Below are positions 1 to 64,000 of a stretch of 64,000 bases of DNA, one piece after another; position 1 is the first letter of the stretch, and each line of letters opens with the position of its first letter. Origin of the DNA: Lepiota brunneoincarnata (Eukaryota > Basidiomycota > Agaricomycetes > Agaricales > Agaricaceae); NCBI GenBank assembly GCA_023014365.1, contig JAEBUN010000031.1:186001-250000 (forward strand). The letters are read 5' to 3'. The notes beneath the pieces were generated by a model, which was not told the origin of the DNA, did no database searches, and was given only the letters and a program-made list of their open reading frames with translations. The translations under genes and the position numbers were made by a program.

Positions 1-1172
1 CCGCGAGATTCGGATTCGTACTTGTCGCGAGAGTGAGACAGGAGGTTTTGGAGTTCCTGGAGCAAACAAGCTGCCCGGGAGAAGTGTCAGTACTGTTAAG
101 CTTAGCGAAGAGAAGTGAGAAATTGCCCACCAGATAAGCCCGCAAAGGTGCGCTCATCGGAAGCAGACTCGGTATGGGCGCACTTGGCAGTATTGGCGCT
201 GGCTTTGGCTAGAACCTGTTCAGCCCGGACATAACAGCAGTGTTTAGTGTTCATATTGGGAACTTGACAATAGGAAAGAAGACGGACGGTGCCTTTAGAC
301 GATGAGGACTTTTTGACGGTCTCCTAAAGAGGGAGGAAGTCAGAATCAGTGGTTGGGGGGAGTGGAGCTGGCGCACCACGTCGGAGGTAGACAAACAACG
401 CTTGCGATAAGGTGAGACTACACAAACCTCTTCGACGATAGCTTGAGAGACTTCCTCATCGACCATCATGTCCTGGAGGCGAGCGATTATCTCAGCCAAT
501 GTAATAGGTTGAGAAGCAGCTATATTACTGTGTCAGCACCAGTTGCTCGGGAGTTGGAAGCACTGGGCATACTCTCAGCAAGCTCGGTATCGGTGTCTAC
601 CACAACAGCAGCAGAGACAGGGGCCTTGCGACCTTTGCGAGGCTAAGCTTATACATGAGGAGACAATTGGAGCCAAAAGAATGCTAAGCTTACACGTTTG
701 GGGACAGCAGAGCCTTCGGCAACGTTGGAGGAAGTAGAGCCAGTCATGGACGATGGGTTCTGAGCCTCTTCGGTCCTGGATTTGTGGGATTCTTCGGAAC
801 GAACGCAATTAATGCGGCTACAGCATTCAGAGAGCGCCTTATAGATCGCGGGCATCTCATAAGACGAATGGTAGTTGTTTTGGTAAATTTCGTAGAGCTT
901 GTGGATACGGAAGACGTAGTCCTGGTTGACATGAAGCTTGATAGCCTCATTATCCTCCGATAACGCTTCAATATAAGCAGACTAGAAATGATTTGGAAAC
1001 GGCGAGAGAAGCATGGAAAGAGTAGACATACCCCAGGGGCATCGAACGCAAGGAGAGCCTTCTCGACGAGGGGACGAGCGACTTGGCCGTTTTGCAGGCG
1101 CTGAAGACGACCTTTGGCGTTGCTGATGAGATCGTCGAGCTCAACCTGGAGATGGGGGATAGAAGAAGCCAT
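1..1172 (-). CDS. Partial spliced gene of unknown function (3' end beyond window)
   Basis: I do not recognise the family. The start is taken at the ATG at 1172 (MASSIPHLQ), which opens a helical segment. Six exons join in one open frame: 1172-1032, 981-694, 642-573, 519-428, 323-131 and 70-1. Introns are 39-104 nt; the one at 572-520 has donor GTATGC, branch TGCTGAC and acceptor TAG. Donors GTTTGT (427) and GTGGGC (130) are weaker. The protein (over 280 residues) has an N-terminal amphipathic helix (LDDLISNAKGRLQRL), a central low-complexity basic stretch (PRKGRKAP), a second helical part (LAEIIARLQDMMVDEEV), a cysteine-bearing stretch (YCQ..KHCCY..AKC) and, at the window edge, a possible coiled coil (CLLQELQNLLSHSRDKYES). 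The general plan of disordered segments, cysteines and a late coiled coil recalls the accessory gene of CV1. Exon joins are inferred by eye. Confidence 0.5.
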
Positions 1173-1857
1173 TTTCTTGCGAAGGGTGTCTGCTAGAATG
1201 AGACGTCGCTCCCTCGCTTTTATAAGAAAAGGCCGTAGGCAGTGATGATGAATCATAACGAGTGGATGAAGAGCACCCTCCACCCTAAGCTTATGACCTG
1301 AGGGGCCTAGGAAACCTGTAATCTTAAGTAGCCAGCCTTCGACAGACTTGCTGAACCACAGTTGCCTTATTAGGTAACATGTCGCCAGGGTCTCGCGGTT
1401 ATCAGTGTGCACAGGGATTCTGATGGAACGGTGAGGGCACCGATTTCAATTTGGCTAGGGGGAGATGGGTCCCAAGGGGCGCTTCAGTTTGACAGTTTGA
1501 CGCGAGCTTTTTCGCGAGGAGCTTTTTCGAACAGCGTGGACAGGCTGGTTCGGGCTTGTAAGTAAACCGGAGCGGATGAGCCGGGTCACTACGCGTTGCG
1601 GGTCACGGCACGCTGAGATGTCAATAAACATCACTGATAGATCAGAGAGGCATATAATGAGTATATAAGTGACTGGCAACCTAAACTAGCTTAGGAGTCT
1701 CCCAGGAGGTCTTTAGCTTAGCTTTAGGAGATGACAAGAAAGTCAAAAACAGTTTAGCTTAACTCAGTAGGAGACAAGGAACAACAAGATGACTATTGGG
1801 ATGTATATACATGACAAGATTATATACTACATCCAAGAAGTAAACTAGGCGCAGAGA
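1173..1857. other. Intergenic region with PPT-like run
   Basis: No convincing gene. It holds a purine-rich run in the context AATTTGGCTAGGGGGAGATG (1448-1467) that recurs with one mismatch at 4198-4217. Such runs resemble the polypurine tract in front of a 3' LTR, so this may be retrotransposon debris. A TATA-like string (TATATAAG) lies near 1660 and several TTAGCTTA-type strings near 1690-1760. Confidence 0.4.
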
Positions 1858-3888
1858 TCACTCAAGGTCTTCTAGAACAGACTCTGGATCCTGAGTCATC
1901 GGGAAAGCGAGGAAGAGAAGCGATTTGAGCTCCTCGAATTCCTCGTATGTCAGGACCCCCGGAAAGTTGTTGGCGAACTCAAAGAACGCCCGAACGTCTT
2001 CAAGGGAGTCGGCCATACCCATCTCTACAAAAGCCACGTCGTTACCGTCCAAGGCAGTCCTGGTAGCTTGCATCTCCTGGATGAATTGATAAACTACACG
2101 GCGGTGGTGAAACGCCAAAGCCTCGTAAGCGACGCGGTTCGCCTCCAGGCTGACCAAGCTAGAGGACACAACACGCGCGAACGCGGCCAGATCTAGAAAA
2201 ATAAAGAGAATAAGAAAAGGGAAAAATAGTGAACAGAGAAACTTACGGTATTCACTGGTCAGTGAGGATGTGACCAGGGCGTTCACAACGCCGGCCGAAA
2301 CCCGGGGATGGTCCGCGAAGGTACAAGGGTAGTTGTACAAGTCGCAGCTGCGACACTTCTTACCCTTGCCCAGAGGCTCGCACTCCAACTTACGAGCAGC
2401 GCAAGAAGGACACCGAGACCGAGGTGGCACGTACTGGAGCAGATGTCAAAGCCGTCAGTAAGGAACCACGAGAAAACTTGGAGAACGTACCGAAAGCTGG
2501 CTAGCTGCCAGCAGCCTAGGAAAGTCCTCACAAAAGAGCAGGACTGGGTGCCGGTATCCATGGTCCCGAATAATTTCGGCCTCAGAGCGCCGAACGCGAG
2601 CCCGGGGAACGTATTTCTTCGTCCGCGTATTGGAACTCTTCTTGGACAAAAGGACGCGTTGTTGACGCGACGGGCCAGCATGAGGGGACTCTTGAGGGAT
2701 CTCCGGAACCACCGGGCTAGGCAAACGAGAAAGGATGGGGGTCGGAGAAGCTAAGAACACGTCTTGAAAAACAAAAGTCAGTTCTTGAGGGGCAGGCGAA
2801 GGCTCCAGAAGGAGCTCCAAATCTGGAGAAGGAGAAATCTCCACGGCGCTTGCGGGAGACACGACTGGAGCGCCAGCTAAGTGAGGTGGTGATGGTGTTG
2901 GGCACCTAGGCGAAGCCAGCACCTGTTGCCCATCCAGAGAAGAGGACCAGCTAAAGATTTTGAAGAGGTCGGCTTGAGAGATCTCAGGGACTGGAGAACG
3001 CGATGATGAGTTAGAACCCGCCAGGAATAAGGGGAGAGGGGGCGGCGTCGATGATTTCGCCCTCTGTTTGCCTTTAAAGGCAGCTGGTATACGCGCTAAA
3101 GCAGAAGTCAGCGGAAAGAACAAATATATCGTAAAAAACGACTAAGCTTACGTGTTGAAGTAGCAGAAGAGAGTACGGAGGAAGAAGGCCGGTTTGTTGA
3201 AGGGCCCGGCACCTCTGAACCTGATGCAATACCCAAGGGAGGGAGCACCAGCGAGTCTTCCTCGTCCAGGGTGCGCAGAGAGACGGCGAGAGGGGGCAGC
3301 GACATTGAACTGGACGAAGCCTCTGTGGATAATCCACCAGAGGGCCCGCCAACGGGGATACCTGACGAGGGTTCTGCGGAAAATCCGGCAGAGCGCTCGT
3401 CGGTTGGATTGCACAACGATGCGATGGAAATCACGCGTCTTGGCACTGGAGCGTACAAAGGAGAGGCCGGCGGAGGAGTTGGTTCGCGGGGCGGAGAGTA
3501 TGGTGGAGGAGGGGTCCTTGCCACACCCACCTGACGATTTCCGCAAGCTCCTCGAGCTCCTCGCCCTCCTCTAGCCCTCCTAGTACACGGTGCTGGTGGT
3601 TCCCATTGAGGTAGGAGGTTGCGACGTGCCGGGAGGCGAATAGTGAGACCTAAAAGTAGAGAAAACATAAGTAAAGACAACGAGAACAGGGGAAAACGCG
3701 ACTTACGTTGCGTGATCGATGATGAAGGCGCGCCTTGGGAAGCCGTTGAGGCGTTGCTTGGCCCAGGGTAGCCTGAAAACAGTGTTAAGAAAACAGACAA
3801 AACTGTAACTCGAACTCTACTTACTGGAAGAAGAGTCCGAGTCCTCCTCGTAGCGAGCATGTTTGCTGCTGCGCGTGTTTCTGTCCAT
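1858..3888 (-). CDS. Spliced gene, Zn2Cys6 cluster protein (584 aa)
   Basis: Six exons give one frame: 3888-3825, 3772-3707, 3649-3152, 3095-2491, 2433-2247, 2192-1858 (584 aa, stop TGA). Introns are 52-57 nt with GTAAGY or GTACGT donors and YAG acceptors. Residues 1-410 are Ser/Pro-rich and probably disordered. Residues 419-448 carry Cys419, 422, 429, 438, 441, 448 with spacing CX2CX6CX8CX2CX6C, which fits the fungal binuclear zinc cluster exactly. The remainder is helical and acidic (about 135 aa) with no fungal transcription-factor middle homology region that I can see. The cluster is far from the N-terminus, unlike most Zn2Cys6 activators. Sequence-specific DNA binding in the nucleus is the family expectation; the target is unknown. 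The gene could be an accessory of a decayed retroelement, because PPT-like repeats flank it at 1448 and 4198. Confidence 0.68.
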
Positions 3889-5140
3889 TGTTGATAGAAG
3901 TGAGCGTTGAAAAGTGAATATGCAAGCACAATAGACGAGTAAGAAGTGAGAGGGAGAACGAAGGAGATGAAACGAGACCTTGGGACATTTAAAAGACCCA
4001 ATAAAGAGATAAAAATTTAAGCTATAGCAACAAGAAGTTGATCTATACATTTAAACTCGGTGACATGACATCATTCTGAAATAAGCTTAGCAAAAGTGCG
4101 CTACCCTCGAAGCTGGTGAACGTTCTAGACCATAGAGCGCATCAGAGAGACTCAGATACTGCGAATTTGAAGGAGATAATGACTGAGGACAGTCAGCAAT
4201 TTGGTTAGGGGGAGATGATACGCCGATTTTATGCCTATACATGAATTCCGTACTCCGGAACGATTCTCTACATAGAATCATTGGCTATATCATTAAAGAA
4301 CTCTATAGAGGATTGGTACTATATCCCGTAGTAGCCAGTTTGACCGAACTGAGGATATTCGAGCCTCGGAAGTGTTCAAACCAGCTCATTATCACTAAGC
4401 TTAGTGAACCAAGCTATCAGAATGCTCTCCGGAGGGATTCAGGACTCTACATAGCCTATCGAGTATACCCTGGTCGCATCCAGGGACCTTACAAGCAGTT
4501 TTCTGATGAACCCGAATGCGTTTGAACATAAAAGAATGTACCTAGCGGCTGTTGCAGGCGTATTACGTCTATAGCGAGTTCAATAATGATGACCGGACCA
4601 CGGAACGGAACGTCCAACGTTCGGGAGGCAATACCCGATGCCCAAAACCCTAGAAACATCAAAGACTCCTAATTAACGAGTGCTTTGTGGGTCCTGGCAC
4701 TTCGGCATTCTGCTTAACTGAGATTAATTACAACGGATCAAGGGATTGTCCATCCGCTATACATTCCGATCATAATTGATCCGGAAACTTAACGCGCTCG
4801 CGTGGACGCAGAATAATGCAGCCGAGCACGGAGCACGTCTGGCTGGATTGCCATTCGTTAATCAGAGAAAAACCCATAACCCAGGGTGAGGTAGAAATGC
4901 TGCCGAACCTTCCAAAATGTTCTACAGTGCCTGTAACAATTAAGCTTATTGTTTTCTATTTCATATTTACTATCTCTCGTATGTATCTAAACAATATAAA
5001 TACGGTCGCACTTGTTCGTGGAGAGGAGAGAGGTCTTACCCCCGCTTCCACACGCAAGTCTGCAAGCCGTGATCAAGAACGGTTTCAGAGGGCTATTTAG
5101 TGTGCGTCGTTAAGTGTGATTTCTTCGGTCGTCGACCAAC
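3889..5140. other. Gene-free stretch, possible LTR-like debris
   Basis: No gene seen. It contains TAAGCTTA palindromes at 4082, 4396 and 4941, a purine-rich run TAGGGGGAGATGATACG (4205-4221) that could be a PPT followed by an LTR beginning TGATACG, and a TATA-like box ATATAAATAC near 4995. No partner LTR is in the window, so the LTR reading is tentative. Confidence 0.35.
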
Positions 5141-5253
5141 CCAGGGACAGAGACAGAGACCAGAGTTCAGAGTTTAGAGTTCCAGAGTGCTAGAGACAGA
5201 GACAGAGACAGAGACCAGAGTTCAGAGACCAGAGACCAGAGACCAGAGACCCA
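5141..5253. repeat. CAGAGA-type minisatellite
   Basis: Imperfect tandem array of GACAGA, GACCAGA and TTCAGA units over about 110 bp. Interior units are the most regular (5190-5253). Nothing else is seen to 5519 except two TAAGCTTA palindromes at 5435 and 5455. Confidence 0.75.
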
Positions 5254-5519
5254 GCGCTTTGAATTGACAGGGATTGTCCTTTCATTGTTGCACCGTACGG
5301 CTAAGATAACTTCAACGGCTGTTCGTTAACCTCTAAAAACACTACTCTCTTGAATTTCGCTGTCAGAACGCACCCCCAGAACACCCTAAAAGACGAAACT
5401 GTTCATTATCTATCTCATTCCACTTGTATTAGCTTAAGCTTATCGAATAGCGGCTAAGCTTAGTGAAAACGAGCCCCCTATCTATATTAAAACCTACGAA
5501 AGTTTCTTCCTTTTCACCA

Positions 5520-6187
5520 GAGATGAAGATGAATGGGGATCAGGCCAGCAATGGCCCCAACCCCCCCATCGGGCAATGTCCTAAAGGCACTGGTAATCCA
5601 GAGTGCAGCCTGGCGCTGCATCTGGCGAAGGTGGTCCAGAGTGCCCTTACACCTGGCACCCCGGTAATACCACAAGCAAAAGCCGTACATGGCAATAGGA
5701 ACCACACATGACCAATAGAGTAAGCACTTCTGATCTGGCAGAAGCCCCCAGATGGAGTTACCAAGCATCCCCATGGCCTTGACCGTAGAAATAGCTTTGG
5801 TAGAGTAGAAGCAAACATGCTCCTTAAACGTAAGGGCACGATCAAAATAGAAGCCCAAGTACCTCCAGTAGGTCTTGGGCCAAAGGGAGGTAGCACCAGT
5901 GAATGGGGGAAACCTCAAGTCCACTGGAGGGTTCTCACTGAAACGATCCTGTGAGAAATGGAAAAGTTCAAACTTGTTGTGCTTCACGACTAGTGCAAAC
6001 TGAGTGAAGGTGTCATGGACAACCTCGTAAGATCTGTGGAGCAGGACACAGTTAGCATCCAGGTCCCAGGCCTGCGCCACAATGGTACCATTGTTGATGT
6101 AGGACAGGAGCAAGAGGCCCGGCTGAGGGAGCTTCTGCTCGATAATGTACATGGTGGGAGCCAAGTAGAGGCCGGACAGGATGGGTG
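5520..6187 (-). pseudogene. LINE-B ORF2 fragment (RT C-terminal part)
   Basis: Translated on the minus strand this matches LINE-B1 ORF2 from the APTMYI segment after RT motif GVGQGS through YSTKAISTVKAMGMLGNS to GLIPIHLHL, so it holds the late RT and the connection towards RNase H. The YVDD catalytic box reads YINNGT here, so the active-site aspartates are lost. Both ends are truncated: the 3' side stops at 5520 in unrelated DNA, the 5' side at 6187 where LINE-A1 begins. No poly-A and no TSD. Dead fragment. Confidence 0.85.
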
Positions 6188-6191
6188 ATGA

Positions 6192-6440
6192 TTGCTTCTT
6201 GATCTGGTACTACCACCAGCAATGTGCACAGCCACAACCTCTTCATTGCTCAACCTCTTGTCCTATGCACCCCCGCTATTGGATCCCTCCAGTAGTACTT
6301 GCAACCTTACATGTCCTCCTCAGCCTCTCAACAGGCAGCGCGAGGAGGGGCAGATTGTGGCGGATCCCGCGGTTCAGGCCGCGGTCCCCCCCCTATCCCC
6401 TCCACCAACCCATTGGATGTCCTGTCCCCCAGGTCCCTGA
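6192..6440 (+). CDS. LINE-A1 ORF0-like small ORF (82 aa)
   Basis: Begins at the second base of the element. The first codon is TTG here; in LINE-A6 it is ATG (54984). The product (..LLDLVLPPAMCTAT.. to ..THWMSCPPGP) is proline-rich with no known domain. LINE-A6 encodes a product of exactly the same length, and LINE-A5 has the same frame open. It lies upstream of ORF1. It may be a translated leader ORF or merely an open leader; the TTG start argues against translation in this copy. Confidence 0.4.
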   Translation: MLLDLVLPPAMCTATTSSLLNLLSYAPPLLDPSSSTCNLTCPPQPLNRQREEGQIVADPAVQAAVPPLSPPPTHWMSCPPGP

Positions 6441-8300
6441 GGAGTCCTCTTTAAGAGCCCGCTGGCCGCTACAGTACAGTGGCAAGCATGCATGCTGTAG
6501 TTTTCCCACCTTGTGGGATGGCTGTTGACCCGGTGGAGACACCGTGGCAGGCTCGCCCTGTCTCTCGTCTCTCTGCCTTCTCTAACAATTTTCAGTTGTC
6601 TTCCAAGCAGCTGAGATGTAACTCCAGCGAAGGGGGTCGACCCCTCTTTGCCCCCCCCCCCCATGATCTCCCCCCTGAGGGTTGACTTAGCTGCCGAACC
6701 TGACAATGACAGTCAGGCGGATCACCTTCAGGCTATAGCAGAGTTGTTTGACCTAGCCATGGAGTACTTTGTTAAGCACACTGAGGCATTGATGGTGGGC
6801 TCCTCATGGGAGAGGGCCTGGCTCACTTTTGACGGACTCTTGTGGTACACTAGGCATTGCGGGTTCTTGGATTACAGATTGAAGTGTGAGGGAGGCCCTG
6901 AGCCTACCCTCCGTCAGTCCATTATCGACAGGATGTGGCCTTTTGGGAGCGGCATCTCGGACGTCCCTGAGGTAGTTGGAGGTCCCAGCCAGGTCAAACC
7001 AGCTGCGGCTGCCCCACCCTCCCAACTGGCCACAGCGCTGGCCCCTATGGACATGGCCCCCAACTCCAATGCCACCTCGGCTGCAGTGATGGGCGGGGCC
7101 AAACCCTCCAGATCCAAGGGCAAGGGCAAGGCCCCCTCCCCCCCTGTGCTGCTGCCTAACCCACTAGGGCCTGGCCCATCACAAGCAGGCATGTCCTATG
7201 CACGGATGGTGTTCCCACCACCGCCGAAGGTCAATCTCTCCACCAAGCCCAGGGGTACTAAACACTCCTTCACTCAGGTGGCTGCCACCCCCCCAGTCTC
7301 TAGGGATGGCGATACCAAGGTCGCAGAGGCTATCGCTGCAATGGCGAGGGCCTTCCCCCACCTCTCCCCTGCAGACATCCTCCACACTGTTGGAAGGGGG
7401 TCCCCCACTCCCTTGTCTGGGAGGCCTCGCAAAAGGCCTCGCAACACTACCTCTGGCCCCATGAGGCACCAGGTCATCATCCTGTTTGTAAGCCCTAGGC
7501 CTCCAATCAAGGATCTGTTCCAGATTGTCGTGGGAGCCAACAGGGCCCTCCTCAATGCGAAGTCCTCACTCAACGTCACATCCGCCTCCCTGGCGTATGA
7601 TGGCCTGTCCCTAACGACCAACCCAGTTGCTTCCACTGCGGATCTTAACGTGATCCAGGACTGGGCATCCCGGTTCTTCCCAGCAGGCTCGAAGCTTATG
7701 GCGACAGTCCCCTCCTCCAAGTCCTTCATGAAAGTGTCGGACATCCCATTCTTTGCCCCTGATAGGTCACGCATTACCAGTCAGTGGATTGAGAACATCA
7801 TGCGGCAATCGTCACATCGAGGCTTTCAGAACCTCCAGGGCCCCCCCTGGGTCAGGAGGAACTCTGACAAATCAGACACTGCGACTGTCTGGTTCGAGAT
7901 ATGGGACTCACAGATCAGGTCCTCTTCCAAGTCGATGATCGGAAGGTCATTAGCTGTTGGGCCCTGTGCTTGCCCTATAAGTGTGGCATCCCAGCAAGTT
8001 GGGATGTTTCTCTGCCACCATTGCTGGCGGTGGGGGCACCTGACTAATATCTGCAGGGCAAGATTCCTGACCTGCCCTATCTGCTCCGAGCCTCATAGTG
8101 AGGAGAATCATCAGTCAATGGCGGGGTGCTGCAAGGCCCACCCCAACACAAACCCACCGGTTGCCAGCACTGCTGAGGGCATTCTGTGCCCTCATCAGCC
8201 CCATTGTAGGAACTATAGTGGCCCCCATGCCGCCTACGACAAAAAGTGTCTGTTCTGGCACAAGCATTTTGAAGACAGTTGGGCTAAGAAACATTATCAG

Positions 8301-8949
8301 TGTTAGAGCCGGTGCGGGTCGGGACCGAAGCGGAGGGTCGGGGTGGTATCCTTGGTATAAGGTAACCGGGGGACGGGACGACGTCAGTACGTAGACAGCG
8401 GGACCGAGGCGGAGTACTTCGGGCGGAGAGTGGACTTGCGGCCTCAGCTTATGTGCTGTGCCCTCCTACTGTCCAAGTCCGTATTTCAGGAAGTCGGGGC
8501 CGAAGCGGAGCGAGGCAGAGAGAGAGGGGGATAGGGAACAGGGGACTGGTCCGCTGCTCGATTCGATTATCAGACTGAGGAGTACAAGCCAAGTACCTAC
8601 GGTATATATACTACTGGCCTTATGAACTATGACTCGTACTGACTACGTGCGGAGTGAAGCGGAGACCCATATGGTTACAAACGGATTACAAACGAAATGG
8701 AGACCGGTACGGGTATGGAGACTGGTAACGTATCTTGACTACGGACGGGAAATGGAGACGGGGAAATAGAGACAGCGAGGTTCAGGTGACCACGGCACGT
8801 GTGGAGGTGGTCGCGTGATCAGGGCAGTGGGTTGCGGTCGGAGTGAGTCGGGGCCGAGTCGGAGGGCAGAGGGTTGTTGTGTGGAACACATGTGGAGTCG
8901 AGAAGCCGAAGTTTAAGTGATTAGACTTATAGTTGGCATGGATATGACA
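8301..8949 (-). repeat. CV1 copy 1 3' LTR
   Basis: 649 bp, TG..CA ends in element sense. Contains a TATA box (TATATA) and, about 32 nt downstream in sense, the self-primer TCAGTCTGATAAT. The U3 part differs from CV1 copy 2 much more than the R/U5 part does. Confidence 0.95.
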
Positions 8950-9024
8950 GTGCCCCCCCTTTAGGGCCGAGCCTCGAGGCCCTAGGCGGTCCAGACCGGG
9001 TCCATCGGAAGACATCCGCCCGAG

Positions 9025-9031
9025 TATAAAA
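9025..9031 (+). promoter_or_regulatory. Antisense TATA box for CV1 accessory gene
   Basis: TATAAAA 57 bp upstream of the accessory ATG (9082), between the PPT and the gene and therefore outside the LTR. Copy 2 has an equivalent TATAAAA 60 bp upstream of its ATG, although the surrounding bases have diverged. Confidence 0.6.
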
Positions 9032-9081
9032 ACCGGCGAACTGGTTCGGTCCGGAAATACACAACTTGACCTCCTACCACC

Positions 9082-10158
9082 ATGAGCAGCCAATCGTCTC
9101 GACAACCAACCGCGGCGGAGCGCAAGGCGCAGTTACTGAGGGAAAAGGCGGAGCAGGAGGAGCGGATGCGGCTGGAGATCGAGAGGTTGGAAGAGGAGGA
9201 ACGGCGAGAGGAGGAACGGCGATTGGCGGTAGAGCGCCAAGAGGAAGAACGGCGACGGATGATTGAACTGCATCAACGGCAAGCGGAGGAGCGGGCAAGG
9301 GAGCGACGGGCGGAAGAGATCAGGCGACAGCAAGAGGAAGCTGCTGAGGACGAACGTCGGGCGATCCGGGCCCGACTCGTCGCGATGACTACGACGGCTT
9401 CATCCAGCCGCCTGCCGGAGCAGCCTATGGAAGTCGACCATGAAGAGTCCGACCCGAATTACACGGGCGATGACGCGGCGAGGGACGAAGAGGAGGAGGA
9501 CTCCGAAGGTTCGGAGGTAAAGGGAAAGGGAAAAGGAAAGGCGAGGGCGGCCCCGCGGCGGGGCAACAAACACGTATTCGGAGGCGATAACCCGTGCTGG
9601 AGATGTCAGCGGGATGAGGTCCGGTGCGAGATTGCCGGCGGGTAAGTAAATACAAGAGTTTCTACGATGATAATTGCTGACAAAGGCCCCAGCAACACTA
9701 GGAGTTGCCGACGGTGTAGCAAAATGAAGAAACGTTGCGGGGGTCAAGAAGAGACGGAGCCGAGCGGAGCCGGAGGTTTGTCGGGCCAGCAATTCGAAGG
9801 TGAGTAAGGAATCCTGTATTATGATGGATGCCAATTGATGGACCTTGTAGAGTTGAAACGGCTCATCGAAGAAAGGCACCAGGAGACCGTCAAGAAAATC
9901 TACATCCTGGAGGTGCGAATTGAGCGGTCCATCGCTCGGTTGGGGGAAAAGGTCGACAAGATGGGGTCGCTTGCTGGCCGCTACGAGCAACTACGGCGTT
10001 GGGAGGCTCAGGTGGACGGAAATTGGTCGAGTGGAAATTTTTTGGAGACGGAGGGTTCGGAGGGGGGTGTCGGGCCCGCTTCGGAGGAGGAGGTGCAGGA
10101 TTTGATGGAAGAAGTGAATGGGTCGCCCGGGCTCTCTGGAGACGACACCGATAGGTAG
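9082..10158 (+). CDS. CV1 antisense accessory gene: coiled coil plus split Zn2Cys6 (324 aa, 3 exons)
   Basis: Transcribed opposite to gag-pol, between pol and the 3' LTR. Exons 9082-9641, 9693-9799, 9851-10158; both introns are 51 nt, the first with branch TGCTGAC. Residues 9-105 form a highly charged Glu/Arg coiled coil; 115-160 are acidic then Lys/Gly-rich (KGKGKGKARAAPRRG, an NLS-like stretch). Cys172, 175, 182 lie in exon 1 and Cys192, 195, 202 in exon 2, giving CX2CX6CX9CX2CX6C, a Zn2Cys6 pattern whose halves are split by intron 1. Exon 3 encodes a second coiled coil (LKRLIEERHQETVKKIYILE) and an acidic tail. Likely a nuclear DNA-binding protein; whether it serves the element (targeting, transcription, copy control) or was captured from the host is inference. 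The cluster could instead be two separate CX2CX6C units. Confidence 0.78.
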
Positions 10159-10228
10159 TTGTACGGGGTTGTTTTTTTTGGTTTGTTTAATACATGGTTG
10201 TTTCTTGGTGCGATGTGTGGTCAGTAAC

Positions 10229-13200
10229 TCAAAGTGAGTGAAGAGGACCAGGCTTTGCAGGGTAAGAGGAATGAAAAGCCTCTACGAGATCTATAGCATG
10301 TTCAAGCTCGGTGGCTGGCAACCACGAGGACTCTTCTTCAGTGTCTTCGTAACCTAACCAGATGACTTTATAGAGGAGCTTGCACGCGCGGCGCCGATCG
10401 ATCTTAGAGTCGACGATGCGGGCAATCTCGTATTCTGGTTCACCGTAAATGGAAACCGGCGCGGGCGGCGGATCCGATCGGGCGGGTATGGTGTTAGGTG
10501 TGGCTGGTTCGAGCATGGAAACATGGAAGACTGGGTGTACTCCACGCATGGAGTCGGGAAGTCGGAGTGTAAGGGAGTGAGTACCTGCTTGTGCAATGAT
10601 CTCATAAGGCCCAAGGTACTTTTCGGAGAGTTTTTTGGAGGGACGGGTGGTGCGGAAGAATTGGGCTTTCACGAATACCTTTTGCCCAACCTTGAAGTCC
10701 GGGGCGGGGAGTCGGCGGGCGTCGGTGGAGGTCTGATAACGTTGCTGGGCTAGCGCTATTTCGGACTTCAAGGTGGTGTGTAGGTCGTCGAGGTCAACAG
10801 CAAAATGGCGGGCCCGAGCGGAGGCGAGATCGCGTTCAGGATGAACTGTGATGTTCAGATGGTATCCTTTATTAGCGAAGAACGGGGAGATACCGGTGGT
10901 GGCACTAGGAGCGTTGTTGTAAGCGAACTCGGCTAGTGGTAGTAATTCGGACCAATTGTCCTGTTGGTAGTTACAGTAGACCCGAAGATATTGTTCGAGG
11001 GTCTGGTTGGTGCGTTCCGTCTGTCCGTCGCCTTCTGGATGGTAGCCCGAAGTGAAATGTAACTTCATATCGAGGGCTTGTCCCAATGAGCGGAAGAAGT
11101 GGGAGACGAATTCGGAGCCGCGGTCGGAGGTAACATGTTCGGGTACGCCGTGCTTGGAGAAGACGTGGAGGACGAATAGGCGGGCGAGGTCGGAGGAGGT
11201 GACGGTATCATAAGTCGGGATGAAGAGGGATTGCTTGGTGAGTCTGTCAACGATTACTAGGATGGCGTTGTAGCCGGAGGAGGCGGGGAGTTTTTCGATG
11301 AAGTCCATGGAGATTGAATTCCAAGGGCGTTCGGGAATGGGGAGTTGTTTGAGGAGACCGTAGGGACGGTGGCGCTGGGGTTTAGACCTCATACAGGTGA
11401 CACAAGACTTACAGAAATCCTTGACGAAGGTGCGGACACTAGGCCAGGTGTATTCGCGCCGGATGAGTTCTAGCGTTTTGTTCTGACCGAAGTGTCCGGC
11501 TAGGACATGATCATGCTTGTACTGGAGGACCCGAAGTCGGAGATTGTCGGCGTCAGGGACGTAGATTCTGTCGTCTAGTAGAAGGAAACCTTTATCATTA
11601 ACTGACCAACGGCCTTCTGGGCTAGCAAGGTGGGCGGAAGCGGTCGGATCCGCTGGTAGGGCGGCGAGGATATCGCGGTGTAGCTGGTCGAGATCCATAA
11701 CTACAGCTGCGCGAAGGGAAGGGGCGTAAAGAGTGGTGGCACGGACGGAGGCCGCGAGTTGTTCATGAGTGAACACAGGCCGGAAGTTGTGCGGGTTGAC
11801 CGATTCATAGTCGCTATTCCCCCCTTTAGGGTAGATGTCCCATCGTCTAGTTAGGGCGTCAGGCTTGGTACCGAGGCGGCCGGGTCGGAAACGGATGACG
11901 AGGTGGAACTGGGATAGGAACTCGGACCAACGAGCTTGGCGGCGAGTGAGGATTTTGGTGGTGCAGAAGTATTCAAGGTTTTTGTGGTCGGTGACTACAT
12001 CAATAGTAAGAGGGGCACCCTCAAGATAGTGCCGCCAGATACGAAAAGCCTCGAATATCGCCAGGAGTTCCTTGTCGTGGGTGTCATAATTAAGTTCGGC
12101 CGTGTTAAAGGTGCGGGAATGGAATGCAACGGGGTGAACCTCCCCATCGTCGGTGACGATAGAGAGGATTGCCGCAAGGGCGTAGTCGGAGGCGTCGGTC
12201 TCGACAATGATCTGAGCGTCGGGGACCCAAGGAGTGAGGACGGGGGCGGAGATAAATGCTTCCTTCAGGGAGTTAAAGGCCTCGCGACAACCATCAGTAA
12301 AATTCCACTTCACGTCTTTGCGGGTGAGGCGAGTGAGCGGAACGACGATGTCGGAGTATCCGTGAATGAAGCGACGGTAGAAATTGGCGAAGCCTAAGAA
12401 GGACTGGATGTCCTTGACTTTCTTAGGCTCAGGCCACTCCTGGATGGTCTTGACTTTAGATTGGTCCATTCGGAGGCCGTCGGGGGAGAGAATGTAGCCG
12501 AGATATTCCACTGTGTCAGAGTGGAACTGGCATTTGTCAGGGCGGGCGTATAGACCGTGTTGGCGGAGCCGCTTGAGAACCTCCTTGACTTGGTCACGAT
12601 GGATACCATGGTTGTCGGAGTATATCAGAATGTCGTCAAGGTAGATAGTAACGCAGACGTCGAGCATGTCCTTGAATATATCGTTCATGAACCGCTGGAA
12701 GGTGGCGGGGGCATTGGTGAGGCCGAAAGGCATAACCATCCATTCGAAGGAGCCGTAGCGGGTCCGAAAGGCGGTCTTCCATTTGTCGCCGTCAGCAACG
12801 CGGACAAGATGGTAGGCGTGGCGGAGGTCGATCTTGGTATATACGCGAGCTTTGCGAGGGGAGTCTAAGAGGTCGGAGATGAGCGGAAGGGGATAGCGGT
12901 CCTTCTTGGTGATACGGTTGAGACCTCTAAAATCAACGCATAAGCGGAGGGAGCCGTCCTTTTTCTTGACGAAGAGGACCGGGGCTCCATGAGGGGAAGT
13001 GGAGGGACGGATGAAACCAATAGATAAATGTTCGTCAATAAAATCACGTAGAGCTCCAAGCTCCGATTGTGAAAGAGAGTAAATGGTACCGACCGGAGGC
13101 TGACCGCCATCCTCTAGGTTAATCTGGAGGTCGTAAGGGCGGTGTGGAGCAAGTGTGTCAGCACGCGATTTACTGAAAACGTCAGCGAACTCGTGGTATT

Positions 13201-14032
13201 CCTCGGGGATAGACGAGAGGTCAGGCGGTTCCTCGGAGACAGAAGAAGACGCGGCCGATGCGGAGGCGGCGGAAAGATTGATTCGGAATTGTTGGGAGCC
13301 AGGGAGCTTGGCAGCGCGGATAAAGGCAGGAGCGTTTATCAAGGAGATGTGCGGTTTCGCAAGGGGGACAGATTGGGACGAGGTCCCGGACAGGGGTGGT
13401 GAACCTAGGTCAGGAGAGTCAGGGGCGGCCATAGGCGGAGCCGATGCGGGTGCGACGCAGGTAGAGACGGAAGCAGGATTCTCGAGTAGGGATGGCCGGA
13501 AAGTAATACTGCCCAAAGCCCAGTCAATCAACGGATTGTAGCGGGTGAGCCAGTTGTGTCCTAAGACCACAGAACAGGAAGAGTCGAGCCGGGTGACATA
13601 AGTGTCCAAAATGATAGATTCACCGGAGGGGAAAGATACAGGCAGTTGCGCAAGCTCCGTAATGTAGGCATTTGAGGTCCCATCAAATAACCGAAGTTCA
13701 ATAGCCGGAATGGACAAGGTTGGAATACTATGAGAACGAACAAAAGATGAGTCCACAAAACAGTGAGTAGAACCACTATCAACAAGGGCTTTGAAAGGAG
13801 AAAGAGAAGAGAAATCAGAACTAACTACATTGTCCGTTGTAGAAATCGGGTCCGAAGCGGAGAGTACGGAAGCGGAGACAGAAGATACAGAAGTAATTAA
13901 AGGAGAAGTTAATGTGATATGAAAGGAGTTCGGGTCGGAAAGAGCGGACGCATTGAGACGGAAACTCTCTGGAGCACAGCAGAGTTCAATGCGATCCTCA
14001 GTCTGTGCAGAGGCCTGAGGACCGCCGACTAT
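10229..14032 (-). CDS. pol: CV1 copy 1 pol polyprotein (PR-RT-RH-IN-chromodomain)
   Basis: 1,267-codon frame opening at the gag stop in the -1 frame and closing at 10229; there is no early ATG, so a Gag-Pol frameshift is expected. In order: aspartic protease (ALVDSGSTHCF, about residue 85), RT (LCVDFRGLNRITKKDRYPLP; catalytic YLDD near 465), RNase H (VETDASDYALAAIL), integrase with an HHCC zinc domain (CKSCVTC) and DDE core (SMDFIEKLP near 909, TSDRGSEF, Glu in GDGQTERTNQTLEQ), then a C-terminal chromodomain (EPEYEIARIVDSKID..YKVIWLGYED..SSWLPATEL, about 1198-1255). The chromodomain defines a chromovirus and in that family directs integration to modified histones. No disabling change is visible. 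Confidence 0.95.
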   Translation of the reverse strand: MVGGPQASAQTEDRIELCCAPESFRLNASALSDPNSFHITLTSPLITSVSSVSASVLSASDPISTTDNVVSSDFSSLSPFKALVDSGSTHCFVDSSFVRSHSIPTLSIPAIELRLFDGTSNAYITELAQLPVSFPSGESIILDTYVTRLDSSCSVVLGHNWLTRYNPLIDWALGSITFRPSLLENPASVSTCVAPASAPPMAAPDSPDLGSPPLSGTSSQSVPLAKPHISLINAPAFIRAAKLPGSQQFRINLSAASASAASSSVSEEPPDLSSIPEEYHEFADVFSKSRADTLAPHRPYDLQINLEDGGQPPVGTIYSLSQSELGALRDFIDEHLSIGFIRPSTSPHGAPVLFVKKKDGSLRLCVDFRGLNRITKKDRYPLPLISDLLDSPRKARVYTKIDLRHAYHLVRVADGDKWKTAFRTRYGSFEWMVMPFGLTNAPATFQRFMNDIFKDMLDVCVTIYLDDILIYSDNHGIHRDQVKEVLKRLRQHGLYARPDKCQFHSDTVEYLGYILSPDGLRMDQSKVKTIQEWPEPKKVKDIQSFLGFANFYRRFIHGYSDIVVPLTRLTRKDVKWNFTDGCREAFNSLKEAFISAPVLTPWVPDAQIIVETDASDYALAAILSIVTDDGEVHPVAFHSRTFNTAELNYDTHDKELLAIFEAFRIWRHYLEGAPLTIDVVTDHKNLEYFCTTKILTRRQARWSEFLSQFHLVIRFRPGRLGTKPDALTRRWDIYPKGGNSDYESVNPHNFRPVFTHEQLAASVRATTLYAPSLRAAVVMDLDQLHRDILAALPADPTASAHLASPEGRWSVNDKGFLLLDDRIYVPDADNLRLRVLQYKHDHVLAGHFGQNKTLELIRREYTWPSVRTFVKDFCKSCVTCMRSKPQRHRPYGLLKQLPIPERPWNSISMDFIEKLPASSGYNAILVIVDRLTKQSLFIPTYDTVTSSDLARLFVLHVFSKHGVPEHVTSDRGSEFVSHFFRSLGQALDMKLHFTSGYHPEGDGQTERTNQTLEQYLRVYCNYQQDNWSELLPLAEFAYNNAPSATTGISPFFANKGYHLNITVHPERDLASARARHFAVDLDDLHTTLKSEIALAQQRYQTSTDARRLPAPDFKVGQKVFVKAQFFRTTRPSKKLSEKYLGPYEIIAQAGTHSLTLRLPDSMRGVHPVFHVSMLEPATPNTIPARSDPPPAPVSIYGEPEYEIARIVDSKIDRRRACKLLYKVIWLGYEDTEEESSWLPATELEHAIDLVEAFHSSYPAKPGPLHSL

Positions 14033-15429
14033 TTTTCCGAGCTCAGGAGAGCCGGCGCGTCTGTCTCGGAAATCTGAGCCTGTCGGCCTTTAGCCTTGGC
14101 GTCAGGGAATTTCTTCTTGTCGCAGTTGGCAGCCCTGTGATTGGGATCTGCGCAGACAAGGCAGAGGTTATTGTCGAAACGTCGTTGACGTTCCTCGGGG
14201 GTTAATTTACCGTCCTTACCAAGTTTACTAGTAAGGTCGGACTTTGGCGGGGCCGATTTCTGACCGGCGGACAGGTTGGGCGGATTGCCCTTGAGGCTGG
14301 TGTTGGGCGTGCTGCCTCTGTTATTATTGGCAGGCTTGGTGGCAGGTTGCGGGTTGGTCGAGGTGGAAGGGGATGGGTTACCTCCAGGTTTCCTAGAGGC
14401 GGTCGGGTCCGAAACGGATTTGGCGCGGGCCTTCTCGCGTTGGCGTTCCCAGTAGCGAGCGTCGATCTTCATCGCTGCTGCTCGCATTTCGATGAAGGTG
14501 TCGGGCTTGCCGTCGGGCCGATTGGACAGAATGTCCTGGATGCGGTCGGGGAGGCCTTTGTAGTAGCGGTGACAGAATACTTCGTCACCCCAGCGGAGTT
14601 GGCCAGCTAGACGAAGGAAATCGACGTTGTAGACGGCGATCTTCTCGTCGTAGCGCATTCGGAGGGAGTCGAGCTGCTCAGCAGCTTCTCCGGTTGGATC
14701 CGCGGGACCGAAATTGGTCTGCAGTTCCAGGGTGAACTGGTCCCAGTCCTCGATCCAGTTGTGCATTATTCTGTGGTTGTCAGCCTTGTCAAGGCCGATT
14801 TCAAAGTGTTGCTGGGCCATGCCCGTAAGGTACGTCAATGCGAAGTTGACCTTGGTGGCGGGGATAGCGAACTGGGCCGGGTTAGTACGGAAATAGAGCC
14901 GACATTGGAAGAGGAAGGGTTTGAGTTTGGCGGGGTCGGAACCTGTAAAGATGTCAGGTTCGCGAGCTTTGGTACGGGGAGATCGAGGAGGCTGTGGGGC
15001 TTGAGAGTTCCCACGGCCGTCCATTTGGTCGGCTATGCGTTGGAAAACTCGGAGTATGAGTCTATCATGGTTGTCTCGGGTGTTGCCAGGTGGGATGTTG
15101 TTGTTGTTGTCGCCGTTGTCTGATGGTTCGTCGTCGCCCGGGGGCCCGTCCCCATTGTCAGGGTAGTCATCGGGATCACCAGGGTCGCTGGGATCAGGAT
15201 TGGGGTCGGGGCCGTCGTCGGGGCCGTCGGGAGTCCGGAATACTGAAGGTTGTATATCTTCAGAGAAACGGTCTGGGGTCGAGGGTGCGATCGATTGTTG
15301 GTGAGAGCGAGAAGCCCTCGGGGAGTCGGGTTGCAGTTCCTCGGAAGGAGGTTGTCGAGTGATGCGTTTGCTACGGCGAGCGGCTGGAGTTACCAGAGTG
15401 CGAGTACGGGTAACTGTTCGAGAGACCAT
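14029..15429 (-). CDS. gag: CV1 copy 1 gag (466 aa)
   Basis: Starts MVSRTVTRTRT about 50 bp inside the 5' LTR. N-terminal 140 residues are basic then Asp/Pro/Asn-rich; about 150-330 match the retrotransposon Gag capsid family (FLFQCRLYFRTNPAQF.., LDSLRMRYDEKIAVYNVDFLRLAGQLRW). After a Pro/Ser/Asn linker comes one zinc knuckle, CLVCADPNHRAANC (CX2CX4HX4C). Role: virus-like particle formation and RNA packaging in the cytoplasm. The reading frame ends GAA AAA TAG at the proposed frameshift site. Confidence 0.94.
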   Translation of the reverse strand: MVSRTVTRTRTLVTPAARRSKRITRQPPSEELQPDSPRASRSHQQSIAPSTPDRFSEDIQPSVFRTPDGPDDGPDPNPDPSDPGDPDDYPDNGDGPPGDDEPSDNGDNNNNIPPGNTRDNHDRLILRVFQRIADQMDGRGNSQAPQPPRSPRTKAREPDIFTGSDPAKLKPFLFQCRLYFRTNPAQFAIPATKVNFALTYLTGMAQQHFEIGLDKADNHRIMHNWIEDWDQFTLELQTNFGPADPTGEAAEQLDSLRMRYDEKIAVYNVDFLRLAGQLRWGDEVFCHRYYKGLPDRIQDILSNRPDGKPDTFIEMRAAAMKIDARYWERQREKARAKSVSDPTASRKPGGNPSPSTSTNPQPATKPANNNRGSTPNTSLKGNPPNLSAGQKSAPPKSDLTSKLGKDGKLTPEERQRRFDNNLCLVCADPNHRAANCDKKKFPDAKAKGRQAQISETDAPALLSSEK

Positions 15430-15469
15430 GGTTAGAAAAATTCAGAGTGTGGTGGACAGGAGGAGTTTG

Positions 15470-15480
15470 AGTCTGATAAT
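15470..15480 (-). other. CV1 copy 1 self-primer binding site
   Basis: Two bases after the 5' LTR (element sense) comes ATTATCAGACT, the exact reverse complement of 11 bases in the LTR (AGTCTGATAAT, plus-strand 15748-15758). It replaces a tRNA-type PBS: no sequence starting TGG is present here. Confidence 0.65.
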
Positions 15481-15482
15481 AC

Positions 15483-16131
15483 TGTTAGAGCCGGTGCGGG
15501 TCGGGACCGAAGCGGAGGGTCGGGGTGGTATCCTTGGTATAAGGTAACCGGGGGACGGGACGACGTCAGTACGTAGACAGCGGGACCGAGGCGGAGTACT
15601 TCGGGCGGAGAGTGGACTTGCGGCCTCAGCTTATGTGCTGTGCCCTCCTACTGTCCGAGTCCGTATTTCAGGAAGTCGGGGCCGAAGCGGAGCGAGGCAG
15701 AGAGAGAGGGGGATAGAGAACAGGGGACTGGTCCGCTGCTCGATTCGATTATCAGACTGAGGAGTACAAGCCAAGTACCTACGGTATATATACTACTGGC
15801 CTTACGAACTATGACTCGTACTGACTACGTGCGGAGTGAAGCGGAGACCCATATGGTTACAAACGGATTACAAACGAAATGGAGACCGGTACGGGTATGG
15901 AGACTGGTAACGTATCTTGACTACGGACGGGAAATGGAGACGGGGAAATAGAGACAGCGAGGTTCAGGTGACCACGGCACGTGTGGAGGTGGTCGCGTGA
16001 TCAGGGCAGTGGGTTGCGGTCGGAGTGAGTCGGGGCCGAGTCAGAGGGCAGAGGGTTGTTGTGTGGAACACACGTGGAGTCGAGAAGCCGAAGTTTAAGT
16101 GATTAGACTTATAGTTGGCATGGATATGACA
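15483..16131 (-). repeat. CV1 copy 1 5' LTR
   Basis: 649 bp, 99.2% identical to its partner at 8301-8949. It carries the sense promoter (TATATA) and the self-primer strand at 15748-15760. TSD ATCAG follows at 16132. Confidence 0.95.
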
Positions 16132-16191
16132 ATCAGGAGGTACACAGTTCCCCTACCACCCCCAAGGTCTTGCTAACTCAGCCTAGGAGTA

Positions 16192-18722
16192 ATGCCTAGG
16201 TACCTGAACAAGTTACGTATATGCTCTCAGAATGTAAACCGTAATTACATTCTGCTGGACTCCTATCTCGAGTTATATAAAAATGACTTTGACGTCCTAT
16301 TTGTGCAAGAGCCCCCTTGGCAAAACCTCTGTAAGGCTCCTTTGGCCATCAGTAAGGATGGCGAAGACGTTGTTGGCACTCCACTCCACCCGGAGTGGAC
16401 CTGCATTTGGAATCCTCAGCTAGGTGATTCGTCCCTGCGGGTGTTGGCTTATGTCCACTTGAGGCTGAAGCTTTTGTGGCCATCCCTCCACAGGGACTTG
16501 GTTGATCATCATGACATTATGGTTGTGTCCATGTGGCAAGGGGGGCACACCTATAATCTCATGAATGTCTACTCGGATGACCGCCACACCGCCATTCTGG
16601 CCCTTTGGGGGATGGTGGATTCCCTGCCTGCCATGACCTACATGGCGGGCGACTTCAACTGTCACTCGGAGTGGTGGGATCCTAATCGGGTCTCACATCC
16701 GGGGATCACCCAATCTCTCTTGGAGGTTGGGATGGATCTGGGACTTGACTTGGCAATACTGGTGGTTCTGGGCCTGACTCACTTCCCGCACAATTCAAAT
16801 CTTTCACCATCGGTGATTGATCTTGTCTTCCTCCCAATGGCTCAAGATCCTGATCTCAGGCCCTTGATTGATCTCAAGAAGCGTGGCCCTTCGGACCACG
16901 CTCCTCTAACTCTGGTTCTTCCAGTTACTCGCTTTATGACCGGCGTGATCTGTCGTGTTCTGAAGCCCAATAGTGATGAGGAGTCGAAGTTCGTGGCGCA
17001 GATATATGAGGGGCTGGCCGCTCTGCGGCTTCCCTTGGACTCTCCTGGGGAGGTGGAGGCTGTGGCTTCGGCTGTGGCTCTCATCATCTCCCAGGCCTGG
17101 GACACTTTCTCTGAGGAGGTGTTCATTGTAGGATACTCTAACCCGTGGTGGAATGACAAGTGCTCCGCTGCCATTCAGGCATACTGGGCGGCCCCCTTGG
17201 GGGATGCATGGTTCGAATTCCAGCGTGTCGTCAAGGCCATCAAACGCAAATTCTTCGATGGTAAGATCGAGGAGATTGCTTCTGCAAACAAGCGCCCCTG
17301 GGACCTTATGGCCTGGGTTAAGCAGTGCAAGCTCCCTGCGTGTGATGCAATCCAACACAATGGTGTGCCATGTCACGACATGAGCTCCCTCTGGGATGCC
17401 CTCCATGGGACTTACAATGCAGCCTCTAGCCATGTTGTGGATTCCTCTGTGTTGGATGCTCTTCCTGTGCAAACGGAAAGGGCATGGTACCCATTCTTGA
17501 CCTTGGAGCTCAAGGACACTCTGCGTTCTTGTGCAAAGAGGTCTGCCCCAGGGCCCAACCACATTATGTGGTCGTACCTGAAAGACATTGTGGTGGACCA
17601 AGTGTCCTGCCGCATGTTTGTCAATCTTGCCAATGCCTGCCTGATGGCAGGGCATTGGCCGGATTATTTCAAGGAGTCTAACTTGGTGGTCATACCTAAA
17701 CCGGGGAAGCCCTCTTACTCTACACCCAAGGCTTTTAGGCCAATTGTGTTGTTGAACATGCTGGGTAAGCTTGTGGAGAAAATGGTCTCCAACCGCCTCC
17801 AATTTGACTGTGTTAAGTGGGAGGTGTTTCATCCCAACCAGGTTGGCAGCATTCGCCAGAAGTCCACCGAGGATGCCGGGTTGATCCTCACCCATCTCGT
17901 TTGTGTGGGGTGGACTATTAGGTTTTGTCCAGCTACACCTTATCTTATCTTATCCTCCCCCATCATCTCTTATCTTATCTTATCCACTCCCTTGATTAGA
18001 TTATCTCCCTTTGTTCCCTTTTTGGTAATCTCTTTGTTCCCATTTTAGTAATACCTTTGTTCTTCTTTTGGTAACTCCTTTATTGCTCTTTTGGTAGTTG
18101 TCTTGTGTCCTGTACATATATAAGGAGGCTTTCTCCTCTCCAATCTAACAGGACATTCCCTCCTTTTGTGTCAGTGTCAGTGTCTGAGTCTCCTTCTTCT
18201 AATACTCCCTCCTCTATATCCTTTTATCATCCTCTATTCTCTTACTCTTTTTGTGTTTCCCACACTCCTTTATTCTCCTCCCTCAACATGGGCTTGGGGG
18301 TTGTGGATGAGCATTGTCGCTTTTGACATTGCTCAGTTCTTTCCTTTGCTGAATCATGATATGATTCTAGCGGTTCTATCATGGTTGGGGTTTGCACTGG
18401 AGTTGGTGCGATTCTTTGGCTCTTACCTGGTCAGGAGGTCTACCACTTATTTGTGGAACTCCTTCCATTCAGACCCCAGGCAGGCGGACATGGGCGTAGG
18501 GTAGGGCTCGGCTCTGTCTCCGGTCTTGTCGGCCTTGTATCTTGCCCCTTTGGTTTATCTCTATTACCAGAGGACCCCTGGCCTTGGTGTCAACATGCTT
18601 TCATACATCGACGATGGGACCCTTATAGTTCAGACCAAAACTTGGGAGAACAACGTATCTGCCTTGCAGGCGGCCTATTGCTGTATGCACGGGCTTTTTG
18701 ATTCCTTCGGCCTCACACTTGA
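16192..18722 (+). pseudogene. LINE-A1 ORF2, N-terminal part (endonuclease and RT)
   Basis: ATG at 16192 overlaps the ORF1 stop by 8 nt (ATGCCTAG). The endonuclease is readable: QNVN near the start, catalytic Glu in VQEPPW (about residue 40), GDFNCHSEWWD (about 152) and SDHAPL (about 233). RT begins with RPIVLLNMLGKLVEKM and HPNQVGSIRQKSTEDAG; a solo LTR interrupts after VGW at 17915. After it the RT continues (FDIAQFFPLLNHDM), has a TAG stop where the family has GQGSALSP, and YIDD for the usual YVDD. It stops at 18722 and continues at 39788. Non-functional. Confidence 0.88.
17916..18288 (+). repeat. Solo LTR, 373-bp family, copy 1
   Basis: Starts TATTAGGTTTTGTCC (TG mutated to TA) and ends CTCCCTCAACA, 373 bp, flanked by TGGAC/TGGGC (a 5-bp TSD with one change). 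Contains TTATC repeats, four 23-bp tandem units at 18009-18100 and a TATA box TATATAAGG at 18117. No internal domain nearby, so a solo LTR left by LTR-LTR recombination; its parent family is not in the window. Confidence 0.88.
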
Positions 18723-18724
18723 GC

Positions 18725-21700
18725 TTTTTTTTTTTTTTTTTTTGAAATCAACAATTTATAATGCGGTGCTCGAACGCAGTCTGCATGCACTAGCTACGTA
18801 CAAGGCAACTAATACATGGTATAACTACCAATAAAGGTAGGGAAGAGAGTCCCACTGACTCAAAAGGCTACACTCTGTAAAGAAGTGTGCATGGGCGAAG
18901 AGCTTGCTACTCCAACAGAGGCCGGGGCATGACAAGACGAGGGGTGGATAGGGCCAACAGGTCCCTGCCCCTAGGGGTGTTAGGAGTCAGTTCTCTGTAA
19001 ATCCCTACACCCCACAGGCAAAGGCTCTAAGAGCTTCAGGTCTTCACCCCTAAGGGCATTAGGAGTCAATTCTCCATAAATCACTACACCCCATCCAAGG
19101 GCGGGGGGTGAATGACCGTCAGCGCCTCAAGGCCGATGCCCATGAGAGGGGAATAACCTGAAGGCCCTCCCCAGTCATCCCACCCCTTGGGGCCAGGATA
19201 GGAACGCAAACACGGAGGGATTGTGTTCCAGAAAGCCCAGAAGGGCGTTGAGGTCATGGGGTAAGCCACCACGTCGCATATACTCCGGACAGGAGGTGAG
19301 AATGTGAGTGTGGGTTTGAAGCCGCAACCCACAAGGACAGGAGTGATCCTCCTGGGGGTGGAATCTAGCATGGTATTCCCTTATGGGGGTGTGACCGAGT
19401 ATAGTGTGGACTGCCTGTGCTGTGCCAGCGACAGACATCTGAGGACTGATTTCCCAGAGCCAAGTACCTCCGGAGAGGTATGAGGGTTGGAGAGGCCTCT
19501 CAAAGGAGTCCAACAGGGGGAGGAAACTCCTACCCCAATACAAGGGTGAGTGAGACATATTCACCCACTCGTTGATGCACCCCCTTGTGACCTCAGCATG
19601 AAGGGAGTCAATGGTAGTCGCTGGGCAAGCACCCAACGATACACGGAGCTCCTTTGCCATTGCAACAGCGTCGGAGTGAAGCTCTGCAACAGAGCCCGAG
19701 GGCACCTGCCAGAAAGTGATGGTCCGCTGGGCCTTGGCAGACAACCAGCGATCCAGAGATTGGCACACCTCCAGGGAATGAGCCTGGCCTGTGTGCACAG
19801 AAGGATCAACAGCTCTGCGGGTGGAGCCTGTGGAGCTGGTGTATATAAAGATGTGATTAGTTTCAGCACAATCCAAGACCATGCCTACTCCCAGTTGAAT
19901 GGAGTGGAGCTCTGTGTCAGTGAGCAGAACCCTCCCTGCAGCCTGCTTGGCCTGCTTAACCAAGTGCCCACCTGCAAACATGCAAGCTGCCAAAACAGCC
20001 TGCAGTCTCCTGCATGGCAGCCGGTGGGCACCAGCCGCTATGCAAGCAGACAATGGGTCGGCCTGCACTCTCCAGATGGAGGCGTGCAGTCCATCGAGAT
20101 GCCGTTGCTTTGAATCTCCCTCCGGATCAACAGTGTAGAGCATAAACTTGATCCGCTCCAAAAAGCAGTCCAAAAGTCAGAGACCTGGCCTGTTCTCGTC
20201 TGCAAATGGGCTGAATGACTCAGTAAGCTGCGGAAGTACGTTCTGTACCTCCATGAGAGCGCTCTTCACCTTGGGCCAAAGCGCCAGGGTGAGAGACGAA
20301 ATAGAGCGAGGGTGCGCTGCAGTGCTCCCCCTGAACTTGTGGCCCAGCAAGGGCCAAAGCGGGTGATTTGCCACAAGCATGGCAACCCGGAATATTGTTT
20401 GGGAGGCCAACTTCTTGAGATGCAACTGGAAGGGCAGAAGGCCTGCAAAAGCCTCTGCCCCTCCAGAGGGGGATGTGCAAAATGCACTGATGATCCAGTT
20501 GGCAGCGTGCCGCTGCATGGAGTTGAACATCTTGAGGATTCCCTTATTACGGAAACTCTCGTGATACCACATACAAAATCCATACATGGCTATAGGAACC
20601 ATGCAGGACCAGTAAAGGAGGTGCTTCTGGTCAGGAAGCAACCCCCAGGTTGAATTACCAAGCATCCCCATTGCACCAACTGTGGAGAATGCCTTGGTAG
20701 AATAGTAGCGCACATGCTTGTGGAAAGTGAGAGCACAGTCAAATTAGAAACCCAAGTACCACCAGAACGGCTTGGGTTTCAAAGGGGTATCCCCCGTATA
20801 CGGATGGAAGCCCAGGTCAATGGGCGGGTTGGCATCCCTCAGGTTGCGAGAGAAGTGGAAGACCTCCAACTTGGTATGCTCAAGTGTGAGGCCGAAGGAG
20901 TCAAAGAGCCTGTGCACGCAGCGGTACACCGCCTGTAGGGCAGAAATGTTGTCCTCCCAAATTTTGGTCTGGACTATGAGGGTCCTGTTGTCGACGTACG
21001 ATAGCATGTCGACATCAAGGCCAGGGGTCCGCTGGTAGTACAGGTACACCAGTGGGGCGAGATACAAAGTGGACAAGACTGGGGACAGAACAGAACCCTG
21101 CCCTACGCCCACATCTGCCTGCCTGGGGTCCAACCGGAACGAATTCCACAGATATGTGGTAGACCTCCCAACCAAATACGAGCCAAAGAACTGCACCAAC
21201 TCTGGCATGAATCCCAACTGTGATAGCACCACCAGAATCATATCATGATTCAGCGAAGGGAAGAACTGAGTGATGTCAAAGGCCACAATGCTTGTCTGTA
21301 AACCTCGAGCCCATCCCACCCGAATGAGGTGAGTGAGGATCAATCCGGCATCCTCAGTGGACTTCTGGTAGATACTGCCAACCTGGTTGGGATGAAACAC
21401 CCCCCATTTGATGCAGTCAAATTGGAGGCGGTTGGAGATCATCTTCTCCATGAGTTTACCCAAAGTGTTAAGCAACACGATCGGCTGGAAGGCCTTGGGG
21501 GTAGAGTACGAGGGCTTCCCTGGCTTAGGTATGACCACCAAGTTAGACTCCTTGAAATAATCAGGCCAGTGCCCTGCCGCCAGGCAGGCATTGGTGAGAT
21601 CGACAAACACGTGGCAGGATGTGTGATCCACCACGATGTCCTTCAGGTATGACCATGTAATGTGGTCAGGCCCTGGGGCAGACTTCTTCGCACAAGAACG

Positions 21701-21886
21701 CAAAGCATCCTCAAGTTCCAAAGTGGAGAATGGATACCACACCCTCTCCGCCTGCATGGGGAGAGCATCCAACACAGAGGGATCTACAATGCGGCCAGAG
21801 GCTGCATTGTATGTCCCGTGGAGAGCATTCTAGAGGGAGCCCATATCATGACATGGCATGCCATCGTGCTGGATCGTGTTGCAGAC
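18725..21886 (-). mobile_element. LINE-A2, 5'-truncated
   Basis: Minus-strand LINE-A copy. Its poly-A end shows as T19 at 18725-18743, followed by the family 3' terminus (GAAATCAACAATTTATAATG on the plus strand) and a 3' UTR with two stem-loop units at about 18960-19085. Reading towards its 5' end it loses similarity at 21886, within the linker between endonuclease and RT, where LINE-B1 begins. It is either 5'-truncated or was cut by the LINE-B1 insertion. Confidence 0.85.
19175..21775 (-). pseudogene. LINE-A2 ORF2 remnant (RT, RNase H, C-terminal zinc motif)
   Basis: Three open blocks in different frames: 21775-20744 (RT motifs RPIVLLNTLGKL, FDITQFFPSLNHDM, GVGQGSVLSP; the active-site box reads YVDN), 20713-20177 (connection) and 20173-19175 (RNase H-like region with FIYTSS.. 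in place of FTDS, and CPCGLRLQTHTHILTSC at the end, a CXCX8HX4C motif shared by all LINE copies here). Frameshifts between blocks and the YVDN change make it non-functional. Confidence 0.82.
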
Positions 21887-21959
21887 ATCCCTTCTTGGAA
21901 GTCAACCACCACCAACTCGCTTGCACAGCCACAAGCCTATCCCTTCATCATCCTATACA

Positions 21960-24206
21960 ATGAGCTCTAGTGGTCTGATTTTACATCTTAACTTCCTATG
22001 TGCATGCCTCCTAGGTCTACTCGTTATTCTTAGGGAGCGGGGGCTCCTCCACCAGCGGATCCTTCGTTGCCGGACCCCCTCGCTATGGCTATTGTTTGCA
22101 CTCAGGACGCCCCCCCCCGGCTCCTCTCAACCTGGCTACAGCTCTGCATCGCAGGCTGCTGCCCCTGCTTTGGCTGCCGAAGCCCCCAAAAGGCCTCGCA
22201 AGTCCACCATTTACCCGGATGATGCCCTGGTGACCCCTCGTTCCAAGCGCACCCACACACCTGAGCCGTCCGCCTCCTTCAGGCAGGACCTCAACCTCGA
22301 ATTGGTCTCTGGTTCAGCCAGGATGGCAGTCGACACCCCTGGCCCCAAGCCATCCCCTGGCCCTGCTTTCATTGCGGATGAGGAGGAGGATCCCAACTTT
22401 GTCCCCACCTTTCTCACCCTCTCTTGCGGTATCGCGAATGTGGAGGGTGAGGCTGGGATCGTGGCGGATGTGCTTGACACGGTTGCCCTCTGGCTGGAGA
22501 GAGCCAGGAGGGCCCCTTTCTCTGAAGGCGGCAGGTTGGAGGTCACCCGCTCCCTGGTCAGGCTCTTCTACGAGGTGGAGGAGTATGACTGGGATGATGT
22601 CCCCTTTATGGAGGGCGAGCGCACCCATAGGCTCCACAAGTGGGCCTCTGAGGTGTATGGTCCATCCAGGCTGAGCACCCCCACCCCTGCACAAGGGAAG
22701 GGCAAATGGCTGGACTTGGCTGTGGCGGCTGCCCCTGTCAGGGTGGCGGGCAGTATGCCCGCCCCCTCTCCTAGGGCCTCTGTGGCTCCTATGGAGGTGG
22801 ATGGTGCTTCACAGGCTGGTGGCTCTTGCTGCCCCCCTGTAGAGGGTAACCTCCCCCTGTCTCCTCCCCCACTGGAGGATCTGGGGCGTTTTCCTGCTGG
22901 GTATGCATGTCCAGCGCCCACCCAGCAATTCTTCAGGAACCTGGCCCGTATGGGGTTGGGCAATCCTGTTCCAGTGGCTCACAACCCCAGTGCGGGACAG
23001 CGGCCATCTCACATCAGGGCGGTGTGTGCCGCCCTCGTTCCCCCACTGTCAGTGGCAGACAGGGCTCGGTTGGCTGCAAGGCCACCCCCTGGTCCCCCCC
23101 CTCCACGCATCAACCTGGCTACCAAGCCTCGCTCCCTGCCCCGCTCCTATGTGGCTGTGGCTGTCTCCTCTCCATTGGGTCTCGTCGACCTGGCGCGTGC
23201 TCTCCCAGGGCTACCTTCCCACAAGGTGGTCTTGTTCCATCGGCAGGCAGCAGCTGCCCAGCAGCCACCCAAGGCTCCCAAGCCTAGGATGACTATGTCT
23301 GGACCTTCACGCAAGCAGGTCATGCTCACCCTTGTGGAGGGCAGTCTCCTGGTTAATCTGGGCCCTGTTGTCTGCGCGGAGATTCATCAGGTGGCTGCCA
23401 CCACTCTGGCTTCTGCGGGCTTGCTCGTTTGCATAGAGCGGGTCCAGCAGATAGATGCACACGTAGCTTGCTACACCACTGCCGTGCCCAGTGAACTGGA
23501 CATCAGCACCATCAGGAACGCAGTCCGCGCGAACTGGCCTCAGGCTGTTGTGGACGCGAACCTCCCTTGCTCGAAGAGCTACCTCAAGCTCCTCGATGTG
23601 CCTATGTTCCGGGGCGGTCAGCCCTGGCTCATGCCTGACAGGGTTGTTGAGGCCATGCAGCGCTCTGTGTGGTCTGAGTATTTCGTGTTGGCCACCAGGC
23701 CACGCATCATCAAGAACTCGAGGGCCGCTGACACAGCCACCATGTTCTTTGAAATCTGGGACTCTCAACAGGGTTCCAACGCAAGAACGGTCTCTCGATG
23801 CATCATCACCATCGATGGCACCCCATGCAGGATTATCCCTGCCAAGGCCAACCCTGGCGTTCCCCTCTGCCAGCGCTGCTGGAAGTGGGGTCACCCTTCT
23901 CTAGCCTGCCAACATGAGGCTATCCACTGCTCCCACTGTGGCAGTCCACACTCCCTGACTAACCATCGGGTGTTTGCGTCATGTTGCAAGGGGCAGTCCA
24001 ACCACAGACCGCCCATTGCCCCCACCCCCACTGACCATCCCTGTCCTCACGCACCTGTGTGTGTGAACTGCGGAGGCACTCATGCTGCGTCGGCTTCGGC
24101 CTGCCTGTTCTGGGCTCACTGCTTCAATCGGGAGTGGATTGAGCACTGGTATGATTCTCCGGTAAGGGTCCATTCCCCACCGCGTCAACCCTGCTTACCC
24201 CAATGA
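21960..24206 (+). CDS. LINE-B1 ORF1, gag-like RNA-binding protein (748 aa)
   Basis: The frame is open from before the element, but the first ATG inside it is at 21960 (MSSSGLILHL), chosen here. The N-terminus has a hydrophobic run (LILHLNFLCACLLGLLVIL) of unclear meaning, then Pro/Ala/Ser-rich disordered sequence. A structured central domain (RKQVMLTLVEGSLLVNLGPV.. to TATMFFEIWDSQQ) corresponds to the conserved part of LINE-A ORF1. It ends with zinc knuckles: CQRCWKWGHPSLAC (CX2CX4HX4C), CSHCGSPH.. and CVNCGGTHAASASAC. Role by family: coats the element RNA and acts as chaperone. The stop TGA overlaps the ORF2 start (ATGA), which suggests termination-reinitiation. Confidence 0.88.
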   Translation: MSSSGLILHLNFLCACLLGLLVILRERGLLHQRILRCRTPSLWLLFALRTPPPGSSQPGYSSASQAAAPALAAEAPKRPRKSTIYPDDALVTPRSKRTHTPEPSASFRQDLNLELVSGSARMAVDTPGPKPSPGPAFIADEEEDPNFVPTFLTLSCGIANVEGEAGIVADVLDTVALWLERARRAPFSEGGRLEVTRSLVRLFYEVEEYDWDDVPFMEGERTHRLHKWASEVYGPSRLSTPTPAQGKGKWLDLAVAAAPVRVAGSMPAPSPRASVAPMEVDGASQAGGSCCPPVEGNLPLSPPPLEDLGRFPAGYACPAPTQQFFRNLARMGLGNPVPVAHNPSAGQRPSHIRAVCAALVPPLSVADRARLAARPPPGPPPPRINLATKPRSLPRSYVAVAVSSPLGLVDLARALPGLPSHKVVLFHRQAAAAQQPPKAPKPRMTMSGPSRKQVMLTLVEGSLLVNLGPVVCAEIHQVAATTLASAGLLVCIERVQQIDAHVACYTTAVPSELDISTIRNAVRANWPQAVVDANLPCSKSYLKLLDVPMFRGGQPWLMPDRVVEAMQRSVWSEYFVLATRPRIIKNSRAADTATMFFEIWDSQQGSNARTVSRCIITIDGTPCRIIPAKANPGVPLCQRCWKWGHPSLACQHEAIHCSHCGSPHSLTNHRVFASCCKGQSNHRPPIAPTPTDHPCPHAPVCVNCGGTHAASASACLFWAHCFNREWIEHWYDSPVRVHSPPRQPCLPQ

Positions 24207-27200
24207 ATAGGGACTGTCAGGAACCTAGGAGATTGAGGAGAGCGTGTCGTGTCTGGTTGCAGAATGTATTCCATAGTTACATTCTTGTTGACTCTATACT
24301 AGAACAATTCAAAGACGATGTTGATATGTTCTTACTACAGGAGCCGCCTTGGTGCTCCATCCATTGCGTTCTGTCTTCCTCTGACCCTGACGGGGATGAG
24401 GTTGTCGGGGTGCCCAAGCATCCGGAGTGGCTGTGTTTGTTCTGCCCTCCTTCTTCCCCAGATCAGCCTCCCCAGGTTATGGCATACGTCCATAACCAGA
24501 TGATGCAGCTCCGGCCCTCGCTTCAATGTGACATCATCGATCACCGTGATGTCATGGCTGTCTCCATGTTCCTGCATGGGGAGGCCGTGTACTTTCTCAA
24601 TGTCTATTCAAACAACAGACAGTCAGGCATCCGATACTTGGTGGATGCTGTCAACTCTCTCCTGCAGTGCGCCCTCATGTTGGGGGACTTTAACTGCCGC
24701 TCACCGCAGTGGGACCTGTGGGCTCCCCACAATCCTGCTGCTGCTGCCTCCCTGCTGGAAACGGTGGACTTGTTGGGCTTGGACCTCTCACTTCCTGAGA
24801 ACCCCGGCCCCATGCATTTCCCCTTCGAGGAGGGGCTTGCTTCTACCGTGATTGACCTCATGTTTGCAAGGGCAACTGCAGGCCATCTGCCACTCCCCAT
24901 GCGGTGTCCCAATCTGCGGGGTCAATCTGACCATTGCCCCCTTTGGATTGTTATCCCTCTGGAAGCCTTCAAGGAGGCTGTGCCCAGACGCTCGCTGAAG
25001 CGGGACTCAGATGAGGAGGCTGAGTTCCAAGCTGAGGTCTCGATGGGGCTTATGGGTCTGGATTTTCTGGACCTGGGCTCATCTTCCAGGATCAATGAGG
25101 TGGCCTTGGCCATCTCTGCGGTCTTCTCTGAGGCATGGCTTGCCCACTCCAAGGAGGTGTGTGTCGTCTCGCAGTCTAAGCTGTGGTGGGATGATGAGTG
25201 CTTGTGCACTTACATGGTGTACTCTTGGTCTCAGGGCAGGAAGGACGCTCGCATGTTTAAGCAGACCTGGAAGGCCACCAAGCGCAGGTTCTTTGATGAG
25301 CGCATCGAGGAGATTGCTTCTACCAACAAGCGCCCCTGGGACCTGATGGATTGGGTCAGGACGTGCAAGGTGCCTCCCTGCAAGGCGATCCGCTATTGGG
25401 ATCACCCCTGCAATACTCTAGAGGAGCTCTGGGAAGGGCTCCACGGTTCTTACAATGCTGCCAATGACCGTCCAGTCGATGTCGGGATTCTTGATCAGAT
25501 CAATCTACTCCCACCATGGGAGTGGCCAGTCTTCTCTGACCTGGAGATGCACGAGGCTCTGCACGTGTGCTCCTCTTTGTCCTTGCCCAGTCCGGACCAC
25601 ATCACGTGGACGCACCTCAAATCTGTTCTGGCGGGCCCGACGGTTACCTGTTTGGTCTGTCGGATCGCCGATGCCTGTATGGAGTGTGGGCACTGGCCTC
25701 GTCACTTTAAGGAGAGCATGTCGGTTATCATACCAAAGCCTGGCAAGCCCTCCTATGCTACTCCGAAGGTGTTCAGACCAATCATCCTTCTTAATACTCT
25801 CGGTAAACTTATCGAGAAAATGATCTCACACCGCTTGCAGTTTGAGGCTGTCAAGTTTGGCATGTTCCATCCAAACCAGTTTGGCAGTGTGATCCAGCGG
25901 TCCACTGAAGATGCTGGCACCTACCTTGTGCACCTTGTCCGTGCCGGGTGGGCCCGCAGGTTGAAGATGAGTGTTCTCGCCTTCGACATCGCACAGTTCT
26001 TCCCATCCCTGAATCATGGGATGCTTCTCGCAGTTCTGGCCTGGCAGGGGTTCTCCCCTTGTGTGGGCCGGTTCTTTGCTTCTTATCTCACGGGGAGGTT
26101 TACCAGCTATGCCTGGAACTCCTTCCTGTCTGAACCGTTCTGGGTGGAGGTGGGAGTGGGCCAGGGGTCTGCCCTCTCACCCGTCCTGTCCGGCCTCTAC
26201 TTGGCTCCCACCATGTATATTATCAAGCGGAGGCTCCCTCAGCCAGGCCTCTTGCTCTTGTCTTATGTTGATGATGGTACCATCATAGCACAGGCCTGGG
26301 ACCTGGATGCTAACTGCATCCTGCTCCACAGATCATATGAGGTGGTCCATGACACCTTTACTTGGTTCGTGCTTGTTGTGGAGCATGACAAGTCTGAGCT
26401 CTTCCATTTCTCACAGGATCATTCCGGTGAGAACCCTCTGGTGGACCTGGGGTTTCCCCCGTTCACTGGTGCTACTCCGCTTCAGCCCAAGACCTATTGG
26501 AGGTATCTGGGCTTCTATTTTGATCGTGCCCTTACGTTCAAGGAGCATGTTTGCTTCTACTCTACCAAGGCTATTTCCACAGTCAAGGCCATGGGAATGC
26601 TGGGTAACTCCGTCCGGGGGCTCCTACCAGATCAGAAGCGCCTCCTTTATCGGTCGTGTGTGGTTCCTATAGCCATGTACGGCTTCCGCTTGTGGTACTA
26701 CCAGGGTGCCAGGTGTAAGGGCGCTTTGGACCACCTCCACTGGATGCAGCACCACGCTGCACTCTGGATCACTGGTGCCTTTAGGATGTTGCCCGATGGG
26801 GGGGTTGGGGCCATTGTGGGCCTGATCCCCATTCATCTTCATCTCCAGAAGCTCTGTGATTGTGCCGAGTTGCGGTACACCACACTTGCTCTGGGCCATC
26901 CTGTTCGTGCCCTCCTTGGTTGGGGCTACAGTGGTGATCTCCGGTCTCACGTCCGGTCCATAGCCAGGCTCCCTCCCCGCAAGTTGATCAAGGTGAAGGG
27001 GCCTGTTGTCAACGCTAACCGGCGTCTTGCTGCCCTTGCTGGGCCTTTCGACGCCATTGCACCAGAAGCTTGGCCAGAGCGTCGTCTCTTGGATGTGTAC
27101 CCAGACCAGGTTCACTTCCACTCGTACGACCGGGGGGTGGAGAATGCCCTCGCAACCCATGTCGTGGCCCTCGACCAGGTTCTTGCCTGGGCGCAGGCCA

Positions 27201-28087
27201 AACCGGGGGTTCTGGTGGTGGTGATGGACATGAGTCTGCTGCTCCGCTGGGTCCACCAGGCGGTTTCGGCCGCCCAGGTTTTCCAGGGGCTGGACTGCGT
27301 CCATGTGGTCTGGCTTCCGGGGGGGAAGGTTATGGCTCCTGAGGCCGAGCTTTTTGCCATCCGGCTGGCGGTGTCCAAGGTAGTTTCTGTCGAGGGCACT
27401 GCTGGTCTCATCTTGTTCACCGACTCAATGGCCTCGGCCAGGTGGGCAGTGGACCCTTCAGTGCATTCTGCCCAGGGTTACTCCTTGGCGGTCTGTCGCC
27501 TTCTTGCTGAGTGGTTTGCTGGGGGTCCGGCCTGCTCGGTTCACTTCTGGGAGGTCCCTTTGCATGCAAGGTGGCCTTTCCATACTCAGGTACATGACTT
27601 TGCTCAGTCGTTGCCTCCCATTGGGGTAGGGGCTTGTCCCCGGGCCTCGCTTGACTACCTCTGCAAGGAGGAAGTACAATTGTGCCAGGACCGCTGGATT
27701 GACTTGTTCCAGGATCCTGATCATCGTGGGCATGGTTTTCTCCAGCTTGTCAGGGATGACGACCATCCCCTGCAGCCCACATATCTCCACGGTGGGGCCT
27801 GGATCCCACACGCTCACTCAGTGTCAGTGATGGCCCGGATGACACATGCTATTCTTAATCACGCGCCAATAGGGAGCTATCACAGGCGTTTTTTCCCACA
27901 GGAGGATTACTCCTGTCGCTGCAGGTTTTGGGAGAAAACTCGTGAGCACATGTTCTGGAGTTGCCCTAGGCACTCCATGGCAGGGGTCCCGGCTACAGTC
28001 GAGGCCCTCATCGCTTTCCTCGAGGCGTCCCCGACTGCGTTTGCGTTCGCTGAGAGGGCCAGGCCCCCCCCAGGGGGTATCAGCTAG
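24203..28087 (+). CDS. LINE-B1 ORF2: endonuclease-RT-RNase H (1,294 aa)
   Basis: Intact 1,294-residue protein. Endonuclease of the exonuclease-endonuclease-phosphatase fold, residues 1-250: LQNVF.., catalytic Glu in LQEPPW (about 47), GDFNCRSPQWD (about 163), SDHCPLW (about 243). RT, about 480-780: FRPIILLNTLGKLIEKM, HPNQFGSVIQRSTEDAG, LAFDIAQFFPSLNHGM, GVGQGSALSPVLS, catalytic YVDD at about 688-691. RNase H, about 1005-1130, with acidic residues in VVMDMS, PEAELFAIRLA, LFTDSMASA and VHD. C-terminal CRCRFWEKTREHMFWSC (CXCX8HX4C) at about 1237-1253. It nicks target DNA and reverse-transcribes the element RNA in place (target-primed reverse transcription). The domain order fits the fungal Tad1 clade; exact clade needs a tree. 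Confidence 0.95.
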   Translation: MNRDCQEPRRLRRACRVWLQNVFHSYILVDSILEQFKDDVDMFLLQEPPWCSIHCVLSSSDPDGDEVVGVPKHPEWLCLFCPPSSPDQPPQVMAYVHNQMMQLRPSLQCDIIDHRDVMAVSMFLHGEAVYFLNVYSNNRQSGIRYLVDAVNSLLQCALMLGDFNCRSPQWDLWAPHNPAAAASLLETVDLLGLDLSLPENPGPMHFPFEEGLASTVIDLMFARATAGHLPLPMRCPNLRGQSDHCPLWIVIPLEAFKEAVPRRSLKRDSDEEAEFQAEVSMGLMGLDFLDLGSSSRINEVALAISAVFSEAWLAHSKEVCVVSQSKLWWDDECLCTYMVYSWSQGRKDARMFKQTWKATKRRFFDERIEEIASTNKRPWDLMDWVRTCKVPPCKAIRYWDHPCNTLEELWEGLHGSYNAANDRPVDVGILDQINLLPPWEWPVFSDLEMHEALHVCSSLSLPSPDHITWTHLKSVLAGPTVTCLVCRIADACMECGHWPRHFKESMSVIIPKPGKPSYATPKVFRPIILLNTLGKLIEKMISHRLQFEAVKFGMFHPNQFGSVIQRSTEDAGTYLVHLVRAGWARRLKMSVLAFDIAQFFPSLNHGMLLAVLAWQGFSPCVGRFFASYLTGRFTSYAWNSFLSEPFWVEVGVGQGSALSPVLSGLYLAPTMYIIKRRLPQPGLLLLSYVDDGTIIAQAWDLDANCILLHRSYEVVHDTFTWFVLVVEHDKSELFHFSQDHSGENPLVDLGFPPFTGATPLQPKTYWRYLGFYFDRALTFKEHVCFYSTKAISTVKAMGMLGNSVRGLLPDQKRLLYRSCVVPIAMYGFRLWYYQGARCKGALDHLHWMQHHAALWITGAFRMLPDGGVGAIVGLIPIHLHLQKLCDCAELRYTTLALGHPVRALLGWGYSGDLRSHVRSIARLPPRKLIKVKGPVVNANRRLAALAGPFDAIAPEAWPERRLLDVYPDQVHFHSYDRGVENALATHVVALDQVLAWAQAKPGVLVVVMDMSLLLRWVHQAVSAAQVFQGLDCVHVVWLPGGKVMAPEAELFAIRLAVSKVVSVEGTAGLILFTDSMASARWAVDPSVHSAQGYSLAVCRLLAEWFAGGPACSVHFWEVPLHARWPFHTQVHDFAQSLPPIGVGACPRASLDYLCKEEVQLCQDRWIDLFQDPDHRGHGFLQLVRDDDHPLQPTYLHGGAWIPHAHSVSVMARMTHAILNHAPIGSYHRRFFPQEDYSCRCRFWEKTREHMFWSCPRHSMAGVPATVEALIAFLEASPTAFAFAERARPPPGGIS

Positions 28088-28153
28088 TAGCTCTGCCTGG
28101 CGCCCGGTTGGGTCCAGGCCGGGGTTTTGGTTATTCTCCCACCATTTTTGGCA

Positions 28154-28204
28154 TGTAGGGACTTATGTGGGAATTGACCCCTAACCCCCATTAGGGGGGA
28201 GACC
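28154..28204 (+). other. LINE-B1 3'-UTR conserved stem-loop
   Basis: TGTAGGGACTTATGTGGG, then GAATTGACCCCTAA and a C5/G5 hairpin (28185-28189 with 28194-28198, loop ATTA), then GAGACC. The same arrangement occurs once in each LINE-B copy and twice in LINE-A copies that keep the 3' UTR. Probably the RT recognition structure. Confidence 0.6.
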
Positions 28205-28448
28205 TTGCCCTGGTTTGACTCCTGCACCGAGCAATGGGCAGCAGCCATCTTCCTGCCTCCATTCATTCAGGGTGGCTTTGTCCTGGGCATGGGGAAACAC
28301 ATGCCCGCATCCATGGTCATGTGTTGTATGTACAGATACCCTGTAGCTTACAGCTTGGATTGTACCATAGTTAGTAGCTGCACATGGCCTCCCTATGCAG
28401 CCTGTGTTATAAATTGGAGATTTAAAAAAAAAAAAAAAAAAACAAAAA

Positions 28449-29221
28449 GGAAGCCTCTCCAACCCTCGTACCTCTCTGGGGGTACTTGGCTCCGAGAAAT
28501 CGGTCCTCAGATGTCTGTCACTGGCACAGCATGGGCAGCCTGCACTATACTCAGTCATGCTCCTATAGGGGAGTACCGTACTAGATTCCACCCCCAAGAG
28601 GACTACTCCTGTCCCTGTGGGTTGCAGCTTGAACCCTGTACTCACATACTCACTTCCTGTCCGAAGTACATGCGACGTGGTGGTCTCCCCCGTGACCTCA
28701 ATGCCCTTCTGGGCTTTCTGGAATGCAATCCTTCTGTGTTTGCATTCCTATCCCAGCCCCAAGGGGTGGGATAACTGGGGAGGGCCTTTGGGTTATTCCC
28801 CCCTTGTGGGCTTTGGTCTCGAGGAGCTGGTGGTTATTTGCCCCCTACCCTCTGGGCAGGGTGTAGCGATTTATGGAGAATTGACTCCTAATGCCCCTAG
28901 GGGCAGAGACCCGAAGCTCTTAGAACCTTAGTCCACAGGGTGTAGGGATTTACGGAGAATTGACTCCTAACCTCCTTCAGGGGGGGGACCTGTTAGCCCT
29001 ATCCACCCCTCATCTGTCATGCCCTGGTTTCCATTGGAGTAGTGAGTTCTTCACCCACACGCACTTCTTTATGGAGTGTAGCCTTTCAAGTCAGTGGGAC
29101 TCTCTTCCCTACCTTCATTGGTAGTTATACCATGTATTAGTTGCCTTGTACATAGCTAGTGCACACGGACTGCGTTCAAGCACCGCATTATAAATTGTTG
29201 ATTTCAAAAAAAAAAAAAAAA
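28449..29221 (+). mobile_element. LINE-A3, 3'-terminal fragment
   Basis: 5'-truncated LINE-A copy starting GGAAGCCTCTCC, right behind the LINE-B1 tail. It encodes only the last about 110 residues of ORF2 (SLSGGTWL-type segment and CPCGLQLEPCTHILTSC) plus the 3' UTR with two stem-loop units (28861-28911, including TGCCCCTAGGGGCA, and 28941-28993) and a poly-A tail at 29206-29221. No TSD found. Confidence 0.85.
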
Positions 29222-29222
29222 G

Positions 29223-31002
29223 ATAGGAACCATGCAGGACCGGTAAAGGAGGTGCTTCTGGTCAGGAAGCAGCCCTTGGGTTGAATTACCAAGCATCCCC
29301 ATCGCACCGACCGTGGAGAACGCCTTGGTAGAATAGTAACACACATGCTCATGGAAAGTAAGAGTATGGTCGAAATAGAAACCCAAGTACTACCAAAATG
29401 GCTTAGGCCTCAAAGAGGTATCCCCTGTATATGGATGGATGCCCAAGTCAATGGGTGGGTTGGCATCCCTCAGGTTATGAGAGAAATGAAAGACCTCAGA
29501 CTTGGTATGCTCAAGCATGAGGCCAAAGGAGTCAAAGAGCCCATGTACACAGTGGTAAGCTACCTGTAAGGCAGAAACATTGTCCTCTCAGGTCTTGGAT
29601 TGGACTATGAGGGTCCCATCATCGACATACAAAAGCATGTCAATGCCGAGGCCAGGGGTCCTCTGGTAGTAAAGATACACCAGGGGGGCTAGGTATAAGG
29701 CTGACAAGACCAGAGACAGAGCCGAGCCCTGCCCTATGCCCACATCTGCCTGCCTGGGGTCCGACCGGAAGGAATTCCACAAGTAGGTGGTAGTGTTGAG
29801 GGAGGAGAATAAAGGAGTGTGGGAAACACAAAAAGAGTAAGAGAATAGAGGATGATAAAAGGATATAGAGGAGGGAGTATTAGAAGAAGGAGACTCAGAC
29901 ACTGATACGGACACAAAAGAAGGGAATGTCCTGTTAGATTGGAGAGGAGGAAGCCTCCTTATATATGTACAGGACACAAGACAACTACCAAAAGAGGGAT
30001 AAATGAGTTACCAAAAGAAGAACAAAGGTATTACTAAAATGGGAACAAAGAGATTACCAAAAAGGGAACAAAGAGAGATAATCTAATCAAGGGAGTGGAT
30101 AAGATAAGATAAGAGATGATGGGGGGGGATAAGATAAGATAAGGTATAGCTGGACAAAACCTAACAGGTAGACCTCCCAATCAGGTAGGAGCTGAAGAAT
30201 CGCACCAGCTCTGGTGCAAACCCTAACTGTGAAAGTACTGCAAGAATCATATCATGATTCAGCAAAGGAAAGAACTGAGCAATGTTGAAAGCGACAACGC
30301 TCGTCCATAGCTCCCAAGCCTATCCTGCATGAATGAGATGGGTGAGGATCAACCCAGCGTCCTCAGTAAGCTTCTGGCGGATACCACCAACCTGGTTGGG
30401 ATGAAACACCCCCCACTTGACACAGTCAAACTGGAGGCAGTTGGAGATTATCTTCTCCATAAGCTTATCCAGCGTGTTCAACAACACAATTGGCTGAAAA
30501 GCCTTGGGCATAGAGTAAGAGGGCTTTCCCAGTTTAGGTATGACCACTGAGTTAGAATCCTTGAAATAATCTGGCCAATGTCCTGCCACCAGGCAGGCAT
30601 TGGTGAGATTGATGAACATGCAGCAGGATGCTTGGTCCGCTACAATATCCTTCAGGTATGACCATATAATGTGGTCAGGCCCAGGAGCAGACTTCTTTGC
30701 ACAAGAAGACAATATGTCCTCAAGCTCCAAGGTCGAGAATGGGTACCATGCCCTCTCTGCTTGTGCAGGGAGAGTGTCCAACATAGAGGAATCCACAGCG
30801 TGGCTAGAGGCCATGTTGTAGGTCCTGTGGAGGGCATCCCAAAGGGAGCCCATGTCATGACATGGCACACTATTGTGCTGGATCACACCATACACGGGGA
30901 GCTTGCGCTGTTTAACCCAGGCCATGAGGTCCCAGGAGCACTTGTTCGCAGAAGCAATCTCCTCAATCTTCTCATCAAAGAATTTGTGCTTGACAGTCTT
31001 AA
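29223..31002 (-). pseudogene. LINE-A4 ORF2 remnant, RT part
   Basis: Readable RT segments: RPIVLLN-type motif as QPIVLLNTLDKLMEKI, HPNQVGGIRQKLTEDAG, GIGQGSALSLVLSALYLAP, and YVDDGTLIVQ, so the aspartate pair survives. Interrupted by a 373-bp solo LTR at 29794-30166 and by stops and frameshifts. Upstream it reads HKFFDEKIEEIASANK.., the linker following the endonuclease. Non-functional. Confidence 0.82.
29794..30166 (-). repeat. Solo LTR, 373-bp family, copy 2
   Basis: Same length and sequence family as 17916-18288, in reverse orientation, with intact TGTTAGG..CTCAACA ends and a perfect 5-bp TSD GGTAG (29789-29793, 30167-30171). Equal length of both copies and clean TSDs support solo LTRs, not fragments. 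Confidence 0.92.
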
Positions 31003-31700
31003 TGTTATGAACAGTCCAGACCGGGAGGAACAAGAACTATTGTTCGACTTTACAAGATGGGTACAGGAGACTACAGACCAATTACGGGCACAAGAATACG
31101 AAGACGAGGAAGGGGAATACTACACCGCCATGCAGGACCTGGCGAGAGAAGCAGGAATGGAGATAACCTTAGAGGATATATTGGAATACCCCGAGGACGA
31201 GGAAGGTAACCATGGATCAACCGACCCAACCTCCGATACGGATGGAAGCACCGAGAGAATGGAGAGCGAGAACGGAGAGGACTCCATGGAGATACAATCG
31301 GGAGAAGGAGATTATGAGTCAGAGGAAAGCGATGGAACATCGCACAGCAGTAGCGAGAGTACTGACTCATTGTAATATAAATAACACTAGGATGCCATCA
31401 GCCAGGATGTGCATCACGGTCAGGACTGCGCACGACCAGTAGAACAGCCAAGTAACCTATAACGAGTATATAGCACCTCATAGGTATATAAGGCCTGTAC
31501 AAGTAGAGATTAAAGCCTTAAGCTTTAATCTTGTTAACAGCGGTCGTTTACCTCTCTGCCTTAACTTGGCGTCTTCCCTCGTTATCTCATTGAGCGCGAT
31601 CCACTAAGCTCTATAAGACCAACCGTCTCGGACACCTTGTAGAGTGATTGAAGGCCATCTCCAGTTATCCTCGGATACAGAAGGAGCACGGATCATAACA
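31003..31700 (+). repeat. CV2 5' LTR
   Basis: 698 bp. Its first 370 bases contain the same open acidic reading frame as the end of ORF3b (MNSPDREEQE.. to SSSESTDSL, stop near 31375), here without its upstream part. Promoter TATATAA at 31485-31491. The self-primer strand AAGCTTTAATCT is at 31520-31531 and can also fold with AGATTAAAG at 31507-31515. Confidence 0.95.
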
Positions 31701-32627
31701 TTAGATTAAAGCTTCCTTTGGACAACCTCCATCGTACACCCCGTGGTATCGGTATGCCTTGTCGCTACCCTTCCACACCGGCAGACGATACGCTTTATCG
31801 CTATCTGAGTGCCAACCGTATCTGACGACACGCCTTGTCGCTGTCCGGTGATACACCCCCATAGAGCAGGCCACCATACCCTCTGCACCCTTGGTCAGAC
31901 GCACCGAAAGCGTTGATAGGTCATCCACACCTTTAAGTATTGATTGGGATAACGCACCCGTAAGCGTTGTATACAGGTCATCCGCACCTTCAAGCGTCGA
32001 TTGGGATAACGCACCCGCAAGCATTGTTTATTCACCCTCACCTTCACCTTCGACTTCTTCCCTCTTTACCCTGTCTACAAACCGAAACGACCCCCTTGCC
32101 ACCGACTACGAAGAATCCAACAGTTCTGACTGGTCGACAACCGACTCCGAACCCGACTTCACACCCCCTCCACCACGGACCCTAAAAAGAAAACAAAACC
32201 TATACCCCTCACTCGTTCACCCTCTGGTTCCGCACCGTACCCTACACAACCCACCGAGAGAGTTCAACGTCGAACAGAAGACCCAGGATACCCAGCACCC
32301 CCAGCATCAGTTCTTCAATCCCTACCTAAACAACCACCACCTGAAAGAACTGCCACCTCTACCCGCTCAAAGCTCGGGGAGCCGATTCATAGAACATCTA
32401 CCCCATCCTCCGGTCCTCAACCCTCAACAAGTACAAGACCTAGCGACAACACTTCGCAACAGAAACCCCCAAGAACATTCTCACCCCTCACATCACCACT
32501 TGGATCACCGGTACACTCACCGCCTCGATCCAGTTCCCCTGTACAATCCGAACCATCCGAAGTTAGCCCCACTACCGGGTCTATTCACACTTCCGACGAG
32601 GAATCCACAACCTCTGACATTGACAAT
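31701..32627 (+). other. CV2 leader and gag upstream region with self-primer PBS
   Basis: PBS: AGATTAAAGCTT at 31703-31714, two bases after the LTR, complementary to 31520-31531. At about 31915-32035 two similar units of about 66 bp each encode SIDWDNAPVSVVY-like and SVDWDNAPASIVY-like peptides. Frame 1 is open from 31891 with a plausible protein start region, while the gag frame is open only from 32130; an old indel may have split a longer Gag N-terminus. No ATG joins the two. Confidence 0.5.
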
Positions 32628-33752
32628 ATGGCCTCCTTCGCAAAAATTAACACACCCCCAACCTTTAATGGAGAGACCGACTACTTCCGCCTCTGGAAGG
32701 ATGCAGTACAACTATACATCGATGCAAAGCCAGGAGCCTTTTCCGATGACAAGACCAAGATACAATTCGCCCTTTCATACATGTCCACCGGCCCCGCCGC
32801 AACATGGAGAGGAGCATTCTTGGAATCAAACAAAGAACTTGATGGAAGCCAGACCCTTCCGACATGGAAGAAATTTCTCGAAGGACTCGATACATCCTTC
32901 GCCCCAAACAATGTCCCCGCCGATGCAATGGACAGAATCCGCCACCTCAAACAGAATGGACGATATATCGATGATTACATATCCCAGTTCCAGATACTTG
33001 CCTATCAGGCCGACCTTGGAGATGGAGTGGCGGCGGTCAACTATTTCAAGAACGGGCTGGATCGCCCCGTCGCAATCAAGACAATTAGCCTCAATCCAGG
33101 AAACAAACTCAGCGACTGGTTCAAGCAAGCTCGAACAGCATATCAAATACTACAAACTCAACGCGACTATATGCAAACTTGAGGAACTCCCTCATTTCCA
33201 ACGACTTCGCGCACTCGCCCATTTAAAGGGAAAAGAAATGCTTTTATGCGCCGTGTCCCACTGCCCTATCAAGCAACAGACCCTAACGCAATGGATATTG
33301 ACCAACTCGCCGAAGCAGTCTACAACCTCGACTTTGAGGACGAGCCAGATCTATTCGCCGAGGAAGCTGATGAAGACGAGGAGACCGAAGAAGACAGACT
33401 CCACCAGTTGGTACAAGAACGCACCCGCGAAGCCCTCAATGCAATCCTCACGGACGCCCAAAGAAAGGATCTCAGAGAAAAGAGATGCTTCAACTGCCGC
33501 AAAACTGGACACTTCGCCCGCGAATGCCCCACCAAGAAGACAATATATCGCCGACCCGAATTACCCCGCAATTTGGATGCCAGAAACCGGTCAAATGCGA
33601 TATCTAGAAGAAGACAAGCAAGCTACAGGAAAAAGAACTCGCTATACAACATACTAGAAGATGCAACCGACGAAGAAGTCGAGGACATCTACGAACATTT
33701 TGCAAATGAATCCAACCACCCAGATGCCCCTCTGGTTAAGGATTTTGCCTAA
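32628..33752 (+). pseudogene. gag: CV2 gag with one in-frame stop
   Basis: ATG 32628 (MASFAKINTPPTFNGE). The first 184 residues match the retrotransposon Gag family (YFRLWKDAVQLYIDAKPGAF.., GPAATWRGAFL.., IDDYISQFQILAYQADL). TGA at 33180-33182 then interrupts; the same frame continues through an acidic stretch and a zinc knuckle CFNCRKTGHFAREC (CX2CX4HX4C) to TAA at 33752. The stop sits in ACT TGA GGA and would be a CGA codon before a single CpG to TpG change, matching the decay seen elsewhere. Frame 0 is open upstream to 32130 without an ATG, so Gag may originally have been longer. Confidence 0.85.
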
Positions 33753-33780
33753 GGAGACTAGCCACCACGTCTAGCCCTCC
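33740..33780 (+). promoter_or_regulatory. CV2 candidate -1 frameshift signal
   Basis: Heptamer GGATTTT (33740-33746) in gag frame as G GAT TTT, then GCC TAA, then a potential two-part stem: GGAG (33753-33756) with CTCC (33777-33780) and CTAG (33758-33761) with CTAG (33771-33774). Pol is open in the -1 frame from exactly 33740. Confidence 0.6.
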
Positions 33781-36700
33781 ACAAAGACCTCCTTCCCTCT
33801 CCTATTCACAAAATGATATTAATGTTGTAAAGTTGCAGGAATCGTCAGCACGCGTAATACATCTACCCTGTCGAATCCGAAAACACAAGTTCACTAAGGA
33901 AGGACCCGAAAGCGTGGAACTACTCGCCCTACTCGACTCAGGAGCAGCAGGAAACTTCATTGACCCCGGAATGGTCAAACAACATTCATTCAAAACAACA
34001 CCCCTCGATCGACCCATCAAAGTACGAAATGCCGATGGATCTGTTAACAAAAATGGAACAGCCACCCACTACACGACCCTCAACCTAACGGTTAACGGGA
34101 AGAATATGGAGATCAAACCAAAAGTAGTCTCCCTCGGAAGCCCAAGACTCATCCTTGGATTCCCTTGGCTTGCAGAACACAACCCAGACATCGACTGGGA
34201 TGCCAAACAACTACGCTGGAGAAACGAACGTTGGGACAACACTATATTCCGAGAACTCATCCAATCCATGGAACCCGATTGGATCTACAACGACCAACTC
34301 AACCACATCTCCACACTAGAGCCCACAAGCTTCGAAGAAATCAACTTCAAAGCCTCCGCATCACAATTCCTCGCCGTACAACACGGAGAAAAGAAAAACG
34401 ACGACCCAAGAAAAGTCGTACCCACGGAATTCCACGAATACCTCCCAGTATTTAGCAAGAAACAAGCCGAACGATTCCCCCCACAACGACCATGGGATCA
34501 CAAAATTGAACTCAAGGAATCATTCAAACCAATTGCCATGAAGTCCTACCGACTCTCCCTCAATGAAGAAAAGGAACTCGACACGTTCCTAGAAGAAAAC
34601 CTTCAAAAGGGATACATTCAACCATCCGAATCGCCAATGGCATCACCCTTCTTCTTTGTAGGAAAGAAAGACGGAAAACTACGCCCCTGTCAAGACTACA
34701 GGTACCTCAACGAGCATACCGTCAAAAATGCATACAACCTCCCCCTCATCTCTCATATTCTCGACAAACTTCGAGGATCAAAGTACTTTACCAAACTTGA
34801 CGTACGAGCAGGATACAACAACATCCGCATACGCAAAGGAGATGAATGGAAAGGAGCCTTCAGGACACCCCGAGGATTATTCGAACCTACGGTTATGTTC
34901 TTTGGAATGTGTAACTCCCCAGCAACATTCCAAACCATGATGGACTCATTATTCCGAAAACTCATCGACAATGGAGGAGTAATCGTTTACATGGACGACA
35001 TCCTCATTCACGCAAAAACAAAACAAGAACTTCGACGCCTCACAAGAGAAGTACTCAAGATACTCAAGGACAACGATCTATACCTCAAAACCGAGAAATG
35101 CGAATTCGAACGACAACGACTCGAATATCTAGGAGTTATTATCACTCCCGACTCAGTTTCGATGGACCCAGCAAAGCTCAAAGGCATCGCTGAATGGCCA
35201 ACACCAACTACCCCGCGCGACGTACGAAAATTCATAGGATTTTGCAACTTCTATCGAAAATTCATACACCAATACGCCACATGGGCAAAACCTCTCAATG
35301 CCCTAATGTCCAAAACCAAGAAATTCGAATGGACAGAAGAATGCCAGAACGCCTTTGATACTCTCAAAAGAAAATTCCAAAGCGAACCGGTATTAATGGT
35401 CCCCGACCGAGACAAACCCTTCGAAATCGAATGCGACGCATCACTATTTGCATCAGGAGCAGTCCTACTTCAACGCGACAACAATGGAGTTAAACACCCA
35501 GTCGCATACTTCTCGAAAGGATTCTCACCAGCCGAACGCAACTATCATTGCTCCGAACAGGAACTCTTCGCCATTATCCGAGCACTCAAAGAATGGCGTC
35601 ACCACATAGAAGGATCATCACACAAGACTATCGTATGGTCAGATCACGACAACCTTCGCCGCTGGAGAAAACCTGAAGACCTCAGCAGAAGACAAGCCCA
35701 ATGGATTGCCTACATGCAACGATTTGACATCGAAATCCGACACATCCCTGGAAAGAAAAATGGACCAGCAGATGCCCTTTCCAGACGACCCGATCATGAA
35801 CCCAAGACAAGAGACAACAAACAGGTCGTTGCACTCCCTGACAAATTCTTCACCTCAGAACAGCCACAACATATCCATATTATCGACGAAAATACTAAAC
35901 AGGAAATAAAAGAGCTGTGGAAGAAAAGGAAACAGACCGACATCGCCCAAGAAGATGACTCAGGACACCCACGTGTTCAAGGAAAACTATTTATACCACA
36001 AGATTTACACCTCAGACGCCGCTTACTGCAAAGAGTACACGACTCACCCACCGCAGGACACCCTGGAATCGCAGAAACAACTAGAAAACTCCAGGAATAC
36101 GCCTACTGGCCCGGGATGCGATCATTTGTCAAAAACTACGTCAAAGGATGTGGTGCTTGCCAACAATACAAGATCAATCGCCACCCCCTAAAACCACCGC
36201 TTCAACCTATCCCTGGACCCCGTTCTACCCGTCCATTCTCGAACATCTCGATAGATCTTATCACAGACCTACCCCCGGACGGACCCCATGATTCTATACT
36301 GGTCGTGGTCGACCAGCTTACGAAGGGGATAATTCTAGAACCTACTGCGAAAACTGCCAACGTGGACAAGATCGCCGAAATTCTTATCAAACGGCTATTC
36401 TCTAGATTTGGCCTTCCCGAGAAAGTTCTCAGTGATCGCGACCCCAGATTCGCCGCCAAATCCATGAAAGAATTCTACAAACAACTCGGAATCGAACAAG
36501 CACTCTCTACCGCCTACCACCCCCAGACAGACGGACAAACAGAGCAATTCAATCAAGAAATAGAACTCTACCTTGGCATCTATTGCTCATCGAACCCGAA
36601 CAAATGGGTAAAGGCACTCCCACTCCTGGAATATGTCCACAACTCGAAAACACACGCCGAACACCAACATACCCCATTTGAACTCCTCTATGGATCAAGC

Positions 36701-37408
36701 CCCAAAGGATTTCCGACCTCCGAGGAGCCAACGAACATTCCAGCAATAGGAGAGAAGTTTAAATACCTCGCCAAGATACGCCAAGAAGCCCAAGCTGCGC
36801 ATGAACAAGCCAGACTAAAAATGGCTGCAAGATATAACCGGCCAGATATCAATCTAAAAGTTGGACAGAAGGTTTGGCTTGACAACCGCAACCTCCCAAT
36901 TCAGTACGCCTCAAAGAAACTGGCCCAACGACGAGAAGGTCCCTTCACCATAACAAGAAAACTCGGACCTGTTACCTATGAACTAAAATTACCCACCAAA
37001 TGGAAGATCCACAACAAGTTTCATGCGAGCCTCCTAATGCCTGCAGAAGAGAACGACACACATGGGGAATACAACACAGCCCCACCACCTGACCTTGTAA
37101 ATGGAGAAGAAGAATACGAGGTCGAGTCAATACTGCGCCACAGAAAATTCCGGAACAAGTATCAATTCCTAGTCAGATGGAAAGGATACCTTCCCACCGA
37201 GGATTCCTGGGAGCCAGAAGCAAACCTGGAGAATGCCAAGGAAGTCATTGAAGAATATAAAAGGGCCCACAAATTAGACAACCCCACCAATGACCCAACC
37301 ACCCAACACTCGAGCAACCACTCCAGACCTCCCAGAGCCAGACAACGATGGACGCCTTCTCATCCGGGAAAGAATCATATCCCTGGCAAACCGCGTCGAA
37401 GGAAATAG
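33740..37408 (+). CDS. pol: CV2 pol polyprotein (PR-RT-RH-IN-chromodomain)
   Basis: About 1,222 codons in the -1 frame relative to gag. In order: protease (LLALLDSGAAGNFID, about residue 67), RT (CQDYRYLNEHTVKNAYNLPL; YMDD about 417), RNase H (FEIECDASLFASGAVLL), integrase with HHCC (HPGIAETTRKLQEYAYWPG..CGACQQYK) and DDE core (SIDLITDLP about 837, SDRDPRFA, Glu in QTDGQTEQFNQEIE), chromodomain (EEYEVESILRHRKFRNKY..LVRWKGYLPTEDSWEPEANL, about 1123-1180). All catalytic residues are present. The 3' end overlaps the two downstream ORFs. Confidence 0.95.
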   Translation, partial: GFCLRRLATTSSPPQRPPSLSYSQNDINVVKLQESSARVIHLPCRIRKHKFTKEGPESVELLALLDSGAAGNFIDPGMVKQHSFKTTPLDRPIKVRNADGSVNKNGTATHYTTLNLTVNGKNMEIKPKVVSLGSPRLILGFPWLAEHNPDIDWDAKQLRWRNERWDNTIFRELIQSMEPDWIYNDQLNHISTLEPTSFEEINFKASASQFLAVQHGEKKNDDPRKVVPTEFHEYLPVFSKKQAERFPPQRPWDHKIELKESFKPIAMKSYRLSLNEEKELDTFLEENLQKGYIQPSESPMASPFFFVGKKDGKLRPCQDYRYLNEHTVKNAYNLPLISHILDKLRGSKYFTKLDVRAGYNNIRIRKGDEWKGAFRTPRGLFEPTVMFFGMCNSPATFQTMMDSLFRKLIDNGGVIVYMDDILIHAKTKQELRRLTREVLKILKDNDLYLKTEKCEFERQRLEYLGVIITPDSVSMDPAKLKGIAEWPTPTTPRDVRKFIGFCNFYRKFIHQYATWAKPLNALMSKTKKFEWTEECQNAFDTLKRKFQSEPVLMVPDRDKPFEIECDASLFASGAVLLQRDNNGVKHPVAYFSKGFSPAERNYHCSEQELFAIIRALKEWRHHIEGSSHKTIVWSDHDNLRRWRKPEDLSRRQAQWIAYMQRFDIEIRHIPGKKNGPADALSRRPDHEPKTRDNKQVVALPDKFFTSEQPQHIHIIDENTKQEIKELWKKRKQTDIAQEDDSGHPRVQGKLFIPQDLHLRRRLLQRVHDSPTAGHPGIAETTRKLQEYAYWPGMRSFVKNYVKGCGACQQYKINRHPLKPPLQPIPGPRSTRPFSNISIDLITDLPPDGPHDSILVVVDQLTKGIILEPTAKTANVDKIAEILIKRLFSRFGLPEKVLSDRDPRFAAKSMKEFYKQLGIEQALSTAYHPQTDGQTEQFNQEIELYLGIYCSSNPNKWVKALPLLEYVHNSKTHAEHQHTPFELLYGSSPKGFPTSEEPTNIPAIGEKFKYLAKIRQEAQAAHEQARLKMAARYNRPDINLKVGQKVWLDNRNLPIQYASKKLAQRREGPFTITRKLGPVTYELKLPTKWKIHNKFHASLLMPAEENDTHGEYNTAPPPDLVNGEEEYEVESILRHRKFRNKYQFLVRWKGYLPTEDSWEPEANLENAKEVIEEYKRAHKLDNPTNDPTTQHSSNHSRPPRARQRWTPSHPGKNHIPGKPRRRK

Positions 37409-38504
37409 CCAACCTAACCCTGCCACCAATACCGCTGACGACCAACCAGACAGGACCAACAGTCCTTATATCATCCGGCATACCTTCCTTCCCTCCAACC
37501 AACCCGAGATACGATCCATCCTTTTACACGAAGTTCCCTTTCATATTACCGGAACCCGTCTTAAACGCAGTCCAGCGATGGTACCCCTGGTCGACACCTG
37601 CTGGAAGACATTTACTGCTCTTCTGTATCACAAGCGCCTCGTCCACGACCGAGCAACAGAATTCGAAGAACTATGCGCCACTATTCTTTCTAGCGCAACA
37701 GAGGAACAGGACCGCAATACCATTTCTGCCATGCTATCAACCGCTCTCACCGAATTCCCGTTCAAGAGTCCGATCCCAAGCCCGAGCAATGGAAGCAGAA
37801 GTCAGGACCGCCCTATCCTACCTATCGGGACCACCACCCAACCTTCCAACCCTCCCATGGTGGATACGAGTAACCAACCATCAAGTGTTGTACAAGCTAT
37901 ATCTGCTTCTAATGACGCCCCCATCAGGACTACCACCACTCACTTATCCACCACCCGAACTCGCTGCAATTGCTGCCGTCGATTCGGCCATATCAAAGCA
38001 GGATGCCCGCGCTACCAATGTCGATATTGTCGAAAGATTGCCCCAGGCCATTACGAGAAGCACTGCGAGAGAAACCCTTACCAGCATCAACCCGCAAGTA
38101 TGGTACCTGGCCTGTATCGCCGCCCACGAGGAATACCAAGCAGAGCTCGATCCCTCACACGCGAAACCACAAACAACAATATTCGACACATTGCTGCAAG
38201 CACCGAGCAGCGCCCCGCTTCAGCCAGACCCCTCCGCACCCGAATTCAAAATGCCCCCGTCGTCATTCCGACCACCAACGCCACCACCACATCTGCTAGT
38301 GGAAGCCACCGACTTCCTGAATCGATCTTTCGGTGCACCCGCCACCATTCACTCCAGAGAACCCATTGTCATCGACCTCACCCAAGACCCGCCATCCCCA
38401 GACCACCAAGCTACCGAAGCGACTCCCCAGAACCCGACCCATACTTCGACTGGGACCCCATCGCCGAATCAAACATTACAGGAGAGCCTGTCGGATTATA
38501 CTGA
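37290..38504 (+). CDS. CV2 ORF3a, double zinc-knuckle protein (404 aa)
   Basis: True ATG at 37290, 119 bp before the pol stop, in the +1 frame relative to pol. The first about 150 residues look folded (DTCWKTFTALLYHKRLVHDRATEFEE split over a helical stretch); 150-220 are Ser/Thr/Pro-rich. Residues 226-259 carry two zinc knuckles: Cys226-Cys229-His234-Cys239 (CX2CX4HX4C) and Cys244-Cys247-His254-Cys259 (CX2CX6HX4C). The tail is Arg/Pro-rich and ends acidic (PEPDPYFDWDPIAESNITG). Not recognised as a known family; nucleic-acid binding is inferred from the knuckles. Overlaps ORF3b for 1,157 bp in another frame. Expression could use a subgenomic RNA or reinitiation; no signal is obvious. Confidence 0.6.
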   Translation: MTQPPNTRATTPDLPEPDNDGRLLIRERIISLANRVEGNSQPNPATNTADDQPDRTNSPYIIRHTFLPSNQPEIRSILLHEVPFHITGTRLKRSPAMVPLVDTCWKTFTALLYHKRLVHDRATEFEELCATILSSATEEQDRNTISAMLSTALTEFPFKSPIPSPSNGSRSQDRPILPIGTTTQPSNPPMVDTSNQPSSVVQAISASNDAPIRTTTTHLSTTRTRCNCCRRFGHIKAGCPRYQCRYCRKIAPGHYEKHCERNPYQHQPASMVPGLYRRPRGIPSRARSLTRETTNNNIRHIAASTEQRPASARPLRTRIQNAPVVIPTTNATTTSASGSHRLPESIFRCTRHHSLQRTHCHRPHPRPAIPRPPSYRSDSPEPDPYFDWDPIAESNITGEPVGLY

Positions 38505-38919
38505 GGATATGTCTGATGAGGACATCAGACCTTACGAAGGGGATAATGTTATGAACAGTCCAGACCGGGAGGAACAAGAACTATTGTTCGACTTTACAAG
38601 ATGGGTACAGGAGACTACAGACCAATTACGGGCACAAGAATACGAAGACGAGGAAGGGGAATACTACACCGCCATGCAGGACCTGGCGAGAGAAGCAGGA
38701 ATGGAGATAACCTTAGAGGATATATTGGAATACCCCGAGGACGAGGAAGGTAACCATGGATCAACCGACCCAACCTCCGATACGGATGGAAGCACCGAGA
38801 GAATGGAGAGCGAGAACGGAGAGGACTCCATGGAGATACAATCGGGAGAAGGAGATTATGAGTCAGAGGAAAGCGATGGAACATCGCACAGCAGTAGCGA
38901 GAGTACTGACTCATTGTAA
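37348..38919 (+). CDS. CV2 ORF3b, SIM-like and acidic protein ending in the LTR (523 aa)
   Basis: True ATG at 37348, in the -1 frame relative to pol. The N-terminal about 300 residues contain Trp-, Pro- and Leu-rich segments; residues 340-345 read IVIDLT, a canonical SUMO-interaction core, followed by QDPPSPD. From residue 401 (38548) the frame enters the 3' LTR and encodes about 123 residues of strongly acidic, Ser-rich sequence (FDFTRWVQETTDQLRAQ.., ITLEDILEYPEDEEG) to TAA at 38919. The frame is open for 524 codons through DNA that also encodes ORF3a, and the two LTR copies of the tail are identical in amino acids. Function unknown; the acidic tail could be an activation-type or chromatin-contact region. 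Not env-like: no signal peptide or membrane segment. Confidence 0.6.
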   Translation: MDAFSSGKESYPWQTASKEIANLTLPPIPLTTNQTGPTVLISSGIPSFPPTNPRYDPSFYTKFPFILPEPVLNAVQRWYPWSTPAGRHLLLFCITSASSTTEQQNSKNYAPLFFLAQQRNRTAIPFLPCYQPLSPNSRSRVRSQARAMEAEVRTALSYLSGPPPNLPTLPWWIRVTNHQVLYKLYLLLMTPPSGLPPLTYPPPELAAIAAVDSAISKQDARATNVDIVERLPQAITRSTARETLTSINPQVWYLACIAAHEEYQAELDPSHAKPQTTIFDTLLQAPSSAPLQPDPSAPEFKMPPSSFRPPTPPPHLLVEATDFLNRSFGAPATIHSREPIVIDLTQDPPSPDHQATEATPQNPTHTSTGTPSPNQTLQESLSDYTEDMSDEDIRPYEGDNVMNSPDREEQELLFDFTRWVQETTDQLRAQEYEDEEGEYYTAMQDLAREAGMEITLEDILEYPEDEEGNHGSTDPTSDTDGSTERMESENGEDSMEIQSGEGDYESEESDGTSHSSSESTDSL

Positions 38920-39244
38920 TATAAATAACACTAGGATGCCATCAGCCAGGATGTGCATCACGGTCAGGACTGCGCACGACCAGTAGAACAGCCAAGTAAC
39001 CTATAACGAGTATATAGCACCTCATAGGTATATAAGGCCTGTACAAGTAGAGATTAAAGCCTTAAGCTTTAATCTTGTTAACAGCGGTCGTTTACCTCTC
39101 TGCCTTAACTTGGCGTCTTCCCTCGTTATCTCATTGAGCGCGATCCACTAAGCTCTATAAGGCCAACCGTCTCGGACACCTTGTAGAGTGATTGAAGGCC
39201 GTCTCCAGTTATCCTCGGATACAGAAGGAGCACGGATCATAACA
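38547..39244 (+). repeat. CV2 3' LTR
   Basis: 698 bp, 99.7% identical to the 5' LTR (2 differences, both transitions, one at CpG). Contains the end of ORF3b in its U3 part, upstream of the TATATAA promoter. TSD CTTAA follows at 39245-39249. Confidence 0.95.
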
Positions 39245-39249
39245 CTTAA

Positions 39250-39787
39250 TGACATGCCAGAACTTAAACCATGCATCCCCTGAAGGAGCCACCTGGTACG
39301 CCTGGATGGCAGCGGTGCACTCATCATTCTACCATGGATTAGAGCGCCCCACAATGAACACCTCCTTGGAGAAGGCGTCCCATGCCTGGGAGATGATGCA
39401 AGCCACAGCCGAAGCTGTGAACTCCACCTCCACAGGGGTATCCAAGGGCAGCCGTAAGGTGGCCAGCTCCTCATATATTTGCGCCATGAATTTCAACTCC
39501 TCATCACTATTGGGCTTCAGAACTTGATGGATCACACCAGTCATAAAGCAAGTGATTGGAAGAACCAGAGTTAGAGGAGCATAGTCCAAAGGACCACGCT
39601 TCTCGAGATTGATTAGGGGCCTGAGATCTGGATCTCAGGCCATCAGGAGGAAGATGAGATTGATCACCAACGGTGAAGGATTCGAATCATGTGGGAAGTG
39701 AGTTGGGCCCGGAACCACTGGGAGCACCAAGTCAAGTCCTAGATCCATCCCAACCTCCAGGAGAGATTGGGCGATCCCCAAATGCGA
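39250..39787 (-). pseudogene. LINE-A4 ORF2 remnant, endonuclease part
   Basis: Minus-strand continuation of LINE-A4 after CV2: DYAPLTLVLPITCFMTG (SDH motif changed to MDY), LLEVGMDLGLDL and the linker AWDAFSKEVFIVGRSNPW. Truncated at 39787, just after the position matching the GITQSLLEV segment. Dead. Confidence 0.8.
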
Positions 39788-41209
39788 GAGCACACCAAGT
39801 CTGAGGTCTTTCATTTCTCTTGTAACCCAAGGGATGCCAACCCGCCCATCGACCTGGGCTTCCATCCATATACGGGGGACACCCCTTTGAGACCTAAGCC
39901 GTTTTGGCAGTACCTGAGTTTTTATTTTGACCGTGCTCTCACTTTCCGTGAGCACGTATGCTACTATTCTACCAAGGCATTCTCCACAGTTGGAGCAATG
40001 AGGATGCTTGGTAATTTAACCCAGGGGTTGCTTCCTGATCAGAAGCGCCTCCTATACCAGTCATGCATGGTTCCTATTGCCATGTATGGGTTCTGTATGT
40101 GGTATCACAAGGGTTTCTGTAACAAGGGAATCCTCAAGATGTTTAACTCCATGCAGCAGCATGCCACTAATTGGATCATCGGTGCTTTTCGCACATTCCC
40201 CTCTGGGGGGGCAGAGGCCCTAGTAGGCCTTCTGCCCTTCTGGTTGCATCTTAAGAAACTGGCTTTCCGAACGATATTCTGGGTCGCCACACTTGCGGCA
40301 AATCATCCACTTCGGCCCTTGCTGGGCCATGAGTTCAGAGAGAGCTCTCTGGCACACTCTTGTGCTATTTCATCTCTCACCCTGGTGCTCCAGCCCAAGG
40401 TGAAGAGTGCACTCATGGAGGTACAGAATGTGCTTCCACAGCTTACTGAGTCATTCAGCCCATTTGCGGATGAGAACAGGCTAGGTCTCAGGCTTTTGGA
40501 CCGCTTCTCGGAGCAAATCAAATTCATGCTCTACACCGTTGATCTGGAGGGGGATTCGAAGCAATGGCATCTTAACAGACTGCATGCCTCTATCCGGAGG
40601 GTGCAGGCTGACCCATTGTCTGCTTATATAGCAGCTGGTGCACACTGGCTGTCATGTGGGAGACTGCAGGCTGTCTCGGCGGCTTGCATGTTTGCAGGCA
40701 GGTGCTTGGTCAGGCAGGCTAGGCAGGCTGCAGGGAGGGTTCTGCTCGCTGACGTGGAGCTCCACTCCATTTGATTGGGAGTAGGCATAGTCTTAGATCA
40801 TGCTGAAACTGATCACATCTTCATCTACACCAGCTCCGTGGGCTCCACCTGCAGAGCTGTTGATCCATCTGTGCATGCCGGCCAGGTTCACTCCCTGGAG
40901 GTATGTCGGTCTTTGGATTGCTGGCTGTCTGCCAAGGCCCAGCAGACTGTCACTTTCTGGCAGGTGCCTTTGGGCTCTGTTGCAGAGCTTCACTCTGATG
41001 CTGTTGCAATGGTGAAGGAGCTCTGCATGTCATTGGGTGTCTGCCTGATGACCACTATTGACTCCCTCCGGGCTAAGGTCACAAGGGGGTGCATTAACAA
41101 GTGGGTGAATATGTTTCGCTCACCCTTGTATTGGGGTAGGAATTTCCTCCCCCTGTTGGACTCCCTCAGGAAGCCTCTCCAACCCTCATACCTCTCCAGA
41201 GGTACCTAG
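39788..41209 (+). pseudogene. LINE-A1 ORF2, C-terminal part (late RT, RNase H)
   Basis: Continues LINE-A1 exactly where it broke at 18722 (HTKSEVFHFSCNPRDANPP..). Includes the late RT and connection (YFDRALTFREHVCYYSTKAFSTVGA) and an RNase H-like region (IFIYTSSVGSTCRAVDPSVHAGQ). Stops occur after LADVELHSI (TGA at 40772) and after SRGT (41207). The C-terminal zinc motif follows in broken frame to about 41400. Confidence 0.85.
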
Positions 41210-41940
41210 CTCTGAGAAATCAGCCCTCGGATGTCAGTCACTGGCACAGTGCAGGCAGTCCACACTATACTCGGTCATGGCCCTATAAGGGAGTACCACG
41301 CTAGATTCCACCCCCAGGAGGATCACTCCTGTCCTTGTGGGTTGCAGCTTGAAACCCGCACTCACATTCTCACCTCCTGTCCAGAGTATACATGATGTGG
41401 TGGCTTACCCCGCAACCTTGATGCCCTTCTGGGCTTTCTGGAACACAATCCTACCATGTTTGCATTCCTATCCTGGCCCCAAGGGGTGGGATAACTGGGG
41501 AGGGCCTTTGGGTTGTTCCCCCCTTGCAGGCTTTGGCCTCGAGGAGTCAACAGTTATTTGCCCCCTGCCCTCTGGGCGGGGTGTAGCAATTTATGGAGAA
41601 TTGACTCCTAATGCCCTTACAGTGGAGACCTGAAGCTCTTAGAGCCTTAGTCTGCAGGGTGTAGGGATTTACAGAGAATTAACTCCTAATCCCCCTCGGG
41701 GGGAGGACCTGTTGGCCCTATCCACCCCTCATCTGTCATGTCCTAGTTTCCATTGGGACAGTGAGCTCTTTGCCCACGCGCACTTCTTTACGGAGTGTAG
41801 CCTTTCAAGTCAGCGGGACTCTCTTCCCTACCTTTATTGGTAGTTATACCATGTATTAGTTGCCTTGTACATAGCTAGTGCATGCAGACTGCATTCAAGC
41901 ACCACATTATAAATTGTTGATTTCAAAAAAAAAAAAAAAA
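41210..41940 (+). other. LINE-A1 ORF2 end, 3' UTR and poly-A
   Basis: Contains the CXCX8HX4C motif region (CPCGLQLETRTHILTSC), two 3'-UTR stem-loop units (about 41581-41632 and 41660-41712, the second with CCCCCTCGGGGGG), the family terminus TATAAATTGTTGATTTC and A16 at 41925-41940. Confidence 0.8.
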
Positions 41941-42765
41941 GATCTTACCCAGGATCGATCGATGGCAGATCTTGACCTCTCAAGCCAGTTTGCCATTCTC
42001 TGAACGAACCGCTATGGCCCAGTGGCTACCCAGGGTGCAACCCCTGGACCACCTTTCTGTTACCCAGCAGCCAGTTTGTGATCGAGATCCGGTTGCCCAG
42101 ATCTGCGATAAGCATGGATCCCTGTATAACTGTCCAGGCTTACCATCTTGCAAGGGCCACTACTGGGATGGAAGTTGCAGTGTGAGAGCTGCCCTGGAGT
42201 TTGGGTGATCCCTACTAACATCCTGCACCTGGCTGAGCTTTACTCACTTGGAATGCAGGAGGGGGGTGGCCTGTCCTCTCGGTCGGCTTGTTCTCACCTT
42301 GATGCCCCCTCTTACCATCCCCTATCCTCTTGGACCCTTGTGGGCGTGCCCTCATTTTCAAGCGGGAGACTCCCTACTCACAAGGGGGTATTTGGGGGAA
42401 GCACACTTGCTACAGGTTTTGCGAGAGCTTGGCAAGGAGCATGGTTGTCCCACTGCAAATCCACCCAGGACATGCCCAGGGGGACTCCTAACCTGTTTTG
42501 ACCAGCCAGGGATCCATTGACCCCAGCAGAGACCGCCCAGAACCGCCAGCTCATCAGGTGGCCAGCATACCCAGCCATTAAGCACCTTTGCCAAGGGTGC
42601 ACCCGACTCCCCAACGACACCAAACAGCCCTGGGACACTTCAGAAGGGTGAAGAGAGTAGGAATAGTGTAACCAGCCCACTAAGAAAGGGATGGCTGCCT
42701 GTAGATTAAGAGTAGAAAATAATGTAAAGTGGAGATGATGGTGGTAAGAGGGAAAGAAGTGCTGG
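41941..42765. other. Unclassified 825-bp segment between two LINE tails
   Basis: Not similar to any other part of the window. The longest frame on the plus strand (41972-42208, 78 aa, DPVAQICDKHGSLYNCPGL..CKGHYWDGSC) is Cys-containing but not recognisable. CpG is low, as in the old LINEs. Could be host DNA caught between insertions or a decayed element. Confidence 0.4.
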
Positions 42766-43828
42766 GGATCCTGACTATCACAGGCATGGTTTCCTCCAGC
42801 TTGCCAGGGATGATGACTGTCCCCTGTGGCCTACGTATCTCCACAGTGGGGCCTGGATCCTGCATGCTCACTCAGTGTCAGTAATGGCTCGGATGACGTG
42901 TGCTATTCTTGATCACATGCCAATAGGGAGCTATTGGAGGTGCTTTTTCCCACAGGAAGATTATTCCTGCTGCTGCAGGTTTTGGGAGGAGACCTGTGAG
43001 CATGTGTTTTGGAGCTGCCCTAGGCACTCCTGTTGAAGCAGGAGCGTTGGGGGACTGGTAAGGAGTCCTAACAGTGAAGGAACAAGTGTATTATGTGAAG
43101 GGAATGACTAGAAACAAACGGAACAAGCTGTGGACAGCTGTGAGAGACTGGAAGTCCCAAAAGCATCCACAGGTGCAAGTCCATGTCTAGATCACATGAC
43201 TAGCTACCAAAAGCGTCCAGGCCTATCTACAAGTCCACAAACACAACAACAAACAAGTGGGACTGTTCAGAGCACAATGAGACAAGTGCACACTGCTCAC
43301 CACAGGAGTGCACATAGCACATCCTGGCATGTCACAGGGTACTCCTAACAACTCCATGGCGGGGGTCCTGGCTATGGTTGAGGCCCTCATTGCTTTCCTC
43401 GAGGCGTCGCCAACCACATTCGCATTTGCTGAGAGGGCTGGGCCCCCTTTGGGGGGTATTGGCTAGTGGCTCTGCCTGGCACCCAGTTGGGTCCGGGCCA
43501 GGGCTTTGATTATTCCCCCGCTGCCTTCAGGTGGCATGTAGGAATTTACATGGGAATTGACCCCTAACCCCCAATAAGGGGGGGACCTTGCCCCGGTCTG
43601 GTTCTTGCACCACACACTGGGCGGCAGCCATCCTCCTACCTCCGTTTATTCGGGGCGGCTTTGTCCTGGGCATGGGGAAATGCATGCCTGCATCCATGGT
43701 CACGCATTGTATGTACAGATACCCTGTAGCTTATGGCTTGGGTTGTACCGTAGTTAGTAGCTGCATGTGGCCTCCCTATGCAGCCTGCATTATAAATTGG
43801 AGATTTTAAAAAAAAAAAAAAAAAAAAG
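42766..43828 (+). mobile_element. LINE-B2, 3'-terminal fragment
   Basis: 5'-truncated LINE-B copy starting GGATCCTGACTATCACAGG (LINE-B1 equivalent near 27711), running through the ORF2 C-terminus (zinc motif CCCRFWEETCEHVFWSC-like), the 3' UTR with stem-loop (43533-43590, loop AATAA) and A21 at 43808-43828. A 320-bp solo LTR interrupts it. No TSD seen for the LINE itself. Confidence 0.85.
43031..43350. repeat. Solo LTR, 320-bp family
   Basis: TGTTGAAGCAGG..CTCCTAACA, 320 bp, with perfect 5-bp TSD ACTCC at 43026-43030 and 43351-43355; removing it restores the LINE-B2 sequence (CACTCCATGGC). Only one copy is in the window, so family and orientation are unknown. The repeated GGAGTCCTAACAG near its start resembles its own end. 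Confidence 0.82.
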
Positions 43829-44124
43829 AGGGATGGTTGCAGCAACTTCAGCCTTGAGTGGACATAAGCCAACACCCATGGGGATGAATTGCCTGGCTGA
43901 GGGTTCCAGATGCATGTCCACTCTAGGTGGAGTGGTGCACCTACAACACCCTCACCATCCTTAGAAATGGTGGAGGGAGCCTTCCTTAAGTTTTGCCAAG
44001 GTTGTTCTTGCATGAAAAGGACATCAAAATCATTTTTATACAATTTGAGATAAGAGTCCAGCAGAATGTAGTTACGGTTTACATTCTGAGAGCATATACA
44101 TAACTCATTAAGGGACATAGGCAT
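43829..44124 (-). pseudogene. LINE-A5 ORF2 N-terminus (endonuclease start)
   Basis: MPMSLNELCICSQNVNRNYI.. with QNVN and MQEQPW (family QEPPW), truncated after KLLQPSL where the LINE-B2 poly-A starts. The ATG overlaps the end of ORF1 as in LINE-A1. Confidence 0.8.
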
Positions 44125-45988
44125 TACTCCTAGACTGAGTTAGCAAGACCTTGGAGGTGGTAGGGGAACTGCATACCTCCTGATAACATTTCTTAGCCCA
44201 ACCGTCTTCAAAAGACTTGCACCAGAATGGACACCTCTTGTCATGGGTAGTGTGGGGACCACCACAGTTCCTACAATGGGGCTGGTGAAGGCACTCCATG
44301 CCCTCAGCAGTGCCAGCAACTGGTGGGTTTGTGTTGGAGTGGGTCTTGCAGCACCCCACTATCGACCAATGATTGTCCTTGCTGTGGTGCTTGGAGCAAA
44401 TAGGGCAGGTTGGGAATCTCACCCTGCATACATTAGTTGGGTGCCCCCACCGCCAACAACGGCGGCAGAGAGATGTCCCAACCCGCTGGGAGGCCATACT
44501 TATAGGGCAAGTGCGGAGCCCAATGGCCAACAACCTTCCGATCATCAACTTGGAGGAGGACCTGGTCTGTGAGTCCCAGATCTTGAACCAGACAGTCGCG
44601 ATGTCTGATTTGTCGGAGTTCCTCCTGACCCAAGGCAGGCCCTAGAGGTTTTGGAAGCCTCAATGCGACAACTGTCGCATGATGTTTTCTATCCACTGAC
44701 TGGTAATACAAGACTCATCAGGGGCAAAGAAGGGGACGTCCAACACTTTCATGAAGGACTTAGAGGAGGGGACCATCGCTGTAGGCTTCAAACCTACCGG
44801 GAAGAACCAGGAAGCCCAGTCCCGGATCATGTTGAGATCTGCAGTGGATGCAACTGGGTTGGTTGCAAGGGAGAGGCCATCATACGCTGGGGAGGCAGAT
44901 GTGACATTGAGAGAGGACTTTGCATTGAGGAGGGCTCTGTTAGCTCCCACGACAACCTGGGACAGATCCTTGACTGGAGGCCTAGGGCCCACAAACAGGA
45001 TGACAACCTAGCATCTCATGGGGCCAAAGGTGGTGTTGCAAGGCCTCTTGCAGGGCCTCCCAGACAAAGGAGTAGGGGACCCCCTCCCAACAATGTGGAG
45101 GATGTCCACAGGGGAGAGGTGGGGGAAGGCCCTTGCTATGGCAGCGATAGCCTCTGCAATCTTGGTATCGCCATCCCTTGAGACCAGGGGGGGCAGCGGC
45201 CACCTGAGCAAAGGAGCGCTTAGCACCCCTGGGCTTGGTGGAGAGATTGACCTTCAGCAGCAGCGGGAATGCTGTCCGCGTGTAGGACATGCCAGCTTGC
45301 GATGGGCCCGGCCCTAGTGGGTTAGGCGGTGGCACTGGGGGAAGGGGGCCTTGCCCTTGCCCTTGGATTTGGAGGACTTGGCTCCACCCGTCACTGCAGC
45401 TGAGGTGGCATTGGAATCAGGGGCCGTATCCATGGGGGCCGGCACTATGGCCAACTGGGAGGGTGGGGCAGTTGCAGCAGGTTTGACCTGGCCAGGATCC
45501 CCAACAACCTCTGGGATGTCCAGGATATTCCTCCCAAAAGGGCGCATCCCATTGATAATAGATTGATGGAGGGTGGACTCAGCATCCCCCTTGCACTTCA
45601 GCCCATAATCTAGAAACCCACAGCACCTGGTGTGCTGCAGGAGTCCATCAAGGGTGAGCCAGGCCCTCTCCCATGAGGGGCCCATCATCAACACCTTGGT
45701 GTGCTTAGTTAAGTACTCTGTGGCGAGCTCAAACGACTCCACTATCGCCTGCAGGTGGTCCGCCTGACTGTCACCATCTGGCTCAGCATCCAAGTCAACC
45801 CGCAGGGGGGAAATCACAGGGGGAGCAAAGAGGGGATGACCCCCTTTGCTGGAGTTATGCTGCAGCTGCTTGGAAAATGACTGCAAGTCATTAAAGAAGG
45901 CAGAGAGGCGGGAGACAGGCTGAGCCTGCCGCAGCATCTCCACTGGGTCAACGGCCATCCTACAAGGTGGAGAAACCGCTGCGTGCAT
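44101..45988 (-). pseudogene. LINE-A5 ORF1 (gag-like) with frameshifts
   Basis: Starts MHAAVSPPCRMAVDPVEML at 45988 and is the only LINE-A copy here that crosses the C-rich tract in frame (..LFAPPVISPLRVDLDAEPD), so it shows the true N-terminus. Later blocks (45335-44982, 44992-44660, 44548-44108) are in shifted frames. It keeps all knuckles: CRRCWRWGHPTNVC, CPICSKHH.., CRNCGGPHTTHDKRC. Confidence 0.82.
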
Positions 45989-46241
45989 GCTTGCCGCTGT
46001 ACTGTAGCAGCCAGCAGGCTCTTGGAGAGGGCTCCTTGGGGAGCTGGGAGATAGGATGTCCAGTGGGTCAGTGGAGGGGGTAGGGGGGGGACTGCAGCCT
46101 GAACCACGGGATCCGCCACAATCCGCCCCTCCTCACGCTGCCTGTTGTGAGGCTGAGGAGGACATGTAGGGTTGCAAGTACTTCTAGTCAAATCTAACAG
46201 CGGGGGTGTGCAGGACAAGAGGTAGAGCATCAAGGTGGGTG

Positions 46242-46902
46242 TGTCATATCCACACCAAACCTAGAGCTTAACCATTAGGCTTCGGCTTCTCGACTCCACG
46301 TGTGCTCCACACGACAACCCTATGCCCTCCGACTCGGCCCCGACTGGCTCCGACCGCAACCCTTCGCCCCGATCACGCGACCTACCTCTACACGTGCCAC
46401 GATCACCTGACCCTCGGTGCTCCCATTGTCCAGTTCTCCATTCTCCGTCCGTAATCAGAATACGTTACCAGTCTCCATACCCGTACCGGTCTCCATTCCA
46501 TTCAAAATTATTCGTAATCCGCTTGTAACCATATGGGTCTCCGCTTCGCTCCGCACGTAGTCAGTACGAGTCATAATTTGTCGAGCTAGTAGTATATATA
46601 CCGTAGGCACTTGGCTTGTACTCCTCAGTCTGATAATCGAATCGAGCAGCGGACCAGTCCCCTGTTCCCTATCCCTCTCTCTCTCTGCCTCGCTCCGCTT
46701 CGGCCCCGAATTCCTGAAATACGGACTCGGACAGTAGGAGGGCACAGCACATAAGCTGAGGCCGCAAGTCCACTCTCCGCCCGAAGTACTCCGCCTCGGT
46801 CCCGCCGTCTACGTACTGACGTCGTCACATCCCCCGGTTACCTTATACCAAGGATACCACCCCGACCCTCCGCTTCGGTTCCGACCCGCACCGGCTCTAA
46901 CA
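46242..46902 (+). repeat. CV1 copy 2 5' LTR
   Basis: 661 bp, TGTCATATCC..GCTCTAACA. TATA box TATATATA at 46593-46600; self-primer TCAGTCTGATAAT at 46625-46637, about 32 nt downstream, where the transcript should begin. Confidence 0.95.
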
Positions 46903-46904
46903 GT

Positions 46905-46917
46905 ATTATCAGACTGA
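46905..46917 (+). other. CV1 copy 2 self-primer binding site
   Basis: ATTATCAGACTGA, two bases after the 5' LTR, is the exact reverse complement (13 nt) of 46625-46637 in the LTR. No tRNA-like PBS starting TGG is present. Confidence 0.68.
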
Positions 46918-46955
46918 AACTCCTCCTGTCCATTACACTCTAATCCTTTCTAACC

Positions 46956-48362
46956 ATGGTCTCTCGAACAGTCACCCATCCCCGCACTCGGGTAACTCCA
47001 GCCGCTCGCCGTAGCAAACGCATCATTCGACAATCTCCTTCCAAGGAATTACAACCCGACCCCCCAAGGGTTTCTCCCCCTCGCCAACAATCCATCGTGC
47101 CCTCAACTCCAGACCGGTTCAGTGAAGATATTCAACCTTCACTATTCCAGACTCCCGACGGCCCCGACGGTGGCCCCGACCCAAATCCCGATCCCAGCGA
47201 CCCTGGTGATCCCGACGACTACCCTGACAATGGGGACGGACCCCCGGACGACGACGAACCGTCAGACAACAACGACAACAATAACAACATTCCGCCTGGC
47301 AACACCCAAAATGACCATGACCAACTCCTGCTCCGAGTTTTCCAACGAATAGCCGATCAAATGGACGGCCGTGGGAACTCTCAACCCCCACAGCCTCCCC
47401 GAACCCCCTGTACCAAGGCTCGCGAACCTGACATCTTTACAGGTTCCGACCCCACCAAACTCAAACCTTTCCTTTTCCAATGTCGACTCTACTTCCGTAC
47501 TAACCCGGCCCAGTTCGCTATCCCCGCCACCAAGGTCAACTTCGCGTTGACGTACCTTACCGGCGTGGCCCAGCAACACTTCGAAATCGGCCTCGACGAG
47601 GCCGACAACCACGGAATAATGCACGATTGGATCGAGGACTGGGATCAGTTCACCCTGGAACTGCAGACCAATTTCGGTCCCGCGGATCCAACCGGAGAAG
47701 CTGCTGAGCAGCTTGACTCCCTCCGAATGCGCTATGACGAAAAGATCGCCGTCTACAACGTTGACTTTCTCCGTCTGGCCGGCCAACTCCGCTGGGGTGA
47801 TGAGGTATTCTGTCACCGCTACTACAAAGGCCTCCCCAACCGCATCCAGGACATTCTGTCCAATCGGCCCGACGGCAAGCCCGACACCTTCATCGAAATG
47901 CGAGCAGCAGCGATGAAGATCGATGCTCGCTACTGGGAACGCCAACGCGAGAAGGCCCGCGCCAAAGCCACTTCGGACCCGACCGCCTCTAGGAAACCTG
48001 GAGGCAACCCATCCCCTTCCACCGCGACAAACCATCAACCTGCCGCCAAGCCTGCCAACAGTAACAACAAAGGCAGCACCCCCAGTAATAACATCTTCAA
48101 GGGCAATCCGCCCAACCCATCCGCCGGTCAGAAATCGGCCCCGCCAAAGTCCGACCTTACTAGTAAACTTGGTAAGGACGGTAAATTAACCCCCGAGGAA
48201 TGTCAACGACGTTTCGACAATAACCTCTGCCTTGTCTGCGCAGATCCCAATCACAGGGCTGCCAACTGCGACAAGAAGAAATTCCCTGACGCCAAGGCTA
48301 AAGGCCGACAGGCTCAGATTTCCGAGACAGACGCGCCGGCTCTCCCAAGCTCGGAAAAATAG
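46956..48362 (+). CDS. gag: CV1 copy 2 gag (468 aa)
   Basis: Intact; near-identical to copy 1 gag over the capsid region (FLFQCRLYFRTNPAQF, LDSLRMRYDEKIAVYNVDF), with a slightly longer Asn-rich linker (SNNKGSTPSNN) and the zinc knuckle CLVCADPNHRAANC. Same start context (MVSRTVTHPRT) and same GAA AAA TAG end. Function as for copy 1; could supply Gag in trans even though its pol is broken. Confidence 0.94.
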   Translation: MVSRTVTHPRTRVTPAARRSKRIIRQSPSKELQPDPPRVSPPRQQSIVPSTPDRFSEDIQPSLFQTPDGPDGGPDPNPDPSDPGDPDDYPDNGDGPPDDDEPSDNNDNNNNIPPGNTQNDHDQLLLRVFQRIADQMDGRGNSQPPQPPRTPCTKAREPDIFTGSDPTKLKPFLFQCRLYFRTNPAQFAIPATKVNFALTYLTGVAQQHFEIGLDEADNHGIMHDWIEDWDQFTLELQTNFGPADPTGEAAEQLDSLRMRYDEKIAVYNVDFLRLAGQLRWGDEVFCHRYYKGLPNRIQDILSNRPDGKPDTFIEMRAAAMKIDARYWERQREKARAKATSDPTASRKPGGNPSPSTATNHQPAAKPANSNNKGSTPSNNIFKGNPPNPSAGQKSAPPKSDLTSKLGKDGKLTPEECQRRFDNNLCLVCADPNHRAANCDKKKFPDAKAKGRQAQISETDAPALPSSEK

Positions 48363-48398
48363 TCGGCGGTCCTCAGGCCTCTGCACAGACTGAGGATC
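48353..48398 (+). promoter_or_regulatory. CV1 candidate -1 frameshift signal
   Basis: Heptamer GGAAAAA (48353-48359), gag frame G GAA AAA then TAG. After an 8-nt spacer a stem can form between 48368-48376 and 48390-48398 (core TCCTCAG with CTGAGGA, one G-U pair, 13-nt loop). Copy 1 has the same sequence. Pol is open in the -1 frame from 48359. Confidence 0.65.
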
Positions 48399-51300
48399 GC
48401 ATTGAACTCTGCTGTGCTCCAGAGAGTTTCCGTCTCAATGCGTCCGCTCTTTCCGATCCAAACTCTCTTCATATTACATTAACTCCTCCTTTAGTTACTT
48501 TGTTACCCTCTGTTTCCGCTCCTGTACTCTCCGCTTCGGACCCGCTTTCTACAACGGACAATGTAGTTAGTTCTGACTTTTCTTCTTCTTTTTCTCCTTT
48601 CAAAGCTCTTGTTGATAGTGGTTCTACTCACTGTTTTGTGGACTCTTCTTTCGTTCGTTCTCATAGTATTCCAACCTCGTCCATCCCGGCTATTGAACTT
48701 CGGTTATTTGATGGGACCTCAAACGCCTACATTACGGAGCTTGCGCAACTGCCTGTATCCTTCCCCTCCGGTGAATCTATCATTTTGGACACTTATGTCA
48801 CCCAGCTCGACTCTTCCTGTTCTGTGGTCTTAGGACACAACTGGCTCACCCGCTACAATCCGTTGATTGACTGGGCTTTGGGCAGTATTACTTTCCGGCC
48901 ATCCCTACTCGAGAATCCTGCTTCCGTCTCTACCTGCGTCGCACCCGCATCGGCTCCGCCTATGGCCGCCCCTGACTCTCCTGACCTAGGTTCACCACCC
49001 CTGTCCGGGACCTCGTCCCAATCTGTCCCCCTTGCAAAACCGCACATCTCCTTGATAAACGCTCCTGCCTTTATCCGCGCTGCCAAGCTCCCTGGCTCCC
49101 AACAATTCCGAATCAATCTTTCCGCCGCCTCCGCATCGGCCGCGTCCTCTTCTGTCTCCGAGGAACCGCCTGACCTCTCGTCCATCCCCGAGGAATACCA
49201 CGAGTTCGCTGACGTTTTCAGTAAATCGCGTGCTGACACACTTGCTCCACACCGCCCTTACGACCTCCAGATTAACCTAGAGGATGGCAGTCAGCCTCTG
49301 GTCGGTACCATTTACTCCCTTTCACAATCGGAGCTTGGAGCTCTACGTGATTTTATTGACAAACATTTATCTATTGGTTTCATCCGCCCCTCCACTTCCC
49401 CTCATGGAGCCCCGGTCCTCTTCGTCAAGAAAAAGGACGGCTCCCTCCGCTTATGCGTTGATTTTAGAGGTCTCAACCGTATTACCAAGAAGGACCGCTA
49501 TCCCCTTCCGCTCATCTCCGACCTCTTAGACTCCCCTCGCAAAGCTCACGTATATACCAAGATCGACCTCCGCCACGCCTACCATCTTGTCCGCGTTGCT
49601 GACGGCGACGAATGGAAGACCGCCTTTCGGACCCGCTACGGCTCCTTCGAATGGATGGTTATGCCTTTCGGCCTCACCAATGCCCCCGCCACCTTCCAGC
49701 GGTTCATGAACGATATATTCAAGGACATGCTCGACGTCTGCGTTACTATCTACCTTGACGACATTCTGATATACTCCGACAACCATAGTATCCATCGTGA
49801 CCAAGTCAAGGAGGTCCTCAAGCGGCTCCGCCAACACGGTCTATACGCCCCGCCCTGACAAATGCCAGTTCCACTCTGACACAGTGGAATATCTCGGCTA
49901 CATTCTCTCCCCCGACGGCCTCCGAATGGACCAATCTAAGGTCAAGACCATCCAGGAGTGGCCTGAGCCTAAGAAAGTCAAGAACATCCAGTCGTTCTTA
50001 GGCTTCGCCAATTTCTACCGTCGCTTCATTCACGGATACTCCGACATCGTCGTTCCGCTCACTCGCCTCACCTGCAAAGACGTGAAGTGGAATTTTACTG
50101 ATGATTGTCGCGAGGCCTTTAACTCCCTGAAGGAAGCATTTATCTCCGCCCCCGTCCTCACTCCTTGGGTCCCCGACGCTCAGATCATTGTCGAGACCGA
50201 CGCCTCCGACTACGCCCTTGCGGCAATCCTCTCTATCGTCACCGACGATGGGGAGGTCCATCCCGTTGCATTCCATTCCCGCACCTTTAACACGGCCGAA
50301 CTCAACTATGACACTCACGACAAGGAACTCCTGGCGATATTCGAAGCCTTTCGCATCTGGCGGCACTATCTCGAAGGTGCCCCCCTTGCTATTGATGTGG
50401 TCACTGACCACAAGAACCTCGAATACTTCTGCACCACCAAGATCCTGACTTGCCGCCAAGCTCATTGGTCCGAGTTCCTATCCCAATTCCACCTCGTCAT
50501 CCGTTTCCGACCCGGCCGCCTCGGCACCAAGCCTGACGCCCTAACTAGACGATGGGACGTCTACCCTAAAGGGGGGAATAGTGACTATGCATCAGTCAAC
50601 CCGCACAACTTCCGGCCTGTGTTCACTCACAAACAGCTCGCGGCCTCCGTCCGTGCCACCACTCTTTACGCCCCTTCCCTTCGCGCAGCTGTAGTCATGG
50701 ACCTCGATCAGCTACACCGCGATATTCTCGCCGCCCTACCAGCGGATCCAACCGCTTCCGCCCATCTTGCCAGCCCAGAAGGCCGTTGGTCAGTTAATGA
50801 TAAAGGTTTCCTCCTCTTAGACGACAGAATCTACGTCCCTGACGCCGACAATCTCCGACTTCGGGTCCTCCAGTACAAGCATGATCACGTCCTAGCCGGC
50901 CACTTCGGTCAGAATAAAACGCTGGAACTCATCCGGCGCGAATACACCTGGCCTAGCGTCCGCACCTTCGTCAAGGATTTCTGTAAGTCTTGCGTCACCT
51001 GTATGAGGTCTAAACCCCAGCGCCATCGCCCCTACGGTCTCCTTAAGCAACTCCCCATCCCCGAACACCCTTGGAATTCAATCTCCATGGACTTCATCGA
51101 AAAACTTCCCGTCTCCTCCGGCTATGACGCCATCCTGGTAATCGTTGACAGACTCACCAAACAATCCCTCTTCATTCCGACTTATGATACCGTCACTTCC
51201 TCCGACCTCGCCCGCCTATTCGTCCTCCACGTCTTCTCTAAGCACGGCGTACCCGAACATGTTACCTCCGACCGCGGCTCCGAATTCGTCTCCCACTTCT

Positions 51301-52166
51301 TCCGCTCATTGGGACAAGCCCTTGACATGAAGCTACATTTCACCTCGGGCTACCATCCAGAAGGCGACGGACAAACGGAACGCACCAACCAGACCCTCGA
51401 ACAATACCTTCGGGTCTATTGTAACTACCAACAGGACAATTGGTCCGAATTACTACCCCTAGCTGAGTTTGCTTACAACAACGCTCCTAGTGCCACCACC
51501 GGTATCTCCCCATTCTTTGCTAATAAAGGATACCATCCGAACATCACAGTTCATCCTGAACGCGATCTTGCCTCCGCCCGGGCCCGCCATTTTGCTGTTG
51601 ATCTCGACGACCTACATACCACCCTGAAGTCCGAAATAGCGCTAGCCCAGCAACGTTATCAGACCTCCGCTGACGCCCGCCGACTCCCCGCCCCGGACTT
51701 CAAGGTTGGACAAAAGGTATTCGTGAAAGCCCAATTCTTCCGCACCACCCGTCCCTCCAAAAAACTCTCCGAAAAGTACCTTGGGCCTTATGAGATCATT
51801 GCACAAGCAGGTACTCACTCCCTTACACTCCGACTTCCCGACTCCATGCGTGGAGTACACCCAGTCTTCCATGTTTCCATGCTCGAACCAGCCACACCTA
51901 ACACCATACCCGCCCGATCGGATCCGCCGCCTGCGCCGGTTTCCATCGACGGTGAACCAGAATACGAGATTGCCCGCATCGTCGACTCTAAGATCGATCG
52001 GCGCCGCGCGTGCAAGCTCCTCTATAAAGTCATCTGGTTAGGTTACGAAGACACTGAAGAAGAGTCCTCGTGGTTGCCAGCCACCGAGCTTGAACATGCT
52101 ATAGATCTCGTAGAGGCTTTTCATTCCTCTTACCCTGCAAAGCCTGGTCCTCTTCACTCACTTTGA
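48359..52166 (+). pseudogene. pol: CV1 copy 2 pol, broken by one inserted C
   Basis: Open in the -1 frame from the gag stop through protease (DSGSTHCF) and RT including YLDD (49751), then a C run has five positions (CGCCCCGCC) where copy 1 has CGCCCGCC, at about 49847-49853; this leads to a stop at 49858. The remaining frame is open from there to 52166 and encodes RNase H, integrase (HHCC, DDE) and chromodomain almost as in copy 1. Otherwise about 98% identical to copy 1. Confidence 0.94.
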
Positions 52167-52235
52167 GTTACTGACCACACATCACACCAAGAAACAACCA
52201 TGTATTAAACAAACCCAAAAAACAACCCCGTACAA

Positions 52236-53321
52236 CTACCTATCAGTGTCGTCTCCAGAGAGCCCGGGCGACCCATTCACTTCTTCCATCAAATCCTGCA
52301 CCTCCTCCTCCGAAGCGGGCCCGACACTCCCCTCCGAACCCTCCGTCTCCGAAAAATTTCCACTCGACCAATTTCCGTCCACCTGAGCCTCCCAACGCCA
52401 TAGTTGCTCGTAGCGGCCAGCAAGTGACCCCATCTTGTCGACCTTTTCCCCCAACCGAGCGATGGACCGCTCAATTCGCACCTCCAGGATGTAGATTTTC
52501 TTGACGGTCTCCTGGTGCCTTTCTTCGATGAGCCGTTTCAACTCTACAAGGTCCATCAATTGACATCCATCATAATACAGGATTCCTTACTCACCTTCGA
52601 ATTGCTGGCCCGACAAACCACCGGCCCCGCTCGGCTCCGTCTCCTCTTGACCCCTGCACCGTTTTTTCATTTTGCTGCACCGACGGCAACTCCTGGTGTT
52701 ACTGAGAAACTATCAGTATGTAGTCCGGAAATCCTCCAAAATGACTTACCCGCTGGCCACCTCACATGGGACCCCGTCTCGCTGGCACCTCCAGCAGGGA
52801 TTCTCACCCCCGAATACGTGCGCATTGCCCCGTCGCGGGGCCGCCCTCGCCTTTGCCTTCCCCTTACCCTTACCCCCTGAATCCCCGGAGTCCTCCTCCC
52901 CCTCTTCCTCCTTGTCCCTTGCCTCATCCCTATCCGTATATTTGGAATCCAACTCCTCCGTATCTACTTGCATCGGGTCTTCCGACAGACGGCTCGACGA
53001 GGCCCCTGTGGTCGTCGCAACGAGTCGGGCCCGAATCGCCCGACGCTCTGCCTCGGCGGTTTCCTCTTGCTGCCTCCTGATCTCCTCCGCATATCGCTCC
53101 TTCGCGCGCTCTTCCGCTTGTCGCTGGCGCAGCTCTATGAGCCGCCATCGCTCCTCCTCTTGGCGCTCTATTGCCAGCCGCCGCTCCTCCTCCTCTCGCC
53201 GTTCCTCTTCTTCTAGCCTCTCGATTTCGAGCCGCTCTCGTTCCTCTCGCTCCGCCTTCTCTCTCAGTAATTGCGCCTTGCGCTCCGTAGCGGTCGGTTG
53301 ACGGGATGGTTGTCTGCTCAT
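52236..53321 (-). CDS. CV1 copy 2 antisense accessory gene (328 aa, 3 exons)
   Basis: Same structure as in copy 1: exons 53321-52750, 52701-52595, 52543-52236, introns 48 and 51 nt, same phases. Cys176, 179, 186 (exon 1) and Cys196, 199, 206 (exon 2) keep CX2CX6CX9CX2CX6C. Exon 1 is only about 74% identical to copy 1 in protein and intron 1 is unrelated in sequence, whereas exons 2 and 3 are about 97% identical. That an intact frame, all six cysteines and splice sites survive this divergence argues for a selected protein. Located antisense between pol and the 3' LTR; role unknown. Confidence 0.78.
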
Positions 53322-53374
53322 GGGGGTAGGAGGTCAAGTTGTGTCCTCTCAAATTCGAATCAGTTCACCTTTTT

Positions 53375-53381
53375 TTTTATA
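53375..53381 (-). promoter_or_regulatory. Antisense TATA box, CV1 copy 2 accessory gene
   Basis: TATAAAA on the minus strand 60 bp upstream of the ATG at 53321, matching the position in copy 1 (57 bp). The PPT of the sense strand (AAAGGGGGGGCAC, 53444-53456) lies between it and the LTR. Confidence 0.55.
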
Positions 53382-53456
53382 CCCTCGTGGAATTTTCCGG
53401 TGGGCCCCGGTCTAGACCGCCTTGGGCCTCGAGGCTCAGCCCTAAAGGGGGGGCAC

Positions 53457-54117
53457 TGTCATATCCACACCAAACCTAGAGCTTAACCATTAGGCTTCGG
53501 CTTCTCGACTCCACGTGTGCTCCACACGACAACCCTATGCCCTCCGACTCGGCCCCGACTGGCTCCGACCGCAACCCTTCGCCCCGATCACGCGACCTAC
53601 CTCTACACGTGCCACGATCACCTGACCCTCGGTGCTCCCATTGTCCAGTTCTCCATTCTCCGTCCGTAATCAGAATACGTTACCAGTCTCCATACCTGTA
53701 CCGGTCTCCATTCCATTCGAAATTATTCGTAATCCACTTGTAACCATATGGGTCTCCGCTTCGCTCCGCACGTAGTCAGTACGAGTCATAATTCGTCGAG
53801 CTAGTAGTATATATACCGTAGGCACTTGGCTTGTACTCCTCAGTCTGATAATCGAATCGAGCAGCGGACCAGTCCCCTGTTCCCTATCCCTCTCTCTCTC
53901 TGCCTCGCTCCGCTTCGGCCCCGAATTCCTGAAATATGGACTTGGACAGTAGGAGGGCACAGCACATAAGCTGAGGCCGCAAGTCCACTCTCCGCCCGAA
54001 GTACTCCGCCTCGGTCCCACCGTCTACGTACTGACGTCGTCACGTCCCCCGGTTACCTTATACCAAGGATACCACCCCGACCCTCCGCTTCGGTTCCGAC
54101 CCGCACCGGCTCTAACA
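53457..54117 (+). repeat. CV1 copy 2 3' LTR
   Basis: 661 bp, 98.8% identical to the 5' LTR. Followed by TSD GGGTG and then the LINE-A5 leader. Confidence 0.95.
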
Positions 54118-54166
54118 GGGTGTGGCTGTGTATGTTACTGGTGGTGGTATCAGATCAAGAAGCAAT

Positions 54167-54983
54167 GTCGCCAGCAACCTTCCAAACCATGATGGACTCA
54201 CTATTCCGAAAACTCATCAATAATGGAGGAGTAATCATTTACATGGACAACATCCTCATCCACGCAAAAACAAAACAAGAACTCCGATGTCTTACAAGAG
54301 AAGTACTCAAGATACTTAAAGACAACAATCTATATCTCAAGACCAAAAAATGCAAATTTGAATGCCAACGACTCGAATATCTAGGAGTTATCATCACTCC
54401 AGACTCAGTCTCAATGGATCCAGCAAAGCTCAAAGGCATCACTGAATGGCCAACACCAACTACCCTGCGCGATGTACACAAATTCATAGGATTTTGCAAC
54501 TTCTACCAGAAGTTTATACATCAATACACCACATGGGCCAAACCCCTCAATGCCTTAATGTCCAAAACCAAGAAATTTGAATGGACAGAAGAATGCCAAA
54601 ACGCCTTCGATACCCTCAAGAGAAAATTTCAAAGCAAACTAGGACTAATGGTACCAGACCAAGACAAACCCTTCGAAATCGAATGCGATGCATCACTATT
54701 TGCATCAGGAGCAGTCCTCCTTCAACATGATAATAATGGAGTTAAACACCCAGTCGCATACTTCTCAAAAGGATTCTCACCAGCTGAACGCAACTATTAT
54801 TGCTCCAAACAAGAACTCTTCACCATAATCCAAGCAATCAAGGAATGGTGCCACCACATAGAAGGATCATCTCACAAGACCATTGTATGGTCAGATTACG
54901 ATAACCTTTGCTGCTGGAGAGAACCTGAGGATCTCAGTAGAAGACAAGCTCGATGGATTGCCTACATGCAACAATTTGACACG
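54167..54983 (+). pseudogene. CV2-like pol fragment (RT to RNase H)
   Basis: Matches CV2 pol from SPATFQTMMDSLFRKL to IAYMQRFD (CV2 34915-35730), open throughout. The RT active site reads YMDN, not YMDD, and many Arg/His/Asp codons are changed to Cys/Tyr/Asn, the result expected from C to T and G to A at CpG. No LTR is attached. It is flanked on each side by the 5' end of a LINE-A element pointing away from it. Confidence 0.88.
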
Positions 54984-55232
54984 ATGCTTCTTGATCTGGT
55001 ACTTCCACCAGCAATGTGCACAGCCACATCCACCTTGACGCTATATCTCTCGTCCTGTGCACCCCCGCTGTTAGATCCATCTAGTGGTACCTGCAACCTC
55101 ACATGTCCTCCTTGGCCTCTCAACAGGCAGCATGAGGAGGGGCAGATCATGGCAGATCCCATGGTTCAGGCCACGGTCCCCCCCCTACCCCCTCCACCGA
55201 CCCACTGGATGTCCTATCCTCCAGCTCCCTGA
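54984..55232 (+). CDS. LINE-A6 ORF0-like small ORF (82 aa)
   Basis: The ATG is the first three bases of the element. Product MLLDLVLPPAMCTATST.., Pro-rich, same length and stop position as in LINE-A1 (82 aa). No domain recognised. It ends about 48 bp before the ORF1 start at 55280. Confidence 0.45.
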   Translation: MLLDLVLPPAMCTATSTLTLYLSSCAPPLLDPSSGTCNLTCPPWPLNRQHEEGQIMADPMVQATVPPLPPPPTHWMSYPPAP

Positions 55233-55279
55233 GAAGCCCTCTCCAAGAGCCCACTGGCCACTACAGTACAGCAGCAAGC

Positions 55280-56702
55280 ATGTATGCAGTGGTTTCCCCA
55301 CTTTGTGGGATGGCCATCGACCCGGTGGAGACACCGCGACAGGCTTGCCCTGTCTCCCACCTCTCTGCCTTCTTGAACAACTTGCAATCATCTTCCAAAT
55401 GGCTGCGGCATAACTCTAGCAAAGGGGGTTGTCCCCTCTTTGCTCCCCCGCGATTTCCCCCCTGCGGGTTGACTTGGACACCAAGCCAGATGGTGACAGT
55501 CAGGCAGACCACTTGCAGGCGATAGTGGAGTCATTTGAGCTTGCCACAGAGTACTTAACCAAGCACACCAAGGTGTTGATGATGGGCCCCTCATGGGAGA
55601 AGGCCTGGCTCACCTTTGACGGACTCCTGCATCACACTGGGTGCTGCAGGTTTCTAGACTACAGGCTGAAGTGTGAGGGTGACGCTGAGTCTACCCTCCA
55701 TCAGTCCATTATCAATGGGATGCGCCCTTTTGGGAGGAACATCCCAGATGTCCCAGAGGTTGTTGGGGATCCTGGCCAGGTCAAACCTGCTGCAACTGCC
55801 CCACCCTCCCAGCTGGCCATAGTGCCGGCCCCCATGGATACGGCCCCCGACTCCAATGCCACCTTGGCTGCGGTGACGGGTGGGGCTAAGTCCTCCAGAT
55901 CTAAGGGCAAGAGCAAGGCCCCCCCTCCTCCAGTACCGCCACCTAACCCACTAGGGCCAGGCCTGTTGCAAGCTGGCTTGTCCTACATGTGGATGGCATT
56001 TCTGCTGCCACTGAAGGTCAATCTCTCCACCAAGCCCAGGGGTGCTAAGTGCTCCTTTGCTCAAGTGGCCGCTGCCCCCCCAGTCTCAAGGGATGGCGAT
56101 ACCAAGGTTGCAGAGGCTATCGCTGCCATGGCGAGGGCCTTCCCCCACCTCTCCCCTGCAGACATCCTCCACACTGTTGGAAGGGGGTCCCCCACTCCCT
56201 TGTCTGGGAGGCCTCGCAACACTACCTCTGGCCCCATGAGGTGCCAGGTTATTATCCTGTTCATGGGCCCCAGGCCCCCAGTCAAGGATCTGTCCCAGGT
56301 CATCGCGGGAGCCAATAGGGCCCTCCTCAACATGAAGTCCTCCCTCAACATCATGTCCACGTCCCCAGCGTACGATGGCCTATCCCTCATGACTGACCCA
56401 GTCGCGTCCACTGCAGATCTCAACATGATCCAGGACTGGGCCTCCCGGTTCTTCCCAGTGGGTTTGAAGCCTACAGTGATGGTCCCCTCCTCCAAGTCCT
56501 TCATGAAAGTGTCGGACATCCCCTTCTTTGCCCCTGATGGGTCTCAAATCACCAGTCAGTGGATAGAGAATATCATGCGACAGTCATCACATCGAGGCTT
56601 TCAAAACCTCCAAGGCCTGCCCCAGGTCAGGAGGAACTCCAACAAATCAGACACTGCTACTGTCAGGTTCGAGATCTGGGACTTGCAAACTGGGTCCTCC
56701 TC
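55280..56702 (+). pseudogene. LINE-A6 ORF1 (gag-like), truncated
   Basis: Starts MYAVVSPLCGMAIDPVE (ATG 55280), frameshifts in the C-rich tract near 55445, then continues in another frame (AISPLRVDLDTKPDGD.. to TVRFEIWDLQTGSSS). Central domain RCQVIILFMGPRPPVKDLSQ is present; the zinc knuckles are lost because LINE-B3 is inserted before them. Confidence 0.83.
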
Positions 56703-57062
56703 TTTTTTTTTTTTTTTTTTTTTTAAATCTCCAATTTATAATGCAGGCTGCATAGGGAGGCCATGTGTAGCTACTAACTACAGTACAACCTGAGCTGTAA
56801 GCTACAGGGTATCTGTATATACAATGTGTGACTGTGGATGCAGGCATGTGTTTCCCCATGCTTAGGATGAAGCTGCCCCAAAAGAATGGAGGCGGGAAGA
56901 TGGCTGCCGCCTAGCACATGGCACAAGACTCAAGCCGAAGTGAGGTCCCCCCCCTTATCAGGGGTTAGGGGTCAATTCCCACGTAAAACCCTACATGCCG
57001 CCCAAAGGCGGCAGGGGAATAACCAACACCCTGGCCCAGACCCAACCAGGCGCCAGGCAGAG

Positions 57063-60000
57063 CTAATAGCCAATACCCCCTGGGGGGGGCCCGGCCCTCT
57101 CAGCGAACACAAATGTGGTTGGCAACGCCTCGAGGAAAGCAATGAGGGCCTCGACTGTAGCTGGGACCCCCGCCATGGAGTACCTGGGGTAGCTCTGGAA
57201 CACATGCTCATGAGTCTCCTCCCAAAACCCACAGTGACAGGAATACTCTTCCTGCTGGAAAAAGCGCCTCTGATAGCTCCCTATCAGCATGTGATTAAGA
57301 ATAGCACATGTCATCCAGGCCATTACTGACACTGAGTGAGCATGCAGGATCCAGGCTCCACCATGGAGATACGTGGGCCACAGGGGATGGTTGTCGTCCC
57401 TGGCAAGCTGGAGGAAACCATGCCCACAATGGTCAGGATCCTGGAACAAATCGATCCAGTGGTCCTGACACGAATGTACTTCCTCCTTATGGAAGTAGTC
57501 AAGTGAGGCCTGGGGATGAGCCCCTACCCCAATGGGAGGCAACAACTGAGTGAAGTTGTGCACCTGAGTATAGAAAGGCCACTTCGCACATGAAGGGACC
57601 TCCCAGAAATGGACTGAGCGGGCTGGACCCCTGGCAAACCACTTGGCAAGAAGGTGGCAGACCACCAAGGAATGACCCTGGGCGGAGTGTGCTGATGGGT
57701 CCACTGCCCATCTGGCCAAAGCCATTGAGTCAGTGAATAGGACAAGGCCAGTGGTGCCCTCAACAGTAACTGCCTTGGACACTGCCAGCCAGATGGCAAA
57801 AAGTTTGGCCTCAGGAGCCATAACCTTCCCCCCCAGGAGCCGGACCACATGGACACAGTCCAGCCCCTGGAAAACCTGGGCGGCCAAAACCACCTGGTGG
57901 ACCCAGTGGGGCAGCAGACTCACGTCCATTGCTGCCACCAAAACCCCTGGATAAGCCTGTGCCCGGGCAAATACCCGGTTGAGAGCTGCAATGTGGGCCG
58001 TAAGGGCGTCCTCCGCCCCCCAGTCATACGAGTGGAAGTGGACCCTCCCTGGGTACACATCCAAGAGACGGCGCCCTGGCCAAGCCTCTGGTGCAATGGT
58101 GTCGAAAGACCTAGCAAGGGCAGCAAGACGTTGGTTAGCATTGAGAACAAGCCCCTTCACCTTGATCAACTCATGGAGAGGGAGCCTGGCTATATACTGG
58201 ACATGAGACCGGAGATCACCACTGTAGCCCTAGCCAAGGAGGGCACAAATGGGGTGGCCTGGAGCAAGTGTGGCATACTGCAACTTGGCACAATCATGCA
58301 GCTTATGGAGATGAAGATGAATGGGGATCAGGCCCGCAATGGCCCCAACCCCCCCATCCGGCAACATCCTGAAGGTGCTGGTAATCCAGAGTGCAGCACA
58401 ATGCTGCATCTGGTGGAGGTGGTCCAGAGTGCCCTTACACCTAGCACTCCGGTAGTACCACAAGTGGAAGCTGTATGTGGCTATAGGAACCACACATGAT
58501 CAATAAAGAAGGCGCTTCTGATCAGGTAGAAGCCCCTGGATGGAATTACCAAGCATCCCCATGGCCTTGACCATAGAGATAGCCTTGGTAGAGTAGAAGT
58601 GAACATGCTCCTTAAACGTAAGGGTGTTAGAGCCGGTGCGGGTCGGAGCCGAAGCGGAGGGTCGGGGTGGTATCCTTGGTATAAGGTAACCGGGGGACGG
58701 GACGACGTCAGTACGTAGACGGCGGGACCGAGGCGGAGTACTTCGGGCGGAGAGTGGACTTGCGGCCTCAGCTTATGTGCTGTGCCCTCCTACTGTCCGA
58801 GTCCGTATTTCAGGAAGTCGGGGCCGAAGCGGAGCGAGGCAGAGAGAGAGGAGGATAGGGAACAGGGGACTGGTCCGCTGCTCGATTCGATTATCAGACT
58901 GAGGAGTACAAGCCAAGTGCCTACGGTATATATACTACTAGCTTGACGAATTATGACTCGTACTGACTACGTGCGGAGCGAAGCGGAGACCCATATGGTT
59001 ACAAGCGGATTACGAATAATTTCGAATGGAATGGAGACCGGTACGGGTATGGAGACTGGTAACGTATTCTGATTACAGACGGAGAATGGAGAACTGGACA
59101 ATGGGAGCACCGAGGGTCAGGTGATCGTGGCACGTGTAGAGGTAGGTCGCGTGATCGGGGCGAAGGGTTGCGGTCGGAGCCAGTCGGGGCCGAGTCGGAG
59201 GGCATAGGGTTGTCGTGTGGAGCACATGTGGAGTCGAGAAGCCGAAGCCTAATGGTTAAGCTCTAGGTTTGGTGTGGATATGACAAAGGGTACAATCAAA
59301 ATAGAAACCCAAGTACCTCCAATAGGTCTTGGGCCAAAGAGGGGTAGTGCCAGTGAACGGGGGAAACCCCAAGTCCACCAGGGGATTCTCACCGGAATGA
59401 TCCTGTGAGAAATGGAAGAGCTTGGACTTATCGTGCTCCACAACAAGCGTGAACTGAGTGAAGGTGTCGTGGACTACCTCATAAGATCTGCAGAGCATGA
59501 TGCAGCTAGCGTCTAGGTCCCAGGCCTGCACCACAATGGTTCCATCGTTGACGTACGACAGGAGCGAGAGGCCTGGTTGGGGGAGCCTCTGCTCAATAAT
59601 GTACATGGCAGGAGCCAAGTAGAGGCTGGACAGGACAGGTGAGAGGGCAGACCCCTAGCCCACCCCCACCTCTGCCTGGAACAGTTCAAACAGGAAGGAG
59701 TTCTAGGCATAGCTGGTAAACCTCCCCATGAGATACAAAGCAAAGAACTGGCCCACACAGGGGGAGAATCCCTGCCAAGCCAGAATCACAAGAAGCATCC
59801 CATGATTCAGGGATGGGAAGAACTGTGCGATGTCGAAGGTGAGAACACTTGTCTTCAACCTGCAAGCCCACCTGGCACATATTAAGTGCATGAGGTAGGC
59901 ACCAGCATCTTCGGTGGACACTGGATCACACCTCCAAACTGGTTCAGATGGAACACGCCAAACTTGACAGCCTCAAACTGCAAGCGGTGCAAGATCATTT

Positions 60001-61615
60001 TCTCAATAAGCTTACCAAGAGTATTAAGAAGGATGATCAGTCTGAACACCTTCGGAGTAGCATAGGAGGGTTTGCCAGGCTTCAGTATAATAACCAACAC
60101 ACTCTCCTTAAAGTGACAAGGCCAATGCCCACACTCCATGCAGGCATTGGCGATCCAACAGACCAAATGGGTAACCATTGGGCCTGCCAGAACAGACTTG
60201 AGGTACGTCCACATAACGTGGTCTGGACTGGGTGAGGAAAAGGAGGAGCACACGCACAGGGCCTCATGCATCTCCAGATCAGAGAAGACTGGCCACTCCT
60301 GCAGTGGGAGTGGATTGATCCAATCAAGGACACTGACATCAATTGGACGATCATTGGCAGCGTTGTAGGAGCCGTGGAGCCATTCCCAGAGCTTCTCGAG
60401 AGTGTTGCAGGGGTGATCGCAATAGTGAATTGCCTTGCAGGGGGGCAACTTGCGTGCCCTGACCCAATCCATCAGGTCCCAGGGGCACTTGTTGGTAGAA
60501 GCAACCTCCTCGATACACTCATCAAAGAACCTGCACTTGGCAGCCTTCCAGGTCCACTTGAAAGTGCGAGCATCCTCCCAGTCCCAGGACCAAGAATACA
60601 CCACGTAAGTGTGAGAGCACTTGTCATCCCACCATGGTTTAGACCACAAGACAATGCAGATCTCCTTGGAGTGGGCAAGCTACACCTCAGAGAAGACTGC
60701 AGAGATAGCTAGAGCCACCTTGTCGATCCTGCCAGATGAGCCCAGGTCTGGGAAGCTCAGACCTACAAGCCCTGTCGAAACCTCAGCAAGAAACTTGGCC
60801 TCCTCGTCTGAGCCCCGCTTCAGTGAGCGCCTGGGCACAGCCTCCTTGAAGGCTTCCAGGGGGACAGTGATCTGAAGGGGGCAATGGTCAGATTGACCCT
60901 GCAGATTGGGACACCACATAGGAAGTGGTAGATAGCCTGCAGCTGCCCTCGCAAACACAAGGTCGATCACGGTAGAGGCAAGCCCCTCCTCAAAGGGGAA
61001 GTGCATGGGGCTGGGGTTCTCAGGGAGCGAGAGGTCTAGGCCCAACAAGTCTGCTGTTTCCAGCAGGGAAACAGCAGCAGTGGGGTTGTGGGGAGCCCAC
61101 GGGTCCCACTGTGGTGAGTGGCAGTTAAAGTCCCCCAACATGAGGGCACACTGCGGGAGAGAGTCAATGGTATCTGCCAGGCAGCAGATGCCCGACTGTC
61201 TGTCATCCGAATAGATGTTGAGAAAGTACACAGCCTCCCCATGCAGAAACATGGAGATGGCCATGACGTCATGGTGGTCGACAACATCATGTCAAAGCGA
61301 GAGCCAGAGCTGCATCATCCGGTTATGTACATATGCCATAACCCAAGGAGGTTGATCCAGGGAAGAAGGAGGGTGGAACAAGCACAGCCACTCCAGATGC
61401 TTGGGTGCCCTGACAACCTCATCCCCATCAGGGTCAGAGGAGGATGGAATGTGACAGATGGAGTGCCAAGGTGGCTCCTGTAGTAGGAACATATCTACAT
61501 CATTCTTGAATTGTTTGAGCAAAGTGTCTACAAGAATGTAACTACGAAATACATTCTGAGACTAGATACAACAAGCCTGCCTCAATCTCCTAGGTTCCAG
61601 ATGGTCCCTATTCAT
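57063..61615 (-). pseudogene. LINE-B3 ORF2, many lesions
   Basis: ATG near 61615. Blocks: endonuclease (QEPPWHS at 61463; LGDFNCHSPQWD; SDHCPLQ), linker (60649-59882), RT (ITQ-type FDIAQFFPSLNHGM; active site YVND, not YVDD), then a CV1 solo LTR, connection (58493-58230) and RNase H (VAAMDVSLL, PEAKLFAI with E to K, LFTDSMALA) with the C-terminal motif CHCGFWEETHEHVFQSY, which lacks the last Cys. Non-functional. Confidence 0.85.
58625..59285 (-). repeat. CV1 solo LTR
   Basis: 661 bp, subfamily of CV1 copy 2, with perfect TSD AAGGG (58620-58624, 59286-59290) inside LINE-B3. Shows that LTR-LTR recombination removes CV1 elements in this genome. Confidence 0.95.
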
Positions 61616-63830
61616 TGGGGTAAGCAAGGTTGATGTGGTGGGGAATGGACCCTTACCAGAGAATTGTACTGGTGCTCAATCCACTCCTGATTGAAGCGGT
61701 GAGCCCAGAACAGGCAGGCCAAAGCTGACGTGGCATGAGGGCAGGGACAGTCAGTGGGGGTGGGGGCAATGGGTGGCCTGTGGTTGGGCTGGCCCTTGCA
61801 ACATGAAGCAGATGCCTGATGGTTAGTTGGGAAATGTAGACCACCACAATGAGAGCAGCAGATAGCCTTGCATCAGCAGGCTAGAAATGGGTGCCCCCAC
61901 TTCCAGCAGCACTGGCAGAGGGGGACACCAGGGTTGGCCTTGGCAGGGATGATTCTGCATGGGGTGCCATCAATGGTGATGACCCGCCAAGAGATGGTCT
62001 TCATGTTGGAACCCTGTTGAGAGTCCCAGATTTCAAAGAACATGGTGGCTGTGTCAGTGGCCCTCGAGTTCTTGACAATGCGTGGCCTGGTGGCCAGCAT
62101 GAAATACTCAGACCATACAGAACGCTGCATGGCCTCAACAACCCTGTCGGGTGTGAGCCAGGGCTGCCCGCCCCAGAACATAGGCACATTGAGGAGCTTG
62201 AGGTAGCTCTTCGAGCAAGGGAGGTTTGTGTTGACAATGGCCTGAGGCCAGTTACTGTGGACCATGTTCCTGATAGTGCCAATGTCCAGCTCACTGGGCA
62301 CGGCGGTGGTGTAGCAAGCTACATGGGCATCCATCTGCTGGACCTGCTCAATACAAACGAGGGAGCCTGCAGAGGCCAGGGCAGCTGCTGCCACCTGATG
62401 AATCTCCGCGCAGATGACAGGACCCAGATTAACTGGGAGACTGCCTCCTGCAAGGGTGAGCATGACCTGCTTGCACGAAGGTCCAGATGTAGTCATCCAA
62501 GGCTTGGGGGCCTTGGGTGGCTGCTGGGCGGCTGCTGCCTACCAATGAAATGAGACCATCTTGTGAGAAGGCAGCCTCAGGAGAGCATGCACCAGGTTGA
62601 CAAAACCGACAGAGAAGACACTGCCGCAGCCACATAGGAGTGGGGTGGGGAATGAGGCTTAGTAGCTAAGTTGATGCATGGAGGGGGGGGACCAGGGGGT
62701 GGCCTAGCAGCCAACTGAGCCCTGTCTGCTGCTGACAGTGGAGGAATGAGGGTGGTACGCACCGCCCTGATGCGAGATGGCCGCTGCCCCGCACCAGGGT
62801 TACGAGCCACTGAAACAGGATTGCCTAACCCTGTATGGGCCAGGTTCCTGAAGAATTGCTGGGTAGGTGCTGGACATGCATACCCTGCAGGAAAATACCC
62901 CAAATCCTCTGCCAGGGGGGGAGGCAGGGGGAGGTTACCCTCCACAAGGGGGCAGCAAGAGCTACTAGCCCATGAAGCACCATCCACCTCCATAGGAGCC
63001 ACCGAGGCCCTAGGAGAGGGGGCGTGCATGCTGCCTACCACCCCAATAGGGGCAGTAGCTGCAGCAGAGTCCAGCTGTTTGCCCCTCCCTTGCGCAGGAG
63101 TGGGGGTGCCTGGCCTGGATGGACCATACACCTCAGAGGCCCACTCATGGAGCCTATGGGTGTGCTCGCCCTCTGTAAAGGAGATGTCATCCCAGTCATA
63201 CTCCTCCACCTCATGGAAGAGCCTGACCAGGGAGTGGGCAACCTCCATACTGCCACCCTCAGAAAGATGGGCCTTCTTGGCTCTCTCCAGCCAAAGGGCA
63301 ACTGTGTCAAGTGTGTCTGCCACAATCCCAGTCTCGCCCTCTACATCCGCAAGACCATGGGAAAGGGTGAGAAAGGTGGGGATGAAGTCAGGATCCTCCT
63401 CCTCATCCGCAGCAAAGGCGGGGCCGGGGGATGGCTTGGGGCCAGGCATATTGACTGCCATCCTGGCAGAACCGGAGACTGATTCAAGGTTGAGCTCCTG
63501 TCTGAGAAAGGTGGAGGGCTTGGGCGTGCAGGTGCACTTGGGACGGGGGGTCACTGGAGTGTCATCCAGGTAGACAACAGACTTGTGAGACCTCTTGGGG
63601 GCCTTAGTAGCTGGAGCAGGGGCAGCAGCCTGTGACGTAAAGCTCTAGCCAGGTCAAGAGGAGCTGGGGGGGGTGTCCTGGGTGTGAGAAATAGCCATAG
63701 CGAGGGGGTCCGGCGACGAAGGATCCACTGGCAGGGGAACTCCCGCTCCCTGAGTAAAGCAAGTAGACCTAGGAGGCATGTGTGTAGGAAGTTAAGATCG
63801 TAGATCAGACCACTAGAGCTTGTTGTATAG
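61612..63830 (-). pseudogene. LINE-B3 ORF1 (gag-like), decayed
   Basis: The start codon used by LINE-B1 (MSSSGL) reads ACA here (63823-63821). Blocks 63862-63551, 63554-62577 and 62496-61873 are in different frames. Central domain TTSGPSCKQVMLTLAGGSLP and knuckle CQCCWKWGHPFLAC are visible; the third knuckle is degraded. Interrupted by stops near 61870. Confidence 0.82.
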
Positions 63831-63904
63831 AACAATGGAGGGGTAGGCTTGTGGCTGTGCAAGTGAGTTGGTGGTGGTTGACTTCCAAGAAGGGATGAGC
63901 TCTG

Positions 63905-64000
63905 CGGGCTCTGCCCGCAGAGCTGTTGATCCCTCCATGCACGCCAGCCAGGTTCACTCCCTGGAGGTGTGCCAGCCTCTGGATTGCTGGCTGTCTGCCA
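63905..64000 (+). mobile_element. LINE-A7 fragment, RNase H region (continues past window)
   Basis: Matches LINE-A1 near 40848-40945 (CRAVDPSVHAGQVHSLEV equivalent: RAVDPSMHASQVHSLEV). The first bases form a short inverted repeat (CTCTGCGGG and CCCGCAGAG). Only 96 bp in view. Confidence 0.75.

Follow-up and report, generated by a model that had tools for sequence, protein, structure and literature searches.

CV1 carries an intron-containing gene antisense to gag-pol

The window, a 64,000-nucleotide stretch of the Lepiota brunneoincarnata genome (contig JAEBUN010000031.1, positions 186,001 to 250,000), contains an LTR retrotransposon, CV1, with the RT, RNase H, integrase, C-terminal chromodomain, LTRs and TSD that define a chromovirus. 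The chromodomain at the end of pol scores 30.6 bits against the Pfam profile Chromo PF00385 (cut-off 25.1). The parts of the element and its further copies in the window are:

8301-16131, minus strand: CV1 (chromovirus, family A)
8301-8949, minus strand: 3' LTR, a repeat of 15483-16131 with 5 mismatches in 649; ATCAG is duplicated in the flanks
10229-14089, minus strand: pol (RT, RNase H, integrase, chromodomain), in a frame different from that of gag
14092-15429, minus strand: gag, an open frame (Pfam Retrotrans_gag, 2.6e-09)
15483-16131, minus strand: 5' LTR, a repeat of 8301-8949, with ATCAG on the outer flank
46242-54117, plus strand: second full-length CV1 copy (family C), in the orientation opposite to the first; exon 1 of its antisense gene is at 52749-53321, minus strand
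58625-59285, plus strand: LTR-only CV1 copy

Pol relatives are found in Leucocoprinus birnbaumii (80%) and also in Pisolithus and Trametes, and other Agaricomycete genomes have pol relatives in the 60-80% range. A search for CV1 relatives by locus gave none in viral_contigs and 44 loci in genome_contigs, which were set aside as too distant (best-segment identity in pol of 28-55%). The element, with its ATCAG TSD, seems to be inserted in a LINE-like repeat: LINE-like frames occupy the intervals 4-8.3 kb and 16.1-31 kb, and related pieces lie at 26-28, 41-45 and 55-63 kb.

Between pol and the 3' LTR, an additional gene is read in the direction opposite to gag-pol:

9025-9032, plus strand: TATA box TATAAAAA, beginning 57 nt before the ATG
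9082-10158, plus strand: antisense gene, three exons
9082-9641, plus strand: exon 1, encoding the N-terminal helix (residues 11-109), an acidic and then basic linker, and the first Cys3 half
9642-9692, plus strand: intron 1, 51 nt, GT-AG
9693-9799, plus strand: exon 2, encoding the second Cys3 half with its basic loop
9800-9850, plus strand: intron 2, 51 nt, GT-AG
9851-10158, plus strand: exon 3, encoding the second helix (exon residues 2-59) and an acidic tail, ending in a TAG stop

An earlier note on this DNA had described an antisense ORF with two short introns and its own TATA box 57 bp upstream, and our analysis agrees on each point: the coordinates and the GT-AG borders are as described, the predicted splicing yields a frame of 324 amino acids with 0 internal stops, and TATAAAAA is found at 9025, 57 nt 5' of the ATG.

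The antisense gene is kept across CV1 copies

To the 55.6-Mb genome (95 contigs) exon 1 gave at least 152 matches (150 of 212 candidates scored), and by hand count 77 of 150 among the matches listed contain no stop. We fetched and aligned 60 copies, 18 of them the closest and the others picked by hand over the range of identities, mostly from match rows with few or no stops, so that the sample is not random. The antisense gene is intact in 36 of these 60, a figure that describes this non-random sample and not a genome-wide rate, and in 16 of the 20 long copies. The start codon and its Kozak-like context are kept across the aligned copies, and 57 of the 60 have TATAAA (hand count of the alignment). 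Splice sites, frame and cysteines were counted in 58 copies, two partial ones having been dropped. GT-AG borders are found at intron 1 in 57/58 copies and at intron 2 in 56/58, and the differences in exon length are multiples of 3 in 57, 56 and 56 of the 58 copies (exons 1, 2 and 3, respectively), while intron lengths vary regardless of frame (47-71 nt for intron 1, 48-51 nt for intron 2). The exact six-cysteine spacing CX2CX6CX9CX2CX6C occurs in 54 of the 58. When families carrying different cassettes (see below) were compared with the window copy, the introns were 47-60% identical in most comparisons and the exons 71-93%.

Constraint was also evident at the codon level. The median dN/dS of the antisense gene is 0.22 (NG86, 28 pairs of 8 intact copies), with values by part of 0.13 for the N-terminal helix, 0.16 for the cluster, 0.19 for the second helix and 0.45 for the tail (NG86). 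Because the gene does not overlap pol, this constraint belongs to the antisense gene itself. The earlier note had named related elements that lack the frame, or that have random stops in it, as the observation that would count against a gene; the copies largely keep start, splice sites, frame and cysteines. By this pattern of conservation, the antisense ORF is a protein-coding gene of CV1 and not a chance frame, and it has the features of the aORF-3R class, namely a coding frame antisense to gag-pol, located in the interval between pol and the 3' LTR and kept across copies. Neither intron has been lost from any of the 58 copies, in line with the proposal that antisense introns can persist in a retroelement: because the gene is antisense, its introns survive passage through genomic RNA and reverse transcription.

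Searches of the protein database did not return relatives of this protein. Residues 155-324 used as a query gave 603 candidates with 0 at E<=1e-3, and a six-member alignment running from about residue 96 to the end gave 0 at E<=10 among 7993 scored. Relatives of the element itself are represented in the database: with CV1 pol as a control query, 5713 of the 7976 scored proteins had E<=1e-3. Relatives of the antisense gene may be missed by such a search because they are spliced or distant.

The antisense gene is a mosaic of diverged cassettes

Divergence was measured between five full-length types, namely A (the window copy at 8301-16131), B (L028), C (46242-54117), D (L113) and E (L114, the gag of which is not comparable). 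Synonymous divergence is low in pol (dS 0.10-0.27, 10 pairs) and gag (0.11-0.36, 6 pairs), and spans 0.25-1.27 in exon 1 and 0.03-0.97 in exon 3 of the five types. Pairs that share a cassette have low values for it (A-C exon 3, 0.030; A-B exon 1, 0.273) and the same pairs have high values where the cassette is not shared (A-C exon 1, 1.27; A-B exon 3, 0.88). Along the element, divergence climbs beside the LTR and drops over the terminal 100-200 bp or so of pol. The same picture emerged from transversions, on which the CpG decay of old copies has no bearing, in 36 pairs of 9 copies: at four-fold sites, 34/2717 were counted in a 547-bp RT piece, 176/1794 in exon 1 and 85/929 in exon 3, so that their frequency in the antisense gene is approximately 7 times that in RT. 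Overall transversions amount to 0.30% in RT, 4.5% in exon 1 and 6.3% in exon 3, with the LTRs intermediate (2.6%).

At a threshold of 15%, the 58 copies fall into 4 N-terminal, 4 linker/intron-1, 2 exon-2 and 7 exon-3 types, which occur in 13 combinations; some of the small types may reflect decay. The distances in cassette 1 leave an empty bin at 6-7%, with 837 pairs below it and 816 above, pairs that are not independent of one another. Exon 2 is the best-conserved part of the gene and the usual point at which cassettes switch. One copy, L020, is a recombinant with an A backbone and a B-like intron 2 and exon 3; it has a deletion at the window-equivalent positions 11701-11900.

Judged from these distances, the gene is a mosaic of old, deeply diverged cassettes set on a near-uniform, homogenised gag-pol. 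A high regional mutation rate is disfavoured as the source of the divergence, because same-cassette pairs are no more diverged than pol (A-C exon 3, 0.030 vs 0.112; A-B exon 1, 0.273 vs 0.250). Long-term maintenance of alternative cassettes, and not uniformly high mutation, explains the divergence. The shuffling presumably arose by template switching, and introgression from lost families is a possible source of cassettes. The pattern suggests that diversity is selected for at this accessory locus of CV1.

The encoded protein has a Zn2Cys6-like cluster with its halves apparently reversed

The two regions described earlier as coiled coils are each predicted as a single long helix. In the AlphaFold models of the family alignments, one helix spans residues 11-109 (pLDDT 95-98 by block as far as residue 100) and the other spans exon-3 residues 2-59 (pLDDT 88-96 over the first 50 residues, then 71 over ten more); both models have a low pTM (0.42 and 0.40). 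Between the helices lie the six cysteines, in the spacing CX2CX6CX9CX2CX6C that had been noted previously. A KGKGKGK-type basic stretch had also been reported beside the cluster, and KGKGKGKARAAPRR is indeed found preceding it. Intron 1 falls exactly between the two Cys3 halves:

9595-9627, plus strand: first Cys3 half (C172, C175, C182), with a near-neutral loop; its counterpart in PF00172 is the C-terminal half
9706-9738, plus strand: second Cys3 half (C192, C195, C202), with the loop SKMKKR; its counterpart in PF00172 is the N-terminal half

The spacing lies within what we take to be the usual range of the Zn2Cys6 family. Nevertheless, the full spliced protein scores only 7.6 bits against PF00172, and five native fragments score 13.9, 14.5, 17.5, 19.4 and 21.5 bits, one of the five reaching the cut-off of 21. 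These fragments align in pieces, the best stretch being half of the profile, and none passes the curated cut-off over the whole profile. When the order of the halves was swapped, fragments from three families each aligned as a single stretch (profile positions 1-31 or 1-32), with scores of 26.4, 30.0 and 30.8 bits. The fungal Zn(II)2Cys6 factors GAL4, PPR1 and PUT3 behaved in the opposite way: their native sequences scored 47.4, 48.3 and 47.7 bits, and the swapped ones 35.0, 32.1 and 34.6 bits, split into two stretches. Both halves of the CV1 protein thus match the profile of these factors, but in reversed order, and the canonical arrangement, in which the basic DNA-contacting half comes first, is not the one found here. 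Searches against PDB sequences give weak support to the reversal. With the swapped fragment PUT3 structures came first, at an E of 0.059 that is not significant by itself, followed by two other zinc-cluster factors at 0.26 and 0.4, in six matches in all; the native 41-residue fragment retrieved no zinc-cluster protein from the PDB sequences, and a native 120-residue query retrieved two (E 2.5 and 4.3).

The domain therefore looks like a Zn2Cys6-type cluster in which the half that normally reads DNA, the basic one, is placed second. The earlier designation as a Zn2Cys6 protein holds for the six-cysteine spacing, and it needs correction in that this is not an ordinary domain, PF00172 fitting best with the halves swapped. 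Given the reversed order, the usual geometry of DNA contact cannot be assumed. The protein is also short, without the large regulatory region that is presumably usual in Zn(II)2Cys6 factors. A circularly permuted Zn2Cys6 domain was not found in the open-licence literature searched. If the cluster does fold with reversed halves, the main fungal transcription-factor domain would tolerate permutation, in this case with the junction of the halves coinciding with an intron.

CGG/CCG motifs are in excess in CV1

The usual targets of Zn2Cys6 proteins are CGG triplets (CGG/CCG half-sites). We analysed the arrangement of such triplets in CV1. In the window LTR, CCG-N3-CGG is observed 6 times (0.24 expected) and CGG-N2-CCG 4 times (0.29 expected), numbers reached in 0/400 dinucleotide shuffles each; they rank first and second among 48 two-triplet arrangements. 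The two often merge into a composite, CGG-N2-CCG-N3-CGG, as in CGGGACCGAAGCGG. In gag and pol, the same two pair motifs occur 9 and 14 times (2.25 and 2.98 expected) and the composite 4 times (0.17 expected), each with 0/1000 synonymous-codon shuffles reaching the observed number. Another arrangement, CCG-N12-CGG, is in excess in gag-pol as well (8 vs 2.22, 1/1000 synonymous-codon shuffles). The composite is found 29 times in the 16,368 bp of CV1 in the window, which comprise two full copies and one LTR homologous to one another, and 0 times in the remaining 47,632 bp. None of 16 other open stretches had an excess of the motif. In CV1 of family A, composite motifs are located at:

8320-8333, plus strand: LTR
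8399-8412, plus strand: LTR
8495-8508, plus strand: LTR
8849-8862, plus strand: LTR; the antisense TATA box follows approximately 165 bp downstream
13847-13860, plus strand: inside pol
14404-14417, plus strand: inside gag

CV1 is CGG-rich in general (49.7 vs 17.6 CGG/CCG per kb), which accounts for part of the motif count. In 4 of 8 tested upstream regions, those with fewer CpGs, the motif had no clear top rank. Genome-wide, CGGNNCCGNNNCGGAG occurs 1263 times and the pattern read backward 217 times, an excess that is only suggestive, as the control contains no CpG and the sites are not all assigned to CV1. Two further lines of support were considered and rejected. Within the LTR, motif CpGs and other CpGs are conserved to a similar degree (0.81 vs 0.74, p = 0.35), and conservation of the motif was discarded as evidence because CpGs inside and outside motifs are kept equally. 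Its presence in families C, D and E is not independent either, because their homologous LTRs are approximately 90% alike and the motif is inherited.

The CpG content of the copies themselves differs with age: observed/expected ratios are 0.29-0.58 in old CV1 copies and 1.0-1.2 in young ones. CpG loss is strong in the old copies L045, L046, L061, L064 and L065, several stops of which look like CGA to TGA changes. The decay of old copies is likely linked to methylation, and it fits methylation-type silencing. The low CpG loss of CV1 was rejected as proof of anti-silencing, since another young gypsy element in the window is similar (1.1 for CV1 vs 0.92).

Comparison with known antisense genes

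Antisense genes at the position between pol and the 3' LTR are already known, namely brtn of Boty, gene23 of Grande and that of Retand (PMC7264820, PMC11963269, PMC8365987, PMC4227169), and the available part of PMC7264820 lists such accessory genes of LTR retrotransposons as having an unknown function. The brtn gene of Boty-like elements of Botrytis and Sclerotinia is likewise an extra antisense gene of a fungal gypsy element at this position (PMC7264820, PMC8365987, PMC4227169); in contrast to the CV1 gene, the available parts of its descriptions, on which the comparison is based, mention no zinc cluster, introns or cassettes. The plant aORF-3R genes (Grande gene23, RIRE2, Retand TRP28) have the same position and orientation as the CV1 gene (PMC7264820, PMC11963269). 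As far as described in the available text, an upstream promoter of its own drives gene23 and the product is nuclear (PMC7264820), and DNA binding is predicted for TRP28 (PMC7264820, PMC11963269). Their domain is unrelated to that of CV1, and Retand is a non-chromovirus plant element; a term search for 'intron' found the word absent from PMC11963269 and PMC7264820.

HBZ of HTLV-1 and APH-2 of HTLV-2 are encoded by spliced antisense transcripts near the 3' LTR and regulate LTR activity (PMC3185765, available part), and the structure of the CV1 gene would fit an HBZ-like class. They differ from CV1 in that their transcripts start inside the 3' LTR and belong to retroviruses, not to a fungal retrotransposon; HBZ is a bZIP protein and APH-2 has no classical bZIP, neither being a zinc cluster as in CV1. 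VANC of the Arabidopsis VANDAL elements is a transposon-encoded, sequence-specific DNA binder with anti-silencing activity, whose short motif is described as concentrated in its own element (PMC5735166, available part), and in CV1 too the motif is concentrated in the element that encodes the protein. Unlike the CV1 gene, VANC is a different protein encoded by a sense gene of a DNA transposon, and its motifs are described as tandem repeats in noncoding DNA whereas those of CV1 are dispersed and also lie in coding DNA. A survey of fungal LTR elements (PMC3248453) contains neither 'antisense' nor 'zinc' by term search. A zinc-cluster gene inside a retrotransposon was not found in the open-licence literature searched. 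The reversed cluster, the cassettes and the motif look new, and an antisense gene at such a position is already known.

A candidate regulator of its own element

Considered jointly, the findings are best read as a self-directed dimeric transcription regulator acting on the LTRs of its own element, a reading that we hold tentatively and that falls a little short of probable. The transcript of the gene would start at a TATA promoter of its own, which lies just outside the 3' LTR, run opposite to gag-pol and lose two introns, and the 324-amino acid product would consist of a long N-terminal helix, a basic linker, the reversed Zn2Cys6-type cluster, a second helix and an acidic tail. Its helices would dimerise, and the dimer would bind the CGG/CCG motifs of its own LTRs and control transcription. 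Sites in the 3' LTR, where the nearest composite is the one at 8849-8862, could set the promoter of the antisense gene itself, and sites in the 5' LTR that of gag-pol. The common zinc half would hold the DNA target constant while the swappable helix cassettes decide which families' subunits pair. As to direction, an activator or anti-silencer at the level of the family seems more likely than a repressor. A DNA-binding accessory role had been predicted in the earlier note, and the zinc cluster together with the excess of CGG/CCG motifs in the element favours it. The fuller version, in which a permuted, spliced, antisense Zn2Cys6 regulator would read a composite operator and its exchangeable old cassettes would provide type-specific self-recognition (an immunity or anti-silencing system), is doubtful. 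Because the gene pairs a recognisable DNA-binding-type domain with a candidate target in one element, the question of its function can be put to the test.

The same protein could bind the same LTRs and restrain the element, as an HBZ-like repressor or a copy-number control whose cassettes correspond to phage immunity types. Discrete, old cassettes shuffled on a uniform backbone do resemble type-specific interaction classes, and HBZ, which is spliced, antisense and has a coiled-coil DNA-binding-type domain, is described as inhibiting Tax-driven LTR activity (PMC3185765, available part). However, the LTR motif types are constant across cassette types, and 152 or more matches to exon 1 in a single genome are hardly a sign of tight restraint, which makes such a brake somewhat unlikely. 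An accessory factor acting elsewhere (in nuclear import, as a partner of Gag or integrase, or in integration targeting via host chromatin), with the LTR motif unrelated to it, is unlikely: the acidic tail, basic linker and long helices would suit a scaffold or adaptor, and plant GENE23 is reported as nuclear with an unknown function in the available part of PMC7264820, but a Zn2Cys6-kind cluster and an excess of a motif of the matching type in one element would then be a coincidence.

Zn2Cys6-type proteins are a family of fungal hosts, and this, like the gene's own promoter and introns, would be expected of a host transcription factor gene carried as a passenger. The earlier suggestion of a captured host regulator turned cargo is nonetheless very improbable, because the gene is present across element families, evolves under constraint (dN/dS approximately 0.2) and recombines with the element; moreover, no host relative was retrieved from the protein database, which is incomplete for fungi. 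That the antisense RNA alone matters, by dsRNA or interference, with the frame incidental to it, is scarcely credible. Some retroelement antisense transcripts are described as regulating without coding (PMC7264820, available part), but here the introns have diverged whereas the frame, the splice sites and the cysteines are conserved, and the median dN/dS given above contradicts an incidental frame.

Other genes of the window

Another gene of the Cys6 type, with the spacing CX2CX6CX8CX2CX6C, is located at 1858-2430 on the minus strand and is probably part of a longer minus-strand gene extending to approximately 4000. It differs from the CV1 antisense gene and is also multicopy, with 136 genome matches at E<=10 and 133 at E<=1e-8, a few of which are two pieces of one place. 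Its native order scores slightly better than the swapped one on PF00172 (18.5 vs 17.1 bits). At 31000-38843 lies another gypsy element, with identical 300-bp LTR segments and an extra frame on the sense strand (37290-38504) that overlaps the end of pol and contains a CCHC-like stretch.
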